A stretch of 64,000 nucleotides of DNA from Streptomyces sp. NBC_00376 (GTDB lineage: Bacteria > Actinomycetota > Actinomycetes > Streptomycetales > Streptomycetaceae). Numbering within the stretch: the stretch's first letter is position 1; each line of letters starts with the position of its first letter. The position numbers and the translations under genes are program-made. Below are positions 1-64,000 of this stretch, piece by piece. The notes beneath the pieces are model-generated. The model was not told the origin of the DNA, made no database searches, and worked only from the letters and a program-made list of their open reading frames with translations. The stretch is from positions 310,001 through 374,000 of the forward strand of contig NZ_CP107962.1 of assembly GCF_036077095.1 (NCBI RefSeq), given 5' to 3'.

Positions 1-971
1 TACAGCATGCGCGCCCGCTGGATTGGCCCGTAGTCAGCTATATTGATTACACACTCGACCACTCGAAAGTCGGCTTGCGCGATGGGCTCGCTGATCAGTC
101 GAGTTTGCTGAAGGATCTGGGATCTCGTTGTCATGACAAGTCGCTTGTCTGGGTTCCGTGCCACACGGTCCATCAGGCGGATTATCCAACTGTCCTTCGT
201 GCGTCTTTCGCTGATGTCCGTCTGTCCGAGGAAATCGTCATACAGAAAAACCTGTTTGCGGCCAGACTTATATGCGCTCCATGCGTCATCAACGTCGGTT
301 CCCACCGACACGATTTGCCACCCGTCGTACCAGTGCCTCAGGGCGAGCATTTCGGCAAGCATGCTCTTTCCGACTCCGGGTGAACCCGTTAGGACGACGA
401 CATGCTTCTCGTTGAGTAGTTCGTGCGCTGATTTGTAGCTGCTGGTGGGAACGTACAGCTTGACTCGGTCCCTGATATCCTCAAGCAATGCCTCGCTGCG
501 CTCCCAGATACCGCTTTGAACAATGCGTTCCAGGATCGTCGTCGAGGCGAGCCAAAGCTTGAAATGTTGCTGCTCCACCCTGGGGTGCCGCGTGATTAGG
601 TCATTAATGTCGACTTGGGAAATTATGTCAGCGGTGTCGGAAAGCCATGGGTAGAGATCCTCTGCGAGGGTGTCTTTCTGGGTTCTGCTCAAGGTTTGAG
701 ATGTGACGAAGAGATAGCGGTCGGGTTTCTCTTTGTCCATCTTTGGGACTTCGCGGCGCGCCGACGCGCGGAGATCTTTGAACGACGAGCCGAGATAGTG
801 CTTGCACTGGACGATGACCTTCCCCTCTAGTGCTTTCGCCCGTAGGTCAATGCCTCCGTCGCGGCCACGCCCGAATGCCTCCAAGCGCCAGTGGTACTCG
901 GCTGCGAGGAGATCACGAATCAGGATCTCGAAGTCGTTGGGCGAGAGGGTGCGGAAGTCGTAGTCGGCCAA
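1..971 (-). CDS. Restriction-endonuclease-like / nSTAND3 NTPase, partial (3' end outside window)
   Basis: This open frame runs off the left edge, so only the N-terminal ~323 residues are present. I start it at TTG 971 (ADYDFRTLSPNDFE follows) because GGAG lies 8 nt upstream and an in-frame TGA sits just behind it. Residues ~1-110 look like an Mrr-type nuclease: the GRDGGIDLR segment and QCKHY give the D...QxK metal-binding pattern. A P-loop (GSPGVGKS) follows near residue 195, then a Walker-B-like FLYDDFLGQ and an arginine-rich MTTRSQIL sensor segment, as in the nSTAND3 family. Family knowledge: such proteins are inferred to sense invaders and cut nucleic acid. The effector/sensor C-terminus is not visible. 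No partner gene is visible upstream. Confidence 0.8.
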   Translation of the reverse strand, partial: MADYDFRTLSPNDFEILIRDLLAAEYHWRLEAFGRGRDGGIDLRAKALEGKVIVQCKHYLGSSFKDLRASARREVPKMDKEKPDRYLFVTSQTLSRTQKDTLAEDLYPWLSDTADIISQVDINDLITRHPRVEQQHFKLWLASTTILERIVQSGIWERSEALLEDIRDRVKLYVPTSSYKSAHELLNEKHVVVLTGSPGVGKSMLAEMLALRHWYDGWQIVSVGTDVDDAWSAYKSGRKQVFLYDDFLGQTDISERRTKDSWIIRLMDRVARNPDKRLVMTTRSQILQQTRLISEPIAQADFRVVECVINIADYGPIQRARML

Positions 972-1039
972 ACCGTGTGCTCCAGAAGAGTGATTGGGCC
1001 ATCAGCTCGCACGCTGAGACGGGGCCTCAACTTTACCGG

Positions 1040-1192
1040 CTAGAGGTCGCCCGGCTCGGTGTTTCGGAAGAGGTCGGCCGGCTTGACCCCAAGGGCCTGG
1101 GCGAGTGCGGGGATGCGGTCGACGGAAACGCTGTGAACCGCCGCTTCGACCTCGGCGTAGAAGGACCGGTTCTGCTCCTCCACTACCTGCAT
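1040..1192 (-). pseudogene. Remnant of an XRE-family HTH regulator
   Basis: A 50-residue frame (from ATG 1192) carries SVDRIPALAQALGVKPADLF near its end, the classic last helices of a Cro/CI helix-turn-helix domain. The recognition helix and start of the domain are missing upstream, so this looks like a 5'-truncated relic between the nSTAND3 gene and the ABC operon. No ribosome site is obvious. Confidence 0.45.
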
Positions 1193-1294
1193 ATGGACCT
1201 CAACCGCTGGGGATTCGTGCCCGCCGAGGAGTGCCTGCTCGGCGTCCTCGCCTCAGCCAACTAACGTGCCTCACTCGGTAGTTCTCCATCAAGC

Positions 1295-1321
1295 ATCCAC
1301 TTGCCAACTTGGAAAGTGGAT
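1295..1321. promoter_or_regulatory. Inverted repeat upstream of ABC operon, possible operator
   Basis: ATCCACTT (1295-1302) is repeated in inverse at 1314-1321 with an 11-nt spacer. It lies just before the first possible start of the ABC operon, whose last gene encodes a DNA-binding protein. A role as the operator of that regulator is inference. Confidence 0.4.
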
Positions 1322-1333
1322 GTCAAGGTGGCA

Positions 1334-1405
1334 ATGAATACGGCACAGCAGCACCACGGCGAGACCTCAGCGGTATCCGATGAGAGGCAGACGCGGAATG
1401 GCTGA
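1334..1405 (+). CDS. 23-aa leader ORF overlapping the ABC ATPase start
   Basis: ATG 1334 is preceded at 3 nt by AAGGTGG and opens a 23-codon frame ending at TGA 1403-1405. The stop overlaps the likely ATG of the ABC ATPase at 1398 (ATGGCTGA). It could couple translation of the operon, or the frame may simply be chance. No homology is recognised. Confidence 0.3.
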   Translation: MNTAQQHHGETSAVSDERQTRNG

Positions 1406-2417
1406 ACACAACCCGTCCCATGACGCAGCAATCCTGCTCGAGAACGTCACCAAGCGTTACCCGGGCCCAAATGGGGATGTCGTCGCCATGCGGGGTGTCG
1501 ACTTGTCCGTGCAACGGGGAGAGATCTTCGGACTGCTCGGCCCCAACGGAGCGGGCAAGACCACCACCATTGAGACGCTGGTCGGCCTACGTCGTCCTAC
1601 CGCGGGCAGGATCCGGGTCCTTGGGTACGACCCCATGGAACAGCGCGACGAATTACGCAAGCACGTTGCGATCCAGCCGCAGCAGGCCGCCGTGTTCGAG
1701 CAACAGACGGTGGTGGAGCTGCTGCGGGTCTGGGCTTCCTTCTACCCCGACCCCGACACCCCCGACGCCGTCATCGAGAGGATGGGCCTGACGGGCTCGC
1801 GCGACGTCCGGGTGGCAAAACTCTCGGGCGGCCAGCGCCAGCGTTTGCTCGTGGGTACGGCGCTCATCTCCCGCCCGCGCCTGCTGGTGCTCGACGAGCC
1901 GTCGACCGGCATGGATCCCAACGCCCGGCAGGAGCTGTGGGACGCGGTCCGCGATCACCGCAGTGCCGGTGGCACCGTACTGCTGTCGACGCATTCCATG
2001 GAGGAGGCCGAGACGCTCTGCGACCGGGTGGCTGTGCTGCATAAGGGCGCGATCGCCGCCTGCGGCGCTCCCCAGGACCTCATCGCGGCCCACGCGCCTG
2101 AACGCGAGCTGCACTTCACCGTTCCTGCCGGCACCGACCTGGGACAGCTGCGCGACACGGTGGGCGTGTCCCACATCGAAAGCCACGATGCCGGCAGCGA
2201 AACACGGGTGGTGGCGCGAACGAGAGACTCCGACGCGGCGTTCACGCTGCTTGCCGGCCCGCTCGGCGCTCGGCGGATCCAGATCAAGGAAGCCGGCCTG
2301 GAGACGGTGTTCCGCCTCCTCACCGGGGTCTTCTTCCACAAGGCGGCCGTCGGAACGGAAGCGGACGAGGCCGGCCTCGGGAAGGAGCCCAGAAAGACGG
2401 AAGGCGTAGACGCATGA
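1398..2417 (+). CDS. ABC transporter ATP-binding protein (DrrA/ABC-2 type)
   Basis: This is the ATPase of an ABC-2 exporter. It shows Walker A (GPNGAGKTT), the Q-loop (IQPQQ), the signature LSGGQRQRL, Walker B with catalytic Glu (LLVLDEPSTGMD) and the H-loop STHSMEEAE, in the right order and spacing. About 110 residues follow as in the drug/antibiotic-export DrrA class. ATG 1398 is preferred, with GAGG ~11 nt upstream; ATG 1380 in the same frame is possible. Its 3' end overlaps the permease start by 4 nt (ATGA), so the two are translationally coupled. The substrate cannot be told from sequence. Confidence 0.93.
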   Translation: MAEHNPSHDAAILLENVTKRYPGPNGDVVAMRGVDLSVQRGEIFGLLGPNGAGKTTTIETLVGLRRPTAGRIRVLGYDPMEQRDELRKHVAIQPQQAAVFEQQTVVELLRVWASFYPDPDTPDAVIERMGLTGSRDVRVAKLSGGQRQRLLVGTALISRPRLLVLDEPSTGMDPNARQELWDAVRDHRSAGGTVLLSTHSMEEAETLCDRVAVLHKGAIAACGAPQDLIAAHAPERELHFTVPAGTDLGQLRDTVGVSHIESHDAGSETRVVARTRDSDAAFTLLAGPLGARRIQIKEAGLETVFRLLTGVFFHKAAVGTEADEAGLGKEPRKTEGVDA

Positions 2418-3174
2418 TCTCTCCAGCCTCTCGTGAACTCGCGCTGCTGCACGCGCGCGAACTCACACGCGACCCGAAGTACTTCTACTTCGCCTTCTTC
2501 TTCCCCTTCGGCATGCTTGCCATCTTTCTCGGTATCGGCTCGGTCGTGCCGCAGGAGTCCGGGGCACCGGACTTTCTCCAGCTCGTCTTCCCGATGACGA
2601 TCTTCCTGGCCGTCACCAGCGCGGCGCTGACCGTCACTGCGGGCCCGCTGGCAAACCTGCGCGCCAAGGGCACGCTCCGGTTGCTCGGCACTACCCCCGT
2701 GGGCCGGGCACGGCTGGTGTTCACACACATGTTCGCCAGGATCCTCATGGTCACCGCCCAGACGATCGTCCTGCTGGCGCTGGCGGTCACCCTCGGCAAG
2801 GTGGAGCCGAGCCGGCTTCCTGCTCTCTTCGGGATCGCGCTGCTCGGCCTGACCATGTTCGGGGGATCGGCTACCTGATCGGCGGCCGTCTGGCCTCTCC
2901 GGACACCGCCACCAACGTGGGTACGCTCGTCCAGCTCGCGGCGCTGTTCCTGAGCGGCCTCGCGTTCCCGGTCGAGTTCATGCCCGATGCCGTCCGTACC
3001 ACGCTGGGCCTGCTGCCCACGTCCTTCTTCGCGGACCTGATGCTCACACAGATGTCGCAGGGCGACCCGGTCCACCCCGCATGGCTCTCGATCCTGGTCG
3101 TCGCCGCCACTGCGGTCGTGGCCGTCTCCGTCGCCGTCCGCACATTCAAGTGGGACCAAGGGGAAACGCGATAG
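2414..3174 (+). pseudogene. ABC-2 permease interrupted by a -1 frameshift
   Basis: Two frames encode one ABC-2 permease of ~253 residues: 2414-2878 carries the first four or so membrane segments and 2917-3174 the rest. The conserved sequence GIGYLIGGRLASPDTATNVG resumes in the -1 frame directly after MFGG at ~2863. The run of five G at 2862-2866 would need three or six G to restore the frame. A sequencing error in the homopolymer, a real mutation, or ribosomal slippage could explain it. If real, the exporter is broken unless slippage rescues it. Overlap with the ATPase gene shows the intended pairing. Confidence 0.8.
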
Positions 3175-3225
3175 GCACGAGCATCCAGACCGTACCCTCC
3201 ACTCTCACACACCAGGGAAGGCTCC

Positions 3226-3663
3226 ATGATGAACAAGAAGGAAGCGCGTGAAGCCCTTGCTTCTGCAGATGCGCTGGCTTCGCAGATGCGCCGGGGAACC
3301 CGGCAGCACAACCGCCTGGTTTTCCTTCTGGGCCTCGTGATGATGGTGATGACAGCCGTCTACGGGCTGATGATCCAGCCCTCTGTGCGCTATGCCGTCC
3401 CGGTCGTACTGCTGATTCCCTTCTTCATCCTGGTGATCTACACGGCGACGCGTCCGGTCCTCCCGCGCCACTACCGTGCGCTGTACGCCGTCATCACGGC
3501 AACAGGAGCGGGTATCTACTCGCTCACCGTCACCCTCGGCACGACCTACTTCTCCGGCGAACCGCTGTGGTGGATCCCGGGGGCCGTCCTCTGCGCCGTG
3601 CCGTTCTTCCTGGTCGGCATGCTGGACCGCAAGGCCGTTCGCGCCGCAGAGGGCAGGCCGTGA
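3226..3663 (+). CDS. Small integral membrane protein of the ABC operon
   Basis: This 145-residue protein has a charged N-terminus (~28 residues) and four hydrophobic stretches in two pairs (about 31-50, 56-76, 86-106, 116-132). No known catalytic motif is seen. AAGG lies 8-10 nt before tandem ATG ATG. Its stop overlaps the GTG start of the following regulator by 4 nt (GTGA). It probably works with that regulator or the exporter, perhaps as a sensor; function is unknown. Confidence 0.75.
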   Translation: MMNKKEAREALASADALASQMRRGTRQHNRLVFLLGLVMMVMTAVYGLMIQPSVRYAVPVVLLIPFFILVIYTATRPVLPRHYRALYAVITATGAGIYSLTVTLGTTYFSGEPLWWIPGAVLCAVPFFLVGMLDRKAVRAAEGRP

Positions 3664-3989
3664 CGCACCCGCGCAAATCTCTCGACAGCGTCATCCACGC
3701 ACCGGTGCGCTTCTCCATCGCTGCTGCGCTGGCCTCGGTCGACGAGGCCGACTTCAAGACTCTCCGCAACATCATCGAGATCACGGACTCGGCCCTGTCC
3801 AAACAGATCTCCTTGCTGGAACAAGCCGGCTACGTGAAAGTCCGCAAAGCCTTCGTCGGCAAGCGCGCCCGCACCTGGCTCTCCCTGACCGGCAAGGGCC
3901 GCACCGCCCTCGGCCGTCACCTGAACGCCCTCCGTGAGATCGCAGCCTGGGACTCCCAGGCAAGCCCAGGAGACGAATCCGAGACTTGA
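3660..3989 (+). CDS. Winged-helix transcriptional regulator (HTH_27-type, MarR/PadR-like)
   Basis: 109 residues from GTG 3660. The whole protein is a winged helix: LDSVIHAPVRFSIAAALAS, then the recognition segment TDSALSKQISLLEQAGYV and the basic wing KRARTWLSLTGKGR. Such one-domain regulators usually repress a neighbouring exporter. It is the last gene of the operon and coupled to the membrane protein by the GTGA overlap. The inverted repeat at 1295-1321 is a natural candidate for its site. The ligand is unknown. Confidence 0.85.
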   Translation: MTHPRKSLDSVIHAPVRFSIAAALASVDEADFKTLRNIIEITDSALSKQISLLEQAGYVKVRKAFVGKRARTWLSLTGKGRTALGRHLNALREIAAWDSQASPGDESET

Positions 3990-4378
3990 GCGACGTCGTG
4001 TGCCAGACGGCCCTGGCATCCGCACGCCCGCTGTTTCCGGCCTCGGTACCGGTGGGCTCGCGTGTTCAACTGTCACCAATTCTCTGAGTGGTCCAGCCCT
4101 GGTGGTGCTTCAGGCCCCTCCCGCCGACGGCGAGCCGTCAGCCGTCCACCAGGGACGACGAGGGCTTTGCCGCTGGTTTTCGTTCCGATGTTCCTCGCCC
4201 CCGCCATGACGGCAGGTGACCGTCTCGGGGAACAGGTCGCCGGACGGGACGTGTCCAGCGCACCCCGGGCCGGTGCGTCCCACGATCACCAACGTTGTCC
4301 CGAGTTGATCAGTGTTACGGCCCGATCTTGCCGAACACGTCGGCAGGATCGGGCACCCGCCCGGCAGTCACTGGGGCG
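3990..4378. other. Gene-free stretch
   Basis: No frame with convincing coding character or family resemblance is seen on either strand. It separates the ABC operon from the truncated TPR gene and is probably decayed sequence. Confidence 0.5.
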
Positions 4379-4820
4379 TCAACACAGCGTGGCCCGGTTC
4401 AACGTCCGACGAACCTCCGCGATCACCGCCGCGTCCTCCGGACGATCGGCAACCGTCAGAGCCCGGTAGACCTCGGCAAGCTCGCTGGTGCCGTGCTGAT
4501 CGCCCTGGTCGAGAAGCAGCTGGCCGACGTGGAATCGGACGTCTAGCAGCAGGCGGTCATCAGGTGGCCGGCATGGTCGCAGTGCATCCGCGAGGGCCAG
4601 GAGGCCCTTCAGAGCCTCTTCTTGATACCCGAGAAGTGTCTGGCAGCGCGCAAGCCCGAAACGGCACCGTGCGGCGTTATCGGCGTGTTCCGGGCCAAGA
4701 CCTGCCAGATCTTGTACGAGGCCAGCGAACCTGGGCGTGGCATGAACGATCAGGCCTTCGTCGAAGAGAGCTTGCGCCTGCGTGATCCGCACGCGGATAG
4801 GGAGAGGACCGGCTGTCAAT
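4379..4820 (-). pseudogene. 3' fragment of a tetratricopeptide-repeat protein
   Basis: The frame ending at 4379 encodes repeated helical pairs with Ala/Leu/Gly patterns typical of TPRs (for example ARCRFGLARCQTLLGYQEEA and LLLDVRFHVGQLLLDQG). Reading upstream it enters the left end of the IS3 element at about 4821, so the first part of the gene is gone; it is not found on the other side of the element. The parent was probably a cytoplasmic TPR protein such as those fused to kinases or NTPases. Confidence 0.6.
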
Positions 4821-4842
4821 CCCCTCGTTCTGTGGAGATCTT

Positions 4843-5775
4843 CTATGCGGCCAGCCCCAAGGCGGAGTTGGCTCGGTGGTCGTGTTCGTAGTCGATCGGG
4901 CTGTGGTATCCGCACACGCTGTGTAGTCGGTGGGTGTTGTAGAAGCCGGTGATCCAGGCGGCGATCCTCAGCCGGGCCTCGGCCCGGGTAGCGAAGGTGT
5001 GCCGGTAGACGTACTCAACCTTGAGCACGCTGTTGAACGCCTCGCTGACGGCGTTGTCGAAACATGACCCGACCCGGCCCATGGACTGCGTCACGCCCAG
5101 GCGCCGGCAGGCGCGCTTGAACCGCCGGGACACATATTCGCTGCCGCGATCCGAGTGGAAGAGCACGCCCTTCACGTCGCCACCGCGGGTGGCGGCAGCC
5201 ATGTTCATGGACGCGACGACGAGCTCGGCGTCGTGTCGTTCGCCCATCGCATAGCCGAGCAGGCGCCGCGAGAACAGATCGATCACGGTGGCCAGATACA
5301 GCTTGCCCTCACCGGTGACGATCTCCGTCATGTCGCCGGCCCACACCTGGTCGGGTGCGTCCGCGGTGAAGTCCCGGCGCACGAAGTCCGGAGCCGCGGC
5401 CCGTTTGCCGGGCCTGGTCAGCCCGCGGCGCCGACGGATCTTGCGTCCGGCCAGGCCGAGCTCGGCCATGATCTTGGCGACGGTGTTCACCGAGACGCGC
5501 CATCCTTCCCGCAGGAGCCTGATCCAGACCTTCGGTGAGCCATAGGTGCCGCCCGAGCCCTCGAAGATCTGCTTGATGGCCTCGGCCAGCTTCCCGCGCC
5601 GGACCTCGCGGGTTGTCATGGGCTTGCCGCGCCACTTGTAGAACCAGGACTCCGACACCCCAAGAACCCGGCAGGCCAGGCGGTGCGGGACGTGGTGCTC
5701 GGCCCTCTGGTTACCGATGAACGCGGCCAGTGCCGCGGGATCGGACTCGGTCATTTCACCCAGAGGGCCATGCAT
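4843..5775 (-). CDS. IS3 family transposase OrfB (DDE integrase domain)
   Basis: 310 residues. Residues ~1-100 contain the HTH_21-like region and ~135-290 the rve integrase fold. Catalytic residues are visible as GDMTEI (first Asp), LFHSDRGSEY (second Asp) and NAVSEAFNS (Glu), with the IS3 spacing. It overlaps orfA by 25 nt in the -1 frame, so the active transposase is expected to be an OrfAB fusion made by frameshifting, although no A-rich slippery heptamer is obvious. It cuts and rejoins the ends of the element. Confidence 0.93.
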   Translation of the reverse strand: MHGPLGEMTESDPAALAAFIGNQRAEHHVPHRLACRVLGVSESWFYKWRGKPMTTREVRRGKLAEAIKQIFEGSGGTYGSPKVWIRLLREGWRVSVNTVAKIMAELGLAGRKIRRRRGLTRPGKRAAAPDFVRRDFTADAPDQVWAGDMTEIVTGEGKLYLATVIDLFSRRLLGYAMGERHDAELVVASMNMAAATRGGDVKGVLFHSDRGSEYVSRRFKRACRRLGVTQSMGRVGSCFDNAVSEAFNSVLKVEYVYRHTFATRAEARLRIAAWITGFYNTHRLHSVCGYHSPIDYEHDHRANSALGLAA

Positions 5776-6101
5776 CGCTTGAAGACATCACGCTCCATCT
5801 CCAGCTCCCGGATGCGCTTGTTCTTCTCGCCCATCTCCCGCCGCAGCCGCTCCAGTTCCGCGCGCTCGCTCTCCCGCACCCGCCCGCCACTCTCCGCGGC
5901 CGCGGGCCGGTCGGACGATGCCGACCCGTTGCGGCGCCACCGCGAGACCCAGCTGTGCAGCGTGCCCGGATGGACACCGAGCTCCTCAGCGACCTGCGGG
6001 ATCGGCTTCCCCGTCTCGATCACGATGCGTACAGCACCCTCACGGAACTCGGCGTCGTACGTCCGCTTGTCGGTTCCCATGAACCTCAACTTCCCCTGCA
6101 A
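5751..6101 (-). CDS. IS3 family transposase OrfA (HTH_Tnp_1)
   Basis: 116 residues. The N-terminal half is a helix-turn-helix of the HTH_Tnp_1 class (YDAEFREGAVRIVIETGKPI, then VAEELGVHPGTLHSWVSRWR). The C-terminal half is a heptad-rich coiled coil (ERAELERLRREMGEKNKRIR), the leucine-zipper used for OrfA/OrfAB multimerisation. OrfA alone normally binds the terminal repeats and limits transposition. Confidence 0.92.
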   Translation of the reverse strand: MQGKLRFMGTDKRTYDAEFREGAVRIVIETGKPIPQVAEELGVHPGTLHSWVSRWRRNGSASSDRPAAAESGGRVRESERAELERLRREMGEKNKRIRELEMERDVFKRCMALWVK

Positions 6102-6165
6102 TCACGGACTCCACGCTACGAGGGGAGGGACATGCAAGTGATCACCTGAGAAGCGAACCGGGCTT

Positions 6166-6813
6166 TCACTTCCTACCCGCTGAGTTGGTGCAGAGAAGGT
6201 CCAGCTCCATCAGCGCGGTGCCGGGGCCGGAGGCGTCCTGGACGGCCTTGGGGTACTCGGTGTCCTCGCCGCCGGCCTTGCGGACGACGGTGGCGTGCTT
6301 GATGTAGCCGCTCTTGCCTGCCTTGTTCGCGAGCCAGAGCAACGGTTCGCGCCTGTCCAGGATTCCGTGGGTGATCGCGTTGATCGCGGCGCCGGTGAGC
6401 AGGGCGCTGGCGGGGACGCGGTAGCCGAGGGTGCGGGTGACTGCGAGGGTGGAAGCGAGCTGGATGGCGCTGTAGCTGGCGACGTGTCGGCTCACCGAGC
6501 GGCGGCCGTAGGCGCTGGCGGTGCAGGTGCGGCTGCCAGGCCAGCGCCCGGGCTCAGAGCGGGCGCCCGTGCCTTTGGGATCGTGAATGTCTGCGTAGGT
6601 GTCGGTGAGGCGGGATTGGATTCGGGTGACGAGGTCGAGGTCGGCGTACCAGCGGCCCGCGCGGTCGACTTCGCCGACTCTTTCGCCGTCGGGGTGGTGG
6701 CCGCCGTGGAGCGCCTGGCGGTGGTGGGTGCGCTCGGCGGTGAGGGCGGCGGGGGTGTGGGTGAGGGGGCTGGTGGTCCGACAGACTGGGCAGCGGTAGA
6801 GGTAGCGGCGCAA
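6166..6813 (-). CDS. Hypothetical protein with N-terminal zinc-finger-like motif, last gene of tra operon
   Basis: 215 residues from TTG 6813, chosen because AGGAG lies 8 nt upstream and MRRYLYRCPVC follows. A CPVC pair near the N-terminus suggests half of a metal site. The middle (HVASYSAIQLASTLAVTRTL, then ASALLTGAAINAITHG) is weakly amphipathic. I recognise no family. It lies 3' of the DNA translocase and of the repeat cluster at 6949-7046, so it is probably a transfer accessory gene. The IS3 element lies just beyond its end. Confidence 0.6.
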   Translation of the reverse strand: MRRYLYRCPVCRTTSPLTHTPAALTAERTHHRQALHGGHHPDGERVGEVDRAGRWYADLDLVTRIQSRLTDTYADIHDPKGTGARSEPGRWPGSRTCTASAYGRRSVSRHVASYSAIQLASTLAVTRTLGYRVPASALLTGAAINAITHGILDRREPLLWLANKAGKSGYIKHATVVRKAGGEDTEYPKAVQDASGPGTALMELDLLCTNSAGRK

Positions 6814-6948
6814 GGGGTGGTCTCCTGACCTTCGGAGCAGGGCGCCGCACCCCCGCCGATCGCGCCCTGGGGGCGTTCGTGGGCCGGATCGGGGGTGTGC
6901 GGTGGTTGATTGGATTGATTGATTTTCGCTGGTCAGCATTGGTTTTCT

Positions 6949-7046
6949 GATCGGTTGGCGATCGGCTGCTGATCGGCTGAGGTCTGCCGATCAGCGCCAA
7001 TCGGCAGCCGATCGAAATCCAATGGAAAGCCGATCAGGATCCGGTC
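6949..7046. repeat. 11-bp-phased GATCGG/CCGATC repeat cluster (candidate clt / translocase recognition sites)
   Basis: GATCGG occurs at 6949, 6960 and 6971, exactly 11 bp apart. The inverse CCGATC occurs at 6987, 7008 and 7030, with degenerate copies CCAATC 6997, CCAATG 7019 and CCGGTC 7041, again 10-11 bp apart. Thus two oppositely oriented blocks converge around 6980. The cluster sits directly behind the FtsK/TraB-type gene. In Streptomyces conjugation TraB binds short repeats in the plasmid clt locus near its gene; assigning that role here is inference. Confidence 0.6.
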
Positions 7047-7056
7047 GGCGGATGCC

Positions 7057-9504
7057 CTACTCGCTCTCGCCCAGGGCCTGCTGGATGGCTTCGAGGTAGT
7101 AGCCGCGGGGCTGCCCGTCGAGCTCGGTGATGCGCTCGGAGGAGAGGTCCACGCCCGCGTCGCGCAGCGCGCGGGAGAGGGCTTTGCCGAGCTCCCGCAG
7201 ACGGCTGCGGTCGTCGCGGTCGTCCCACTTCGCCCATTGCCCGGGGTCGTCCTCGCGGAGATGACCGTGGAGCTGGTCCATGGTCAGGTAATTCGGTTCG
7301 CTTTCGTGAACGAAGGCGTCGCGGATTGCCTGCAGGATTGGGGGCAGGTCGGCCGGATCGTCGTCCTCCGGCTCGTCCTCGTGGTCGTCGGGTTCGGCAA
7401 CCATGGCGAGGAGGTCGGGCCACGGTACGTAGTGCAGGTACTCCTCTTCCTCGTCGGCGAACTTGAGACCGGGCGGGTTCGGGGCCTTGAGTGCGGCGTC
7501 GATCGATGCCTGGTCGACGTCGACGAGACCGGCGGTGAGGCGTTCGGCAGCGCGTCGGCCGCCCTCGTCGTCGGGGATGTAGTGCCACTTGTGGAGCATC
7601 GGGTCCTCGGACAGGCCCGGCGCTCCGACGATGTAGGTCTGGGCGCAGTGGTTGAGCTCCTTGCCGGACTTCGGGTGGAGCCGGTGCGGCAGGTAGCCGA
7701 AGTCGGCCGCGCCGCTGCCGAGGGCGCCGGTGGTGTCGACGTCCCGGCACGCGCCGATGATCTTGAGTGCGGGGTGCTGGGCGATGTTGCTGCCCAGGAG
7801 CTCCTTGGTGGAGCCCTGGGCAGCGAAGATCACCCAGACGCCTTCCTTCCGGCCGACCAGCATCAGCTCGGCGATGATCTGCTTGCTGCGCTTGGTGAGC
7901 TTGGGAAACTCGTCGACGAAGACGATGACCGCCGGGTGCTCCCGAGTGCATTCCCAGGCGTCGCCCATGCCGAGCTTGCGGCGAATCCGGGCGCGGCCGG
8001 CGGCGAGCCGGTAGAGCGAGAGCAGGATGAACTCGATCTGGATCGGACCCGTGGCGGTGAGTTTCACCGCGTCGGTGAACTGCCCCGGCCCGTCGCCGGA
8101 CGGGTCGAGGAACACAGTGGTCGCGTTGTGGGCGGCGGTGGTCCAGTCGAGCAGATCCCGCATGATGGTGGACTTGCCTCCGCCGGAGCGGGCGATGATC
8201 TCGCCCATCAGCTCGGCGAGGGAGAAGGACAGATCGGTTCCGTCCGCGCTCATCCCGAAGACACCGGCCTGGGTGACGTCGACCGAGTGCGGTGCCCGGT
8301 ACGGGGGCGGTTTCATCTCGCCGAACAGGTCGCCGGTGACCACGCGCAGCAGGGCCTCGGCGGTGCGCTTGCGGTTGGGCTGGAGAATCACGTCCCCGTC
8401 ACCGACGTCGAACCGGGTCTCCAGGTCCCCGAGCTTGTCAGCGATGACGCCCGGGGTTCCCTCGGACACCCGCGCCACCGACTCCCATCCCCACGAGTAC
8501 GAGACAGCGTCGCCGACGTGCGCGACCGGAACGCGTTCGGCGAGCAGGGCCCGCCGGACGCACTCGGTGGCCATGGCCGGCGTGGTCGCCTCGTGGATGG
8601 TGAACGGCTTGCCGGTGTCGCCGGGAGTCTGCGTTCCCGGAGCGGCCGCACCAGCCTGCCCGGCCGACGACGACTGGTCCGTGCCGGTCGTGCCGGCAAG
8701 GTGGCCGGTGCCGAGTTCGTAGGCGAGCGGGGGGACTTCAGGGAGCTCGCGGCGCCAGCCGGGGAACCGGCCCTTGGCCCACGCAGTCGTCGTGATCCCG
8801 GACGCGGTAAGGACGGGGAGCAGGGCGCCGCCGATACGGATCTCGGCCCAGCCGATAGCCAGCCCGAGGGCTGCGGTGGCTGCCCAGCGGCGTGTGGCGG
8901 TCCGGTGGCGGTGACGCCTCAAGTCCGCCTCCGCAGGCTCCAGATGGGCTGTGTAGGGCCTCTGGGAGGCCTCTGTGGCCTGCTTCCGCCACCCCGCCGC
9001 TTCCTTCCGCAGCGAGGCAGCCTGCCGCCGCAGGGCAGTGGCCTGCTTGCCAGCGTCCTCGGGATCGGCAGAGGCGGCGGCGAGCAACTGCCCGGCCTGG
9101 CGGTCGAGCTTGTCGGCCTGTTTCGCCAGCCCGGCCGCCTTCTCCTCCAGGTTCTTCGCCTCGGACTGCTGGCGGGACGTCCAGGTGCTGTAGCGGTGGT
9201 TGAGGAGCCCGGCGCGCAGGTGGGCGGGGGTTTCGTCGGAGGCGTTGAGCCATGCGGCGCGCTCGGCACGCAAGACCTTCGCGCCCGTACGGACCGCGGT
9301 GATCTCCCTGCGTGCCAGGGCGATCATGCCTGCGGTCAGGCGGGACGCTGCACCGTGTGCGGCACTGCTCTTGCCCTCGCTGGTCCTGGCGTTGTTGGTG
9401 GTGTCGGCGGTCGGTGCGTCGTGGGTGGGTCCGGGCTGGTCGTCGGTGAGGAACTCGCCTTCCGTTTCGAGGTCGAGGACGAAGGGTTCGGGCAGGGTGG
9501 TCAA
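7057..9504 (-). CDS. FtsK/SpoIIIE-type conjugal DNA translocase (TraB-like)
   Basis: 815 residues from TTG 9504, chosen for the GGAGG 7 nt upstream; longer starts enter non-coding sequence. Order: acidic N-terminus; coiled coil with Ala/Lys/Gln heptads (~90-210); one or two membrane helices (WAATAALGLAIGWAEIRIGG and following, ~235-265); P-loop ATPase with ARSGGGKST as Walker A and VIVFVDEFPKL as Walker B; a C-terminal winged-helix-like region (LTMDQLHGHLRE to DGQPRGYYL). Streptomyces TraB proteins share membrane anchor, RecA motor and wHTH and move double-stranded DNA between hyphae as hexamers. This one is longer because of the coiled coil. It is the core gene of the leftward operon. Confidence 0.85.
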   Translation of the reverse strand: MTTLPEPFVLDLETEGEFLTDDQPGPTHDAPTADTTNNARTSEGKSSAAHGAASRLTAGMIALARREITAVRTGAKVLRAERAAWLNASDETPAHLRAGLLNHRYSTWTSRQQSEAKNLEEKAAGLAKQADKLDRQAGQLLAAASADPEDAGKQATALRRQAASLRKEAAGWRKQATEASQRPYTAHLEPAEADLRRHRHRTATRRWAATAALGLAIGWAEIRIGGALLPVLTASGITTTAWAKGRFPGWRRELPEVPPLAYELGTGHLAGTTGTDQSSSAGQAGAAAPGTQTPGDTGKPFTIHEATTPAMATECVRRALLAERVPVAHVGDAVSYSWGWESVARVSEGTPGVIADKLGDLETRFDVGDGDVILQPNRKRTAEALLRVVTGDLFGEMKPPPYRAPHSVDVTQAGVFGMSADGTDLSFSLAELMGEIIARSGGGKSTIMRDLLDWTTAAHNATTVFLDPSGDGPGQFTDAVKLTATGPIQIEFILLSLYRLAAGRARIRRKLGMGDAWECTREHPAVIVFVDEFPKLTKRSKQIIAELMLVGRKEGVWVIFAAQGSTKELLGSNIAQHPALKIIGACRDVDTTGALGSGAADFGYLPHRLHPKSGKELNHCAQTYIVGAPGLSEDPMLHKWHYIPDDEGGRRAAERLTAGLVDVDQASIDAALKAPNPPGLKFADEEEEYLHYVPWPDLLAMVAEPDDHEDEPEDDDPADLPPILQAIRDAFVHESEPNYLTMDQLHGHLREDDPGQWAKWDDRDDRSRLRELGKALSRALRDAGVDLSSERITELDGQPRGYYLEAIQQALGESE

Positions 9505-9647
9505 GGGGGTTCCTCCATGCGGAATGGGTGGGCGGGTCCGGGCGGTGACGGCCGTCCGCGCACCACGGCCGCACGCGGCACGAAGGGCGCCGGGTGCGGT
9601 GCGGGGACGGCCGATAGCGTTCGGGCACAAAAAAAGGGGGCTGCTGG

Positions 9648-10172
9648 TCAGGCGATGGAGCCGACCAGGGAAGCGCCCAGGTCGTTGGCCATGGGGATGA
9701 CGAACGCGGCGAACCAGCCGCCGAGGGTCGCGGACAGGCCGAGGAGGATTCCGGCGAAGATGCCCTGTCCCATCTCCGGCTTGACGCTGTCGGGGATCGC
9801 CTTCCAGCCGCCGAGGATCACCACGGTGATCAGCAGCAGGATCAGGTTGCCCATGCCGGTCAGCTCAACGACGTTGCTGCGGGCGGCGAGGGTGGTCTCC
9901 CCGCCGGTGGCGCCCCACATGGCCAGTGACCCGACGCCGTTGCCGAGCCAGGTGAAGAGGCCGGTCATGAAGCCGATCAGCCCGCTGGTGGTGGCGGTGG
10001 CCAGGCCGCCGTAGCTGATGCCCGCGAGCAGCGGGATCAGTTCCGTGGCGTCCCGCAGGATCTGTCCGCGGTTTTTGATGTGGGCGATCGCGAATCGCGC
10101 GACGTGCCAGGTCGGGATCGCGAGACCGATGAAGAGGCCGCCGATCGTCAGCGTGCCAGTGGGAATGTTCAT
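9648..10172 (-). CDS. Polytopic membrane protein of transfer operon
   Basis: 174 residues from ATG 10172 (MNIPTGTLTIGG), with GGAGG 10 nt upstream; the longer frame has no better start. Four or five hydrophobic segments are visible (about 7-25, 47-70, 75-95, 115-135, 145-165). No motif is recognised. It lies between the translocase and another small membrane protein; by position it may form or regulate a pore for transfer or spreading. Confidence 0.7.
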   Translation of the reverse strand: MNIPTGTLTIGGLFIGLAIPTWHVARFAIAHIKNRGQILRDATELIPLLAGISYGGLATATTSGLIGFMTGLFTWLGNGVGSLAMWGATGGETTLAARSNVVELTGMGNLILLLITVVILGGWKAIPDSVKPEMGQGIFAGILLGLSATLGGWFAAFVIPMANDLGASLVGSIA

Positions 10173-10214
10173 GGGTGGTGACCTCCGGGCCACGTGAAAG
10201 GGAGGAAACAGCGG

Positions 10215-10715
10215 TTACTGGAAGGGCAGGGCGGCGACGATCTGGTCGCCGAGACGGTTGACGGCGGGGATGAGGGTGAGGGCGGCCAGGCCGGACACCG
10301 CACCGATCAGCCCAGCCGCCGAACCGACCAGGGCACCGGCCGCGATCCGGGCGCGCAGATAGTTGTCGCAGCAGCGCCAGACGAATACGAGGACGGCCAG
10401 GAGCGCGGTCGTGGCGACGGCGCCGCCGGGGCTCATGCCGGACGGCGCGGTCTGGGGCAGCAGCCAGTTGCCGCCCTTGCCCGAGACCGCGTTGCCCAGG
10501 GGGTTGGTGACGCTGGTGACGGTGCGGCGGGCGGCCCAGCCGAGCAGGCCGCCGGAGCACAGGGCGCTGAGCAAACCGATCAGCAGGCCACCCGTGATGG
10601 CGGCCGCCGACGGCATCTCGCGCCCGCCCCGCCACCACCGCACGAACGTGAACACCAGGACCGCGGCCGCCAGGGCAAGGCCACCGAGGGACAGCTGAGC
10701 CGGGGTCACGCTCAC
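10215..10715 (-). CDS. Polytopic membrane protein of transfer operon
   Basis: 166 residues with a GTG start at 10715 that overlaps the stop of the 28-aa gene upstream (GTGA). Hydrophobic segments lie at about 10-28, 38-62, 95-113 and 122-150. A Cys pair (WRCCDNYLR) is present. No family is recognised. It is part of the chain of coupled small membrane genes. Confidence 0.7.
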   Translation of the reverse strand: MSVTPAQLSLGGLALAAAVLVFTFVRWWRGGREMPSAAAITGGLLIGLLSALCSGGLLGWAARRTVTSVTNPLGNAVSGKGGNWLLPQTAPSGMSPGGAVATTALLAVLVFVWRCCDNYLRARIAAGALVGSAAGLIGAVSGLAALTLIPAVNRLGDQIVAALPFQ

Positions 10716-10798
10716 GGCAGCACCGCCACGACAGACGGCATGAGGCTGCCCAGGTGCCCGAGCAGGCCCCCGGTGCCGAGCAGGGTGATGACGCTCAT
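10712..10798 (-). CDS. 28-aa hydrophobic small protein, coupled on both sides
   Basis: ATG 10798 overlaps the stop of the Pro-rich gene upstream (ATGA) and its own stop overlaps the next start (GTGA), so it fills exactly the gap between two genes in the operon. The peptide MSVITLLGTGGLLGHLGSLM... is hydrophobic throughout, consistent with one short membrane helix. The exact tiling on both sides is the main evidence that it is real. Confidence 0.6.
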   Translation of the reverse strand: MSVITLLGTGGLLGHLGSLMPSVVAVLP

Positions 10799-11412
10799 GA
10801 CCACACCCCGGTGAGGAGGTAGCCGTACAGGTACAGGCCGGCCGGAGTGACCACGCTGGACGCGAGGAGATTGAAGGTCAGAACCCGCACCAGCCAGGAC
10901 CGGATGCGGTTGTACGGGTTGCTGCGCAGCTCCAGGAGTCCGGCGACGGCCAGGGCGGCCATCATCACCCCGGGCTCGTCCCCGAAGACGTGGAAGACCT
11001 TGCCGGACGCCGGGAGCAGGAGCAGGCCGGCGACGAGGGCGGTGCCGTTCCGTACCGGGCTGAGCCGGGAGACGCTGAACCGGGGCGGGCGGTCCTGCTG
11101 TGCGGGCTGGGTGGGGTAGTAGTGGTGGTGATGCACGGGTGCGGGTGCGGGTGCGGGGGGCGCCATCACACCGCCCCCGTTCCGGGGCGGCGGAGGGCCG
11201 ACCGGAGGCCTGGCCGGGGGGCCGGCCGGGGGCGGAGTGGGCGGAGTCCTGCGCCGGGGCGGCGGGACCGGCTCCGGGCTCGCGGACGGCGGAGCGGGCG
11301 GCGCGGATGGCGGCGGAGGGGGCGTTGCGCCTCTGTCGGTGCGCTCGCCGGACAGCTCGACGGTGGTCGGCTCGATCGGCTGGTCGCGACGGATGTGCGT
11401 GGTGTCGGTCAT
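10795..11412 (-). CDS. Proline-rich membrane protein of transfer operon
   Basis: 205 residues. Residues ~30-95 are Pro/Ala/Arg rich with PPPPPSAPPAPP-type runs and an HHHHYYP patch, so the N-terminus is probably disordered. Residues ~120-200 hold two or three membrane segments (GTALVAGLLLLPASG, VMMAALAVAGLLEL, LTFNLLASSVVTPAGLYLYG). Start ATG 11412 overlaps the stop of the upstream gene (ATGA). No enzyme motif is seen; a scaffold role is a guess. Confidence 0.7.
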   Translation of the reverse strand: MTDTTHIRRDQPIEPTTVELSGERTDRGATPPPPPSAPPAPPSASPEPVPPPRRRTPPTPPPAGPPARPPVGPPPPRNGGGVMAPPAPAPAPVHHHHYYPTQPAQQDRPPRFSVSRLSPVRNGTALVAGLLLLPASGKVFHVFGDEPGVMMAALAVAGLLELRSNPYNRIRSWLVRVLTFNLLASSVVTPAGLYLYGYLLTGVWS

Positions 11413-11708
11413 CGCCGGGCCTCTGCCTCATCGGGGCTGGTCACGGCGTCGGTGCTGCCGTGCTGGTCGTGGTGGAGCCAGGCCCGCACCTGCAACTCGG
11501 CCGGGTCCGCGGCGGTCGGGTCGGTGGGTGCGGGGGTGGGGGTGGTGGTGGGCTGGAACCCGTCGGGCAGCCGCGGCAGCACCGTGGCGGGATGCGGGGC
11601 GGCGAGGAGCGGGCCGGGCAGGCGGGTGACGGTGAGCGGGGTCTCGGCGAGGCGCCTCAGGTGGTTCAGGCGGCGCGGACGGCGGATATGCAGGCAGGCG
11701 AACAGCAC
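11409..11708 (-). CDS. Hypothetical 99-aa protein of transfer operon
   Basis: GTG 11708 is preceded by GGAG at 5 nt. The N-terminus (VLFACLHIRRPRRLNHLRRL) is a short hydrophobic then basic segment. A Thr/Pro/Ala-rich middle and an acidic tail (TSPDEAEARR) follow. The stop overlaps the next start (ATGA). It lies just after the hairpin at 11730-11766. No family recognised. Confidence 0.55.
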   Translation of the reverse strand: MLFACLHIRRPRRLNHLRRLAETPLTVTRLPGPLLAAPHPATVLPRLPDGFQPTTTPTPAPTDPTAADPAELQVRAWLHHDQHGSTDAVTSPDEAEARR

Positions 11709-11729
11709 GAGCGCTCCAAGGAGATGAGG

Positions 11730-11766
11730 CCGTAGGGCCGCACCGGATGCCGGTGCGGCCCTACGG
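11730..11766 (-). terminator. 17-bp perfect hairpin
   Basis: Arms 11730-11746 and 11750-11766 are perfect inverse copies with an ATG loop. It stands between the 66-aa gene and the next gene, so it probably terminates or processes the tra transcript partly; there is no U-tract. Confidence 0.65.
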
Positions 11767-11797
11767 GAATGCGCGGATAGGTTGTGGTGCGGGCTGG

Positions 11798-11998
11798 TCA
11801 GCGGGAGCGCCGCCACCAGCCGCCGCCGTCCTGGCGGGCGCGCTCGGAGGCCTCCCACGCCTGGCCCTGCCGGTCCGCCTTCGCCGCGTTGCGGTGGTGG
11901 CTCTCGCGGCGCTTGCGGGCCGCCTTGTCGCTCGCGGACTCGCCGCCGTACTGCCGTGCGAGGTCCCGGTCGTTGCCGACCAGGCCGAAAAAGGCCAT
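11798..11998 (-). CDS. Small basic hypothetical protein (66 aa)
   Basis: ATG 11998 has AGGAG 9 nt upstream. The N-terminus MAFFGLVGNDRDLARQYGG is followed by a highly charged helix rich in Arg, Lys and Gln and an end WWRRSR. No family is recognised. It is flanked by strong hairpins on both sides and so forms its own small unit in the operon. Confidence 0.6.
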   Translation of the reverse strand: MAFFGLVGNDRDLARQYGGESASDKAARKRRESHHRNAAKADRQGQAWEASERARQDGGGWWRRSR

Positions 11999-12212
11999 GG
12001 TGAACACACTCCTGACTGGTGGTTGGGGGTAAAGGGCCGCCCCTGGCCAGGCCCTGGAAAGCGGGCCGGGAGCGGCGCGGTCCGCCGGTCTTGCCGGCGG
12101 ACCGTGTGCTGATGGCGGTGCTCGCCGGGTCTGCGAAGCCGTGGCTCCGCTCGCCGGGTCGCTCACCGGGTCTGCGCCGGGTCGACTGCGTGCTGCTTCC
12201 GGCAGTCGCAGC

Positions 12213-12246
12213 GAGGGCCAGCCCGCACGGATGCGGGCTGGCCCTC
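12213..12246 (-). terminator. 15-bp perfect hairpin behind the SpdB-like gene
   Basis: Arms 12213-12227 and 12232-12246 with a CGGA loop, 21 nt after the stop of the minus-strand gene ending at 12268. Confidence 0.75.
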
Positions 12247-12267
12247 ACTGGTGATGCCGGACGGTGG

Positions 12268-13386
12268 TCAGGCGCTCGTGTCCTCGGACTCCTCCTCGTC
12301 CTCGAAGGTCTCCCCGCCGCCGTCCTCCTGGGCCAGCAGGGAACCGAACGCGATGCGCACCCGCGCCTCACTGCCGACGAAGCCAGCGCGGCGGAACGCG
12401 TCGCGGGCCTGCCGGTAGGAGCGCGGCGGGTCATCCGCGTAGCGCAGGTGCCGCAGGACCACGTCGAGCTGCTCGTCGGTCAGCGGCCGGCCGGGCTCGG
12501 GGACCGGCACACCCGACACGGCCGCGAGGTCGGCGAGCGTGACGGTAGGTGTGCCGGTCGGGTGTGCCGGTGTGCCGGACGGCGGCACACCCGGCGTGCC
12601 GGTTCCGGTCGGCAGCGCGTTGACCTGCGTGCCGCTGCCGTGCCGGTCGCCGTCGGGTGTGCTGGGCAGTGCCGGGGCGACCGCCGACCACTGTCCGAGC
12701 TCCGGCAACCCGATCGCCGCCACGGACGCCGGCAGAACCTTCTCGGCAACCGTGGCCGCGGTGGTCTCGGCCTGGCCGTGCAGCTCCTTGGTCATCGTGT
12801 GCTGCGCCTTGAGGACGCCCTTGCGGTAGGCGGTCTCGGCCTTGGCCACCTTCTCCTCCAGGGCGGTGGCCAGCTCCAGGAGCTCGATGCGGTGCGCGGC
12901 CTCCGCCTCCATCTCCTCCAGCTTGTCCGCCACCGTCTGCCGCTTGGACTCCAGGGACTGCCGCGTCCCGGCAGACACCCGCCGGCCGAGCGACGGGAGG
13001 GCGATCCACCACGCGAGCTTGGTGAAGACGATCGCGATCGGCGTGAGGACCACGGCCAGGTCGATGCCCGGCTGGGACCGGGACAGGATCAGGTCGGCCG
13101 TAGGGATGGCCGCGTTGACGACCGTGAGAGCCAGCCCGGCGTACTGCACCCGCCAGGCCCGGCGGCGGTTGTTCCCAGCCAGGATCTCCGTGGCCTGGAA
13201 TACCACCCACAGAGCGTCCAGCGCGCCCACGGTCGGCACGGCCCACCCGCCGAAGCGGGGTTCGAGAATGTCGTAGGACACGGCCACGCTCAGGACGGCC
13301 ACGCCCAGCGTGACCACCCCCAGGACGGCGAGCACGACCCCGCGCGCGGTGATCCTCCCGCCCCAGCCCTTGCTGTTCTCCTTCAC
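12268..13386 (-). CDS. SpdB/DUF2637-like membrane protein with coiled coil
   Basis: 372 residues from GTG 13386, chosen for GGGAG 7 nt upstream; the longer frame upstream is not coding-like. Four membrane helices fill residues ~12-150 (GVVLAVLGVVTLGVAVLSVA, then VGALDALWVVFQATEIL, GLALTVVNAAIPTADLIL, VVLTPIAIVFTKLAWWIAL). A coiled coil follows (~165-235), then a Gly/Thr/Pro linker and a C-terminal ~75-residue domain ending very acidic (EDEEESEDTSA). The topology resembles the spread proteins (SpdB) of Streptomyces plasmids, which help move DNA through mycelium. Upstream of the other tra genes in the same operon. Confidence 0.65.
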   Translation of the reverse strand: MKENSKGWGGRITARGVVLAVLGVVTLGVAVLSVAVSYDILEPRFGGWAVPTVGALDALWVVFQATEILAGNNRRRAWRVQYAGLALTVVNAAIPTADLILSRSQPGIDLAVVLTPIAIVFTKLAWWIALPSLGRRVSAGTRQSLESKRQTVADKLEEMEAEAAHRIELLELATALEEKVAKAETAYRKGVLKAQHTMTKELHGQAETTAATVAEKVLPASVAAIGLPELGQWSAVAPALPSTPDGDRHGSGTQVNALPTGTGTPGVPPSGTPAHPTGTPTVTLADLAAVSGVPVPEPGRPLTDEQLDVVLRHLRYADDPPRSYRQARDAFRRAGFVGSEARVRIAFGSLLAQEDGGGETFEDEEESEDTSA

Positions 13387-13424
13387 CGGTTTCTCCCTTC
13401 TGGTATGTGTGATCGCGGCCGGTA

Positions 13425-14168
13425 TCAGGCGGCCGTTCCGGAGAGACGCCCGACCTTGGTGACGTGGGCGTCCTGCTGCTCGATGAGGCGACGGACCTGC
13501 TCCTCCAGCGGGGCGTAGTTCTCGCAGGTGCCGTAGTAGCTCTGGCGGTAGCGGTCGGTGGAGGCGATGACCCAGTCCTTGGCCTCGGGGTATCCGGCCG
13601 CCGTCAGGGCGGCGTTGTGCCTCAGGTCGGCGTACAGGTGCTTGTCGTGGACCTCGGCGATCTCCTCGGCCCGCTGGTCGAAGGCGTGCGCGGCGGCCTT
13701 GGTGCGGTCCTGCGCGTCGACCAGGCGGGAGACCGCGGGCGCCCATTCCTGGGCGGCTTCCGGGGCGCGGAGGTAGCCGTACGCCGCATCCAGGGCCTTG
13801 GCCTCGTGCTGGTACGTCTTCCACAGAGCCGGGGCGTCCCGGACCACGTCCTTGAGGTCCGCGACGTAGGCGGCGTCCCGCCACTTCTGCTGGGCCTGCT
13901 CGTAGACCTGGGACAGGACCGTCCAGGCCTTCTCCCGGAGCTGGTGCTCGGCCTCGTCCTCCGACTCACTGACGTAGCGGAGCTTGGGGTCGGTGTGGGT
14001 GGCGGGCTCGCACGGCTCCTGCTCCCGGCCCGTGAACCGCTCGAACTCGAACCGGAGCCAGTGGGAGGAGGTGTCGACCTTCGTCAGTTCCTTCGGGAGG
14101 TACGGCTGGAGACGAGCGAAGATCTCCTTCAGCTCGTCGGAGGAGATCTGGAAGGTGGAACCGAGCAT
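13425..14168 (-). CDS. Hypothetical helical protein of transfer operon
   Basis: 247 residues from ATG 14168; GGAAA precedes at about 9 nt. It is hydrophilic, with long predicted helices rich in Ala, Glu, Gln and Lys and many Trp/Tyr. No membrane segment, Cys cluster or known motif. It sits directly 5' of the SpdB-like gene (38 nt), so it probably serves transfer. No family recognised. Confidence 0.65.
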   Translation of the reverse strand: MLGSTFQISSDELKEIFARLQPYLPKELTKVDTSSHWLRFEFERFTGREQEPCEPATHTDPKLRYVSESEDEAEHQLREKAWTVLSQVYEQAQQKWRDAAYVADLKDVVRDAPALWKTYQHEAKALDAAYGYLRAPEAAQEWAPAVSRLVDAQDRTKAAAHAFDQRAEEIAEVHDKHLYADLRHNAALTAAGYPEAKDWVIASTDRYRQSYYGTCENYAPLEEQVRRLIEQQDAHVTKVGRLSGTAA

Positions 14169-14201
14169 GATCAGTTTCCTTTCGGAGAGTGAGGCCGGTG
14201 G

Positions 14202-14426
14202 TCAGGTGTTCGGAGTGGTCAGGCGCCGGGTGTGTCCGCGGCGGACGAGTCCGGCGTTGAGGTAGTCGACGGCTTCGCCTTCGTCGATACGGAACTGGTA
14301 TCGGCCGAAGGCGAGGGCGATCAGGTCGCCGGCAGCGAGCGCCTCGGTGTCCTGTCCGAAGATCAGGGAGTCAGCGGCGCGCATCAGGCGGGCGTGGCGC
14401 AGGCTGGTACGAAAGTTCTTGAGCAT
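14202..14426 (-). CDS. Small hypothetical protein (74 aa)
   Basis: ATG 14426 begins MLKNFRTSLRHARLMRAADS. GGAAGG lies 12 nt upstream, rather far. The protein has a predicted alpha/beta layout with ALAFGRYQFRIDEGEAVDYL in the middle. No family recognised. A start further upstream in the same frame is possible. Confidence 0.5.
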   Translation of the reverse strand: MLKNFRTSLRHARLMRAADSLIFGQDTEALAAGDLIALAFGRYQFRIDEGEAVDYLNAGLVRRGHTRRLTTPNT

Positions 14427-14542
14427 CAGGTCGGTGCCCTTCCTGGTCGTAGTCGTCCGGGCTGCCCGGGCTCCCCTCACCGCCCACCCCTGCCGCCGCG
14501 ATTTCGGCGGTCCGGGGCGGGCGGATCAGGCAAGGCAGGCCG

Positions 14543-14923
14543 TCAGCCGCGGGGAAGTTCCGGGCGCCGGGACGCGGTCGCGGTCTGCGCGGTGAGCCAG
14601 GCGACGGCTGCCGGGGCCATGTCGGCCGCGCCCGTGTCGGTGCCGAGCGGGGCGGTGTCGATGTCCCGCATCGCGTCGGCCGGCGGCAGCAGCCGCATGT
14701 ACGGGGAGCGGGCCAGCTTGATCAGGCCGCCGGTGCTGTCCAGGCGGGCCAGGGTGTAGCGGATCTCGCCGCTGGCGAAGGGGACGACCCCGTCGACCCG
14801 GCAGACCACCGTGTGGCCCGCCTTGCCGAGCCAGAACTTCTCGGGGTCGCGGTAGAGGACGTAGTCGTCGCACCGGTACGTAACCGGCGCGGCCACCCTG
14901 GATACGGAAGAGCTGGCGTTCAT
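14543..14923 (-). CDS. Hypothetical protein (126 aa)
   Basis: ATG 14923 with GAAGGAG 3-4 nt upstream. The N-terminal two thirds is beta-rich (TYRCDDYVLYRDPEKFWLG, then HTVVCRVDGVVPFASG) and the rest is Ala/Pro/Thr rich. No membrane segment. Its family is not recognised; it belongs to the leftward operon. Confidence 0.65.
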   Translation of the reverse strand: MNASSSVSRVAAPVTYRCDDYVLYRDPEKFWLGKAGHTVVCRVDGVVPFASGEIRYTLARLDSTGGLIKLARSPYMRLLPPADAMRDIDTAPLGTDTGAADMAPAAVAWLTAQTATASRRPELPRG

Positions 14924-15017
14924 TTGTCTCCTTCGGATCGGCTCGGGCCTGTGCCCGGAGCGGGGCTTCGCAAAAGGCTGGTTGCCCGTCGGGCGGGCAG
15001 CCGGCCAGGGAAAGAAG

Positions 15018-15053
15018 CACGGGACGGACAGCGAATTCGCCGCCCGTCCCGTG
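15018..15053 (-). terminator. Hairpin between small tra genes
   Basis: CACGGGACGG (15018-15027) pairs with CCGTCCCGTG (15044-15053), 8 nt after the stop of the 56-aa gene. Confidence 0.55.
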
Positions 15054-15060
15054 TCACGGG

Positions 15061-15231
15061 TCAGCGCGAGCGCAGACCACGGAGGTAGGCGTCCTGAAGG
15101 TCGGCGAACCGCTGGTACAGCGGGGCCCCAGTGGAGCAGTGCTGCTCGGATCGGCAGGGCTCGCAGGTCTCGTAGTCGGCGCGCCAGGTTTCGCGTGCGT
15201 GCTGGTAGCGAATGTGCAGGTCGTCAGCCAC
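15061..15231 (-). CDS. Small Cys-containing protein (56 aa)
   Basis: GTG 15231 starts VADDLHIRYQHARETW; the GTG overlaps the TGA of a short upstream frame. A CEPC...C pattern (YETCEPCRSEQHCSTG) resembles small metal-binding proteins of Streptomyces plasmids. No further identification. Confidence 0.5.
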   Translation of the reverse strand: MADDLHIRYQHARETWRADYETCEPCRSEQHCSTGAPLYQRFADLQDAYLRGLRSR

Positions 15232-15388
15232 GGTGAATGGCCTGGGAGTTACGCATGTGGGGTGGAGCCTGCCGGCGGGGTTGTGGTGCGGGATGGATGT
15301 CAGTAACGGGGTGGCCGGCGTCCCATGCCGTGGCGGCCGCCGTGACAGCGGCCGCGAGCAGGGCGAGGGTGATCGGGTGGGCCAGGCC

Positions 15389-15442
15389 ACATACGAGCCG
15401 CCCGGACCGCGCGGTGCTGAGCGGTCCGGGCGGCTCGTATGT
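15389..15442 (-). terminator. 22-bp perfect hairpin
   Basis: Arms 15389-15410 and 15421-15442 with a 10-nt loop, directly behind the stop of the 38-aa gene (15456). This is the strongest stem-loop in the operon. Confidence 0.8.
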
Positions 15443-15455
15443 GATGCACCGGGAG

Positions 15456-15572
15456 TTACTTGCCGCCGCCCCCGCACTGGCAGGGCTCGTGCACCACGGT
15501 CTGGTACGGCTTGCCGTCGGCACCTACGTGATTGACCGTCACCAGGCGCGGCGGGTGTCCGCAGCTGCTCAT
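15456..15572 (-). CDS. 38-aa Cys/His-rich peptide
   Basis: ATG 15572 overlaps the stop of the upstream gene (ATGA). The peptide has CGHPP near the start and EPCQCGGGGK at the end, so three Cys and two or three His could bind a metal. Coupling and the terminator just behind it support expression. Function unknown. Confidence 0.55.
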   Translation of the reverse strand: MSSCGHPPRLVTVNHVGADGKPYQTVVHEPCQCGGGGK

Positions 15573-15985
15573 CGGGCCACCGCCGTCCGGGCAGAGACCG
15601 CGGCCGTCGGGGCGGGCGCGAAGCCGGGCGGGCAATTGCTGGGGTCGCACTTCCACCGGGTGCACAACGGGCAGACGTCGTTCATCGACGGCCGGTGCAG
15701 GACGAGCACGGGCTGGCGCACGTACCCGGGCGCCATCTCGGCGAGCGAGCGGCGTGCGTGGCGGCCGGCGGACCGGGCGCGGTGGTCGCCGCCGGCCATC
15801 AGCTGGCGGACGAGCCGGTGGAACGAAGTGTCGGTCTCGTCTCGCTCGTAGCCGCTGCCGTTGTGCCCGCTGCCGTCGTCCTCGCGGCCGATCTCACGGC
15901 CGACCTCGTCAGCCTCTCCGGCGCGGAGTGCGGGGGCGGTGCCCGTGCTACCGACATGGGTGGGCGTGAAGGTCATAATGCTCAT
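15569..15985 (-). CDS. Hypothetical protein with C-terminal Cys cluster (138 aa)
   Basis: ATG 15985 (MSIMTFTPTHVGS) with AAGGAG ~12 nt upstream; a second ATG lies 9 nt downstream and is better spaced. The C-terminal part carries CPLCTRWKCDPSNCPPG, four Cys with zinc-knuckle-like spacing. An acidic Gly/Glu/Asp segment precedes a helical region. It ends in an ATGA overlap with the 38-aa gene. No family recognised. Confidence 0.6.
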   Translation of the reverse strand: MSIMTFTPTHVGSTGTAPALRAGEADEVGREIGREDDGSGHNGSGYERDETDTSFHRLVRQLMAGGDHRARSAGRHARRSLAEMAPGYVRQPVLVLHRPSMNDVCPLCTRWKCDPSNCPPGFAPAPTAAVSARTAVAR

Positions 15986-16166
15986 GCGGATCAGGTCTCC
16001 TTGCTCGGAGGATCCGTGCTGGCCCCCGGCACGTATGGCGTGTGGAGCGCCGTGTCGGGGGTCGCCCCGTTCCGGGGCTGCGCACAGTGGGGTTGTCCTG
16101 TAGCCCCACGCCGACACCAGCCCGTGATGCGGCGGGCTGGGAACGACGTGCAGAACAGGCGCAGGG

Positions 16167-16589
16167 TTAGGCCGCGACCGGACCGGACTCCATGACGTAG
16201 GCGAGTGAGATCCGCTCGCGGGCCGCGGCGTTGAGCTCCAGGAGGTGCTGCCAGTCGGCAGCAGTCGCGGCGGCGAGACGGCTGGGCTGGCGGATCTCCC
16301 GATCGACCGCCAGCTCCTGCCCGGTACGGCCGCCGCGGACCAGATCGTCGCTCGCCCGATCACCGGCCCCGTCGCGCAGCGCGAGCTCCTCGCAGGCCGC
16401 CCGAACCGGGCACCGCCCACAAACCTGTCGGGCACTGGCCTGCTGCGCCGCCCAGATCGCGGGCGGCACGTCGTTGCGGTTGAACAAGACGTTCCGGCCA
16501 CTGCAGCGGGCGCCGGCGTCGATGGCGGCCTGGAGCACGGGGCGACGCGTCCGGCGGGCGACCTCGGGCGAAATCCTGTTGAGCGTCAT
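16167..16589 (-). CDS. WhiB-family iron-sulphur transcription factor
   Basis: 140 residues. The WhiB domain is seen with four Cys: ARCSG near residue 29 and QVCGRCPVRAACEE near 57-66 (C-x2-C-x5-C), which hold a 4Fe-4S cluster in the family. The usual GVWGG turn is not clear, so it is a divergent, plasmid-type WhiB-like protein. GGAAGGA lies ~8 nt before ATG 16589. WhiB-like proteins regulate genes together with sigma factors; here it may tune the tra operon in which it lies. Confidence 0.8.
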   Translation of the reverse strand: MTLNRISPEVARRTRRPVLQAAIDAGARCSGRNVLFNRNDVPPAIWAAQQASARQVCGRCPVRAACEELALRDGAGDRASDDLVRGGRTGQELAVDREIRQPSRLAAATAADWQHLLELNAAARERISLAYVMESGPVAA

Positions 16590-16623
16590 GACAGTCCTTC
16601 CGTGGTGGGCTGGTGTGCGGGCA

Positions 16624-16667
16624 GCGTGATGAGCCCCCAGGCCGGGGTGCCTGGGGGCTCATCACGC
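16624..16667 (-). terminator. 18-bp perfect hairpin behind first tra gene
   Basis: Arms 16624-16641 and 16650-16667, 8-nt loop, 9 nt after the stop at 16676 and before the WhiB-like gene. Confidence 0.75.
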
Positions 16668-16675
16668 GTGAGTTG

Positions 16676-17494
16676 TCAGATGTGGAGGGGCTTGAGAGGC
16701 AGGCCGGGGCCGCCGTGCGTCGGAGCGGGCCAGGCGGCGGCGCGGCGGATGAGCTCGTGCTCATCGACGAGGGTCGTCGGCCGGACTTTGGGGAGTGGGA
16801 CGTTGTGACGGTCGCGGGTCGCCTGGCCCACGCTTGGAAGAGCCTGCCGCAGCGACCGCTGTCGCGCTCGGGCCTCGCCCCGCCGCTCAACACGGCGCTG
16901 CTCATTCGCGATCCGGTCACGGTGGGCCTGCTGCTCGCGGGAGAGTACGGCGGTGGCCTCGGTCTCGCGGAGCGCGATCTCCAGTTCGCGGCCTGCAGCG
17001 CACCGGCCGTCGGCCCGACACGTCGTGCATGTGGCGCGATGCGCGATGACGGTGCGGCGGGCCCGCGCCAGCAGCGGGAGCAATCGGATCCCGATGGGGT
17101 CTACCTGCCGTTCGCGGGTGGCCGCGATCCTGTACACCGGGGTGCCCGGTGCCGGGAGTGGCTTGAAGTGCTGGCGGGCGGGACGGAGATAGGACGCGGT
17201 CGCTTCCGCGACCTGGAGCTGCTCGCGCCACATGTCAGCCGTGATGTCGATGTTCAGGAGCTGGTTGCTCCCTCCACATCGGCGTGTACTGCGGGGCCGG
17301 TGATGCGGCGCGACCTTGGGTGTCTGCAGGCCGGTGATAGGACACCAGGAGTCGCAGTCTCTGCAGACCAGAGAAGTCTCGTCCGGCAGCAGGTTGATCT
17401 CCTGTACAGGCAAGGTGCTGAGTGCCAGGGCTGGGCGGTGGTTCGTGCGGGCGGTGCGGGTTCGGGACGGACGCTTTGCGCTGGCAGCGGGCAT
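16676..17494 (-). CDS. Hypothetical protein with two Cys clusters, first gene of tra operon
   Basis: 272 residues from ATG 17494 (MPAASAKRPSRTR), with AAGGAG 5 nt upstream. Two Cys groups are visible: LVCRDCDSWCPITG near residue 50 and TCTTCRADGRCAAG near 175, which may form zinc sites. The second half is a long Arg/Glu-rich helix (REQQAHRDRIANEQRRVE). No family recognised. It is the first gene downstream of the shared regulatory region with the GntR repressor and therefore the first product of the operon. Confidence 0.65.
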   Translation of the reverse strand: MPAASAKRPSRTRTARTNHRPALALSTLPVQEINLLPDETSLVCRDCDSWCPITGLQTPKVAPHHRPRSTRRCGGSNQLLNIDITADMWREQLQVAEATASYLRPARQHFKPLPAPGTPVYRIAATRERQVDPIGIRLLPLLARARRTVIAHRATCTTCRADGRCAAGRELEIALRETEATAVLSREQQAHRDRIANEQRRVERRGEARARQRSLRQALPSVGQATRDRHNVPLPKVRPTTLVDEHELIRRAAAWPAPTHGGPGLPLKPLHI

Positions 17495-17538
17495 TAAGGC
17501 TCCTTGAGTTATGGAAGCAAGGCGGCGAGGCTGCTCTC

Positions 17539-17571
17539 TCTGGGCAACAGGCACATGCCCTGTTGCCCAGA
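17539..17571 (-). other. Hairpin in the 5' leader of the tra operon
   Basis: TCTGGGCAACAGG (17539-17551) pairs with 17559-17571. It lies between the operator cluster and the first tra gene, so it may be a leader attenuator rather than a terminator. Confidence 0.45.
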
Positions 17572-17700
17572 CAGCGCATCAGGGCCGCGAGATAACAGTT
17601 GTCGCCCGTTCCAGGGGATTTGGTGGAGCTATCAACCCCGGGACCACGCATGTAAGCGTTGCGGCGACAAAGTCTTGCGGTAGTGCCGACAGCAGAAACT

Positions 17701-17817
17701 TCGCTAGCGACGTCACCAGAAAAGCAGTACCTCGCTAGCGATGTCAACACTTCGATAGCGAGGTATGCTCGTGTCGATATGATCAGTGACGCCGACCAGA
17801 AGTACGATCGCTAGCGA
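17701..17817. promoter_or_regulatory. Four GntR-type operators between tra operon and repressor gene
   Basis: TCGCTAGCGA, a perfect 10-bp palindrome, occurs at 17701-17710, 17732-17741 and 17808-17817; TCGATAGCGA, one mismatch, is at 17752-17761. The last copy ends 14 nt before the repressor ATG. The sites cover the divergent promoter region, the usual layout for KorSA/TraR-like control of transfer and self-control. Confidence 0.8.
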
Positions 17818-17831
17818 GGCAGGGAGAGGGG

Positions 17832-18584
17832 ATGACTGGCGGATCCAGCAAGCAGCCGAAGTACCGACAGATTGCTGACACGTTGCGTGCGGCGATCGAC
17901 GCGGGCGAGTACCAGCCGGGTGACCGACTCCCCGGCGAGAATCCATTGGCGGCAGAACATGATGTTGCAGTCATGACTGCACGTCAGGCCCTGAACGCCC
18001 TCAAGGCCGAAGGACTCGTCGAATCCCGCAGGGGTGCGGGATTTTTCGTGCGCTCGTTCCGCCCGATCCGCCGCCGTAGCATCAGCCGTTTGGCCCGTGA
18101 GCAGTGGAAATCTGGAGTGTCCATCTTTTCGGCAGACGACGAGCGTTCACTGACCGCAGAAACCGAGCTTCTCGGCGCCATCACGCCACCTGAGCCGATC
18201 GGCAGGGTCCTCAACCTCGATGCTGACGCGGAGGTCTTCGCCCGCTTTCGTCGGCATATCGTCGACGGCAGGCCTGTCCTACTCTCGACGTCATACCTCC
18301 CAAATGACCTTGTAGCTGGCTCACGTATCACCGAGAACGACACAGGGCCAGGGGGCATCTACGCCAGGCTGGCGGAGTTGGGCGCTGAGCCGAACCACTT
18401 TCGTGAAGAGCTGCGTGTTCGCACACCGTCCGCTGAGGATGCGAAGCGCCTCCACCTGGCGGTCGACACGCCTGTGATCAAAATCTGCCGTACCGCGTAC
18501 ACAGCTGAGGGGCGCGCTGTAGAGGTCAACGAGATGACACTCGATTCTGCGGCTTACGTCCTCGAATACGACTTTCCTGCCTGA
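17832..18584 (+). CDS. GntR-family (HutC/UTRA) transcriptional repressor of transfer
   Basis: 250 residues. Residues ~8-75 are a GntR winged helix (KYRQIADTLRAAIDAGEY, PGDRLPGENPLAAEHDV, TARQALNALKAEGLVESRRG). Residues ~95-245 match the UTRA effector domain (SIFSADDERSLTAETELLG to NEMTLDSAAYVLEY). GGGAGAGG precedes ATG 17832. On Streptomyces plasmids and integrative elements such proteins (KorSA, TraR, Pra-control types) hold the tra genes silent and repress themselves. Divergent orientation to the tra operon and the four palindromes upstream support this. Its ligand is unknown. Confidence 0.9.
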   Translation: MTGGSSKQPKYRQIADTLRAAIDAGEYQPGDRLPGENPLAAEHDVAVMTARQALNALKAEGLVESRRGAGFFVRSFRPIRRRSISRLAREQWKSGVSIFSADDERSLTAETELLGAITPPEPIGRVLNLDADAEVFARFRRHIVDGRPVLLSTSYLPNDLVAGSRITENDTGPGGIYARLAELGAEPNHFREELRVRTPSAEDAKRLHLAVDTPVIKICRTAYTAEGRAVEVNEMTLDSAAYVLEYDFPA

Positions 18585-18904
18585 TCGCAACCCCTGCCCG
18601 CACCAAGGCTGCCCCACAGGAGCTCGATCGAAATGACGTTTGATCGTCCGCCATAGAAAAGACGAAGCCGCCCCGTCCCGGCAAGGACGAAGCGGCTTCT
18701 TCAGTCCGACTCGCAGGAACTTCCAGGAACCCGAGTCGTGCCGGTGAGGTGACCTCGCCGGGGTGATGCCCGTGGACCAGTGGGTCCGCGTCAGTCACCT
18801 GTACCCAGATTATGCGATGCGCGTCGCGCGACGCCACCACCTGGGTCACCTGTAAGGTCACGCCGCTGGTCGCGGCTCCCCTAAACAGGGGAGAACCACC
18901 ACAA
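18585..18904. other. Gene-free stretch between repressor and replication leader
   Basis: No coding frame is supported. It holds the hairpin at 18664-18699, two copies of GTCACCTGTA (near 18794 and 18845) and a GC-rich 17-bp element at 18814-18830 that recurs at 21434-21450. An origin or promoter for the replication gene could lie here. Confidence 0.5.
18664..18699 (+). terminator. Hairpin behind the GntR gene
   Basis: GAAGCCGC (18664-18671) pairs with GCGGCTTC (18692-18699), followed by TTCAGT; 80 nt after the repressor stop. Confidence 0.5.
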
Positions 18905-19119
18905 ATGCATCGCCCCTACTACCACCGTGAGCTTTCAGCCGTAGTCTCGGCAACTTTTGCCAGCCTGGGTGTCACGCCGGACTCCGAATCCGGCCTTGGA
19001 ACAGGTATGACACCCACCCTGACCCTCGCCAACCAAACCGTTGACGCTGTGCCTTGCCCGTCCGGCGAGGCGCGAGGCAAGGCCTTCTCCCGTCGTGCGT
19101 GCAGCAGCGGGAGAAGGGC
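18876..19119 (+). other. Structured leader upstream of replication gene (possible attenuator)
   Basis: Several stems are visible: CTCCCCT/AGGGGAG at 18876-18893, which hides the GGGGAG ribosome site of the ORF at 18905; GGGTGTCA/TGACACCC at 18967-19015 enclosing CCGGA/TCCGG; GCCTTGCC/GGCAAGGC at 19051-19083; and GCCTTCTCCCG/CGGGAGAAGG(GC) at 19082-19119. The last two share bases near 19082, so they compete. This suggests RNA-level control of the downstream gene. Confidence 0.45.
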
Positions 19120-19216
19120 TTGCGGGGCTAACCCTCGCATCGGCCACCGTGCCGCCATGACCTCAACTTCTCCTCTTCTTGCCCATGTGCCCGCCCTGAT
19201 TCAGGTAGCCCGGTGA
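18905..19216 (+). CDS. Short ORF coupled to the replication-type gene
   Basis: 103 codons from ATG 18905, GGGGAG ~9 nt upstream but inside a hairpin. Its TGA overlaps the GTG start of the next gene (GTGA). Composition is unremarkable, with no domain, and the frame runs through several strong stem-loops. It may be a leader peptide whose translation opens the leader RNA, or chance. Confidence 0.35.
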   Translation: MHRPYYHRELSAVVSATFASLGVTPDSESGLGTGMTPTLTLANQTVDAVPCPSGEARGKAFSRRACSSGRRACGANPRIGHRAAMTSTSPLLAHVPALIQVAR

Positions 19217-21393
19217 GCGCCATGGTGACGTCGGCCGCCACGCTCGCGCGTCCCCAGACGAAGTTCGTCGGCGGGTCATCGCGCCGTCGGCTGCGGTCGG
19301 TCCCGGCGCAGGCCGGTCCGGTCGTTCCGCTAGAGCTGGGCAACCCGCTCCAGCTGTCGAAGACGATGCGGACCCGGCTGCTCGCCGCAGTGCGGGCGCT
19401 GGTGTCGTCCACGGCGCTGGCCGGTGCGTCGGACGGCGCGCGGCTGGCCTCGGTGGTATTAGCAGCGAAGGCGAGGGTCCGTGACGACTACCAGGCGTCA
19501 ATCTGGGCTGCGGAGCTCGGTCGGTGGCTGGGGGTGTCTGAGTCGACGGTCGCGCACACAGTGCTACCGCAGCTGCGGGGGGCGGGGTTCCTCGAGTCGA
19601 ACGTCGCGACGAACGCCATCGGGCACGTGACAGGCCTGAAGTGCTCGGTGATCCCGATGTACCGGGCGCAGAAGGCCGGCGACCGGCGGCACGCGCTGGC
19701 ACTGTCCCGCTCGGAGCTGGCGGTGCTGCTCCGTTTGATCGAGGTGTTGTTCGGTCCGGGGTGGGCGCCGAAGGGCAAGGCGCCTGTCCCGGCCGGGCTG
19801 CTCGCCGGGCGTACGGGGCGGGGTGCGGCCACCGATCGGCTCGGGCTGCTGTTGATGGTGCTGACGACGGGTCCGGCAGGGTGGCTGCGGATGTGCCCCG
19901 GGTCGGTGGACACCGACCGCGGGCGTCCGGCGGCAACAGTCGGGCGGCTACTGGGTTGCACGGCTGCCGCCGGTGCAAAGGTGCTCAAGCGCCTCCAAGA
20001 GCACGGCGTCGCGGACGTGGTGCGACAGGAGACCAGCTCGGGCCTGAACGCGCGCTCGCGTGTGCGCCTGGTGCCGGTGGCCAAGGCCCACGGTCTGGCC
20101 GTTCGGGAGGCCCCCCGGGCGGCACAGGCCGTGTTCTCAGACCTCGCCGATACTGCATCCGGAGATCTCGAGCCCAGCAAGACGGACAAGTCCCTTGTGA
20201 TTACTGGGGCGGAGAGCCCCGGACAGGCCGAGAGGGCCGGATCGGCAGACCTCGCCGCAACTGCACAGCACCACGCTCTCCACGCTCCTGTGGTTACTGC
20301 CCGTGGGTCTCTTACGCTATCTGGTGGCTTTTCCGGCGAAGGCCGTCGTGGGTCCGGTGATCTCCCGGACCACGCGCGTGCGCGCGAGGACGGCCCACTG
20401 CGTGGGGAACAGCCGAAGGAGTACTCGGTCGTCGACGGCGCGAAGTGCGGACACGGGCCGGTGGCCAGAGCTTCGGTGCAGGTCGTGAACAGTGCGGGGC
20501 AGGGCAGGCAGCAGCCAGGGAGGGTGCCTCTGCCGCCGGAGGATCTGCGGGCCATCCTGGCGCCAGTCGACCTGGTCTGGGCGCGGCTGGAACGCCCAGC
20601 CGCCCGCCGCCTGGTGGAAGCCGCGACCCGCAGAGAGCTAGCCCGGGCGGTCGGGTTTGCCGGTCGCACGGATGCGCCGCAGGTCCTCGCAGACCGGCTC
20701 GCCCGGCGCCTGACTGACCAGATGCGACTGGCCGGGCCGATCAAGGACCCGGTGGGCTGGCTGATCGGCCTAGGCCTGCCACAGCGTCAGGAGTGCGGCG
20801 ACGTACGGTGCGACGACCGCGTGCTGCTCAGCTCCGGCCAGGACTGCCCGCGCTGCGAAGACCGGCAGGCCGACCGCGGTGCCCAGCGCCGCACGGTCGC
20901 GGCCGCCGTCGACACCGCCATGCCCGGGGCCTCGGAGACCGAGCGCCGAGCAGCAACCGAGCAGCAACTGCACCAGGCCGTGACGGCCAGGGCGTGGACG
21001 AAAGCGCACGAGTGGGAGCAGCACCGCGCTCGCCAGGCCGGCGCAGTTCAGGCCCGTGCTGAAGCGGCGGCCGCGCAGCCGCCTGCGGATGTCCCGTCCG
21101 CACCGATGGCCCGGATCATGCTGCCTGCGCCGCGTCCGGTCGCCGTGCCTGACCCGGTCGTCGACGACGTCGACCAGGAGCAGGAGCTCGTCCTGGAGGA
21201 GCTGACCCGCGAGCAGGTCCGCGACTGGCGGGTGTGGGCGATGAGGGACCACCAGGTGGTGTTCGATCACATTGATCAGCATGGCGAGACGTCGGCCAGA
21301 CGACTGTTCAGCCACCAGCTGGTCGATGAAGCGCAGCGCCTGGCGGGTACCCACCACCTGGTTCTCGGGCACACCACCTGGAGCCATGCATGA
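19213..21393 (+). CDS. Plasmid replication-type protein with winged helices and zinc ribbon
   Basis: 726 residues from GTG 19213; ATG 19222 is an alternative. Residues ~85-140 look like a winged helix (YQASIWAAELGRWLGVSEST). A second winged-helix-like unit follows near 230-285 (TVGRLLGCTAAAGAKVLKRL). A Ser/Gly-rich low-complexity linker spans ~310-430. A Cys cluster (ECGDVRCDD...DCPRCEDR) near 525-550 forms a probable zinc ribbon. A charged helical tail completes it. The layout resembles replication initiators of Streptomyces linear and circular plasmids; that role is inferred from domains and from neighbouring transfer genes. No catalytic motif was seen. Confidence 0.6.
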   Translation: MSAMVTSAATLARPQTKFVGGSSRRRLRSVPAQAGPVVPLELGNPLQLSKTMRTRLLAAVRALVSSTALAGASDGARLASVVLAAKARVRDDYQASIWAAELGRWLGVSESTVAHTVLPQLRGAGFLESNVATNAIGHVTGLKCSVIPMYRAQKAGDRRHALALSRSELAVLLRLIEVLFGPGWAPKGKAPVPAGLLAGRTGRGAATDRLGLLLMVLTTGPAGWLRMCPGSVDTDRGRPAATVGRLLGCTAAAGAKVLKRLQEHGVADVVRQETSSGLNARSRVRLVPVAKAHGLAVREAPRAAQAVFSDLADTASGDLEPSKTDKSLVITGAESPGQAERAGSADLAATAQHHALHAPVVTARGSLTLSGGFSGEGRRGSGDLPDHARAREDGPLRGEQPKEYSVVDGAKCGHGPVARASVQVVNSAGQGRQQPGRVPLPPEDLRAILAPVDLVWARLERPAARRLVEAATRRELARAVGFAGRTDAPQVLADRLARRLTDQMRLAGPIKDPVGWLIGLGLPQRQECGDVRCDDRVLLSSGQDCPRCEDRQADRGAQRRTVAAAVDTAMPGASETERRAATEQQLHQAVTARAWTKAHEWEQHRARQAGAVQARAEAAAAQPPADVPSAPMARIMLPAPRPVAVPDPVVDDVDQEQELVLEELTREQVRDWRVWAMRDHQVVFDHIDQHGETSARRLFSHQLVDEAQRLAGTHHLVLGHTTWSHA

Positions 21394-21615
21394 GCGGCGG
21401 CGAGGTGACCGGCGTTGGGTCGTACTGCGGTCGGCGATGCGCGTCGCGCGGAAGAAGGGCAGCGGCCAGAAGCCGAAGCAGAAGTCCTGGGTCGTCCGTA
21501 TCCTGCGGTGCAACGGGCGCGAGTCGATGAGCCTCAGTGCCGCGATCGGCGCGCTGGTTACCGAGTTAGTCTGGGAACTCCCGGCCGTCGGGCCGCGCCC
21601 TCACTCAAGTACGAC

Positions 21616-21643
21616 GGCTCACCTCCGCTCGCGCGGAGAGGAC
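21616..21643 (+). CRISPR. Orphan CRISPR repeat, GGAC variant
   Basis: A single 28-nt copy of the I-E repeat lies 4 kb away from array 1. It carries the same one-base change (GAGAGGAC instead of GAGAGCAC) as the two outermost repeats of array 1 at 25599 and 25660. No second repeat lies at 61 nt on either side. It is probably a relic of an older, longer array or a recombination scar. Confidence 0.85.
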
Positions 21644-21654
21644 GCCGGAACCCT

Positions 21655-21831
21655 CTACCAGGTCTCCTCACCCAGGAGAAACTTGCGGACCGTGCCGGGG
21701 TCAGTCGTGACACGGTACAGCGCATCGAGCATGCCACCACCAACCTCCGGCAGGCCGACCTCCTACGGATCGCCCGCGCCCTGGATACCCGGCTCGCCGA
21801 CCTCCTCCAGGAGCAAGCCAGGCTTGACTAG
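21655..21831 (+). pseudogene. XRE-family HTH protein truncated at its N-terminus by the orphan repeat
   Basis: LLTQEKLADRAGVSRDTVQR and the following IARALDTRLADLLQ form most of a Cro/CI helix-turn-helix domain, ending at TAG 21829-21831. Upstream, the frame reads straight through the orphan CRISPR repeat, and the first helix of the domain is missing. A fusion product from an upstream start (21415) is possible but would carry repeat-encoded residues. Confidence 0.6.
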
Positions 21832-21849
21832 TACTTCTGGCCGCATCAA

Positions 21850-21948
21850 TCAAACTTCGACCTTTTGGGCCAAGTGGATTGCGCCACCGCAGTAGCAGAA
21901 CATGATGCGGCTGGTTGCCAGGCATCGGACGGCATTCCTGGTGGTCAT
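21850..21948 (-). CDS. 32-aa Cys-containing peptide
   Basis: ATG 21948 with GAGGA ~6 nt upstream. The peptide MTTRNAVRCLATSRIMFCYC... holds three Cys. It follows three small coupled genes on the same strand. It may be chance; no family is known to me. Confidence 0.35.
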   Translation of the reverse strand: MTTRNAVRCLATSRIMFCYCGGAIHLAQKVEV

Positions 21949-22073
21949 GTAGTCCTCGTGTGATGTGGAACGGATGGCCCCCGCCCGACCCCGGCCGCCG
22001 ACGGCTTCGGGGTCGAGCGGGAGTAGGGCCCGCCCGCGACTGATCGGCGCGAGCAGCAGCCGCGAGCGGGAGA

Positions 22074-22256
22074 TCAGGGTCGGGTGCTCGGCTTTGGCTT
22101 GGCGGGCCACTGCGTGCCGGGGCGATCCCACGACGGCCGGTGGTACGGGTCGTAGTGGTCGCCCGTATGCCCAGGCTCCCGCGTGCACCGGGCACTCGTC
22201 TGCTGGTGCACGTCCCAGCAGTAGCACGGGATGATGTCCGACGACTCGTCCCTCAT
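22074..22256 (-). CDS. Cys/His-rich small protein (60 aa)
   Basis: ATG 22256 overlaps the stop of the upstream gene (ATGA). Cys and His residues are dense: IIPCYCWDVHQQTSARCTRE and GHTGDHYDPYH, a pattern known from small putative zinc-binding proteins of actinobacterial plasmids and phages. Third of three coupled genes. Confidence 0.6.
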   Translation of the reverse strand: MRDESSDIIPCYCWDVHQQTSARCTREPGHTGDHYDPYHRPSWDRPGTQWPAKPKPSTRP

Positions 22257-22405
22257 CGGCGTGCCTCCCGCCACGCGCGGCCGAGCCGTACCACCGTGGC
22301 ACAGGCGGACCCTGCTCGGCAGGCAGCGCAGGTCAAGGTGTGCCCGAGTAGCGTGCGGTAAGCCCTTTCGCCGTGTGGCCGGGCGGGTTTCGTCAGGGTG
22401 ATCAT
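22253..22405 (-). CDS. Cys-containing small protein (50 aa)
   Basis: ATG 22405 overlaps the upstream stop (ATGA). The peptide has LTCAACRAGSAC, a three-Cys group suited for metal binding, with a basic tail. Second of three coupled genes; function unknown. Confidence 0.6.
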   Translation of the reverse strand: MITLTKPARPHGERAYRTLLGHTLTCAACRAGSACATVVRLGRAWREARR

Positions 22406-22614
22406 TGGTGGGCCTTCCAGCATGTGGGGCAGCAGCGGGGGAACCATCTGGCCGGCGTGCCGTGGGCGTCCACCAGGCGGGGGCTGAGGTCGTGCGCCGT
22501 GCCGCTGGCCAGCGCGACGGAGCACCAGAGGCAGTGCGCGCCGCGCTGTTGGGCGCCGGACAGGTCCGCTGGGTCTGGTAGAGCGACCTCGTTCACCTTG
22601 GTTGTCATCGCCAT
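22402..22614 (-). CDS. Cys-rich small protein (70 aa)
   Basis: ATG 22614 (MAMTTKVNEVALPDPADLSG). Two Cys groups, HCLWCSVAL and PRCCPTCWKAH, probably form one zinc site. First of three translationally coupled small genes on the minus strand, opposite to the DUF6879 module. No ribosome site stands out. Confidence 0.6.
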   Translation of the reverse strand: MAMTTKVNEVALPDPADLSGAQQRGAHCLWCSVALASGTAHDLSPRLVDAHGTPARWFPRCCPTCWKAHQ

Positions 22615-22806
22615 GGGCAGCCCTGTCGCAGTCGGTGAGGAATGCCGTCGACCGTAGAGCTCGTCTGTGCGCGCACACCAGCAATGTGCAGATGTGTGCG
22701 CAGAACATCTCTGCAAGGGGGATTCCTGGTCGCGCGCTCTTGACGGTAACGGGCAACTGGCTGACGGTGATGCACACAACTGCACACCACGTGGACGGAG
22801 ACCAGC

Positions 22807-23070
22807 ATGTCGTTACTGTTCATCGGGATCGACCAAAACACTGGGGACCACGAAAGCCCCACAGTGTGGGTCGACCAGGAAAAGAAGGAACTCATCTTCC
22901 AGGGGTGGAAGCCGGGCCCGGAACTCGAAGCCGAATGTGCTGCGCTCGAACTACCTGGCCATGCCGTAGGCATCCCGGACAGTGAGGCTGTGATCCGTAT
23001 CCCCGCCAGGATGGTGCACGTGATCAGGGAGGCGTGCGATGCCGTCGAACGTGCCGCTCAGCTTCCGTGA
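22807..23070 (+). CDS. Hypothetical protein (87 aa) preceding the DUF6879 gene
   Basis: ATG 22807 with GGAGA ~7 nt upstream. It is a small alpha/beta protein (LLFIGIDQNTGDHESPTVWV, ELIFQGWKPGPEL, then AVIRIPARMVHVIREACDAV), probably a cytoplasmic partner of the two genes behind it. Its end overlaps the DUF6879 gene by 32 nt, indicating coupling. Similar small proteins accompany the XRE/DUF6879 module in Streptomyces. Confidence 0.7.
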   Translation: MSLLFIGIDQNTGDHESPTVWVDQEKKELIFQGWKPGPELEAECAALELPGHAVGIPDSEAVIRIPARMVHVIREACDAVERAAQLP

Positions 23071-23569
23071 CCTCCTCGCGGACTGCACCCAGTCCGCAGT
23101 GCACCTGGAGATGCGCGACGCCTACGCAGTCGACTACGAGACCGGCCCCTTCGCCGACTGGCGCGCCGGCCACCGATACGATCCGGCAGATCGTGCGTCA
23201 TGGTGGCGGCCCTGGCTCGACCTCGTCGCCGAGACTGTAGGACGCGGCGTCACCATGCGGCGGGCCCGGATCGTGTCCGAGCCAGTCAGCGAGTACATCC
23301 AGTACGAGCACTCGGGCACTTTCACCAACGTGGCAGCAGGGGAGAATGTGCGGTGGCTGCCCCGGCGCCGGGCGTCAGACATTGCGCTACCAGGAAACGA
23401 CTTCTGGCTGTTCGATGGCCAACTGGTTCAGTGGAACCACTTTGCTGGGGATGGGTCATCTCAAGGGCCTGAAATCACCGAGGACCCAGCGGCGGTGAAG
23501 CTCTGCGCGGACGCCTTCGAGACCGTGTGGGAGCGTGCTGTGCCGCACAACCAGTACACGATCCGCTGA
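23039..23569 (+). CDS. DUF6879-family protein
   Basis: 176 residues. The family pattern is clear: SFRDLLADCTQSAVHLEMRD, then RRARIVSEPVSEYIQYEHSG, VRWLPRR and the end DFWLFDGQLVQWNHFAGDG. These proteins are common in Streptomyces beside XRE/DUF5753 regulators and are thought to form regulatory or toxin-antitoxin-like pairs, but their activity is not established. Overlaps the gene before it and lies 22 nt before the regulator. Confidence 0.85.
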   Translation: MPSNVPLSFRDLLADCTQSAVHLEMRDAYAVDYETGPFADWRAGHRYDPADRASWWRPWLDLVAETVGRGVTMRRARIVSEPVSEYIQYEHSGTFTNVAAGENVRWLPRRRASDIALPGNDFWLFDGQLVQWNHFAGDGSSQGPEITEDPAAVKLCADAFETVWERAVPHNQYTIR

Positions 23570-23591
23570 ACCGAAGCACCGGATAGGCCAC

Positions 23592-24440
23592 ATGACGATC
23601 CCCTCCTCTTCCGCGCAATCCGCACGCGAGGTCGTGGCGCAGCGTCTGCGCCATCTGCGGAAGGGGGCGGGACTCACCGTAGTTGAGCTTGCGAGCGGGT
23701 GCGGGTGGCACCACGCCAAGACGTCCCGGATCGAGAACGGCCGCACCGCTCCGACCGCCACGGACATTCGGCTGTGGTGCCGTACCGTCGACGCGGAGGA
23801 CCAGGCCGAGGACCTGATCGCGCAGTCACTCCACGCTGAGTCGATGTACACCGAGTGGCGCAGCCGGGTCCGCAACGGGCTGAAGTCCCTTCAGGACAGC
23901 GCCGTTGCATTCTTCAACGAGACCGAGCTGTTCCGCGTCTACTCCTCCTCGCTCGTCCCCGGCTTCCTCCAGACTGAGGGGTACGCGGCGGGAGTTCTCG
24001 GCATGTCAGCCCGGTTCCGTGAGCTGCCCGTGGACGACAGCGCGGAAGCGGCGAGGGCCCGAGTGAACCGCTCGCAGATCATCCACGAACGCAGCCACCG
24101 GTTCGTCTTCCTCATCGAAGAAGCAGTGCTGTACTACCGGATCGGCGACATCGAGGCGATGGCGGCGCAGCTCGGCTACCTGCTGAGCGCCGGCGCCCTG
24201 CCCGCGGTGTCACTCGGCGTCATTCCGGCCAGCAGTCCGCGGGGGCAGTGGCCGCGAGAAACGTTCCATGTGTATGACGACTCACTGGTGTCGGTTGAAT
24301 TGGTGTCGGCGCAGGTGCGCATTACACAGCCCACGGAGATCGGGTTGTACGTTCGGGCATTCGAGGAGCTGCGGCGCACGGCGGTCTACGGAGCTGAGGC
24401 GAGGGCTTTGATCACGAAGGCGATTGACGCGCTGGGCTGA
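23592..24440 (+). CDS. XRE-family regulator with DUF5753 domain
   Basis: 282 residues from ATG 23592. Residues ~10-70 are a Cro/CI helix-turn-helix (VVAQRLRHLRKGAGLTVVEL, HHAKTSRIENGRTAPTATDI). Residues ~95-275 are the DUF5753 ligand-like domain (LFRVYSSSLVPGFLQTEGYA to LRRTAVYGAEARALI). Streptomyces has many such regulators paired with small partner proteins; here the partner is the DUF6879 gene upstream. The pair probably controls itself. Confidence 0.92.
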   Translation: MTIPSSSAQSAREVVAQRLRHLRKGAGLTVVELASGCGWHHAKTSRIENGRTAPTATDIRLWCRTVDAEDQAEDLIAQSLHAESMYTEWRSRVRNGLKSLQDSAVAFFNETELFRVYSSSLVPGFLQTEGYAAGVLGMSARFRELPVDDSAEAARARVNRSQIIHERSHRFVFLIEEAVLYYRIGDIEAMAAQLGYLLSAGALPAVSLGVIPASSPRGQWPRETFHVYDDSLVSVELVSAQVRITQPTEIGLYVRAFEELRRTAVYGAEARALITKAIDALG

Positions 24441-24633
24441 GCCGTTCAACGCCCAGAGAATCCGCAACGAATCTGCCCGGAGAAATTCTCCACGCTGAAT
24501 GCACATGTCTTGTGCGCTCGCTGCCAACTCTGCGTCTCCCCTGCGCCCCATGATGACCAGCGAGTCAGTAACCGGCGCGCAGACCAGACACGTCGGCAAT
24601 CTCGCAGGCTGACGCCCATCACCGGAGGTTTTG

Positions 24634-25203
24634 ATGCGCAGAGTGAGGCACGTGTACCTGGTCTTAGCTGCAGCCTTTGCCGTGGTGTTCACGTTCGGAT
24701 CGTCTTCGGCGAACGCACTGGACATTCCCGGAAGTTCCGGCGTAGGCGGTTACGCACACATCACGAACGGCCGGTCGGACCTCTGTCTCGCCGTACCAGG
24801 CGGCAGCATGGAACCCGCCGCGCAGCTGAACCAGTTCACCTGCGGGGAGTGGGACGATCACTTCTGGGTCCTCCAGCTTGCCTTCACGACCGACAACGGC
24901 AGCCGCGATTGGTACACGATCCAGAACCAGAACAGCGGAATGTGCCTGTCGGTGGATGCCGCCCGGAAGGACAACTTCGCTCCCGTCACCCAGTACCCCT
25001 GCGGATGGCCCGCGGCATACGTCGACCAGTATTGGGCCCTCAATGGCAAGGGCATGATCGAGAACGGCAAGGCGATCGAAGGCTGGGGCCTTGAGAACTA
25101 CAACAGCCGAAAGTGCCTTGCGATCAAGGACGGCAGCACGGCCAGCACCGCACCCGCCGTCCAGTACGACTGCGGGTGGTACGGCGATCAAATCTGGTAC
25201 TAG
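24634..25203 (+). CDS. Secreted ricin-type beta-trefoil lectin
   Basis: 189 residues from ATG 24634, GGAGG 5 nt upstream. A signal peptide is visible: MRRVRH, hydrophobic YLVLAAAFAVVFTFGSSS and an ANA cleavage site near residue 29. The rest is one RICIN domain with repeated QxW-like ends (DDHFWVLQ, DQYWAL, DQIWY) and paired Cys. It binds sugars outside the cell; the target glycan is unknown. No enzyme domain is attached. It is a lone gene, its own transcription unit. Confidence 0.88.
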   Translation: MRRVRHVYLVLAAAFAVVFTFGSSSANALDIPGSSGVGGYAHITNGRSDLCLAVPGGSMEPAAQLNQFTCGEWDDHFWVLQLAFTTDNGSRDWYTIQNQNSGMCLSVDAARKDNFAPVTQYPCGWPAAYVDQYWALNGKGMIENGKAIEGWGLENYNSRKCLAIKDGSTASTAPAVQYDCGWYGDQIWY

Positions 25204-25408
25204 GCCGTGGCCGTAAAGCCCCGTCGTACGCCGGGAGGGCGTCACGAGCCTGACCTGGGCCTCCTCTGCTGCACTACGAAGGCCACCGCTTCTTCTTTCG
25301 TTGCCGTATCCGTGGAGGCTTGCACGTAGTCAGGAGTCATGGCCGGGAAACTCCAACGGGGTGCGTTGGCCGAGGTCTGGACGACGGCTGACCCCGGACG
25401 CACGAAAC

Positions 25409-25441
25409 CGCCCCTGCCCGGCTGCGGCCGGAGCAGGGGCG
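25409..25441 (-). terminator. Hairpin behind truncated minus-strand gene
   Basis: CGCCCCTGC (25409-25417) pairs with GCAGGGGCG (25433-25441), 3 nt beyond the stop at 25445. Confidence 0.6.
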
Positions 25442-25444
25442 TCG

Positions 25445-25598
25445 TCATGAGCGGCGGCGATCCGGCGGGAGTCCGGCCGCGCTGGGGCTGTTCGGCAAGG
25501 GATCCGGGCTGCTCGGCGTAGTCCGGCGGCACACCAGGGCATTCGGATCACCTGGTGGCGCCTGGAGGCTGTACCCGTCCGGGCACGTCTGCCCGGAC
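25445..25598 (-). pseudogene. 3' end of a small gene cut by CRISPR array 1
   Basis: The frame ends at 25445 just before a terminator hairpin, and encodes GQTCPDGYSLQAPPGDPNAL and a Pro/Ser tail. Upstream it runs directly into the outermost CRISPR repeat at 25599, so the start of the gene is missing. The CPDGY segment is typical of short Cys-containing phage/plasmid proteins, but I cannot name it. Confidence 0.45.
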
Positions 25599-28500
25599 GG
25601 CTCACCTCCGCTCGCGCGGAGAGGACACCAGCATGTTCCGCTGCGAGTTCCCAGGGTCCGGCTCACCTCCGCTCGCGCGGAGAGGACGTTGTCGGCGGTC
25701 TTCGAACCTGGACCCCTTTGGGGTCGGTGATTTTTGACCCCGTGTGCAGTTGTTCAGCCGGTTGCCGCGTTCGGGGTGCGGCCGATGTCGCGGTCTTTCA
25801 GCCGGTAGGAGTCTCCTTTCAAGGAGAGCACATCGGCGTGGTGGACGAGACGGTCGATCATGGCGGCGGCGACGGTGTCGTCGCCGAAGACCTCTCCCCA
25901 GCGTCCGAAGGGCTTGTTGCTGGTCACGATTACGGACGCGCGTACCTCCGCTCGCGCGGAGAGCACGTCAGCTCACCGTACCCGGACTCAAAGAGGATCG
26001 GCTCACCTCCGCTCGCGCGGAGAGCACTCGCGACGGTCCTGCTCGGCCTTGCGCTCAGCCGGCTCACCTCCGCTCGCGCGGAGAGCACTGCTGCGCGGTC
26101 ATCACGCGGGCCCGGTCCCACGGCTCACCTCCGCTCGCGCGGAGAGCACTACGGCATGGCCCCGGACTTCACGTTCGGGGCCGGCTCACCTCCGCTCGCG
26201 CGGAGAGCACAACTGGAGTGTGGCCAAGGGGAAGCGCCGCAACGGCTCACCTCCGCTCGCGCGGAGAGCACGGATGTCACCCGGCTCTGGTGGATGCGGT
26301 GGGCGGCTCACCTCCGCTCGCGCGGAGAGCACTCGGCGACGACCCGGAGCGGGGTGCGGAGGCCCGCTCGCGCGGAGAGCACTTCGCCGTGGGCGGGAGT
26401 CGGTCTCACGCTGGCGGCTCACCTCCGCTCGCGCGGAGAGCACAAGTTGCAGGTCAGAGCCCCGTGGCTGGGCGCCGGCTCACCTCCGCTCGCACAACTG
26501 GGGCGCCGACCTGCTGCCCGGCGGCAACGGCTCACCTCCGCTCGCGCGGAGAGCACCGTGGGTCGCGGACCGGACCGGCAGATCACGGCGGCTCACCTCC
26601 GCTCGCGCGGAGAGCACGACCGGGCCGACGCCCGGTGAGTCCGCGCCGCCGGCTCACCTCCGCTCGCGCGGAGAGCACGACCGGGCCGACGCCCGGTGAG
26701 TCCGCGCCGCCGGCTCACCTCCGCTCGCGCGGAGAGCACGTCAGCGTGTCATTCATCCCGGCAGTCTCCCCCGGCTCACCTCCGCTCGCGCGGAGAGCAC
26801 CCGTGGATGACGCGGGCGTACTCCGGGTCGACCGGCTCACCTCCGCTCGCGCGGAGAGCACGCGGGGTGCGCGGGGGCGACGGACAGTACCTACGGCTCA
26901 CCTCCGCTCGCGCGGAGAGCACGTGATCAAGGGCGACTTCGACGGGATGAACTGCGGCTCACCTCCGCTCGCGCGGAGAGCACTCAGCGTCGCAAAAGCC
27001 GCCGACGGAGAAACCCGGCTCACCTCCGCTCGTGCGGAGAGCACGCTCCGCCGGATTATGAGTCCGTCGTTCACGACGGCTCACCTCCGCTCGCGCGGAG
27101 AGCACTCGATCGCGTCGACCAGGGCCTCGCGGGCGGCCGGCTCACCTCCGCTCGCGCGGAGAGCACGCGGCCGGTGCCCGAGACGCGGGCGGGATTGACG
27201 GCTCACCTCCGCTCGCGCGGAGAGCACCGGTGGCAGTGCCATGGCGGCCTCCCGTCATTCGGCTCACCTCCGCTCGCGCGGAGAGCACGTCTGGTGCCGG
27301 CCGCCGACGGGGAAGGTGAACGGCTCACCTCCGCTCGCGCGGAGAGCACCCGATCGGCACCGGGGCCCCGACTCCCACGTCCGGCTCACCTCCGCTCGCG
27401 CGGAGAGCACTGAGCCTCCGCTCGCTCCGCGACGGCCTGAGCCGGCTCACCTCCGCTCGCGCGGAGAGCACGGGGTATTGCTCGTTCATCCTGATGCCCC
27501 CATCGGCTCACCTCCGCTCGCGCGGAGAGCACTTCGCCGCGAGATTCGCGGGCTTTGGTCGCCTCGGCTCACCTCCGCTCGCGCGGAGAGCACGAGGCCA
27601 AGGGCGTGCACGGTACGGAGATTGACGGCTCACCTCCGCTCGCGCGGAGAGCACGAGCCCATGGGGCCTTGACCGGGGGTACGAACCGGCTCACCTCCGC
27701 TCGCGCGGAGAGCACGACACCTTGAGGTGCGCCGAGACCAGCCGCGCCGGCTCACCTCCGCTCGCGCGGAGAGCACCGTGCACGCTCAACGTCCGCCACG
27801 GATGGCGCCGGCTCACCTCCGCTCGCGCGGAGAGCACCGTGCACGCTCAACGTCCGCCACGGATGGCGCCGGCTCACCTCCGCTCGCGCGGAGAGCACGC
27901 GATCAGGTGGTCAATCTGCTCGCACATGACGGCTCACCTCCGCTCGCGCGGAGAGCACGCTGTCGTTCCTCATGACCGGCTCCCCCGCTTCGGCTCACCT
28001 CCGCTCGCGCGGAGAGCACGGAAGTCCGGACGGGGACCGCTGTCCCCCTTACGGCTCACCTCCGCTCGCGCGGAGAGCACCGCGCCGAAGTCGGCAAGGC
28101 TCTGACAGAAACCGGCTCACCTCCGCTCGCGCGGAGAGCACCACGCGTCGATTGTCGAGGTCCGGTTGAGCACCGGCTCACCTCCGCTCGCGCGGAGAGC
28201 ACCCATACCTGAGACGCCACGCCCTCGGCGTTCGCGGCTCACCTCCGCTCGCGCGGAGAGCACTGGAAAGCCTGCGGCCGCAGCTGGCAGACCGGCGGCT
28301 CACCTCCGCTCGCGCGGAGAGCACGCGGCGTACCCGGCCGCCGTCTTGTGCAGAGACGGCTCACCTCCGCTCGCGCGGAGAGCACCGGACTACAAGTCCC
28401 CCTACCTTCTAAGTCACCGGCTCACCTCCGCTCGCGCGGAGAGCACCGCATCGCGTCGTCCGGCCGGTGGTTGTCCAGCGGCTCACCTCCGCTCGCGCGG

Positions 28501-28629
28501 AGAGCACATTCGGGCTTCAGTGCCATTGGGTCCTCACTTCGGCTCACCTCCGCTCGCGCGGAGAGCACCCGACACCTCTCCCCAGACTGGGGAGAGGTCA
28601 CGGCTCACCTCCGCTCGCGCGGAGAGCAC
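25599..28629 (-). CRISPR. CRISPR array 1 (type I-E, about 47 repeats)
   Basis: 28-29-nt repeats, on the minus strand starting GTGCTCTCCGCGCGAGCGGA and ending GGTGAGCC(G), with 32-33-nt spacers (61-nt period). From the leader end: 28602 down to 26000 (44 copies, two of them damaged at 26363 and 26477), a 5'-truncated copy at 25944-25966, an istB fragment, then two copies at 25660 and 25599 with GGAC for GCAC. One repeat (27017) has CGTGCGG for CGCGCGG. Two spacers are duplicated next to each other (26618/26679 and 27777/27838). Transcription should run leftward from a leader in front of cas3. Confidence 0.97.
25690..25943 (-). mobile_element. istB: IS21-type remnant: 3' end of istB within array 1
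   Basis: Minus-strand sequence encodes VIVTSNKPFGRWGEVFGDDT through the C-terminus NAATG (stop 25754), the end of an IstB-type AAA+ transposition helper, plus ~65 bp up to an IS end starting TGTCGGCGGTC at 25690. On the other side it breaks off inside a CRISPR repeat at 25943/25944. The same sequence, in the same orientation relative to the repeats, lies in array 2. Not functional. Confidence 0.85.
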
Positions 28630-28800
28630 CCTTCGCGACCTGCGCTTACCCAGCCCCTTTGCAGCTTCTTTGCCAAGTCTCGTGGTGCATGTATCTCGAT
28701 TCGCCGTAGTCGCGCAGCGAGTGTAAGGCCCGGTCCTCATATCGCAAGCACATCGGGCTATTTGGGGCTGTTGTCAGTGCGGGGTGCTATCTCTGAGCAC
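28630..28800 (-). promoter_or_regulatory. Leader of CRISPR array 1 and cas3 upstream region
   Basis: Between the newest repeat and cas3. Read toward the array it contains GGCAAAGAAGCTGCAAAGG next to the first repeat, which resembles GAAAGTCAAGAAATGGCAAA before array 2. It must carry the leftward array promoter and probably the rightward cas3 promoter. Confidence 0.65.
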
Positions 28801-31668
28801 ATGGTGAAGCACGAGGGGGCTGTCTCCTCAGAGAACTGCTTTCTGGATACTCGTATGTGGGGGAAGGAGCACGGGCTGTCGCGGCCGTATCCGGTGATGT
28901 GTCATCTCCTGGACACCGGGGCGGTGTTCCAGGAGCTTTGGGACGTCGTTCTGAGCGACAAGACCCAGGCTGCCATAGCGGATGCACTCGGTCTGAACGC
29001 GGTGGAGGCGCGCACGCTGGTCTCGTTCTGGGCCGGATTGCATGACATCGGCAAGATCACGCCCCCGTTCCAGGCCCAGGTTCCCGCCTGTTACAGCCCG
29101 GTTCGTAGCGATCCCGCCTACGTCAGTGCGCCGGGTGCCGAGACCGAGAAGAGCTTCCGCCATGAGATCGCATCTCACTGGGCCCTTTCCGAGCTGTTCG
29201 CGGCGGCAGGCTATCCCGGCGACAGACGCCTGCCCCGGAAGTCTGTAGGTCAGCAGGTCGCACAGTTGTTAGGCGGGCATCACGGCCTTTTCGGGGCGGT
29301 GTTGAAGGCGAAGGAGGCGGCGCAGGCCAGCAGCTACAACCCTGGTCTGGGGGCACAAGGCTGGGCCGGCCAAAGGCGAGCGCACTTCGAGGAGCTTCGA
29401 CGTGCCATGGGGGCGTTCGCGGTTCCTGTGGGTGGGTTACCCGCCGGACTGGCCGTGGTGGTGGCTGGTTTGGTCGTGGTGGCGGACTGGCTGGCGAGCC
29501 AGACATCCGCGATCGAGCCGCGTATCCCTGAGCCTGGCTGGTCGGGCACGGCAGAGGAGGTCGATGTGTACTGGCAGGCAGCGGTGAAGGCCGCGCCGGG
29601 GCTGGTGCAGGCTGCGCGGCTGGGCCGGGCCCGGTTCTCGGCCGAGGAGTTCGATGCGATGTTCCCCTTTGCCCCCAACAGCCTGCAGCGGGATCTGGCG
29701 GAGCATCTTCCCGGGTTGGTCGGTGAGCACGGGGCTGGGCTGGTGCTGGTGACGGCCCCCACCGGTGACGGGAAGACAGAGGCAGCGTTGTTCGCGTCTT
29801 CGTTGCTGGGGCGGGCAGCGGGGGCTCGGGGTTTGTACTTCGCATTGCCGACTATGGGTACGGCGGACGCGATGCTGCCGCGGGTAGAGGCGTTCGCCTC
29901 TCGGTCCCTGTCCGGTGAGCGTGCGTTGATGCTGCTGCATTCGATGGCGTGGCTGAGTTCCGCAGACGCTGGGGGTAAAGCAGCCGCTTTCGAAGTCCCG
30001 GTCGGCGAAGGCTTGATGAGTGCCGGGAGGGGGACGGTCGTCGAGGCAGACGGGTGGCTGCGGGGCCCGAAGCGTGGGCTGCTCGCCCCCTTGAGTGTGG
30101 GCACGATCGACCAGGCCCTGAGTGCTGTGCTGCCTCTGCGGTACAACGCGCTGCGGCTATTCGGGTTGTCGGACAAGGTGCTCGTGGTCGATGAGGCGCA
30201 TGCCTACGGTCCGTGGATGCATCAGCTCCTCGTACGGCTTCTGGAGTGGCTGGGCGCTATGGGTGCCCCGGTCGTGCTGCTGTCGGCCACAATGACGGGC
30301 CGTTCGGCCGGCTCACTGGTCGACGCGTATCGGCGTGGTGCCGGGTTCCGCGAGCCGTCCCGTGTGGTTCCGCGGTATCCGGGCTGGCTGTTCTTGAGCG
30401 GGGTCTCGGGGGAGGTGTCGGCTGCGCGGAGTACCGCGAGCAACCGTGCCCGGACGCTGAAGGTGTCACGGCGGCCGGTGGTGTGGGACGCCGCGGAGCC
30501 GGCTGGTGCGCCGGTCCGGGAGGACGGTCGGCGTGCGGCGCTGCGGGAGGTGCTGGCTCCCGTCGTCGCGGAAGGCGGAACAGCCCTGGTGTGCTGCACG
30601 ACTGTGGCAGAGGCCCAGCAGACGTACCGGGATGTGCGGGCGGCATTCCCTGGTCTCGTGGCCCGTCCGGATGGGTTGCGGTTGCTGCACTCCCGATTTC
30701 CGGCAGATATGCGGGCCTCGATCACGGCCCGCTGCGAAAGTATGTACGGCAAACCCCTCTCCGGGGAAGCGGTTACGGCACGTGCAGCGTCGGTGCTGGT
30801 GGCGACGCAGGTCGTGGAGCAGTCCCTGGACTTCGATTTCGACTTGGTGGTGAGCGACCTTGCCCCGTTGGCGCAGCTGTTGCAGCGTGCCGGACGCGGG
30901 CGGCGGCATGAACGCGGCCCTCTCGGCCGTCCGCGGTGGGCGGCGGCGGAGGACGAACCAGAGCTGGTCGTACTCGATCCGCTGCCCGTGCCCGACGGCT
31001 CCGTCCCGCGTTCATGGGGAAAGGTCTACGACACGGGACTGCTCAGACGCACTTCCCAGATTCTGTTGAAGTGCGCCGGGGAGGGCATCGCGGTTCCCGC
31101 TGGTGTGCAGCAGTTGGTGGACGAGGTGTACGAGGAGGACTTCGTCGACCGGCTGGAGGGCGCAGCCCGTGAGGAGCTGGCCCGGCTGGATGAGGAGCGA
31201 GCAGCGGTGGAGGCGGCCGAGCGTCATCTCGCGGCGTGGACCGGTATCTGCGCGCCGGCGGATGTGAAGGGCGATCTCAGCAAGCTCTCCCGGCGGGAAG
31301 TGGGGGTGACCGAGGAGTTGCTGACGACCCGTCTCGGTGCTGACACCGGGCGGGTGCTCTGCCTGTACGAACAGGCAGACGGGGTGGTGACGCTCGACCC
31401 CGAGGGGAAGGCTCCCGTTCCTGCCGGGGGCAGGTACGGGCTCAAAGCGGCGGAGCTGGCCGATGTTGCGCGGCGGGTGGCACCGGTGCCAGGGCGATGG
31501 CTGCGCGGCGGCGAGCCCGCCGGTGCTGTTCTTCAGAGGTGGGGAACGCACCCCTCGCTCCGCGACCTCGTTCTGCTGACCATGAGCCCCATGGGGGACG
31601 GCACCTGGAGGTGCCGGCACGGGCGCTACACGATCTCCATGTCCGAGGTCGGCCTCGAAGCCGAATGA
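28801..31668 (+). CDS. cas3: CRISPR-associated helicase/nuclease Cas3 (type I-E)
   Basis: 955 residues from ATG 28801; the open frame extends upstream only because it reads through the array. The HD nuclease domain comes first (HLLDTG near residue 35, GLHDIGKITPPF near 80, GGHHGLFG near 160), then an SF2 helicase: Walker A APTGDGKTEAAL, DEAH box VVDEAHAYG, LSATMTG (motif III), and ATQVVEQSLDFDFD with QRAGRGRRH (motif VI). After Cascade binds its target, Cas3 unwinds and degrades the DNA. It is separated by ~196 bp from the cascade genes, so it may have its own transcript. Confidence 0.96.
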   Translation: MVKHEGAVSSENCFLDTRMWGKEHGLSRPYPVMCHLLDTGAVFQELWDVVLSDKTQAAIADALGLNAVEARTLVSFWAGLHDIGKITPPFQAQVPACYSPVRSDPAYVSAPGAETEKSFRHEIASHWALSELFAAAGYPGDRRLPRKSVGQQVAQLLGGHHGLFGAVLKAKEAAQASSYNPGLGAQGWAGQRRAHFEELRRAMGAFAVPVGGLPAGLAVVVAGLVVVADWLASQTSAIEPRIPEPGWSGTAEEVDVYWQAAVKAAPGLVQAARLGRARFSAEEFDAMFPFAPNSLQRDLAEHLPGLVGEHGAGLVLVTAPTGDGKTEAALFASSLLGRAAGARGLYFALPTMGTADAMLPRVEAFASRSLSGERALMLLHSMAWLSSADAGGKAAAFEVPVGEGLMSAGRGTVVEADGWLRGPKRGLLAPLSVGTIDQALSAVLPLRYNALRLFGLSDKVLVVDEAHAYGPWMHQLLVRLLEWLGAMGAPVVLLSATMTGRSAGSLVDAYRRGAGFREPSRVVPRYPGWLFLSGVSGEVSAARSTASNRARTLKVSRRPVVWDAAEPAGAPVREDGRRAALREVLAPVVAEGGTALVCCTTVAEAQQTYRDVRAAFPGLVARPDGLRLLHSRFPADMRASITARCESMYGKPLSGEAVTARAASVLVATQVVEQSLDFDFDLVVSDLAPLAQLLQRAGRGRRHERGPLGRPRWAAAEDEPELVVLDPLPVPDGSVPRSWGKVYDTGLLRRTSQILLKCAGEGIAVPAGVQQLVDEVYEEDFVDRLEGAAREELARLDEERAAVEAAERHLAAWTGICAPADVKGDLSKLSRREVGVTEELLTTRLGADTGRVLCLYEQADGVVTLDPEGKAPVPAGGRYGLKAAELADVARRVAPVPGRWLRGGEPAGAVLQRWGTHPSLRDLVLLTMSPMGDGTWRCRHGRYTISMSEVGLEAE

Positions 31669-31864
31669 ATTATGCATGCTTTCTCCACTTGGCCCAGATA
31701 TTTCCGCTACGTTCCAAGTTCGGCCTCCCGTAGTCGAGTTGTCGCCGCTCGCCACTTTGCCCCATACATCCCGGTGCTCAGAGCGGCGACACTGGCAGCG
31801 CGCGACGGGGGCCATCGGCTTCCGACCAGGCCCAGCATCTTCTGAATGACGACAGGACACGTCC
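31669..31864. other. Spacer between cas3 and cas8e
   Basis: 196 bp without a supported frame; likely holds the promoter for the Cascade operon, since the following seven genes are tightly packed. Confidence 0.45.
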
Positions 31865-33475
31865 ATGCCAACCGGCACATACAACCTGATCGACCAGCCG
31901 TGTGTCCCCGTGCGCTGGAAACCAGGCAGTGTTCCCGCTGTCGCAGGCGGGTTCCCGGACCGGGTTGGGCTGCGCGAACTCCTGCTGCGCAGCCACGACA
32001 TCGAGTGTCTCGCCGTCGCCGACGCGCCCGCGCACTCTGCGCTGCTTCGGATCCTTTACGCACTCACTGCCTGGGTGGCTGGCCTGACCGAGCAGGGCTC
32101 TGAAGGCGACTGGGACGAACGCCGACTGGACGTTATCGATGCCGGCCAGCTTCCGCCCGGGGAGGTCGACGCGTATTTCAGGAGGTTCGAGGACCGGTTT
32201 TTCCTGTTCGCCCCTGGCGGTCGCCCGTGGATGCAGGATCCCCGGCTGGCGGACCAGTGCGACGCAGCGAAGACCGCTGGTGTCAACAAGCTCATCGTTA
32301 CCCGGCCTTCGGGCAACAACCACTCGTGGTTCCGGCACGACTCGGACACCGCAGCCGAGCCGCCCACTGCGTCTGAGGCCTTCCTCAGTCTCCTTGTGTG
32401 GCACTACTACGGGCCGTCCGGTCGCTGTTCCTCCCGGGAAGTGAACGGGGTGAAGAGCGCGAGCGCCACCGCCGGCCCGCTGCGGACCGCTTTGTCCTAC
32501 CACCCCGAAGGCACGTCTCTCTTCGAGACATTGCTCGCCGGACTGGTGCCGCCGGAGGACAACGTGCGCGAGGGTGAGGATCTGTGTCCGTGGGAGCAGG
32601 ATGAACTGCCCGACCCTGACTGTCCTCCGAGGGTGTCCCACGGGCCGCGTTCCCGGCACACCTGCCGCTCTCAACACGCGCTGCTTCTGGTTCCGGACGA
32701 GGACAGCACCCATGTGCGGGACGCGTTCATCACCTGGGCGTACCGGGGTGAACGGATGCCGCGGGAGGACGACTACCTGATCTGGCAGGTCAGCCAGCAG
32801 GGCAACCTCTATCCGCGCCCTGCCGACGCAGGCCGGGCGCTGTGGCGTGACTTGGACGCCCTGCTGCTCCAGCATCCCCCCGCGGGCAGCGCCCACCCGC
32901 GACAGCCGCGGGTGTTCCGCAGTGCGGTCGAGGTGTCCGAGGACCTGCGGGTGCGGGCGCTCGGGTTCGATCAGGAAGGGCAGGCCAAGGACACGCAGTT
33001 CATCGACGCCGGCACGCCGGCCGTCCTCGGATTTGCTGAGCGCAACGACGCCCGTACTGTCCCGGCGGTGGGCCGCCTGCGGCAGTTCGGCGAACTGTAC
33101 GGACGCCGCCTGGACCGGGCGGTCAAACGCGCCTGGGCCGCCTACGTCAGAGATGCCAAAGCGGATGGCGCGGCCTGGGCTGCGGAGGCCGGCGCCCGGT
33201 ACTGGCCTCGCGCCGAGGCCGAGTTCTGGGCACGTTTTCGTCTTCTGGACCGCACTGGCGACGTCGCCGACGGCGGTTTCGACCCGGCAGCCACCCGTCG
33301 GGCGTTTCTGCGCCTGGCCGAGGAGGCGTACGACGCGGTGACCGACCCCGTCACGCGCACCCTGCGCGGCGCGAAAGCCGTCTCGCAGGCCCGCATCGAG
33401 CTCTACGGCGGAACCCCGAAGAGCCGGCAGACCACGCCCGGCCCCCGTGCAAAGACCAAGGAGCCCACTGGATGA
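31865..33475 (+). CDS. casA: Cascade large subunit Cas8e (CasA/Cse1)
   Basis: 536 residues. It begins with the family signature TYNLIDQPCVPVRW and contains the FFLFAPGGRPWMQDP segment and the PSGNNHSWFRHD loop that in Cse1 is linked to PAM recognition and Cas3 recruitment. Length is usual for the family. It recognises the PAM and helps DNA unwinding within Cascade. Its TGA overlaps the next start (ATGA). Confidence 0.96.
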   Translation: MPTGTYNLIDQPCVPVRWKPGSVPAVAGGFPDRVGLRELLLRSHDIECLAVADAPAHSALLRILYALTAWVAGLTEQGSEGDWDERRLDVIDAGQLPPGEVDAYFRRFEDRFFLFAPGGRPWMQDPRLADQCDAAKTAGVNKLIVTRPSGNNHSWFRHDSDTAAEPPTASEAFLSLLVWHYYGPSGRCSSREVNGVKSASATAGPLRTALSYHPEGTSLFETLLAGLVPPEDNVREGEDLCPWEQDELPDPDCPPRVSHGPRSRHTCRSQHALLLVPDEDSTHVRDAFITWAYRGERMPREDDYLIWQVSQQGNLYPRPADAGRALWRDLDALLLQHPPAGSAHPRQPRVFRSAVEVSEDLRVRALGFDQEGQAKDTQFIDAGTPAVLGFAERNDARTVPAVGRLRQFGELYGRRLDRAVKRAWAAYVRDAKADGAAWAAEAGARYWPRAEAEFWARFRLLDRTGDVADGGFDPAATRRAFLRLAEEAYDAVTDPVTRTLRGAKAVSQARIELYGGTPKSRQTTPGPRAKTKEPTG

Positions 33476-34218
33476 CGACCACTCCCCCACCGGCCGCCAG
33501 CGACATCACCAGCCCACCGGATACGGCGACCGGGAAGATCCCGCAGCAGACCAGCATGCCGCAGGCCGGCCGCTCACGCGCGTACACCAACTGGGTCGAG
33601 CGGGTCTGCCGCGAAGACGCTGGCGCCCGCAGCGCGCTGCGCAGCGGGCTGCGGAAGGATCTCGACGCGGTGCAGCGCATGCACCGACTGGTTGCGCCCT
33701 GGCTTCCCGAGCGGTGCTCCGCGGACATGGAGCGGGCGTACTACGCGGTCGCCGCGATGATCGCGGCCCAGCCCCGCAGCGCGCTGGCGGCACCGGAACT
33801 CTCGGCCGCAGGTTCCCTGCAGTCCGACGGGCAGAAGTCCTCCCGCGGCGCACGGCGGCGACGTCCCAGTCTCGGCACGGCATTCGCCACCGCCGTCACC
33901 GAGGGGCCCGCCAGGGAGAAGGAAATGCGGGCAGGCACCGCCGAGAGCCGCCTCAACCTCCTCACCCGCCAGAGCGTTAATGGCTTGCATCGGCACCTTC
34001 CGGCCTCTGTCGGATACCTGCGCTCGCTGGGCGTGGAGGTCGACTGGGCACAGTTGCTCGACGACATCAGTGACTGGCGCCTTCGCTCCGGGCGGATCTC
34101 GCGCACGTGGCTCCAGGACTTCTACCGGCTGCGGGACAAGGCCGCTGCGCAGCAGGCCGACGACGCCGAGGAGAGGGAACTTGCAGCGGATCAGGCTTCG
34201 GCTCCCGCCTCCCCCTGA
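33472..34218 (+). CDS. casB: Cascade small subunit Cas11e (CasB/Cse2)
   Basis: 248 residues, slightly longer than the common ~160-200 because of a Pro/Thr-rich N-terminus and a charged tail. The all-helical Cse2 core is visible (YTNWVERVCREDAGARSALR, ADMERAYYAVAAMIA, NLLTRQSVNGLHRHL, QDFYRLRDKAA). Two copies form the belly of Cascade and stabilise the R-loop. Start overlaps the casA stop. Confidence 0.93.
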   Translation: MTTTPPPAASDITSPPDTATGKIPQQTSMPQAGRSRAYTNWVERVCREDAGARSALRSGLRKDLDAVQRMHRLVAPWLPERCSADMERAYYAVAAMIAAQPRSALAAPELSAAGSLQSDGQKSSRGARRRRPSLGTAFATAVTEGPAREKEMRAGTAESRLNLLTRQSVNGLHRHLPASVGYLRSLGVEVDWAQLLDDISDWRLRSGRISRTWLQDFYRLRDKAAAQQADDAEERELAADQASAPASP

Positions 34219-34289
34219 CCGCTCCCCCGCCGACTACGTGACCACGTATCCCATCCATTGAGCACAATCCGCACGAAGGGGTAAGCAGC

Positions 34290-35474
34290 ATGACCATGGC
34301 CGCCCGTTTCCTCGACATCCACATCATCCAGAGCGTCCCGTTCGCCAATTTGAACCGGGACGATACGAACTCCGTCAAAACGGTCCAGTACGGCAATGTG
34401 CTGCGTACCCGGGTCAGCAGCCAGTCCTGGAAGCGGGCCGTCCGCGGCATGTTCGAGGAACGCATCGGCCAGGCTGCTCTGCGTACCCGCCGTATCGGCG
34501 AGCGCGTCACCCGTCTTCTCGCCGAGGATCGGGAATGGCCGCTGGATCTCGCCGGGAAGGCGGGGGCGCACACGGCCGCGGCCAGCAGCATCAAGTTCGA
34601 ACTTGCGAAGAACCCGGCAGACCCCAAGCAGAGCGTCCCCAACAAGGTCCTCACCAACGCCATGGTCTACGTCCCCCAGAGCGCCGTTACCGAACTCGCC
34701 GACCTGGCCGAGGAACACCGCGAGGCATTGCAAGCGGCGAAGGACATCAAGAAGCCGTCGGACAAGAGCATCCTGCCCGTCGACCGGGTCGAGGCGGTCC
34801 TCCGCTCCCGCAACGGCGTCATCAATCTCTTCGGCCGCATGCTCGCCGAGGTCGACAACGCCGGTGTCGACGGCGCCGTCCAGGTCGCCCACGCCCTCAC
34901 CACCCACGAGACCGACGTCGAACTCGACTACTTCTCAGCCGTCGACGACATCACCGCCGCCTGGGGCGACCAGTCCGGCAGCGGCCACATGGGCCACAGC
35001 GAATTCAGCGCCGGTACCTTCTACCGGTACGCCACCATCGACCTCCGCGACCTCGCCGCCAACATCGGCGAGAACCCCACCGAGCTCCGCGAACTCGCTG
35101 CCGCCTTCCTCAGCGCGTTCATCCTGTCCCTGCCCCAGGCGAAGAAGAACTCCACAGCCCCCCACACCATCCCCGACCTCGTCCACATCTCCGTACGCGC
35201 CGACCGGCCCCTCTCCTACGCCGCAGCCTTCGAAAGCCCCATCACCGCATCCGGGCAGGGAGGCTTCGCCGCCACCTCCCGCACCGCCCTCTTCGAATAC
35301 GCCGAGGCCGCCAACCGCCTCCTGGGCACCAGCGGCATCCTCACCTCCGGCTGGGCCGGAATCGACACCAAGGGCCCCGACGGGCTCGGCACCCACCACG
35401 CCAGCTTTGACACGCTCATCGATGCCACTCTCGCCAGCGCTCTGACCGCACGCCCCGCCGGTGACGCAGCATGA
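34290..35474 (+). CDS. cas7e: Cascade backbone Cas7e (CasC/Cse4)
   Basis: 394 residues. The N-terminus FLDIHIIQSVPFANLNRDDT and NVLRTRVSSQSWKRAVR are hallmark Cas7e sequences; VDNAGVDGAVQVAHALTTHE and DYFSAVDD follow. Six copies coat the crRNA in Cascade. An AAGGGG ribosome site lies ~11 nt before ATG 34290. The stop overlaps cas5 (ATGA). Confidence 0.97.
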   Translation: MTMAARFLDIHIIQSVPFANLNRDDTNSVKTVQYGNVLRTRVSSQSWKRAVRGMFEERIGQAALRTRRIGERVTRLLAEDREWPLDLAGKAGAHTAAASSIKFELAKNPADPKQSVPNKVLTNAMVYVPQSAVTELADLAEEHREALQAAKDIKKPSDKSILPVDRVEAVLRSRNGVINLFGRMLAEVDNAGVDGAVQVAHALTTHETDVELDYFSAVDDITAAWGDQSGSGHMGHSEFSAGTFYRYATIDLRDLAANIGENPTELRELAAAFLSAFILSLPQAKKNSTAPHTIPDLVHISVRADRPLSYAAAFESPITASGQGGFAATSRTALFEYAEAANRLLGTSGILTSGWAGIDTKGPDGLGTHHASFDTLIDATLASALTARPAGDAA

Positions 35475-36334
35475 GCGCCGCCCTCCCCGACCCCGAACCG
35501 GGGCTCCTCCTCCGCCTGGCCGGTCCCCTCCAGTCCTGGGGCCTGCACAGCCACTTCAACGAACGCGACACCGCCACCTTCCCCACCCGCTCCGGCATCA
35601 TCGGCCTCCTCGCCTCAGCCCTCGGACGACGCCGGGACCAGCCCATCAACGACCTCGCAGCACTGCACATGACCGTGCGCACCGACCGGCCCGGCGTGAT
35701 GCTGCGCGACCTGCACACCGTCGGCGGCGGTCTCCCCGCCAAAGCCACCGTGACCACAGCCGAAGGCAAGAAACGCACCGGCGACACCGGCACCCTTCTC
35801 ACCCACCGCTACTACCTCGCCGACGCCGCCTTCACCCTCGCCCTCACCACACCCCACCCCACCGGCGAGGACCGCGCACTCCTCAACCGCTGCGCCAACG
35901 CTCTGCGCAGCCCCCACTGGCCCCTGCACCTCGGGCGACGCTCCTGCCCGCCCGAAGGCCCCATCCTGCTCGGACAGAGCGACGACGCACTGCACCACCT
36001 CGTCCACCTGCCCCTCGCCGCCCGCCCGGCCGTCGGCTCCGGTCCGGGAGGCAGGCCGGTGGAATTCCTGGCCGACCGCCCACTGAACCACCTCCCCGCC
36101 CCAGCCCACACGATCTGCGACACGAACGAGGACGGTTCCCACCCCTCCGGCGAACTCAACGACCAGCCGCTCAGCTACCACCCCCGCCAACGCGCCTACC
36201 GCGCCCGGCCGCTGTACCGCCGCACCCTGCTCCTCCTGCCCTCCCAGTTCGCCGGACTCGGGAGAGAGCAGCTCACCGCGCTGGGCCACTACCTAGAGAC
36301 CCGGCTGAACACCACCGAAGGGAGCCCACGATGA
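35471..36334 (+). CDS. cas5e: Cascade subunit Cas5e (CasD)
   Basis: 287 residues, somewhat longer than the ~220-250 norm. The start EPGLLLRLAGPLQSWGLHSH and TFPTRSGIIGLLASALGRRR are clear Cas5 signatures, with a C-terminal HPRQRAYRARPLYRR region. It caps the 5' handle of crRNA. Both ends overlap its neighbours by 4 nt. Confidence 0.96.
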   Translation: MSAALPDPEPGLLLRLAGPLQSWGLHSHFNERDTATFPTRSGIIGLLASALGRRRDQPINDLAALHMTVRTDRPGVMLRDLHTVGGGLPAKATVTTAEGKKRTGDTGTLLTHRYYLADAAFTLALTTPHPTGEDRALLNRCANALRSPHWPLHLGRRSCPPEGPILLGQSDDALHHLVHLPLAARPAVGSGPGGRPVEFLADRPLNHLPAPAHTICDTNEDGSHPSGELNDQPLSYHPRQRAYRARPLYRRTLLLLPSQFAGLGREQLTALGHYLETRLNTTEGSPR

Positions 36335-36993
36335 CCCTCTGGCTCACCCGGATCGTCCCCGACACCCGCTCCCGCGACGCCCGCCGCGACCTCAGCGGCG
36401 CCATCGGCATGCACCGCCGCATCATGAGCCTCTTCCCACCCGATGCCGGCCCCGACCCCCGCGCCCGCTTCGGAGTCCTCTTCCGCACCGAAGACACCCC
36501 CACCGGGCCGAACCTGCTCATCCAGTCCACCCACGAACCCGACACCAGCCGCCTGCCCGACGGCTACGGAACCACCCTCACCCGCCCACTCGACGCGCTC
36601 ATCGACGCCATCCGCCCCGGCCTCACCATCCGCTACCGCTGCGTCGCCAGCCCCGTCCGCAAACCCGGCGCCACCACCCGCGCCCTCTACAACCTCCCAC
36701 CCGTCGTCCCCCTCACCGGCACGGCAGCCGACGATTGGTGGCTCCGCCAAGCCGACCTCAGCGGCCTCAAACCCCTCACCCACCACTCCCACCCCCTGGA
36801 CGCCGCACGAGGAGAACGCCACCCCGACGGCGCCCCGCCCCAACGCATCCGCCACGCCCGCACCCAGTTCGACGGCACCGCAGCCATCATCGACACCGAC
36901 CTGCTCAGGACAAAAATCCTCAACGGGATTGGCCGAGGAAAGGCTTACGGCTGCGGCCTGCTCAGCATCGCCCCTGCGAGGCAGCCCCAGTGA
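36331..36993 (+). CDS. cas6e: CRISPR RNA endoribonuclease Cas6e (CasE)
   Basis: 220 residues from ATG 36331. LTRIVPDTRSRDARRDLSGA, then GMHRRIMSLFP (His in the usual catalytic place, as in His20 of the E. coli enzyme) and the C-terminal glycine-rich loop GIGRGKAYGCGLLSIAP are present. It cuts the repeat at the base of the CCGCGCGAGCGG stem and stays bound to the 3' handle. Overlaps cas5 and cas1 by 4 nt each. Confidence 0.96.
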   Translation: MTLWLTRIVPDTRSRDARRDLSGAIGMHRRIMSLFPPDAGPDPRARFGVLFRTEDTPTGPNLLIQSTHEPDTSRLPDGYGTTLTRPLDALIDAIRPGLTIRYRCVASPVRKPGATTRALYNLPPVVPLTGTAADDWWLRQADLSGLKPLTHHSHPLDAARGERHPDGAPPQRIRHARTQFDGTAAIIDTDLLRTKILNGIGRGKAYGCGLLSIAPARQPQ

Positions 36994-37982
36994 GCCCACG
37001 CCCCGCACCCAAACCACTCACCACCAGCAACGCCCGGCGCAAACTCGCCGCACCCACCGTCGCCATGCTCCCCCGCATCGCCGACTCCCTCTCCTTCCTC
37101 TACCTCGACATCGTCCGCATCCACCAGGACGACACCGGGGTCTGCGCAGAAGTCACCAGCGAACAACGAGGAACAGAAACCGTCTACCTCCCAACCGCAG
37201 CGCTTGGCTGCGTCCTTCTGGGCCCCGGCACCTCCATCACCGCACGCGCCCTCGCCACATTCGCCAGAAACGGCACCACTGTCGTAACCACCGGATCAGG
37301 CGGCGTCCGCTGCTACTCCGCTGCCGTCCCCGAATCCCTCAGCACTCTCTGGCTCGAACGCCAAACCCGCGCCTGGGCCAACGACACCCACCGCCTCGCC
37401 GTCGCCCAGGCCATGTACGAACTCCGATTCGGAGACGGCACCGCAACCGACGGAACCAACCTCGACAAACTCCGCGGCATGGAAGGCCAACGCGTCAAAG
37501 CCCACTACCAACTCCTCGCCCGCCAATACAAGATCGGCCGCTTCCGCCGCTCCTACGACCCCGACACCTGGGACAGCCAAGACCCCGTCAACCTCGCCCT
37601 CTCCTCAGCCAACACCTGCCTCTACGGCATCGTGCACGCCGCAATCACCGCACTCGGCTGCTCACCCGCCCTCGGCTTCGTCCACAGCGGCAACCAACAA
37701 GCCTTCGTGTACGACATCGCGGACCTCTACAAAGCCGAACTCACCATCCCCCTCGCCTTCTCCCTCCACGCCTCCCCCAACCCCGAAGGCGAAGCACGCC
37801 GCTCATTCCGCCACGAACTCCGCCTCTTCCAGCTGCTCCCCCGCATCGTCACCGACATTCAGCAGCTCCTCGACCCGAACCACACCTACGAATGCCCCGA
37901 CCCCGAAGAACAACTGGTCGACCTGTGGGATCCGGTCACCGGTTCCGTACCCGCCGGCGTCAACCACGGGAAACCCCTGTGA
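36990..37982 (+). CDS. cas1: CRISPR integrase Cas1e
   Basis: 330 residues from GTG 36990, which overlaps the cas6e stop; the frame upstream is a shadow of cas6e. Signatures: MLPRIADSLSFLYLDI, ALATFARNGTTVVTTG, MEGQRVKAHYQLLA (metal-binding Glu), GFVHSGNQQAFVYDIADLYK (His and Asp of the active site). With Cas2 it inserts new spacers at the leader end. Confidence 0.97.
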   Translation: MSPRPAPKPLTTSNARRKLAAPTVAMLPRIADSLSFLYLDIVRIHQDDTGVCAEVTSEQRGTETVYLPTAALGCVLLGPGTSITARALATFARNGTTVVTTGSGGVRCYSAAVPESLSTLWLERQTRAWANDTHRLAVAQAMYELRFGDGTATDGTNLDKLRGMEGQRVKAHYQLLARQYKIGRFRRSYDPDTWDSQDPVNLALSSANTCLYGIVHAAITALGCSPALGFVHSGNQQAFVYDIADLYKAELTIPLAFSLHASPNPEGEARRSFRHELRLFQLLPRIVTDIQQLLDPNHTYECPDPEEQLVDLWDPVTGSVPAGVNHGKPL

Positions 37983-38007
37983 CCCTTCCACCGGAAGAGC
38001 ACGGCCC

Positions 38008-38319
38008 ATGTCCTCAATGATCGTCATCTCGGCCACCGCCGTCCCCGACCATCTACGCGGCGCCCTCACCCGCTGGCTCCTCGAAGTCACACCCGGGTTG
38101 TACGTCGGTACCGTCTCGGCCAAGGTCCGCGACGAACTCTGGGCAGCCGTTGCCGCCTGCACCGACGATGGAATGGCAGTCCTTGCCCACCCGGCCGACA
38201 ACGAGCAAGGTTTCCAACTACGAACAGCGGGCACCCGCCGCCGCGAACCCCTCGACTTCGACGGCCTCACCCTGATCGCCTTCCAGCGAGAAAGTCAAGA
38301 AATGGCAAACCCTCTCTAA
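38008..38319 (+). CDS. cas2: CRISPR-associated Cas2e
   Basis: 103 residues. MIVISATAVPDHLRGALTRW and LEVTPGLYVGTVSAKVRDEL are typical Cas2e (CasF), with a short C-terminal strand. GGAAGAG lies 8 nt upstream of ATG 38008. It bridges two Cas1 dimers in the integration complex. Only 18 nt separate its stop from the first repeat of array 2, so the leader must reach into its 3' end. Confidence 0.95.
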   Translation: MSSMIVISATAVPDHLRGALTRWLLEVTPGLYVGTVSAKVRDELWAAVAACTDDGMAVLAHPADNEQGFQLRTAGTRRREPLDFDGLTLIAFQRESQEMANPL

Positions 38320-38337
38320 CGTGCCAGGTCAAAGAGG

Positions 38338-41300
38338 GTGCTCTCCGCGCGAGCGGAGGTGAGCCGACGTACGGGCGGGACACGGGGCGGCTCCAGTTGT
38401 GCTCTCCGCGCGAGCGGAGGTGAGCCGCTGCTCGAGCTCCTCGCCTACGCCGACCCGGCGTGCTCTCCGCGCGAGCGGAGGTGAGCCGCCCTGTACCTAC
38501 GTCACGATCAGACCTTGACGGTGCTCTCCGCGCGAGCGGAGGTGAGCCGGTCATGTACCCGGCGGAGGTCGAGGAGCGGCGGTGCTCTCCGCGCGAGCGG
38601 AGGTGAGCCGGCCATGGACATGGCCGGGGACGAACTGGAGCAGTGCTCTCCGCGCGAGCGGAGGTGAGCCGGTCGAGAAGCTCCTGCAGGGCCAGGGCTG
38701 GACGTGCTCTCCGCGCGAGCGGAGGTGAGCCGTAGTTGGTAGAGATCATCACGGAGTGCGTGGAGTGCTCTCCGCGCGAGCGGAGGTGAGCCGGACTCAG
38801 GAGCCAAGGTCCACGTCATCGCCAAGTGCTCTCCGCGCGAGCGGAGGTGAGCCGTTCCGATCAGCGACCAGGGGAAACGCGCCCGCGTGCTCTCCGCGCG
38901 AGCGGAGGTGAGCCGGTCAGGATGGTGAGGGCGAGGGCGATGCCGCCGTGCTCTCCGCGCGAGCGGAGGTGAGCCGCCGACACGGTCACGACGACGGCGA
39001 CCGGCAAGGTGCTCTCCGCGCGAGCGGAGGTGAGCCGTGCCCGGGCGATGAAGACCAGCCTCCAAGACCGTGCTCTCCGCGCGAGCGGAGGTGAGCCGCC
39101 CTGCACTGCCGCCCTCTGCCGCACCGTCCCGTGCTCTCCGCGCGAGCGGAGGTGAGCCGCGGTCCGCGGCCGCGTCGGCAACACCCCCGCCGTGCTCTCC
39201 GCGCGAGCGGAGGTGAGCCGCACTCGCCTGGATCTCCGCCGTGCTCCCCACCGTGCTCTCCGCGCGAGCGGAGGTGAGCCGGCGCGGCCCCGGGGGTCAG
39301 ACCCGGGGCCACAGTGCTCTCCGCGCGAGCGGAGGTGAGCCGGCTGCCGAGCCACGCAGATGGTCCTCCAGACGGTGCTCTCCGCGCGAGCGGAGGTGAG
39401 CCGAAGGCCGCCGTTGCCGAGCAGCTCGCAGCCCCGTGCTCTCCGCGCGAGCGGAGGTGAGCCGCGGCTCATCACGTTGACGGATTTCACCGGGACGTGC
39501 TCTCCGCGCGAGCGGAGGTGAGCCGGCAGCGCCGAGTGAGAACAGCTCACGAAGCGTGTGTTCTCCGCGCGAGCGGAGGTGAGCCGGCGCCTGAACGCGG
39601 GTGCGCCGCCGACCCGCCGTGCTCTCCGCGCGAGCGGAGGTGAGCCGATCCGACAGCATTCGGCGGCCGTGTAGTTGTTGTGCTCTCCGCGCGAGCGGAG
39701 GTGAGCCGGGGGAATCATGGGCGACCCGTATCCGGGCAAGGTGCTCTCCGCGCGAGCGGAGGTGAGCCGCGACGATCACGGACTGCGTGGACTCCAGCAC
39801 CGTGCTCTCCGCGCGAGCGGAGGTGAGCCGTCCGCAGGAGTGCCGGCCGGGTGCGCGGCGAGGTGCTCTCCGCGCGAGCGGAGGTGAGCCGAGGTGTCGG
39901 CGGTGGGTCAGCGCTGACACAGCGTGCTCTCCGCGCGAGCGGAGGTGAGCCGTCCATCGACCAGCCGTCCCTATCGGTGCAGGCGTGCTCTCCGCGCGAG
40001 CGGAGGTGAGCCGCGCCCTATGGGCGACGCGTGGGCATGGGCCCGGTGCTCTCCGCGCGAGCGGAGGTGAGCCGCTGACGCCGTACGTCACGCAGCGGCC
40101 CGCTCCGTGCTCTCCGCGCGAGCGGAGGTGAGCCGTCGGCTGACGACAAGGCGCTGATCGAGTACCTGTGCTCTCCGCGCGAGCGGAGGTGAGCCGGCGA
40201 CCCAGAACCCTTTCCGTGCGGACCGCCGGTGCTCTCCGCGCGAGCGGAGGTGAGCCGATCACCGCGCAGATCGTTCACCTCACCGATGAGTGCTCTCCGC
40301 GCGAGCGGAGGTGAGCCGGGGGCCCGGCGGGACGGAAACGGCGCTCAGAGGTGCTCTCCGCGCGAGCGGAGGTGAGCCGGTGGGCGACGACGTAGGGCCG
40401 ATCGTCGGATAGTGCTCTCCGCGCGAGCGGAGGTGAGCCGCGCCGCTTCCCCCGAAAAAGAACACCAGGGAAGTGCTCTCCGCGCGAGCGGAGGTGAGCC
40501 GTCGTCAAGGCCCTCGGATCTGAGTACGGGGCCGTGCTCTCCGCGCGAGCGGAGGTGAGCCGACCAGTGGGCGGGCCTCTGCCGGAGGGCATGCGTGCTC
40601 TCCGCGCGAGCGGAGGTGAGCCGACTGCCGGTACAGGTCGTCGTGAAAGGGGATCGTGCTCTCCGCGCGAGCGGAGGTGAGCCGAAGGCCCGGCTCCCGG
40701 CCAGGGGAACCGAGCCGTGCTCTCCGCGCGAGCGGAGGTGAGCCGCAGCTGGCGTACCTGGCGGCCCGGCCGGAGACGTGCTCTCCGCGCGAGCGGAGGT
40801 GAGCCGTCCAGTGGACCGCGGGCATCGTCGAGGAGCAGTGCTCTCCGCGCGAGCGGAGGTGAGCCGTCGGTCGAACAGTCCGCCGTCATGTCGCTGGCGT
40901 GCTCTATCACGGGCAAGGAGAACGTGGTCTTCCTCGGCCCGCCCGGCACCGGCAAGACTCACCTGGCCATCGCGCTGGGCATCCGCGCCTGCCAGGCCGG
41001 TCACCGCGTCGCGTTCGCCACCGCCTCTCAGTGGGTCGACCGCCTGGCTGCCGCCCATACCACCGGAAAACTCCAGGACGAGCTCTTGCGCCTCGCGCGC
41101 GTCCCCGTTCTGGTGATCGATGAGGTCGGCTACATCCCGTTCGAACCGGAAGCAGCGAACCTGTTCTTCCAGCTGATCTCCGGCCGCTACGAACGCGCGT
41201 CCGTAATCGTGACCAGCAACAAGCCCTTCGGACGCTGGGGAGAGGTCTTCGGCGACGACACCGTCGCCGCCGCCATGATCGACCGTCTCGTCCACCACGC

Positions 41301-42346
41301 CGATGTGCTCTCCTTGAAAGGAGACTCCTACCGGCTGAAAGACCGCGACATCGGCCGCACCCCGAACGCGGCAACCGGCTGAACAACTGCACACGGGGTC
41401 AAAAATCACCGACCCCAAAGGGGTCCAGGTTCGAAGACCGCCGACACCCCAGACCTGGGTGACGCCGGTGCTCTCCGCGCGAGCGGAGGTGAGCCGGAAC
41501 AGGGCCAGGACTCCGCCACCGACCAGGAGTGCTCTCCGCGCGAGCGGAGGTGAGCCGCGCGGCCGAGGCGCGGAAGGCGAAAGCGACGGGTGCTCTCCGC
41601 GCGAGCGGAGGTGAGCCGATCGCCGCCGTCGTCCTGGGCGACCCCGAGCGGTGCTCTCCGCGCGAGCGGAGGTGAGCCGGTCCGCGTCAAGGACGCCAAG
41701 GGGTCCGGGAAGTGCTCTCCGCGCGAGCGGAGGTGAGCCGGGGAACCGGGTTGGGCCGCAGCCGCTCAAGACGTGCTCTCCGCGCGAGCGGAGGTGAGCC
41801 GGCCCAGTCAGGCACAGGAGGTACGACCAGTATGTGCTCTCCGCGCGAGCGGAGGTGAGCCGGCGCCGCGGTCGTCCCAGGCGTGCGTGCCCTCGTGCTC
41901 TCCGCGCGAGCGGAGGTGAGCCGTCACACCAGCCCCAGACGCCCTCACGGCGCGTGTGCTCTCCGCGCGAGCGGAGGTGAGCCGGCTCTGCATACCAACC
42001 TCCTGGCGATCGGAGAGTGCTCTCCGCGCGAGCGGAGGTGAGCCGGTCCCGCAGGGGGTGGCGTGATGGCCACTTCCGTGCTCTCCGCGCGAGCGGAGGT
42101 GAGCCGTCCCCGTCGACGTTCGGGCCGACGTCCGCGTCGTGCTCTCCGCGCGAGCGGAGGTGAGCCGGCTTTTCCACCCACTCCGGCGCCGAAGACGCCG
42201 TGCTCTCCGCACGGAGGTGAGCTGCTTGGGGGATCAATGCCGGAGCGTGAGTTGTTGTGCTCTCCGCGCGAGCGGAGGCGAGCCGTGCTAACGCCGTTAG
42301 CACCTGACTCTGCGGCCGTGTTCTCCGCGCGAGCGGAGGTGAGCCG
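38338..42346 (+). CRISPR. CRISPR array 2 (type I-E, about 58 repeats)
   Basis: Repeats of 29 nt (GTGCTCTCCGCGCGAGCGGA, then GGTGAGCCG) every 61 nt. 42 copies run from 38338 to 40838; a 7-nt truncated copy at 40899 meets an istB fragment; 15 more run from 41468 to 42318. The last three are degenerate: 42200 lacks four bases in the stem, 42257 has GGCGAGCCG, 42318 starts GTGTTCTCC; 39557 also begins GTGTTCTCC. Such decay marks the old end. Transcription is rightward from the cas2 side. The spacer 42286-42317 contains a parS-like palindrome. Confidence 0.97.
40906..41446 (+). mobile_element. istB: IS21-type remnant: istB fragment within array 2
   Basis: From a broken repeat (40899-40905) the sequence enters istB at ITGKENVVFLGPPGTGKTHL (Walker A), continues with VPVLVIDEVGY (Walker B), VTSNKPFGRWGEVFGDDTVA, and ends at 41382; ~64 bp follow to the IS end (ACA at 41444-41446, inverse TGT). 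istA, the N-terminal part of istB and the other IS end are missing. The 3' part equals the fragment in array 1. The AAA+ motor is probably inactive. Confidence 0.88.
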
Positions 42347-43255
42347 ATGAGGCGGACCGGCACGGCACTGCGGTCTCGGCCATGGCCTTGGCCACGGACG
42401 TACGGACGCTCCGGTCGTAGATCAAGGCGAAGAGCGAGACTCCGGCCACGCCGGATCCCGAGCAGGCGATCGCCGATCTGCCGAGCCGAGGTGTCTGTAC
42501 GGAACCCTGGGCCACCGGGGCCGGTTGGTGCGCGGTGACCGCAGCCCGACCGGGCCCACCGGCCCGGCAGCATCACCGGGCCCGACCGGTGCGGCCGGAC
42601 CGGCCGGGCTCGCGGGCCCGACTGGCCCTGCGGGAGCGGACGTGTCGGACGGGACGGCGGGGCCGATGGCCGGAACGGACAGACGTGCCTCGATGGGTAC
42701 AGCCTCCAGCCGCTGACGTCCGATTCGGATGCGCTGGTGTGCCGCCGTGACAGTGCGCCGAGCAGCCCCGGCTCCAGTCCGAGCCCGCACCTCGCCGTAG
42801 ACAGCTGCCTCGACGTGATCCCGGTGCTGCCACCGGCTGGGACACTGCCTGCTTCGACCTGATCCACTCCCCCGCTACGGACGCCGTCGTGCCCGATGCT
42901 CCGGCAACGTGAACGACGTCTACCCTCCCCGACACGGTTCACCGTCTACACCCTGTAGGTCCGTTGGACCTGACGTCGGTGACTGATCGTTCGTTCCGGC
43001 CAGCAGGCGCCCTTGTGGGTCGGATCGTGCGGCTTGTAGAGCAGGGGTCTGTTCTCATCGAACCCGGTTGGCCCCGAGCTTTTGACCAGGGCGGACTAAC
43101 TTCGCTGAGACGCCGTTCCTTGGGCGTTGCGTCCCTCACGACTGGTCGATGTGTGGCGACTAGGTTCGATGAGACAAGTCGCGGTCGACTCGGTTCATTG
43201 AGACAGGACACCAGGGAGTTGGCGTCTTCGGCGGTCCAGGCGGTCGTCTGGGAGA
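42347..43255. other. Gene-free stretch between array 2 and partition locus
   Basis: No convincing gene on either strand; several short frames are of low-complexity Gly/Pro/Ala type (42525-42750). It holds the motif GGTTCGATGAGACA at 43163 and 43192 (second copy with one change) and an inverse copy at 43053, in a region rich in stem-forming sequence. Confidence 0.5.
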
Positions 43256-43276
43256 GGTGCTAACGCCGTTAGCACC
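43256..43276. other. parS: Candidate parS / ParB-binding palindrome upstream of parA
   Basis: GTGCTAACG-C-CGTTAGCAC with flanking G/C, 10-bp perfect arms, 80 bp before parA. A half site GCTAACG follows at 43284. The same sequence recurs within parB and in a CRISPR spacer. Confidence 0.7.
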
Positions 43277-43356
43277 TCCAACAGCTAACGCAAGATCAGT
43301 TAAAATCGTGCGATTCATTGTCGGGCAAGCAGCTTTCGCGGCAGTAAGCTGCCGTC

Positions 43357-44499
43357 ATGTCATCTCTCAACGCAGGAGGTGAGCGGGAGAAGCTGGTCTC
43401 CAAGCTGCCCGCATCCCTCCGACAGGCCCTCAAGGTCCGAGCGGCCCAGCTCTCCGTCGATGTCCAGGACGCTGTCACCGCTGGTGTGCAGCTCTGGCAG
43501 TCCCAGAGTGCTCCACTCCCCCACATTGAGACCGCAGGCGCAGAATCCTTCGGTACCTGGCTTCCTGAAGGTCTCTATGACTCCTTCAAAGGCGACTGCC
43601 GCCAACGAGGCGTCTCCTACATCCAAGGCCTTGCCCAGGCAGTGGCTCTGTGGCTGGAGCGGAACCCCGCCGACAACGACACCGTCTCTGTGCGCCGAAT
43701 CGTGGTGTGCAACCAGAAGGGGGGTGTCGGTAAGACTGCAGTGTCCGCCGGTACCGCCCAGGCATTCGCCGAACGCGGATTGCGCGTCCTTCTCGTTGAC
43801 TACGACCCACAAGGCCACCTCTCGCACCAGCTCGGCCTCAAGGCCATCCCGGCCGGCCAGGAAAGCCTCGTCACTCACATGCTCAACCGTGACGAAACCA
43901 AGCAGTCCCTGATCGACCTCACCGTCGTCATAGAGGGCGCCAAGTTCGGAGACCGGCTCCGTGTCCTGCCGGCGGCCTTCGATGCGTTCCTCCTCGACTC
44001 CGGACTCACTGTCTTCCGAGGCCCCCGACACGCCGCTCTGGAGCGGGCCCTGGCTCCCATCGAGGAGCACTTCGACGTCATCGTCGTCGACTCCCCGCCC
44101 AGCCTCGGCCTCGCCATGGACGCCGGCCTCGTGTACGGCCGACAGCGTGATGGCGAGAAGCCCGGGGCCTCAGGACTCCTCATCCCCGTCGAAGCCGAAG
44201 ACACCTCCGCCCAGGCCTACGGCATGCTCATCAACCAGGTCGTATCGCTGACACGGGACTACGACATCACCGTGGACCAACTCGGACTCGTCGTGAACAA
44301 ATACGACTCCCGACGCGGTTTCATCGCCACCTCCTCACTCGACAAGTGGAAGGCGCTCGGCACTCCGCCCGTGCTGTCGGTCATCCCGGACGTCAAGGAG
44401 CAGCGCGAAGCCGTTCGCATGCAACGGCCGCTCCTCGACTACGCCCCCGAGTCCGACCAGTCCCACAGCATGCGGCAGATCGTCCGAGGGCTGGCATGA
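43357..44499 (+). CDS. parA: ParA-family partition ATPase
   Basis: 380 residues. Residues ~1-105 are an N-terminal extension with ribbon-helix-helix-like stretches (KLPASLRQALKVRAAQLSVD). The deviant Walker A NQKGGVGKTAVSAGTAQAFA starts near residue 118, followed by LLVDYDPQGHLSHQLG (Walker A') and VIVVDSPPSLGLAMDAG (Walker B). The C-terminal KALGTPPVLSVIPDVKEQRE is typical. It moves plasmid copies along the nucleoid. The N-terminal extension suggests it also binds DNA and represses its promoter (type Ia-like). Coupled to parB by an ATGA overlap. Confidence 0.95.
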   Translation: MSSLNAGGEREKLVSKLPASLRQALKVRAAQLSVDVQDAVTAGVQLWQSQSAPLPHIETAGAESFGTWLPEGLYDSFKGDCRQRGVSYIQGLAQAVALWLERNPADNDTVSVRRIVVCNQKGGVGKTAVSAGTAQAFAERGLRVLLVDYDPQGHLSHQLGLKAIPAGQESLVTHMLNRDETKQSLIDLTVVIEGAKFGDRLRVLPAAFDAFLLDSGLTVFRGPRHAALERALAPIEEHFDVIVVDSPPSLGLAMDAGLVYGRQRDGEKPGASGLLIPVEAEDTSAQAYGMLINQVVSLTRDYDITVDQLGLVVNKYDSRRGFIATSSLDKWKALGTPPVLSVIPDVKEQREAVRMQRPLLDYAPESDQSHSMRQIVRGLA

Positions 44500-45563
44500 A
44501 GAAGTCAGACGCTCTCGGAGCATCCGCCACCTTCGATGCCGTCAGCCAGCCCATCAGCAGCCGCGCCGCATCCTTCGCCCGATACGCCGGACAAGGTGAC
44601 GACCCCACCCCGGCGCCCAGCACCGAAGCCCAGACCGCTTCACCGCGACTGGACGTCACACAGCTAGCTCACAACCCATTCAATCCCAGGGAAGAGCTCA
44701 AAGCCGTCGAGGACATGGCAGACAGTCTCACCGCGCGAGGCGTCATCCAGCCCCTCACCGTCGTGACCCGTGTCGCGTTCCTCAGCGCACACCCCGGACA
44801 CGACACCGAACTCGGATCTGCCACGCACGTCGTCGTCGACGGAAACCGTCGCCTGGCCGGCGCCAACCTGGCAGGCCTGGACGACGTGCCTGTCCACATC
44901 GACAACTCGCTCGCGGAAAGCGCCGACACTCTTCTGGAAACGGCCCTCACAGCAGCTATCCAGCACGAGAGCCTTGATCCGCTAGACGAAGCCAAAGCGC
45001 TGGAACGCCTTGTGGAAGTCCACGGCTCGCAGCGTGCGGTCGCCCGTGCCCTTGGAAAGTCCAGCCCCTGGGTGACCCAGCGACTCGCTCTTCTGAAGCT
45101 CACTCCCGACCTTCAGCAAGCGGTCGAGAACAAAAGCCTGCCCGTCGAGGTCGCCCGTAATATCGGACAGCTGCCGCCACAGCAGCAACACCACGCTGCC
45201 GAAGAGGCCCTGAGTGCCCGAGCCGAACGCAAGCAGCGACGACGGGGTCGGGGTGCTAACGCCGTTAGCACCCCGACCAAGAACACAGCTGCAGAACCAT
45301 GTGCTAACGGCGGCGTTAGCACCCCAGCTACCAGGGAACCGGATACTGGTACTCCCCCAGCCGCGGACGAAACTAAGCGGTCAGACGAGGCAGGGATGAC
45401 AACCACCGACGTCGACCTCCCTGCGCCTCGCAAGGCCGTAGTGAAGATGCCGTGGCAGGACGGGGAAAAGGTTGCAGACATCGTGATCGAGAAGATGGGG
45501 GAGGAGCAGCGAGAAGTCCTCCTGCAGAGACTGATCGCAGCGCGCACGGTGTCTGGGGCGTAG
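44496..45563 (+). CDS. parB: ParB-family centromere-binding protein
   Basis: 355 residues from ATG 44496. The ParB/sulfiredoxin N-domain is seen (AHNPFNPREELKAVEDMADS, GVIQPLTVVTR, HVVVDGNRRLAGANLAG); the usual GERR CTP-binding box reads DGNRR. The HTH follows (HGSQRAVARALGKSSPWVTQ). A linker near 255-330 is encoded by DNA that contains two parS-like palindromes, and a C-terminal dimer domain ends the protein. It binds parS and stimulates ParA. Confidence 0.94.
   Translation: MKKSDALGASATFDAVSQPISSRAASFARYAGQGDDPTPAPSTEAQTASPRLDVTQLAHNPFNPREELKAVEDMADSLTARGVIQPLTVVTRVAFLSAHPGHDTELGSATHVVVDGNRRLAGANLAGLDDVPVHIDNSLAESADTLLETALTAAIQHESLDPLDEAKALERLVEVHGSQRAVARALGKSSPWVTQRLALLKLTPDLQQAVENKSLPVEVARNIGQLPPQQQHHAAEEALSARAERKQRRRGRGANAVSTPTKNTAAEPCANGGVSTPATREPDTGTPPAADETKRSDEAGMTTTDVDLPAPRKAVVKMPWQDGEKVADIVIEKMGEEQREVLLQRLIAARTVSGA
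45252..45272. other. parS: Candidate parS inside parB
   Basis: The same GTGCTAACG-C-CGTTAGCAC core as at 43256, here extended to 16-bp arms (GGTCGGGGTGCTAACG and its inverse, 45247-45279). Confidence 0.65.
45301..45322. other. parS: Second parS-like site inside parB, altered centre
   Basis: GTGCTAACG and CGTTAGCAC arms separated by GCGG instead of C, 28 bp after the site before. It may be a weaker site. Confidence 0.5.
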
Positions 45564-45580
45564 CTGGAGTGCGTGAATCG

Positions 45581-45620
45581 CAGATGGGCGTGGCCGAACT
45601 CGTTCGGCCACGCCCATCTG
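45581..45620 (+). terminator. Strong terminator behind parB
   Basis: Arms 45581-45599 and 45602-45620 form a 19-bp perfect stem with a 2-nt loop; 17 nt after the parB stop. Confidence 0.85.
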
Positions 45621-45978
45621 CTGTTACCACCCGCACTGTGGGCGGAGCTAGTCGGAATCTGAGGGCCGATTCTTGGCCGCGACGGTGACAGGTCTTCTGG
45701 CTCGATCCCTTGGACTGTGTACAGAGCGCGGTTTTCTTGGCCAGCTTTGACTTACTGGACTGGCCACGACGTTCTTCACAGGGCGTCTACCGCGGCACCG
45801 GAGGCTCGCCCGTTCCGCGACCCCTTTTTGGCGACGGCCGTTGCACGGCAGTGTTCCGACCTCTTGTAGATCCATCGCGCCCAGTAGGCATGGCGCGTTG
45901 CCTGGTTGATGTGGCGTGAGCCGTGATGGCCGATTCGTGCTCTATCGACGCCTGCTGTGAGGTGGTGGGCTGGGTGTT
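45621..45978. other. Gene-free stretch
   Basis: No supported frame; nothing repeated or structured stands out apart from the terminator before it. Confidence 0.4.
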
Positions 45979-46467
45979 GTGTCGGGGATCATCGCGGCCG
46001 CTATTGCCGTTATCGGAACGCTGCTCGGGGCAGTCGTTGCACACCGTTATCAGGAGAAGACTGCAGCTCTGTCTGCTCTTCGCGCCAAATGCGAGCGGAG
46101 TCACCAGCATCTCCTCGATGCATGTGCCGATTTCCTTGCCTTGGCGGAGGACTATCGGCGGGCCCGGGCCCAGTACGACCGGTGGACAAGCCAGCATGCA
46201 GTGGAATCCGAGGCGGTTCTTGCGACCCGGGCTGAGTCGTATCGCCTCTACGTGGAAGTTCGCAGTAGTGCCTTCCGTCTCCGTCTCGTCGCCCATGGTT
46301 TGCAGGCGCAGGACCTGGCTGAGCACGCCACTTATATCCAGGTGCGGACACGAGAGATCATCTTGGCTGAGACCAAGGCCGACATGCTCGCCCGAGGCGA
46401 GGTTGCAGAGCATGCATGTGATGCCTTCGTGGTCCGTGCCAGAGAGGCCCTGGCTGAAATGACGTAG
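45979..46467 (+). CDS. Single-pass membrane protein (162 aa)
   Basis: GTG 45979. Residues ~3-21 (IIAAAIAVIGTLLGAVVAHR) form a membrane anchor. The rest is a long, charged helix bundle (TAALSALRAKCERSHQHLLD, LAEDYRRARAQYDR, EVRSSAFRLRLVAHGL). Such proteins are widespread and uncharacterised in Streptomyces. Codon pattern supports coding. Start choice is uncertain because no clear ribosome site is seen. Confidence 0.7.
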   Translation: MSGIIAAAIAVIGTLLGAVVAHRYQEKTAALSALRAKCERSHQHLLDACADFLALAEDYRRARAQYDRWTSQHAVESEAVLATRAESYRLYVEVRSSAFRLRLVAHGLQAQDLAEHATYIQVRTREIILAETKADMLARGEVAEHACDAFVVRAREALAEMT

Positions 46468-46978
46468 GCAGTCTCCCGGTATTCACCGGCGACTCCGCGG
46501 CCAGTCGCGGAGGAGCAACCGGCTCGCTGAAGAGAGGGCGTTGGTCCGGCCAACGGACAGAGACCGGATCAGGCGGACGGCTTCGCGGCCGACCTTGTCG
46601 TTGATCTGGTCCCTTGACAGGCTGCCTGCGATGGAGACGCAACTGGGCAGGGGAGGAAATCAGTACGCGGCATTCGGGTCCGGTGTCATCCCGGCCAGAA
46701 CAGGGTTGTCAGGCGCTGAACGCTGCGACTGCCCTCACGACGTACGCCCAGGGGGATCAGGGCAGCACGGGCCGGCAGGCGCACACCACCAGTGAACGCC
46801 ACCCGAGTGCCCGCGCCTTCTGGCGCCGCCGCTACGCCGAGCAGGGGCGAGGGAGAGCGGGGCGAGCTCTACCGGGACGCTACTGCCGCTGCGTCCCTCG
46901 CGTCCTTTCGACTGGTGCCGGAGCTTTGCGGCCCGGCCTGCTGGTGTTGCGCTTCTTACTGTTCATGGGGTTCTTCTG
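46468..46978. other. Gene-free stretch
   Basis: No convincing frame on either strand. It separates two convergent genes and contains no obvious terminator. Confidence 0.4.
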
Positions 46979-48529
46979 TCAGAAGGCGAGGACGGGTTCC
47001 ATCTCGGTCAGGCGGAGTGCAGCGAGGGCCTGGTCGACGAGGTTGCTGGTGAGGAGCTGACGGACTGCGGTGTCGGTCATGGTGTGAAGCAGTGACCGGA
47101 CGTAAGTAGGGTCGGCGGTTGCGTAGGCGCGGTGGATGCCGATTTCCTGCGGAGTGAGCGCGCGCAGGTCGAGGTCACCAGCCGCGTACATGGGCTCGTT
47201 CTCTTCGTCGGAGCGGGTAGGGCGAGGGGCGTTCGCTGCCTGCAACGCGGCCCTGATGGCGCCCTGTGCTTCACGAACCCTGCTGCTGGCCGGAACACGG
47301 TGCGGGGCGCGCTGGTCGTATCCGGCGTGCCGGAAGTGCTCCTGTGCCCGGGACTCTTGCCATTCAAGAACCATGAGGCGGCGGCTGTTGGGGTCGGCGT
47401 ACAGCAGGTGGGAGCCCTTGATCCGGTGGGCGAGGAGACCGGACGGCCGGCGGGTGTCCGCCGGGTCGATGGGGCTGTGCTCCTCGGCGGCGGCCTGGAC
47501 CTCGCGCCATGTCCATCCTTCGTCGGCGCAGTGCCGAGCGATCCACGAGATGCGGGGGACGGAAGCGCGCTGTAGCCAGGGCACGTTGGTGACGAGCTCG
47601 TGGCCGAGCTGGTAGCGGCGACCGGTCTTGTTCAGCTTCTGCGGCCTGTGGCCGGCTTTCTTCTGAGGGGGGTGACTGGTGCTCCCGCTGGCGAGTTTTG
47701 TCTCAGAGGGAGAGGTGGAGATTGCTGTGGGAGAAGACGTTGAGGTACCACCCTCCATTGGGGTGCAACGTGACCTGCCCCAATTGGGGGTGCGGGTCCG
47801 GCGGCGGCGTACCTTTCGGGCGGCCTTCTTCGCGAGCCTTCCGATGAGCTTCCGCCCCTCTTCGGCGATCCCGACCGGGACACGGGTGTGCGCGGGGGCG
47901 GTTTCGTCGTGCTGCACCGTGCGGATGCCGAGGGCCTCGTCGAACTCGGCAGGGATGACCCGCTCATACACGGATGCCTGGCGGATGCTGCCGGTGATGC
48001 GGGTGCCTTTGGTGCGGTACACGAGGAGGCCGGCCTCGCGGAGCATGTCGAGGTGGTACTGCACGGTCCGCCTGGACAGCTTCAGCTTACGGGTGAGGTA
48101 GTTGACTCCGGGCCGGCACTCGGTGAGCGCGGACAGCTCCTGGGCGACGAGCACAGTAGTGGGCCCCCACTTCGGTCCGTGGATGCGGGACGGGGTGTAC
48201 AGGCCGGAGCCGCCTACCCAGTGGACGGCTTGCATCCAGGAGTAGGGGCAGGTCGTGAGGCGGCCGGTCGTGGTGGAGACCCACTGGGCGGTTGCGGGTA
48301 CTCGCAGGGCTTCCTGACGCCTGGGCTTGCCATTGCACTCGTGCACGCGTTCGGACGTGTTGTGGGGGATGTCCGTGTCGTGAGGGGTTTGCTGGCACGG
48401 GATGCCTTCGGAGGCGGGTGACTTTTGCCATGAATCGGGCGTCCGGGCGTGCGGAAGCTGACAAACGGCAGCCGCGTACGGCACTATGTACCTGCTTTCA
48501 CTATCGAGAACGCCAAAGGGAGCTCTCAC
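46979..48529 (-). CDS. Winged-helix replication-type/regulatory protein
   Basis: Up to 516 residues; the first ~60 may be non-coding, with GTG/ATG starts nearer 48350 possible. The core has a winged helix: LTECRPGVNYLTRKLKLSRR then TVQYHLDMLREAGLLVYRTK. A basic linker (KKAARKVRRRRTRTPN), a Ser/Thr stretch and a second helical domain with WIARHCADEGWTWREVQAAA follow, as in replication-associated proteins of Streptomyces plasmids. No catalytic motif. It may be a second replication initiator or control protein; its place beside parAB supports a maintenance role. Confidence 0.65.
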   Translation of the reverse strand: MRAPFGVLDSESRYIVPYAAAVCQLPHARTPDSWQKSPASEGIPCQQTPHDTDIPHNTSERVHECNGKPRRQEALRVPATAQWVSTTTGRLTTCPYSWMQAVHWVGGSGLYTPSRIHGPKWGPTTVLVAQELSALTECRPGVNYLTRKLKLSRRTVQYHLDMLREAGLLVYRTKGTRITGSIRQASVYERVIPAEFDEALGIRTVQHDETAPAHTRVPVGIAEEGRKLIGRLAKKAARKVRRRRTRTPNWGRSRCTPMEGGTSTSSPTAISTSPSETKLASGSTSHPPQKKAGHRPQKLNKTGRRYQLGHELVTNVPWLQRASVPRISWIARHCADEGWTWREVQAAAEEHSPIDPADTRRPSGLLAHRIKGSHLLYADPNSRRLMVLEWQESRAQEHFRHAGYDQRAPHRVPASSRVREAQGAIRAALQAANAPRPTRSDEENEPMYAAGDLDLRALTPQEIGIHRAYATADPTYVRSLLHTMTDTAVRQLLTSNLVDQALAALRLTEMEPVLAF

Positions 48530-48742
48530 TCACTACGTGAAGGTGAAGTGGTTCGTGGAGAACCTGAAAGTCGCTCGACCTGCTCGGACCTGGTCGCCAA
48601 ACCGGATCCGGAAGTTCGGGCCTTAGCTCGGTCGCCAAACCGAGCCGTGTGAAGAGGCCGCGCATGGTGCGCCAACACCAGCGGCCAGCGGTAGAGGTAG
48701 TGCCCCCGCCAAGGGGCCCAGGGCCTCCCGCTCAGAACGTCG

Positions 48743-49222
48743 CTACGTCACCTGATCTCCCTTACTGGGTGAGGTCTGCCCCTGTGCCTCTCCGGCCAGG
48801 AAGTCATTGCGGAACCCGCCCCGGGCGGCGACACGGAGCATGTCCTGCAACCGGTCACTCAGGCCGCTGGGGCTGCCCAGGGTTTCGTTCCACCTCGACC
48901 GGTGGCCGGGGTGGCGGCGCCACGTGCGGGTGAAGTACCGCATAATGCTGCACGGGAAGCCGTCCGAACCATGGCGGGTGAAGCAGCGTGCCCAGCTCTT
49001 GCCGTCGCTACCCATGCAGGTGGCGCGCTGAGTGACGGCAAGGCCGGGGGAGACGAGCCGGTCGACAGCATGGTCCGGCTCCGGACCCGCCGGCCGGGTC
49101 TCGGCTGCGGTCAGCTCTTCGGCCAGGCGCGCGTACACAAGTCCCTCGGCGAGGAACTCCCGCTCGAAGTCGGGGTTGCCGGGGGAGAGGCAGACAAGGA
49201 GAGCCTCGCCTTGCGCGGTCAT
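48743..49222 (-). CDS. Hypothetical protein (159 aa), coupled to a 39-aa peptide gene
   Basis: ATG 49222 overlaps the stop of the 39-aa gene (ATGA). The N-terminal half is helical and acidic (NPDFEREFLAEGLVYARLAE), the middle has Cys residues (ATCMGSDGKSWARCFTRHGS, GFPCSIMRYF) and the end is basic. No family is recognised. The first residues (MTAQGEALLVCLSPGN) suggest a cytoplasmic protein. Confidence 0.65.
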   Translation of the reverse strand: MTAQGEALLVCLSPGNPDFEREFLAEGLVYARLAEELTAAETRPAGPEPDHAVDRLVSPGLAVTQRATCMGSDGKSWARCFTRHGSDGFPCSIMRYFTRTWRRHPGHRSRWNETLGSPSGLSDRLQDMLRVAARGGFRNDFLAGEAQGQTSPSKGDQVT

Positions 49223-49338
49223 GCGATGACGCGGGCAGTGGTGACAGGGCCCGAGCGGTGCGTCGCCGGTGTGATCTTCACGGCGGACTGCTGGGTCCCA
49301 CTGTCTGTATCCCCGGTAATCCGGGTACTCTTTGCCAT
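49219..49338 (-). CDS. 39-aa Thr/Ser-rich peptide
   Basis: ATG 49338 with AGAAGG ~8-10 nt upstream; ends in an ATGA overlap with the 159-aa gene. The peptide MAKSTRITGDTDSGTQQSAV... is rich in Thr, Ser and Ala and has no Cys. It might be a ribosomally made peptide precursor, an antitoxin-like partner or a leader; sequence alone does not decide. Confidence 0.55.
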   Translation of the reverse strand: MAKSTRITGDTDSGTQQSAVKITPATHRSGPVTTARVIA

Positions 49339-49964
49339 AGAACTGGCACCTTCTTCTCGAGAGGTTGGGTGTCGGTCCGGCCCCGCTCCTGGGTGTGCAA
49401 CCACCCGGGACTCCAGCGGGGCCTTTCCTCTGCCTTGGTGACTCCTTCCGGCACATCTCAATTCTGAGTGGTCGTCTGGCGTCAGGCCCAGCCTATCTGT
49501 TCGGCTCACCACTTGTTCACGGCTTGCTAATCGTGTCGTTGGTCGGACTTGTCATCAGACACGCAGCTCATCGCACAACTGTGGGGGCAGGCCGCCGACC
49601 CGGACCGGATGCCGGCTTTAACCTGCCGGGCACACCTGTCACGTGTCAGTGACTGCAGTCCGCTAGTACTCGCCACCGCGCCACCGATTCCAGGACACTG
49701 GCTCCTTGGACCGAGACGATCGGGGCCAGCAACAAGCCCTCATCGGAGCACCAGAGAGCAGCTGCCAGCATCAGTGCTGCCGTAAGTGCCACCTTCTCAC
49801 CGCCCATGATTCCCAACACACCGGATACGGACACGAATGCGACCCCACCCGCCGGCTACGCCGCGCCATCGAGCACTACTTCGGGCAGGAAGCAGCTCTC
49901 GAAACAAGAATCGTTTCCGTGTCAAGAGTGACGCTCTAGTCGAGCGCATCGAGACGGGCTCCGA
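49339..49964. other. Gene-free stretch
   Basis: Short frames on both strands (for example 49646-49834 minus, hydrophobic) lack ribosome sites and family resemblance. Nothing is supported. Confidence 0.4.
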
Positions 49965-50414
49965 GTGAAGGAACTGCTCACGGTCCTGGAGGCGCTGACC
50001 GACCGCAGTCCAGACAAACGAGACGTCGCCGCCGCAGCACTCGGAGATCTCCTGCGTGGCACCGCGCTCGACGCCGAATCCGCCTGCCTGATTGTCGGAC
50101 GCCTCGTCGGCGTGGCCGTCAACGACCCCGTGACCAACGTCCGTGAGTCCGCCTTGAACTCGATCAGTGAAGCGTTCAATCGCCACAACCTGCCCTTGGG
50201 CCTTGTCGAACCGCTGGCCCAGGCCATGCCGACGATGGAACGTGAACTCCTTGCGCACACTCTCTAAATCTTCGGCGCCACGCATGACCTGCGGGCCTAC
50301 CCGCTCATCGAGTCCTTCCTTCACCACCTTGACCCGGATGTACGCGAGGAAGCACGCCTTGCAGCAGCTGAGATCGCCACATCTGAGCCGGAAGACCGCA
50401 TCAACAGCAGATGA
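49965..50414 (+). pseudogene. HEAT-repeat protein with in-frame stop
   Basis: GTG 49965 opens a frame with helical pairs of HEAT type (DKRDVAAAALGDLLRGTALD, VTNVRESALNSISEAFNRHN). It stops at TAA 50265-50267, but the same frame continues directly with DLRAYPLIESFLHHLDPDVR and EEARLAAAEIA to TGA 50412-50414, which is plainly the next HEAT repeat. One nonsense change therefore splits a ~149-residue protein. The first 100 residues could still fold. Confidence 0.7.
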
Positions 50415-50880
50415 CAATGGTTCTTCACGGCTGGCGGCCGCAGTCGATGACCGTTGAGGGGAGTCACCACCGTGCAGGTCGATTTGATGTGATGCGTCGA
50501 CCTCAGATCCCCTTACTCGGTGGCCCGTGCACCGTATGCGGCCAGCGTGTCTCGAGAGACCCTGATGGTGGCAAGTGCTACGTGGCGCAGGGCGGTCTTG
50601 TTCCGCTCTATCGGGCCCTCTGCCGGGCCAGGTACATCTCTGTCGCAGTCAAACCTCCGGAACTGTGTCCGCTATCCCGTCGACGAGTGCATGTTCCAGT
50701 TTGGTCGCCTTCCGGCGATCTTTGGCAGAGCGTCGTTCTTGTCGATGTGGCCGATGAGAAGGCTGGTGCCCTGGTGGGTCAAAATTGGAGGGTAGCTCCG
50801 GAACTTCGTCAGGAGCGATCCTAAGGATGGGCCAAACGCAGTCGGTCGGAATCCAGTGCCATTGGCGTTATGGGAGATGC
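50415..50880. other. Gene-free stretch with possible debris
   Basis: A frame at ~50480-50824 includes CTVCGQRVSRDPDGGKCY but nothing recognisable after it. The region leads into an IS5 fragment and is probably decayed mobile DNA. Confidence 0.4.
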
Positions 50881-51000
50881 CCGACACAGCCCTCGCGAGC
50901 GTAGACACCCGCTCTGCGGGCTCACGCGGCGGATGGCCACCCGGCTTCGACAAGGAGCGGCACAAGAAGCGGAACACTGTCGAACGCGCGCCGAGCTGCT
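50881..51000 (+). pseudogene. Fragment of an IS5-family transposase
   Basis: DTALASVDTRSAGSRGGWPP and GFDKERHKKRNTVERA match the C-terminal part of IS5-type DDE transposases (the RNTVER block contains the catalytic Glu). The sequence before and after does not continue the protein, so only ~40 residues remain. Confidence 0.6.
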
Positions 51001-51493
51001 GCTCGACGCCGGGTACGGCGACGAGGCGATGACGGAAGCGAGAGTGGGCGCGGCGGGCCGAGGTACAGCGTGTGTACGGTGGAGGCCGCGGGGCGCCGAT
51101 GGAAGCAGACAAGGGAAGGCTGCGAGCGGCGGGACGGCGGACGAGTGCGGAGCTGGGTACAGCTGACGTGGCATCAGATCCCTCGGGGCGGCGGAGAGAG
51201 GAATGCCGCCGTGCTCTCGAGCAACGTAGAAGCCCCGCACGTTGGTGTACGAGGCTCTACGACTCTGCTGTTATCCCTTACCGGGAGGATGAAAACGGAG
51301 CCAAGACTCCACTCCAAACGATACAGAGGTTGCGATTCTCGCCCTGGATGCCTGCCCGCACTCGAGTAACGGCGGATTCGGGTTCGTCGGATTTCCCAGG
51401 GTTCCTGTGAGTGGACGCTACCGGTTGTGCCTGACAGGTATACACACCGGCTGCCCTGCGGGGGAGTGGATCAGTGAGTGGTGAAAGCGGCGT
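51001..51493. other. Gene-free stretch
   Basis: No frame with support. It lies between the IS5 fragment and the DUF6000-like fragment. Confidence 0.4.
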
Positions 51494-51770
51494 TCACGGG
51501 GACGCCGTGCCAGAGAAGCAGAGTCGGCTGGCCAGAAGCAGGTCGTCGAGGACATCGCGGAAGTGTTCACGGCGGTCGAAGCCGATCAGCCAGGCGGCTG
51601 TGAGGCGGGAGCGCCATTCGCTCTCCAGCAGGATCTCGAGTTCTTCGTCGGTGATCGTGTGGGCGGCAGCACTCAGGGCCTGAAGAAAGGGGGTGCGCTT
51701 GCTCTCGTCTTCTCGCGTGTAGTTGGCGTGGATGAGGTGCAGGTAGCGCCTGGCTCCCTGCGTTTCGCCC
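51494..51770 (-). pseudogene. C-terminal fragment of a DUF6000-like protein
   Basis: The minus-strand frame ending at TGA 51494 reads GARRYLHLIHANYTREDESK, LEILLESEWRSRLTAAWLIG and HFRDVLDDLLLASRLCFSG, which resembles the C-terminal half of the DUF6000 family. There is no start codon with a ribosome site, and the N-terminal half is missing. It lies just behind the last gene of the VMAP operon. The family name is from memory of its SEWRSRL..AWLIG pattern and should be checked. Confidence 0.5.
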
Positions 51771-51845
51771 CGACTCGTGAGAGTGGTAGATCGAGGGCCG
51801 GTTTCGGAGAAATCCGCGACCGGCCCTCGACCGTTCGGCCATGAG

Positions 51846-54800
51846 CTACCTCTGAGCCCGGCGGGTCCACGCCTCGATGCCGGGCGGTTCCTCGAATCCG
51901 GCGACCGAGATCCAGGCTCGTACGAGGTCCTCTTTCGTCGTCACGTGGATGGGGCGAAACATATTGGCCAGGGGCCCCCCTTCGGGGAAGGCAATGGCGA
52001 ACAGCTCCTCCGACACCACCGCGGCCACCGGCGATCGGCCCCCCGCGTCGAGAGCGGCACGCAGAGCCGGTGAGTCCGCCAGCCGGGTAGCCGTCACGAA
52101 CGCTCGACCGCGCCACACCTGCTCGTCCCTGCCGATCTCCGCACTGTGCAGAGCGACGCGCAGTCTCAGCTCTCCGGATACGGCGTGGTCGTGCAGAGCG
52201 CTTTCCACGTGCCGGAGCAGATCCCGGACGAGACTGGCGCGACGGGTCTCGTGGGGGAAGAACAGGAGCATCTCGCCGTCCCCTGTGCGGCGCCTTTCGC
52301 AGTGCACGTCGGACACGTTGGTGAGCACGATGCCAAGGACAGCGTGCAGCGCGTGTTGCCGGTCGACCTGGACGGCCGTCTCGGCGTCGGAGAAGCCCGA
52401 GATCTCGGCTACGAGCACGACATATCTCCGCACGGGGCCCGGTGCATCGGCGTGCTGACTCAGCGGCTGCTGGACACCCGCGTCCGATTCCCCATTGTTG
52501 AGACGGGCGCGACTCCACTCCGTTCCGGCCTCCACTGCCAGCGTGGTCAGTACCCGCCCCAGGTCGCTGCGCTCCAGCAGGGGGCGCAGCACGTACCGGG
52601 CCGAAGGATCGCTGCTGTGTGCACGCAACCAGTTGAGCGCCATCTCCCCGGCTTCCCGTGCCTCTTTCTGGGCGAGGTCCTCCCTGTACAGCAGGGCGTT
52701 GAAGACGAACTGGGCGTCGCGGGTGGTGCCGTGACGTCGCAGCCAGCGCATCGCCGGAATCACGGTCCCACGCGCCTCCTCGGGGGTGAGGTCGGTGCGC
52801 TGCAACAAGGGGCGCAGGACGAACTTGGCCGACGAGTCGATGCCGACCGCCCGGAGCCAGTCGATGCCCAGGGTGACGAACCGGGTCAGCAGCTCCGGCG
52901 GCAGGTCGTCCCTGCGCAGTGCGGCACTCAGGACGAACTGGTTGGTGCGGTGGCCGCCATGCAGGTCCAGCCAGTTCAACGCGCGGTCTGCGACGCTGTG
53001 GATCTGTTCCTCTGACAGCTCGCGGTGCCGGAGCAGGGGGCGTAGCACGAACTGCGCCGACAGACTCCCGCCATGGACGTCGAGCCACCCCATGGCGTAC
53101 TCCAGAACCTGTCGTGCCTCGCTTTCGCCCAGTCCGGTGACCGCGAGGAGGGGGGCGACCACGAACGCCCCGGCCTGGATGCCTCCGTGTACGCTCAGCC
53201 AGCCCAGCGCGTGGTGCACAACCTCTGCAGTCTGTTCCCGGGACAGGCCGGTACGTGGCAGTAGACCGTTGAGCACGTACTGGGAGCTCTCGGTGCCTTG
53301 GTCGGCGCGCAGCCAGGCCAGGGCCTGGTCGGCGGCGGCCCGTGCCTCTGCTGGTGTGAGATCGGTGCGCCGGAGCAGCTTGCGCAGCGCGGGAGCGGCA
53401 TTCGCGTGGACGACGGACGGCTCACGTCCCCCCTGAGCGAAATCCGCGAGAACGCGGAAGCGCTCGGCATGCTCCGTGTCGCCGCGTTCGCGCGCGGCCC
53501 GGGCGATGGCCTCCAGGTCCGGTGCGGACGCGTGCTCGGCCAAGGCGTTCCACAGGCTTTCGGGCGGGGCGAGACGGCGGCGGAGCTCACGTCGGTGCCG
53601 CACGATGTCGTCCGAGAGCCGGAAGTGCGGCCGCGAGCCGCCCGCGTCGTGCGCCGCCGGCGGCACGGGGGACAGGCCCATGCCGATCAGGGCGTCGACA
53701 GGGACATCCCCCGGAATGGACGGGGCCGACCCGGTGCCGAGGTAGTCCACGGCGCCCTCCGCGAGGAGTGTGCCGGACATCAGAGGGCCGTGTCCGCAAC
53801 GGCGGGCATCGATCGCGGCATCCACGACGGCGTCCATGACGGCGCGTTCGACGCCCGTCCCGGAGAGATACCGCTCGACCGCGCTGTCACCCGTCGGCAG
53901 GGTCTCGAAGACCAGGCTCTCTTCGTACAGGGTGCGCGCCTGCACGTGAGGATCGTCGTCGGTGGCTCCGGGGACGTTCGCCAGGGTGTTCCCGTCCTCG
54001 GTCCTCAGCGATCCCAGTACGAGTACGGGACCGCGATCGACCGTGAGCAGAAGGGACCGCAATCCGGACGCGATGCGCTCACCCCGGCCGCCGTCCGACC
54101 GGTCCAGGAGGTAGCGTTCCGCCTTGTCCAGCCATATCACCGTGCACGGGCCGATCGTGGACGGGGCATCCAGGGCCGCTTCCAGCTCGGCACCGGAGGA
54201 AGGCTCCCACAGCCACCAGTCGCGCGGCAGCAGGCGCGCGGCCTCAACGCTCGCCCGGCTCTTGCCGGAGCCGGGCGGCCCCACGAGCAGAGCCATCACG
54301 CTGGCCCCGGCGGCGCAGTCCCGCACGACGGCCTGTAGCCGTAGGTCGCTGTCGCGCACCTGGTACGGGGCCAGTTCCAGCCTCTCGGCGTCCTCGACGA
54401 GTTCTGCGACGGGACGGCCGAGTCGTGAGTGTCGTCCGGACGGTCTGCGGCCTCGCCGTTTCTCCGCCGCGGCAGCGTGATGGCGCAGCGCGGCGAGCCG
54501 GAACAGCGTCCGGCCGCCGTCGCCTTCCGGCTCCGCCTGTCGGACGAGATGGCGTGTCAGCCAGTCGAAGGCCTTTCCGTCGGTCGGAACGCTCCCTCCG
54601 GCGAACCACTCGTACAAGGTGGTGGACCGGAGGGACACCGGAGGCGACTCCTGGGCGGCCCGCCCGATCATCTCCGAGTGCGTCGGACTGCCGGCCCGCC
54701 TGTGCAGTGTCCGCAGGGCGGCGGCGAGCGCGGCCGGGCTGTCGGGTGGAGCCGCGCCGTACCGGGTCTGGAGGAGGAAGACAACGGCCACGCCCGCTTG

Positions 54801-56912
54801 AGGAGCCTCCCGCTCGACCACGGTCACGGACCGGTCCAGAGGCGCGAGACCGTCGGGCTTGTCCGACTCGTCGAGAAGCATCCTGAACTCGATGAGGGAG
54901 GAGGCTGCCGCGCCGCTCCCGAGCGCGTCCTCCACCGTGACATGCAGGGGGCCGCCGGGGGCGTGCCACACCAGGCCTTGCCCGGTCGCGTCGTCCTCCT
55001 GGGGCCGCCTTCGCAGGTCGACACCCTCGGTGGAGGGGTACCTGCTGAGATCGTCGACCACATCGACAGGCTTGAGCGGGCCTTCCGCCGTGCGGAGACC
55101 GTCGAGGTAGGTGTCCCGCCCCGGCCAGCCGCCCAGGGGAGACGACAGCGCAGAGCGCGTGTATGCGATCAGGTGCCGCAAAAGGATTCTGGCATCCCGG
55201 AGCGTGTCGACGGCAGGGCCCATGAGGCTCTGCACCGCATCCCCAATGTCACTTGCGACGATCGACGCCTCGTCGTCCGGACCGGCCGCCCCACCCGCAC
55301 GTCCTTTGCCGGGGATCGGGCGCTCTGTTGTCTGCCCGCGACCGACCGAGCGCGCAGGCACGGTGACGGAGTCCGCCAACGGCGAATCCGCCACGGGGAG
55401 TTCGTCCGCTGCCCACGCGTCGTGCAGGACGGCCGCGATGCCCTGCGGAGCATACGGATGCGCGGCGGCGTGCCGGCTGAAGGCGGCTCGGGTCTGCCAC
55501 TCGTCGTGGGTCGTCAGGTGCGTGCGCAAATACGTCCGGGCGGCAGCGTGCAGGACCAACACCGGATCACCGCCGGGGTCGCGCCGTATCACGAACAGGC
55601 CGCTGGTCAGGACCTCGGCCAGATCGGAATACGTGGCCGCGGGGACCGCCTGGTCGCGCAGCACGTGCAGGAGGGGAAGGGGCAGCTCCCGCAGGCCGGA
55701 GCAGAGGACGGCCAGGCGCACGGCGGGGGCCGGCGCCGTATGGGCGAACGCCTCGGCCAGCAGGGCGGGATCGGGCTGCCGGGCCGGAGCCGATCCCGCG
55801 CGCCCCTCGGGGAGGCGGCCGGTGGCGGGGACGAGGACGGCGCCGCATCCAGCGGGGTCGCTGCGCATGAGGGTGTTCGCCCAGGCGCCCAAGGAGTGCG
55901 GGGTGCACGACACGACGGGCAGGGCGGACCACGACCCGGCGGTCTTGTCATCCTCTTCGTACGCTCGAGGTCTCAGCCGCGGCGGCACCGTGAAGCGGAG
56001 GGAACCGTTGGGACTGCCTGCCCGACCACCCGTCACGCTTACGGCGGTCAAGTTCAGGGCGGAGCGGCGCCACAGACGCGGGGGCAGCGGGTCGAGCAGC
56101 GCCACCGGGATCTGCTCGCCCCACTCGCGCAGGAGCAGCCAGGGCGCCGGGGTGTGCCAGCCGCGGGCGGCGCAGTCGGAGACCACCACGACCAGGCGCC
56201 TGCCCTGGGTGCCGCTGCCGTGGTGGGGGACGCGCGCGCCGCGAACCTCGCGCCCGTGGTGGTCGAGTACACGCGGCTCGGGTCCCTGCCACTCCAGCCG
56301 CCAGGTGTGGACAGCGCGGAATCCTCCCAGAGCGGTCAGGAGCCGGATCACCGCGCGTGAGGTCTCCTCCCACACGCTCATGCTCAGGGAGGAGTCCACG
56401 AGGACGACCGCCTCGAACCAGGGCTCCGGAGCAGGGCGGAACAGCGGGACCAGGGGGCCTCCGCGTGCGTAGTGCTCCACGGTGGCTTCGATGTCCAGCC
56501 GACTGCGCCCACCACGCCGCCACGGCCTGCGGAACGGCTGGATCGCACGGCCGACGGCCAAGGCGTCCGGCAGCGGATCGGCGCGCCCCAGGGACAGGGG
56601 GACACCGCGCACTGTCGTACCCGTCCCGGAGCGGCGCAGGGACAGCTCCGCGCTTCCCCTGCTCGGTGCACCGGCGGCCCTCACGTTCTCGGGCGCGTCC
56701 CCGTCGGCACCCGCCACCACGTCGGGCGCCGGGTCCGGTGTCATCTCGTCGGCATGGACGGCCGTCGACGGTACGCCGCCTTCTCCGACGACACCGGAGG
56801 CCGCCAGCCACACCGCGTCGGCGAGGGTGCCCGCGTCTGCCCCGGCAGGCAGCGACACCCGGCTCAGCGCCTGGAGAAGGCGGGCCAGAGCGTCAGGCAC
56901 GGGAGAGTTCAC
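51846..56912 (-). CDS. vWA-like (SAV_2336-type) + STAND-type NTPase + helical repeats + nucleotide-cyclase-like protein
   Basis: 1688 residues from GTG 56912. Residues ~1-430 match the SAV_2336 N-terminal region: VVLVDSSLSMSVWEE is a vWA MIDAS motif (DxSxS, ~170), and VVVVSDCAARGWH, HTWRLEWQGP follow. Near 875-885 a P-loop LLVGPPGSGKSRASVEAA and near 930 VIWLDKAERYLL (Walker B) form a STAND-like ATPase. Residues ~1180-1450 hold about eight repeats of ~35 residues with the pattern W-L-x2-HGG...FVLRPLL. From ~1490, YVVLVAEISGFSDAETA and ERRRTGDGEMLLFF form a class III cyclase-like domain, with Glu for the first metal Asp. Last gene of the operon; its start overlaps the MoxR gene by 20 nt. Probably sensor plus effector of a conflict system. 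Confidence 0.85.
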   Translation of the reverse strand: MNSPVPDALARLLQALSRVSLPAGADAGTLADAVWLAASGVVGEGGVPSTAVHADEMTPDPAPDVVAGADGDAPENVRAAGAPSRGSAELSLRRSGTGTTVRGVPLSLGRADPLPDALAVGRAIQPFRRPWRRGGRSRLDIEATVEHYARGGPLVPLFRPAPEPWFEAVVLVDSSLSMSVWEETSRAVIRLLTALGGFRAVHTWRLEWQGPEPRVLDHHGREVRGARVPHHGSGTQGRRLVVVVSDCAARGWHTPAPWLLLREWGEQIPVALLDPLPPRLWRRSALNLTAVSVTGGRAGSPNGSLRFTVPPRLRPRAYEEDDKTAGSWSALPVVSCTPHSLGAWANTLMRSDPAGCGAVLVPATGRLPEGRAGSAPARQPDPALLAEAFAHTAPAPAVRLAVLCSGLRELPLPLLHVLRDQAVPAATYSDLAEVLTSGLFVIRRDPGGDPVLVLHAAARTYLRTHLTTHDEWQTRAAFSRHAAAHPYAPQGIAAVLHDAWAADELPVADSPLADSVTVPARSVGRGQTTERPIPGKGRAGGAAGPDDEASIVASDIGDAVQSLMGPAVDTLRDARILLRHLIAYTRSALSSPLGGWPGRDTYLDGLRTAEGPLKPVDVVDDLSRYPSTEGVDLRRRPQEDDATGQGLVWHAPGGPLHVTVEDALGSGAAASSLIEFRMLLDESDKPDGLAPLDRSVTVVEREAPQAGVAVVFLLQTRYGAAPPDSPAALAAALRTLHRRAGSPTHSEMIGRAAQESPPVSLRSTTLYEWFAGGSVPTDGKAFDWLTRHLVRQAEPEGDGGRTLFRLAALRHHAAAAEKRRGRRPSGRHSRLGRPVAELVEDAERLELAPYQVRDSDLRLQAVVRDCAAGASVMALLVGPPGSGKSRASVEAARLLPRDWWLWEPSSGAELEAALDAPSTIGPCTVIWLDKAERYLLDRSDGGRGERIASGLRSLLLTVDRGPVLVLGSLRTEDGNTLANVPGATDDDPHVQARTLYEESLVFETLPTGDSAVERYLSGTGVERAVMDAVVDAAIDARRCGHGPLMSGTLLAEGAVDYLGTGSAPSIPGDVPVDALIGMGLSPVPPAAHDAGGSRPHFRLSDDIVRHRRELRRRLAPPESLWNALAEHASAPDLEAIARAARERGDTEHAERFRVLADFAQGGREPSVVHANAAPALRKLLRRTDLTPAEARAAADQALAWLRADQGTESSQYVLNGLLPRTGLSREQTAEVVHHALGWLSVHGGIQAGAFVVAPLLAVTGLGESEARQVLEYAMGWLDVHGGSLSAQFVLRPLLRHRELSEEQIHSVADRALNWLDLHGGHRTNQFVLSAALRRDDLPPELLTRFVTLGIDWLRAVGIDSSAKFVLRPLLQRTDLTPEEARGTVIPAMRWLRRHGTTRDAQFVFNALLYREDLAQKEAREAGEMALNWLRAHSSDPSARYVLRPLLERSDLGRVLTTLAVEAGTEWSRARLNNGESDAGVQQPLSQHADAPGPVRRYVVLVAEISGFSDAETAVQVDRQHALHAVLGIVLTNVSDVHCERRRTGDGEMLLFFPHETRRASLVRDLLRHVESALHDHAVSGELRLRVALHSAEIGRDEQVWRGRAFVTATRLADSPALRAALDAGGRSPVAAVVSEELFAIAFPEGGPLANMFRPIHVTTKEDLVRAWISVAGFEEPPGIEAWTRRAQR

Positions 56913-57855
56913 GCAGGATCAGCTTGCGCAGCTCCTTGTACTGGTCCGGTGCGGGTGCGTGGTCGCCGGTGAGCAGGGCCACGGCGTTCAGCAACTGGTC
57001 GATGGCCAGATGCTCGCCCGCACCGACACGCCCGGCGAACGCTGTGACGAGCTTCTCGACACTGTCAGGCACATCGTCGAAGTGAGCCTGGACGATCCCT
57101 TTCAGTAGTCCTTCGTCCAGCGGCGGCATGGCGTAGCGGATGCAGCGCCGCAGGAAGGCCGGTGAGAAATCCCGCTCGCCGTTGCTGGTCAGGAGGATGA
57201 ACGGGAACTGCGTGCACCGCACGCGACCGCGCTCGACGGAGTGCTCCTCGTCGCTGTGCCACTGCCGGACCAGGACGCGGGGGCGGCGGTACCGTACGAG
57301 TTCGGGGATCTCGAACTCACCGCGCTCCAGCACTTCCAGCAGATCGCTGGGCAGGTCCAGGTCGCTCTTGTCGATCTCGTCGATGAGCAGGGCGCGCGGC
57401 CGCTCCCCGGGCAGCAGAGCGGTACCCAGCGGACCCAGTTGGAGGAAGGGGGAAATGTCGTCCCGGCTGCGCCCGTGCCCCGCCGCCCTGCCCGCCCGTC
57501 CGTGCGGCGTCGCGGCGCGCAGGCTCTGGGCATGGATGCGCCCCAAAGCGTCGTAACGGTACAGGGCTTCGGTCAGCGAGCTACGGGACGTGATGTGCCA
57601 GCGCAGCACAGGGCCGAGGTCCAGCTCGTGAGCGACCTGCTCGATCACGGTGGACTTGCCCGATCCCGCCGGTCCGCTGACGAGGAGTGGCCGGCGCAGG
57701 TGTAGGGCCGTGTTGACCGCGTCCACGAGACCAGGCGGTGGCTGGTACTGCCGGTGCTGCGGCGTACGGGGGAACGTGCGCCACGGGGGCGGATCGGCCA
57801 GCGGAGTGTCCCGCTGCTTGCCGTCGCCGCGGTAATAGGGATTCCAGCTCACCAT
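56893..57855 (-). CDS. MoxR-type AAA ATPase
   Basis: 320 residues from ATG 57855, with GGAGGA directly upstream. Walker A is SGPAGSGKSTVIEQVA (~60-70), Walker B ALLIDEIDKSDLDLPSDLLE, sensor 1 FILLTSNGERDFSPAFLRRC, with the Arg of the finger in FLRRCIR. MoxR ATPases act as chaperones for vWA proteins; here the vWA-like partner is the next gene. It overlaps VMAP upstream (ATGGTGA) and the large gene downstream, so the three should be made together. Confidence 0.93.
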   Translation of the reverse strand: MVSWNPYYRGDGKQRDTPLADPPPWRTFPRTPQHRQYQPPPGLVDAVNTALHLRRPLLVSGPAGSGKSTVIEQVAHELDLGPVLRWHITSRSSLTEALYRYDALGRIHAQSLRAATPHGRAGRAAGHGRSRDDISPFLQLGPLGTALLPGERPRALLIDEIDKSDLDLPSDLLEVLERGEFEIPELVRYRRPRVLVRQWHSDEEHSVERGRVRCTQFPFILLTSNGERDFSPAFLRRCIRYAMPPLDEGLLKGIVQAHFDDVPDSVEKLVTAFAGRVGAGEHLAIDQLLNAVALLTGDHAPAPDQYKELRKLILRELSRA

Positions 57856-59906
57856 TCCTCCTCGGGGCCGACCACGACGCGTTGTTCGAAGGGTCGGCAG
57901 AATTCCAGCCAGGCTTCGTCGTGCCAGACCGCGCGAACGTCCCCCAGACACGTCCCGCAGTCCTTGTGTTCCGCGGACCACCGCTGCCGGTAGGCGGCGG
58001 CCAGGCCGTCAGGAAGGCTGTGCCAGCTCTGCTGAACCAGGGCCCGCAGGGCATCGGTCGCCCGGGTGTCCGAGCGCGGCCACAGGATGATCGGAGCGTA
58101 GGGCAGCAGCTGCTCCAGGGTGTCCTGCAGGCTGTCGGGATGATGGTCGAGCCCGACCACGGTGTCATACCGGCCGGTCATGAGGCCCCGTTCGAGCCCT
58201 TGCCGGTCGTCCAGGACAGACACCCCGATCCACTCCACCGCCACGGCGGCGGTCATGCCGCGCAGGGTCTTACGGGCAGCGTCGTTCATCTCGGCATTCT
58301 CTTCGGCCGGATCCATACGGCCGCTCCACCGGACCACGACGTCGTGGTTGACCCCGAGGAGGCGATGGCCGACCTTCGCCTCCTCGGGCTGCCAGCGCGC
58401 CAGCAGGTGAGCGGGGGCTGCGACGTCCACGTTGACCAGCTGTTCCGGCGAGGGGAGCCGGTCGCGCGCCCACGCGAGCACGGCACCGATCGCCCGGCCC
58501 GTGCCCAGGCGGTCCGCGGACCCACACCGGAAGCGCTGATGTACCGGCAGCCGCTCCCCGGTACCGACGAGCCAGGCATCCACTTCCTCCGGCCAGCCGG
58601 TCAACGCGCCGGCCAGGCTGACGACGAGGCGCAGCTCCCCCTGCTGCCGCTTCCGCGCGAGCTCAGTCCTGGCATCGTTAAACTCGGTGACCGCCCCGAG
58701 GCCACGCGCCCACTGCCGCAGCTGTGCGTCGACCTCGGCCTCACCACACAGTTCGGCGAGGGCTGCGACGAACCGGGCAGGCGCCTTCCACCGGGGCTCA
58801 TCGACGCCCTCCACACGCAGCGCCGCGTACTCGACCAGGTCGCGCAGCAGCTCGGCGCCCTCCGCGTCGGGAGGAAGCCCCGCCAACTGGCGTGCGTCAC
58901 GCAGCAGTTCGCTGGTCAGGACGTCGGCGAGCACCGTGTTGAGGAGCGCCACCGTATCGGCACACGTGAGGAGCGTGGCCACCACCTGGATGACCCGGGC
59001 GCGCCACCGTGGGTCGGCCACGTCGTCCACCTGGCCCTCCTGGGCGAATGTGTGCAGACCATCGAGCTCCCCGCGCGTCAGAGGCGTCGGCAGCCGCATG
59101 TCGGCCCGCCACATCGACACGGCTTCTTCGAGGTCCCGCAGGCCCACCGGCCCCACCGGGCCGCCTGCTGCACCGGGGGCGGAGCCCACGTTGCGGGCCA
59201 GCCACAGCCCCTCGGCGACGAAGGGGTCGTTGTCGTACTCGAACCGTCCCACGGCCTGCCCGACGACACGGCTGCGCAGCTTCCTGGTGAGCTGCCTGTC
59301 CGCGTACACCTTGGTGCCCGCTCCGGCGAGACCCTCCCGCAGTACTTCGACCAGCGCGAAGGACAGGCGCATGCCCCGGGCGGCCTGGTCGGCGGCCGCG
59401 GCGGTGAGGACGGACAGTCTCGTACGGCCGGCCCTGACCCCGCCCGCGATCCGCCCCGCGTCCGGCATCGCGCCGGCCGCGTGACAGGTGTCGACGAGGG
59501 CGATCACGCCCTCGACCCCGGGCTCGTCGACGGCGTCTGTGAGCAACTGGCCCACGTGCAACGCGGACATGGTGCTTCCGGTCGTGGACCCGGCGACCAT
59601 GTAGTACAGGTCGGCCTGTTGCGGCGGGGTGAAGCCGTGTCCGAGCAGCGCCACCACCAGGACGGCGTTGTCCTCCCGCGCGCACCGGACCGCCTCGTGC
59701 ACGGCCTTGAGGACATCCTCGGTGGTGAGCGTCGAGCCGACCAGGAGGGAACCGTGCTCGCCAGCGCGAGGGGCACAGGCCCCGAGCGCCGGGTCCGTCA
59801 GCACGGCATGCAGATCCTGGGCGGCCTTCCTCAGCCGGGACAGCTTGCCCATGGCCGTGCACTGCGCACCCACAACGACAACGTGCCGGCGTCGCTCGTC
59901 GGTCAC
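57849..59906 (-). CDS. Caspase-like protease fused to VMAP domains
   Basis: 685 residues from GTG 59906; the longer frame is a shadow of the hydrolase gene. Residues ~1-235 are a caspase-like (C14/CHAT) fold: the catalytic His in VALLGHGFTP (~88) and Cys in ALVDTCHAAG (~139), with MSALHVGQLLTDAV and RLSVLTAAAADQAARG around them. Residues ~260-450 are a helical VMAP-M-like region; ~480-680 a VMAP-C-like domain ending HDEAWLEFCRPFEQ. In the VMAP ternary systems this protein links the effector to the MoxR/vWA pair. Cleavage target unknown. Confidence 0.85.
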   Translation of the reverse strand: MTDERRRHVVVVGAQCTAMGKLSRLRKAAQDLHAVLTDPALGACAPRAGEHGSLLVGSTLTTEDVLKAVHEAVRCAREDNAVLVVALLGHGFTPPQQADLYYMVAGSTTGSTMSALHVGQLLTDAVDEPGVEGVIALVDTCHAAGAMPDAGRIAGGVRAGRTRLSVLTAAAADQAARGMRLSFALVEVLREGLAGAGTKVYADRQLTRKLRSRVVGQAVGRFEYDNDPFVAEGLWLARNVGSAPGAAGGPVGPVGLRDLEEAVSMWRADMRLPTPLTRGELDGLHTFAQEGQVDDVADPRWRARVIQVVATLLTCADTVALLNTVLADVLTSELLRDARQLAGLPPDAEGAELLRDLVEYAALRVEGVDEPRWKAPARFVAALAELCGEAEVDAQLRQWARGLGAVTEFNDARTELARKRQQGELRLVVSLAGALTGWPEEVDAWLVGTGERLPVHQRFRCGSADRLGTGRAIGAVLAWARDRLPSPEQLVNVDVAAPAHLLARWQPEEAKVGHRLLGVNHDVVVRWSGRMDPAEENAEMNDAARKTLRGMTAAVAVEWIGVSVLDDRQGLERGLMTGRYDTVVGLDHHPDSLQDTLEQLLPYAPIILWPRSDTRATDALRALVQQSWHSLPDGLAAAYRQRWSAEHKDCGTCLGDVRAVWHDEAWLEFCRPFEQRVVVGPEEEW

Positions 59907-60910
59907 CTCTTCAGCGCTTCGATCAAGGGCCCGGCGACGCCCGGCTGTCGGAGGTACTTCGTTGCCGTGTGGACCCACAGACCGTCGGAATTCACGCGAC
60001 TGGTCACCGGTAGGACCCCCGCCGCGTTGGGCAGCATCCAATTCTCCAGGCGAGGTCGGCCCACCACGATGTCGTCGCGGTCCCAGAAGTTCAGCCACCG
60101 CTCGACGCGGTCGGGGGTGCGGGGCGGCTGCGGCACCAGCCGTTGCAGCACCGCCGCCCCGGTGGCCAGCGGGGATCCCAGCGTCATCAGCAACGGAACC
60201 GGCCCCTTGTGGTCGCGCAGCGCTTCGAACGCGACCACGGTGCCCAGCGAGTGGCTCACCATGATCAGCGGCCGGCCGGGATCGGTCCCCTTCAGTACCC
60301 GCTCGCGGATCCGAGCGTCCAGAGTGCGCCGGGTGCCGTCGGCTTCCCGCCTGCGGAGGTAGCGCCCGACCTGGGCCAGGTGCCACAGCAGCGGTATGCC
60401 GCTCGCCCACTGCGCGGACCCCCGCAGCCCCGGTACCTGCAACAGGGTCGTCAGAACCCTCCCGAGAACACGGAACGGCTCTCCGGCGCCCTGCTCCTCG
60501 TCCTCGTTGTCGCCCGGCAACTGCGCGCGGGCGTCTTCGGCCACGGCTGCCGTCCGCCGGTCCCCCCGCTCCAGGGCCTGCCGGGCGAGTTCGTCGACCA
60601 GCGCCTCGACGAACTCGGTCATGAAGGCGGCGTCCTCCTGTTCGCCGAGCGTCCTGGCTCCGTCTCCCTGGGACTCGGCGTCGGTGAACAGGTCGCTGTA
60701 GTCGGCGAAGCGCACCTCTGCCAGCCAGCCCTGCGTCAGCCCGGAGACCGCGTCGGCGTGTCCAGCTCCGCGTGCTCCCTCGGCCAGGGCCGCGAGCCAC
60801 TCACGTCGTTCACGCGCGGCGTCCCGGAGGCCGCCGATCCCGTGGACGAACACCAGTTGAGGAGTGCCCGAAACGCTCACTCGTGCCCCCGAAGTACCTT
60901 GCTCCGACAA
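59903..60910 (-). CDS. Alpha/beta-hydrolase (lipase-like), first gene of VMAP operon
   Basis: 335 residues, ATG 60910. Oxyanion motif VFVHGIGG near residue 20; nucleophile elbow VSHSLGTVVAFEAL near 225; Asp in NFWDRDDIVVG (~280); His in DGLWVHTATKYL (~315): a full Ser-Asp-His triad. An inserted helical stretch (~60-150) carries many acidic residues. No signal peptide, so it acts in the cell. Its stop overlaps the VMAP gene (GTGA). Within conflict operons such hydrolases may attack lipids or other esters, or be controlled by the caspase; this is inference. Confidence 0.85.
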   Translation of the reverse strand: MSEQGTSGARVSVSGTPQLVFVHGIGGLRDAARERREWLAALAEGARGAGHADAVSGLTQGWLAEVRFADYSDLFTDAESQGDGARTLGEQEDAAFMTEFVEALVDELARQALERGDRRTAAVAEDARAQLPGDNEDEEQGAGEPFRVLGRVLTTLLQVPGLRGSAQWASGIPLLWHLAQVGRYLRRREADGTRRTLDARIRERVLKGTDPGRPLIMVSHSLGTVVAFEALRDHKGPVPLLMTLGSPLATGAAVLQRLVPQPPRTPDRVERWLNFWDRDDIVVGRPRLENWMLPNAAGVLPVTSRVNSDGLWVHTATKYLRQPGVAGPLIEALKR

Positions 60911-60957
60911 TCAGGTGAACCCTAGCGACAACTCATGGCCCCGGGGCGTGAATCAGC

Positions 60958-61420
60958 CATGTGACGGGCGGAGGGCGGCGCCGGGGCGAGATTGGTCCGC
61001 CCGGTCAGGGCTGCGGCGAAACGTACCTCGGGGTGTTGCGCGAGGGCCCGGCCCGTGTGCGCGAGTGCGTGAGGAGCGACGGTAAGCCAGCACAAGGCCT
61101 CGACGCCCTGTCCGAGAGGCTCGTGGTCGTACTAGACGGCCAGATGGAGGACACCGGTGGCGCGCAGCCGCTCCTGGCGCCGCTTGGCCGCGGTCTCCGA
61201 CAGGCCGCCGACGGTCTGCAGTTCGGTGAGGGAGGCCCGGCCGTCGAGTTGCAGCACGTTCAGCATGGCCAGGTCGGCGGGTCGGGGGCGACGGGCGCTG
61301 GGAGGGGTGCGGCGGCAGGGATACGCAGGGCGTTCTCCTCGTCGGGATCGAGCGCGCTGATCTTGCGCAGCCAGCTGAGGGGGCGAAGCGGGACGTGGTC
61401 TCGTACGTGGGCACGACGAA
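60958..61420 (-). pseudogene. Decayed Lrp/AsnC-family regulator
   Basis: Minus-strand frames encode LNVLQLDGRASLTELQTVGG and LSETAAKRRQERLRATGVLH, the AsnC helix-turn-helix, then after an in-frame TAG (61132-61134) the same frame goes on with LGQGVEALCWLTVAPHALAH and HPEVRFAAALTGRTNL, the start of the ligand-binding half. The 5' part is out of frame and the C-terminus is missing. Plainly a dead gene. Confidence 0.7.
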
Positions 61421-61762
61421 CTCCTCCTGGAAGCACGACCTCGGCCGGTGGTCGGGGCGGTGGTGGTTGTTCGTGTGAAGGGGCCGGTGACGTGGTGCTG
61501 TCTGGGCCGCTCAGCGGGAGCCAGTTGGAGGTGCGACTTCTGGAGATAGTGGGGATTGCGCGATTTGCTGCGGGGTCTGGACAGGTCTCGTAGAAGGCGT
61601 GCATCACCCCTGGCAGCCGCGTCCCGTCTGCCGCCGTTACGAACGGCCTGGCGCGGTCACGGTTGGTGCACGGTGTGCCGCATGAAGCGCCATAACCGGG
61701 TGATAGGACTGGTGTGCATGGGAGGGTGAAGAACATTCAGGTGAGCAGGTGAGTAAGGAGAC

Positions 61763-63649
61763 GTGGCTGACGTGGCCGAGGGGACGGGGCCGAGCCCGAA
61801 GCTGACCCGTACACACCGGGCACTCATCGGAGTGGTAATGGCCGGAGCGGTGCTCATCGCCGCGATCGGGTTCGCGGGTTCGTACGCGGCGGTGCGCGAA
61901 CTCGCCCTCCAGAAGGGCTTCGGGGACTTCTCGCTGGTCTTCCCGATCGGTATCGACGCGGGTATCTGTGTCCTGCTCGCCCTGGACCTGCTGCTGACCT
62001 GGCTGCGCATCCCGTTCCCGCTGCTGCGCCAGACCGCCTGGCTGCTGACCGCCGCGACGATCGCCTTCAACGGAGCCGCGGCCTGGCCCGACCCGCTCGG
62101 CGTCGGCATGCACGCCGTCATCCCGGTGCTGTTCGTGGTCTCCGTCGAGGCCGCCCGCCACGCGGTGGGCCGGATCGCCGACATCACGGCCGACAAGCAC
62201 ATGGAGGGCGTCCGCCTCACCCGCTGGCTGCTCTCCCCCGTACCGACGTTCAAGCTGTGGCGCCGCATGAAGCTCTGGGAGCTGCGCAGTTACGAGCAGG
62301 TCATCAAGCTCGAACAGGACCGGCTGATCTACCAGGCCCGCCTCCAGGCCCGCTTCGGCCGCAACTGGCGCCGCAAGGCCCCCGTCGAGTCCCTGATGCC
62401 GCTGCGCCTGGCGAAGTACGGCGTCCCGCTGGCCGAGACCGCCCAGGCCGGCCTCGCCGCCGCGGGCATCGAACCCGCCCTGCTCCCCCCGGCCCCGGCC
62501 CAGGCCGCCCGGGTCCCGAAGCAGAGGCAGAGCCCCGCCGGTGAGACCTCTGCCGCGCAGAAGATGGAATTTACGCAGCTGCGTGCCGGAGAACTGCATC
62601 CGTCATTCCAGGTGCCTTCAGTAGCCGCTGTACGGCAGCCCGAACCGGCACCGGACGATGCCAGGGCCGGCGGACGTCTCGCGGATGCCTACCGGGCCTG
62701 GATTGGCGCCTATGGTTCCGAGCCGACGAGTGCGCAGTTCGCACTCTGGCTCCAGGACCGGTACGGCATCGCCACAGCAGCCGGAGACCCGCTGTCCGAC
62801 GAGCAGATCAGGCCCCTGCTGCAGGTGCTCAAGCAGCGCGGCGCGCCCGCACCCGACGGCGGGTCCGGCCCCGGTGCTTCCCAGGACGCATCCGAAGAAG
62901 AGACATGGACCGACTACTTCTACAACGCCTGGCTCACGTACGCGGCGGAACGAGGCTCGTATCCTGACGCCGGCGCCCTCGCTGAGTACGTGTACCAGCG
63001 CGACGGCATCCTCGGCGCCACCGGGCAGCCCGTCACCGCAGACGAACTTCGGGATTACGTCGTCCTGTTCCAGGAGCATGAACAGGGCAACGACGGGACT
63101 GGGCCTGCTCCGCAACACCGAGCTCGGTACAACGGCGACGACAACCTCGGCGAGGCCGGTCCGGCACGGGCGGAAGCGGACCAGACCGTCGAGACGGCCC
63201 CCGATCACGAGGGTGAGGAGAGCGACGATCAGGGCTCTCTCCCGAGCGGACCCGATGACGACCCGGAGGAGCAGCTCGGTGCACCGCCATGGTTCGTTGC
63301 TGGCCAGCAGGATCAAACGCGGCCGATGGAACAGCGCGCCGTACACGCGTCCGGGCGGGAGAGTAGCGGCCGCAGCGTTGTTCAGGTGCGGGTCCCGAAG
63401 CCCCGTGATGAGGGCGAGCCCGACACCGAGGAGTCGGCCCCGGACATCCGTGAGAGCGAGGTCGAGCAGCAGGACGGCTCTCACCTGACCTGCCCGGCAC
63501 GGGTGGAATTCCACTACAGGCAGTTGTCACCGGAGGAGCAGAAGCGTTCGGCGAAGGCTCTTGCTCCAGTCCTGGCGGAGCGCTGCGGCTACCAGGAGGG
63601 CACGGTGCGGAAGTACCTCGGGCCGATCAAACGGGCCGCCGGTGTGTGA
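61763..63649 (+). CDS. DUF2637 membrane protein with long C-terminal region
   Basis: 628 residues, GTG start after GGAGAC. Residues ~18-140 have four membrane helices (ALIGVVMAGAVLIAAIGFAG, LVFPIGIDAGICVLLALDLL, TAWLLTAATIAFNGAAAW, AVIPVLFVVSVEAARHAVG), the DUF2637 pattern. A basic helical part (LRSYEQVIKLEQDRLIYQAR) follows. Then come two similar ~60-residue units (YRAWIGAYGSEPTSAQFALW...IRPLLQVL; YNAWLTYAAERGSYPDAGAL...LRDYVVLF), an acidic linker, and a C-terminal HTH-like SPEEQKRSAKALAPVLAERC. DUF2637 proteins are common on Streptomyces plasmids; function unknown, probably transfer or maintenance. Confidence 0.82.
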   Translation: MADVAEGTGPSPKLTRTHRALIGVVMAGAVLIAAIGFAGSYAAVRELALQKGFGDFSLVFPIGIDAGICVLLALDLLLTWLRIPFPLLRQTAWLLTAATIAFNGAAAWPDPLGVGMHAVIPVLFVVSVEAARHAVGRIADITADKHMEGVRLTRWLLSPVPTFKLWRRMKLWELRSYEQVIKLEQDRLIYQARLQARFGRNWRRKAPVESLMPLRLAKYGVPLAETAQAGLAAAGIEPALLPPAPAQAARVPKQRQSPAGETSAAQKMEFTQLRAGELHPSFQVPSVAAVRQPEPAPDDARAGGRLADAYRAWIGAYGSEPTSAQFALWLQDRYGIATAAGDPLSDEQIRPLLQVLKQRGAPAPDGGSGPGASQDASEEETWTDYFYNAWLTYAAERGSYPDAGALAEYVYQRDGILGATGQPVTADELRDYVVLFQEHEQGNDGTGPAPQHRARYNGDDNLGEAGPARAEADQTVETAPDHEGEESDDQGSLPSGPDDDPEEQLGAPPWFVAGQQDQTRPMEQRAVHASGRESSGRSVVQVRVPKPRDEGEPDTEESAPDIRESEVEQQDGSHLTCPARVEFHYRQLSPEEQKRSAKALAPVLAERCGYQEGTVRKYLGPIKRAAGV

Positions 63650-63693
63650 CGTTCCACCACCGTGGAATGCGGGCGAGCTGCCCGGAGCGCTGC

Positions 63694-63737
63694 ACGGGGG
63701 TGGGGGTGGAATCCACGGATTTCACCCCCACCCCCGT
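63694..63737 (+). terminator. 21-bp hairpin behind the DUF2637 gene
   Basis: Arms 63694-63714 and 63717-63737 with one wobble pair and a 2-nt loop, 45 nt after the stop. Confidence 0.8.
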
Positions 63738-64000
63738 CTGCTGTCCCGGCCCCGCAGGCGCATCCGGGGCCATTGCTTTCCGGCATTGGAGCAGCGGGTG
63801 TGCGGCCGGGGAGTGCTGGGGTGAGGCCTGGCGTCGGCTCAGGGGGTGGAATGCTGTGACCTGCAATTTTCCAGTGTGGGTCAGCATTTGGGTCATACCC
63901 TGCTCGCGTCTTCCGCGCTGCTGTCACTGCTCGTCGAGAGGGCGGGCGGTGCTGTCGGCAGGCCGTGGCCAGCAGTGGGGGACAGGTCGTTCTGTGTGGG
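63738..64000. other. Right edge, no gene seen
   Basis: No supported frame. The motif GGTGGAATGC occurs near 63661 (without the first bases) and 63844. Confidence 0.4.

Follow-up and report, generated by a model that had tools for sequence, protein, structure and literature searches.

INTRODUCTION

The closest described relatives of the operon reported here are the VMAP ternary systems of Kaur et al. 2020 (eLife 9:e52696, PMC7159879). In the sections of that paper used here, a caspase-bearing VMAP protein always has a neighbouring alpha/beta-hydrolase gene, and several cyclases fused to the vWA protein are inactive. A second point of comparison is Tuck et al. 2025 (PMC12799240), which, in the part drawn on here, describes proteases fused to immune cores that activate a co-encoded, gated pro-nuclease; a MALT1-like caspase does likewise in Canu. 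A search of the open-access literature found no experiment on VMAP systems, and an earlier reading of this DNA from its sequence only (the sequence-only reading) likewise knew of none on the exact arrangement. A literature search on SAV_2336 found nothing.

RESULTS

Four overlapping genes of the vWA-MoxR-VMAP class

Positions 51846-60910 (minus strand) of the window, i.e. the whole 64-kb stretch that was analysed, hold four overlapping genes for an alpha/beta-hydrolase, a caspase-VMAP protein, a MoxR ATPase and a 1688-aa vWA protein (Table 1). Sequence, structure model and gene order together make this almost certainly a vWA-MoxR-VMAP ternary conflict system of the caspase/alpha-beta-hydrolase subtype. 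The sequence-only reading had named this class, and had listed overlapping genes with a Ser-hydrolase, a caspase, MoxR, a STAND-like module, helical repeats and a cyclase fold; both statements hold. It had also proposed structure prediction and a neighbourhood search: the models gave a MALT1-like fold for the caspase and a class III fold for the cyclase, and the conserved order hydrolase-VMAP-MoxR-vWA recurs across 63 loci. The four-gene order is not new; it is a subtype among the vWA-MoxR-VMAP systems predicted in 2020. PADLOC called no system, with no match for the hydrolase, the VMAP protein or the giant vWA protein and weak matches only for MoxR.

Table 1. Features of the operon (positions in the window; residues numbered within each protein)
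Feature	Size or residues	Position (strand)	Details
Alpha/beta-hydrolase	335 aa	59903..60910 (-)	SHSLG nucleophile S221
Variable-length segment of hydrolase	83-139	60494..60664 (-)	between oxyanion HG (23-24) and S221
QGx5R of hydrolase	Q140, G141, R147	60470..60493 (-)	60/60 VMAP-linked hydrolases
Caspase-VMAP protein	685 aa	57849..59906 (-)	
Caspase domain	2-240	59187..59903 (-)	catalytic H90 and C141
VMAP-M2 middle region	196-412	58671..59321 (-)	PF19965, E 7.1e-57
VMAP-C-like C-terminal region	413-685	57852..58670 (-)	by co-alignment with relative P0107
MoxR AAA ATPase	320 aa	56893..57855 (-)	N-terminal W..YY.G.G and PPWR motifs
Giant vWA protein	1688 aa	51846..56912 (-)	
SAV_2336-type vWA core	29-481	55470..56828 (-)	MIDAS D173 and D246
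STAND-like module	736-1154	53451..54707 (-)	P-loop GPPGSGKS at 878-885
Alpha-solenoid	1173-1476	52485..53396 (-)	eight 38-residue helical repeats
Class III nucleotide-cyclase fold	1487-1674	51891..52454 (-)	active site degenerate

Gene order and co-inheritance

Across the 63 loci surveyed for this order, the hydrolase lies immediately upstream of the caspase in 59 of the 60 with a caspase N-terminus (55 under our script's criterion and 4 whose genes touch at distance 0). MoxR follows VMAP-C in 59/59, and the vWA gene follows MoxR in 57/59; the exceptions are L016, which ends at its contig, and L063, which is frame-shifted. The sole locus without the hydrolase, L053, also has a damaged caspase site (His replaced by Glu, with a deletion, and Cys by Trp); a hydrolase search there gave one weak match (E 0.013) ~4 kb upstream, which we did not count as a partner. 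L063 is a counter-case to strict pairing, as it keeps its hydrolase though the caspase Cys is Tyr. The VMAP gene of L063 is frame-shifted, so this locus is probably decaying. In 81 genomes, strong hydrolase matches occurred in exactly the 10 with VMAP-M2 over the cut-off.

Among the five core pieces, pairwise distances show correlations of 0.83-0.91, as expected from shared descent alone. These distances and the core tree cover 53 rows including the window: loci missing any of the five pieces (L053 among them) were dropped, L063 and L066 (the second chromosome-end copy of L042) were omitted, and L044 is unlabelled.

Catalytic residues of the core enzymes

The catalytic-residue counts of this section include the window and both copies L042 and L066. 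The hydrolase gave weak Abhydrolase profile matches, below curated cut-offs. S221 is present in 60/60 aligned VMAP-linked hydrolases, as are D277, D280 and H314, the candidates for the remainder of the triad; the Ser-hydrolase call is supported. A PDB sequence search with the hydrolase alignment returned no match at E up to 0.01. The segment preceding QGx5R is poorly conserved and varies from 44 to 73 aa over 60 hydrolase sequences. QGx5R itself is missing from 18 of the 20 unlinked hydrolase paralogues (those given as loci among 32 weak hydrolase matches); an alignment-free search finds it in L084 and L086. Caspase-paired hydrolases of the other systems examined are without it. The variable loop ending in this invariant motif is a candidate gate or docking site; QGx5R could instead be structural.

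The caspase domain was modelled with a MALT1-like fold, i.e. a caspase superfamily (C14) fold with a His-Cys dyad, and the catalytic His is kept in 60/61 and the Cys in 59/61 sequences. This model and the PF19965 match support the earlier description of a caspase-like protein with VMAP regions. PF20028 (VMAP-C) did not match the 685-aa protein with E allowed up to 1, and among 20 aligned proteins it matched a single one; that match, in P0107 (residues 465-673, E 1.5e-9), falls in the region co-aligned with the C-terminal part here. The VMAP profile showed no significant similarity to the trypsin-VMAP encoded in the same genome. A fold search with the whole VMAP model returned a list filled by caspases, in which VMAP-C was barely sampled; for VMAP-C there are weak matches of RNase H/ROK-like type. 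A PDB search with the VMAP alignment gave two weak matches (E 0.02), both to a single unrelated phosphatase domain, which we judged to be chance.

The MoxR protein carries both N-terminal motifs of VMAP-type MoxR ATPases, WxhapG (here W4-N-P-Y-Y-R-G10, which exceeds the published form by one residue) and PsWRxa (PPWRTF). W4 is kept in 57/58, G10 in 58/58, R26 in 59/59, K67 in 59/59 and D159 in 60/60 aligned sequences. The MoxR assignment is supported.

The giant protein and its tail

The core of the giant matches NF041121 well above cut-off (E 1.3e-84; 284.8 bits against 200) and its two MIDAS aspartates are invariant in 21 giants, as expected of the vWA-like domain proposed earlier. AAA_16 falls below cut-off on the downstream P-loop module (E 0.0017) and is matched in 14/21 relatives; free-standing relatives of the module exist, and 13/13 keep GK[ST]. 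The STAND-like ATPase of the sequence-only reading is supported as a STAND-like module. Among giants with the tail type of the window, the Walker A Lys is present in 20/27 and lost in 7. The Walker B Asp is present in 12/27 giants and 3/13 free-standing relatives; since the latter mostly have Asn there too, we dropped Walker B decay as evidence. The helical repeats, earlier put at ~35 residues, are eight of 38 residues, and Foldseek matched them to Puf and importin-type solenoids. With the C-terminal 1008 residues, the top Foldseek match was human SAMD9 (E 1.2e-7, TM 0.14), which we take only as a sign of an NTPase-plus-helical-repeat arrangement. A putative HTH within residues 690-840 is our reading of the residue pattern and has no library match.

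The C-terminal domain is cyclase-like, with the class III fold that the model bore out but lacking several of the required active-site residues. At the positions that bind metal and specify the substrate, the window has Glu1503 for the first Asp, Arg1541 for the Lys, Val1599 for the Asp and Val1606 for the Asn, and keeps D1545 and R1610. In the 27 giants with letters at this site, the first metal Asp is present in 10, the Lys in 0, the Asn in 0 and the specificity Asp in 1; the second metal Asp is present in 26 and the Arg in 27. Of the four tail parts, the cyclase domain has the lowest identity to the window in 10/20 relatives, with one more tied. Since neither the P-loop nor the cyclase site is maintained in this tail type, nucleotide signalling, one half of what the sequence-only reading had suggested, is unlikely; self-killing by the two hydrolytic enzymes is the better half.

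Tail exchange between relatives

The vWA tail differs between clades, with TIR, NaeI, helicases and SpoIIE among its types, and on the core tree no fewer than 15 changes are required to account for the 15 tail groups. In L008, a vWA core 65% identical to that of the window is joined to a tail without similarity. On the same tree, tails are inherited stably within clades and are not reshuffled at every tip. In the grouping, L005 (giant split between frames) and L044 are false singletons, and L048 and L060 are cut by contig ends.

Enzyme motifs are mixed across tail types, and we rejected a general rule that all tails are inactive. In an independent NB-ARC tail group, GK[ST] is missing in 8/9. 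UvrD tails and 5/8 ResIII tails retain motif II, and TIR tails retain a Glu in the catalytic region; in these other loci the tail may therefore be a real effector.

Distribution and genomic setting

Presence is patchy (26/295 genomes of the genus over cut-off), 80% or more of the query is covered by each of 9 Streptomyces plasmid records, and the window also contains a CRISPR-Cas system of type I-E. These indirect signs would fit a role in conflict with invaders.

DISCUSSION

The make-up of this operon suggests possible activation of the hydrolase by the caspase. We tentatively prefer a scheme in which the tail senses, MoxR switches, and the caspase acts and probably activates the hydrolase, leading to death or dormancy. 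The sensor or bait would be the giant's C-terminal module, which is exchangeable and would consist here of a captured STAND-solenoid plus a disabled cyclase; the vWA domain and MoxR ring would keep the complex poised as a threshold switch driven by ATP. When an invader engages the module, MoxR would remodel the complex and free the caspase on the VMAP protein. The freed caspase would act on a restricted range of targets; the co-encoded hydrolase is most likely one of them and may be gated or docked by its variable loop with the invariant QGx5R. The active hydrolase, perhaps acting on membrane lipid, and the caspase would then stop or kill the infected hypha.

A different assignment of roles was proposed by Kaur et al. 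2020 (PMC7159879) in the sections used here: the VMAP middle and C-terminal regions would sense, MoxR-vWA would set the threshold, and the caspase would cut the giant to release decoy, scaffold or effector domains, with the hydrolase as an accessory. Several other tails retain enzyme motifs, as suits released effectors. For the present locus we find it doubtful, because the P-loop Lys and cyclase site are not maintained in this tail type whereas the hydrolase and caspase sites are, and because it gives no reason for the joint inheritance of hydrolase and caspase.

Rather less probable is that hydrolase and caspase are parallel killers, both released by the switch and neither cleaving the other. 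Both active sites are conserved, other caspase-adjacent hydrolases do without QGx5R, and L063 keeps its hydrolase beside a damaged caspase, all of which would fit; however, the joint loss in L053 and the strict upstream position of the hydrolase suggest dependence, the former being one case and weak evidence.

Roles of MoxR-vWA pairs in assembly elsewhere (Kaur et al. 2020, PMC7159879, in the part used here) would allow a housekeeping or developmental protease complex of actinomycetes in place of defence. The patchy distribution, plasmid carriage, adjoining CRISPR-Cas system and exchangeable tails make this improbable. That the terminal cyclase makes a cyclic nucleotide activating the caspase or hydrolase is very improbable given its losses at the first metal Asp, Lys and specificity Asp and its low identity among tail parts, despite the clear class III fold and conserved second metal Asp and Arg, and granting that Asn loss alone is no proof of inactivity, since our alignment shows Ma1120, presumably an active cyclase, to be missing it too.

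Within the preferred scheme of a sensing tail and a caspase that activates the hydrolase, what would point to a gated pair is how the genes are arranged, that they are inherited jointly, and the variable loop containing QGx5R. A bolder and, in our view, doubtful extension is that hydrolase and caspase form a pro-enzyme/protease cassette that can be transferred, comparable to the nuclease-protease pairs of Hachiman, AVAST and Canu but with a lipase-like enzyme. The variable loop would hold the hydrolase inactive, the caspase would cut near QGx5R, and such cassettes would have been joined to immune cores of unrelated kinds, VMAP in this operon and caspase proteins bearing WD40 or NACHT-like regions in other loci, with the disabled NLR-like tail of the giant as exchangeable bait. 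Activation of the hydrolase by the caspase, if real, would carry to a second enzyme class the gated pro-enzyme principle demonstrated with nucleases. The locus lends itself to a clear test of which end is the sensor and which the killer: active sites of the core enzymes persist across deep divergence, whereas the tail is swapped and, in this type, has lost catalytic residues.

Comparison with known systems

With the VMAP ternary systems, as described in the sections of Kaur et al. 2020 used here (PMC7159879), the operon shares the order VMAP-MoxR-vWA, a caspase VMAP with neighbouring hydrolase, the VMAP-M type, the MoxR N-terminal motifs, a MIDAS vWA, a variable tail and, in some, inactive cyclases. 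That paper counts 163 architectures. The QGx5R loop and the comparison of core and tail catalytic residues come from the present analysis.

Three loci outside the VMAP class, L105, L106 and L107, likewise have an N-terminal caspase and an upstream alpha/beta-hydrolase (for that of L107, 39% identity over 116 residues, E 7e-14), but there the caspase is joined to WD40 or NACHT/AAA-like regions where the operon has VMAP, and the hydrolases lack QGx5R.

As far as the part of Tuck et al. 2025 used here goes (PMC12799240), HamMAB, Avs1 and Canu resemble the operon in having a separate effector gene adjoining the protease, loop insertions with conserved residues, and an enzyme-protease pair that recurs on several cores. 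HamMAB and Avs1 have their protease fused to the immune core, as here, and Canu has a MALT1-like caspase; Canu caspases, unlike ours, have Ig-like domains, and they are encoded upstream of the nuclease. The partner in these systems is an MBL-fold nuclease with gating insertions, for which activation by the protease was shown, whereas here it is an alpha/beta-hydrolase and its cleavage is a proposal. In the DGR-diversified VMAP systems (PNAS 2024, PMC10907252, in the part used here), the tail bears a C-type lectin domain mutated by a DGR, with a trypsin-like protease where ours is a caspase, but the vWA tail is the proposed sensor and the VMAP N-terminal enzyme the effector, the same direction that we favour.

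A four-gene vWA-MoxR-VMAP operon

Four overlapping ORFs, all on the (-) strand, occupy 51846-60910 of the window, so the operon proposed in the sequence-only reading is real; the overlaps are 4, 7 and 20 nt, values that depend on the chosen start codons. Its assignment to the vWA-MoxR-VMAP conflict operons is also correct in the main: a Pfam search placed VMAP-M2 at residues 196-412 of the caspase-VMAP protein (E 7e-57), an NCBIfam search found a SAV_2336 N-terminal domain over its cut-off in the giant (the 1688-aa vWA protein), and the gene order is conserved. The caspase match in the NCBIfam search was sub-threshold. NCBI names on close relatives are 'vWA-MoxR associated conflict system protein' and 'SAV_2336 N-terminal domain-related protein'.

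Weak Foldseek matches (E 0.09-0.23; position within the model not given) link the VMAP model to ROK kinases and RNase HI, and residues 426-497 of the caspase-VMAP protein follow a beta-beta-beta-alpha-beta order. From these matches and this strand order, VMAP-C (residues 413-685, window 57852-58670) may have an RNase H-like topology.

Coordinates of the operon, neighbouring features and related loci
Feature	Location	Strand	Remark
alpha/beta-hydrolase	window 59903-60910	(-)	first in reading order
caspase-VMAP protein	window 57849-59906	(-)	second in reading order
MoxR ATPase	window 56893-57855	(-)	third in reading order
vWA protein, 1688 aa	window 51846-56912	(-)	fourth in reading order
Cas3	window 28348-31668	(+)	type I-E CRISPR-Cas
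Cse1	window 31865-33475	(+)	type I-E CRISPR-Cas
Cas7-like CT1975	window 34290-35474	(+)	type I-E CRISPR-Cas
865-aa ORF	window 40345-42942		probably spurious
trypsin-VMAP-C, MoxR, 1208-aa vWA protein	L067 (G000:C1:2930001-2946000) 3738-10756	(-)	second system, same genome
orphan hydrolase	L104 6182-7117	(-)	nearest unlinked relative
hydrolase	L117 6057-7004		NZ_CP109179.1

Pairing of the hydrolase with the caspase

An alignment of 20 VMAP-M2 proteins, run against named genomes, brought up 63 loci (opposite ends of a single chromosome account for two of them), which belong to Streptomyces, Kitasatospora, Actinacidiphila, Amycolatopsis, Kibdelosporangium, Actinomadura, Micromonospora and Catenulispora. 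The caspase N-terminus was present in 60/63, and in 59 of these 60 a hydrolase lay directly upstream (55 by the script's rule and four touching at distance 0). MoxR followed VMAP-C in 59/59 loci and the vWA gene followed MoxR in 57/59.

Only L053, from Amycolatopsis xylanica, lacks the hydrolase. VMAP-M2 matches there in full, but the caspase is damaged: the His position shows Glu and a deletion, and Trp stands in place of the Cys. Joint absence and damage is what a functional pair predicts, here in a single case. In the L053 tail AAA_16 matches, and there is also a protein kinase, which lacks a DFG-type motif. In a further locus, L063, VMAP is frame-shifted and the caspase Cys is Tyr, yet the hydrolase is nonetheless present. 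A separate 714-aa protein (P0112) matches VMAP-M2 in part and then continues into a protein kinase domain.

Almost 200 residues separate the oxyanion HG (23-24) of the hydrolase from S221. Among 60 hydrolase sequences, this interval includes a low-conservation stretch of 44-73 residues with Q140-G141 at its end and R147 beyond; Q140, G141 and R147 (QGx5R) were present in 60/60. Of 81 genomes from the genus, the 10 in which VMAP-M2 exceeded its cut-off all gave strong hydrolase matches (E 1.8e-112 or lower), and no others did. QGx5R was missing anywhere before HSLG in 18 of 20 weaker, unlinked paralogues examined, the exceptions being L086 and L084, the nearest relative and an orphan with an IS605-type transposase gene nearby. 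The L104 entry, an orphan hydrolase with QGx5R and the nearest unlinked relative, likewise lies close to an IS605-type transposase gene, and the ORFs listed for 14 kb there showed no caspase motif.

Some unlinked paralogues adjoin another caspase gene (L092, L093, L097 and L098, with a DTC motif; L087, by a weak profile match). In L105, L106 and L107 the caspase beside an upstream alpha/beta-hydrolase carries fused WD40 or NACHT/AAA-like regions. A hydrolase-caspase pair is thus present outside VMAP systems too, on two or more different cores in all; QGx5R, though, belongs to the VMAP-M2 core.

Tails of the vWA proteins

The cyclase-like domain had suggested nucleotide signalling, a reading that is weakened by the 27 giants that have residues at the scored sites; the Walker A and cyclase roles of these sites are assignments we assume. 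The first cyclase Asp position was Asp in 10, Glu in 15, Asn in one and Arg in one; the second Asp was kept in 26/27 and the Arg in 27/27, the Lys in 0/27, the specificity Asp in 1/27 and the Asn in 0/27. The Walker A Lys was present in 20/27 and the next Ser/Thr in 18/27. Since GK[ST] was kept in 13/13 free-standing STAND relatives, all without a vWA core, the giant's STAND module seems to derive by capture from such proteins, with the P-loop Lys lost in several lines. Walker B is not a sign of decay: its Asp was found in 12/27 giants and in just 3/13 free-standing relatives.

Scored by regular expressions only, other tail types gave a mixed picture. Among the NB-ARC tails, independent of the window type (L015, L018, L019, L020, L022, L029, L032, L054, L055), GK[ST] before the LLVLDD-type motif was missing in 8/9, L055 being the exception, and several had GAGRT; as judged from these motifs, they are the second NLR-like tail type here whose P-loop is altered. 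UvrD and TIR tails retained what we take to be their signatures, and motif II was retained in 5/8 ResIII tails.

Genomic setting

The window lies on a 429,427-base contig; the genome totals 10.04 Mb, and another of its contigs has 8.94 Mb. Given a ParA-like gene, a DUF2637 gene and relatives on 10 Streptomyces plasmid records (nine covering 80% or more of the query), the contig is likely a plasmid. A phage collection search gave no match. All four genes recur on the linear Streptomyces plasmid NZ_CP109179.1, where they overlap by 4 to 8 nt; its hydrolase is annotated 'SAM domain-containing protein', a name that is probably misleading, since the SAM_2 match of the window homologue is only sub-threshold.

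A type I-E CRISPR-Cas system (25598-42300) lies ~10 kb from the operon; the window's two arrays have a 61-nt period and 46 and 56 repeat copies, and the 865-aa ORF lies over an array. On the 8.94 Mb contig, the second vWA-MoxR-VMAP system has a trypsin VMAP with typical VMAP-C; its vWA protein had no Pfam match. Streptomyces cyaneochromogenes (NZ_CP034539.1) has copies of a related system (L042, L066) ~11 kb in from each end of its chromosome, which presumably lie in terminal inverted repeats; their vWA cores and tails are identical.

Comparison with known systems

No experiment on a VMAP system was found in the open-access literature searched. A 2021 eLife paper extended the ternary systems, Science 2023 linked vWA-MoxR-VMAP genes to CRISPR loci, and PNAS 2024 (PMC10907252) proposed the vWA tail as sensor, with a signalling direction opposite to that of Kaur et al. 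2020. Tuck et al. 2025 (PMC12799240) showed pro-nucleases activated by a protease, which in one version is a caspase of MALT1-like fold, and suggested that enzymes of other classes might be switched on in this way. The two-hydrolase reading is strengthened and narrows to a pro-enzyme hypothesis, testable with two purified proteins. The operon adds a member to the VMAP ternary class already defined by Kaur et al. 2020 (PMC7159879), where the caspase/hydrolase pairing and inactive tail enzymes are stated.
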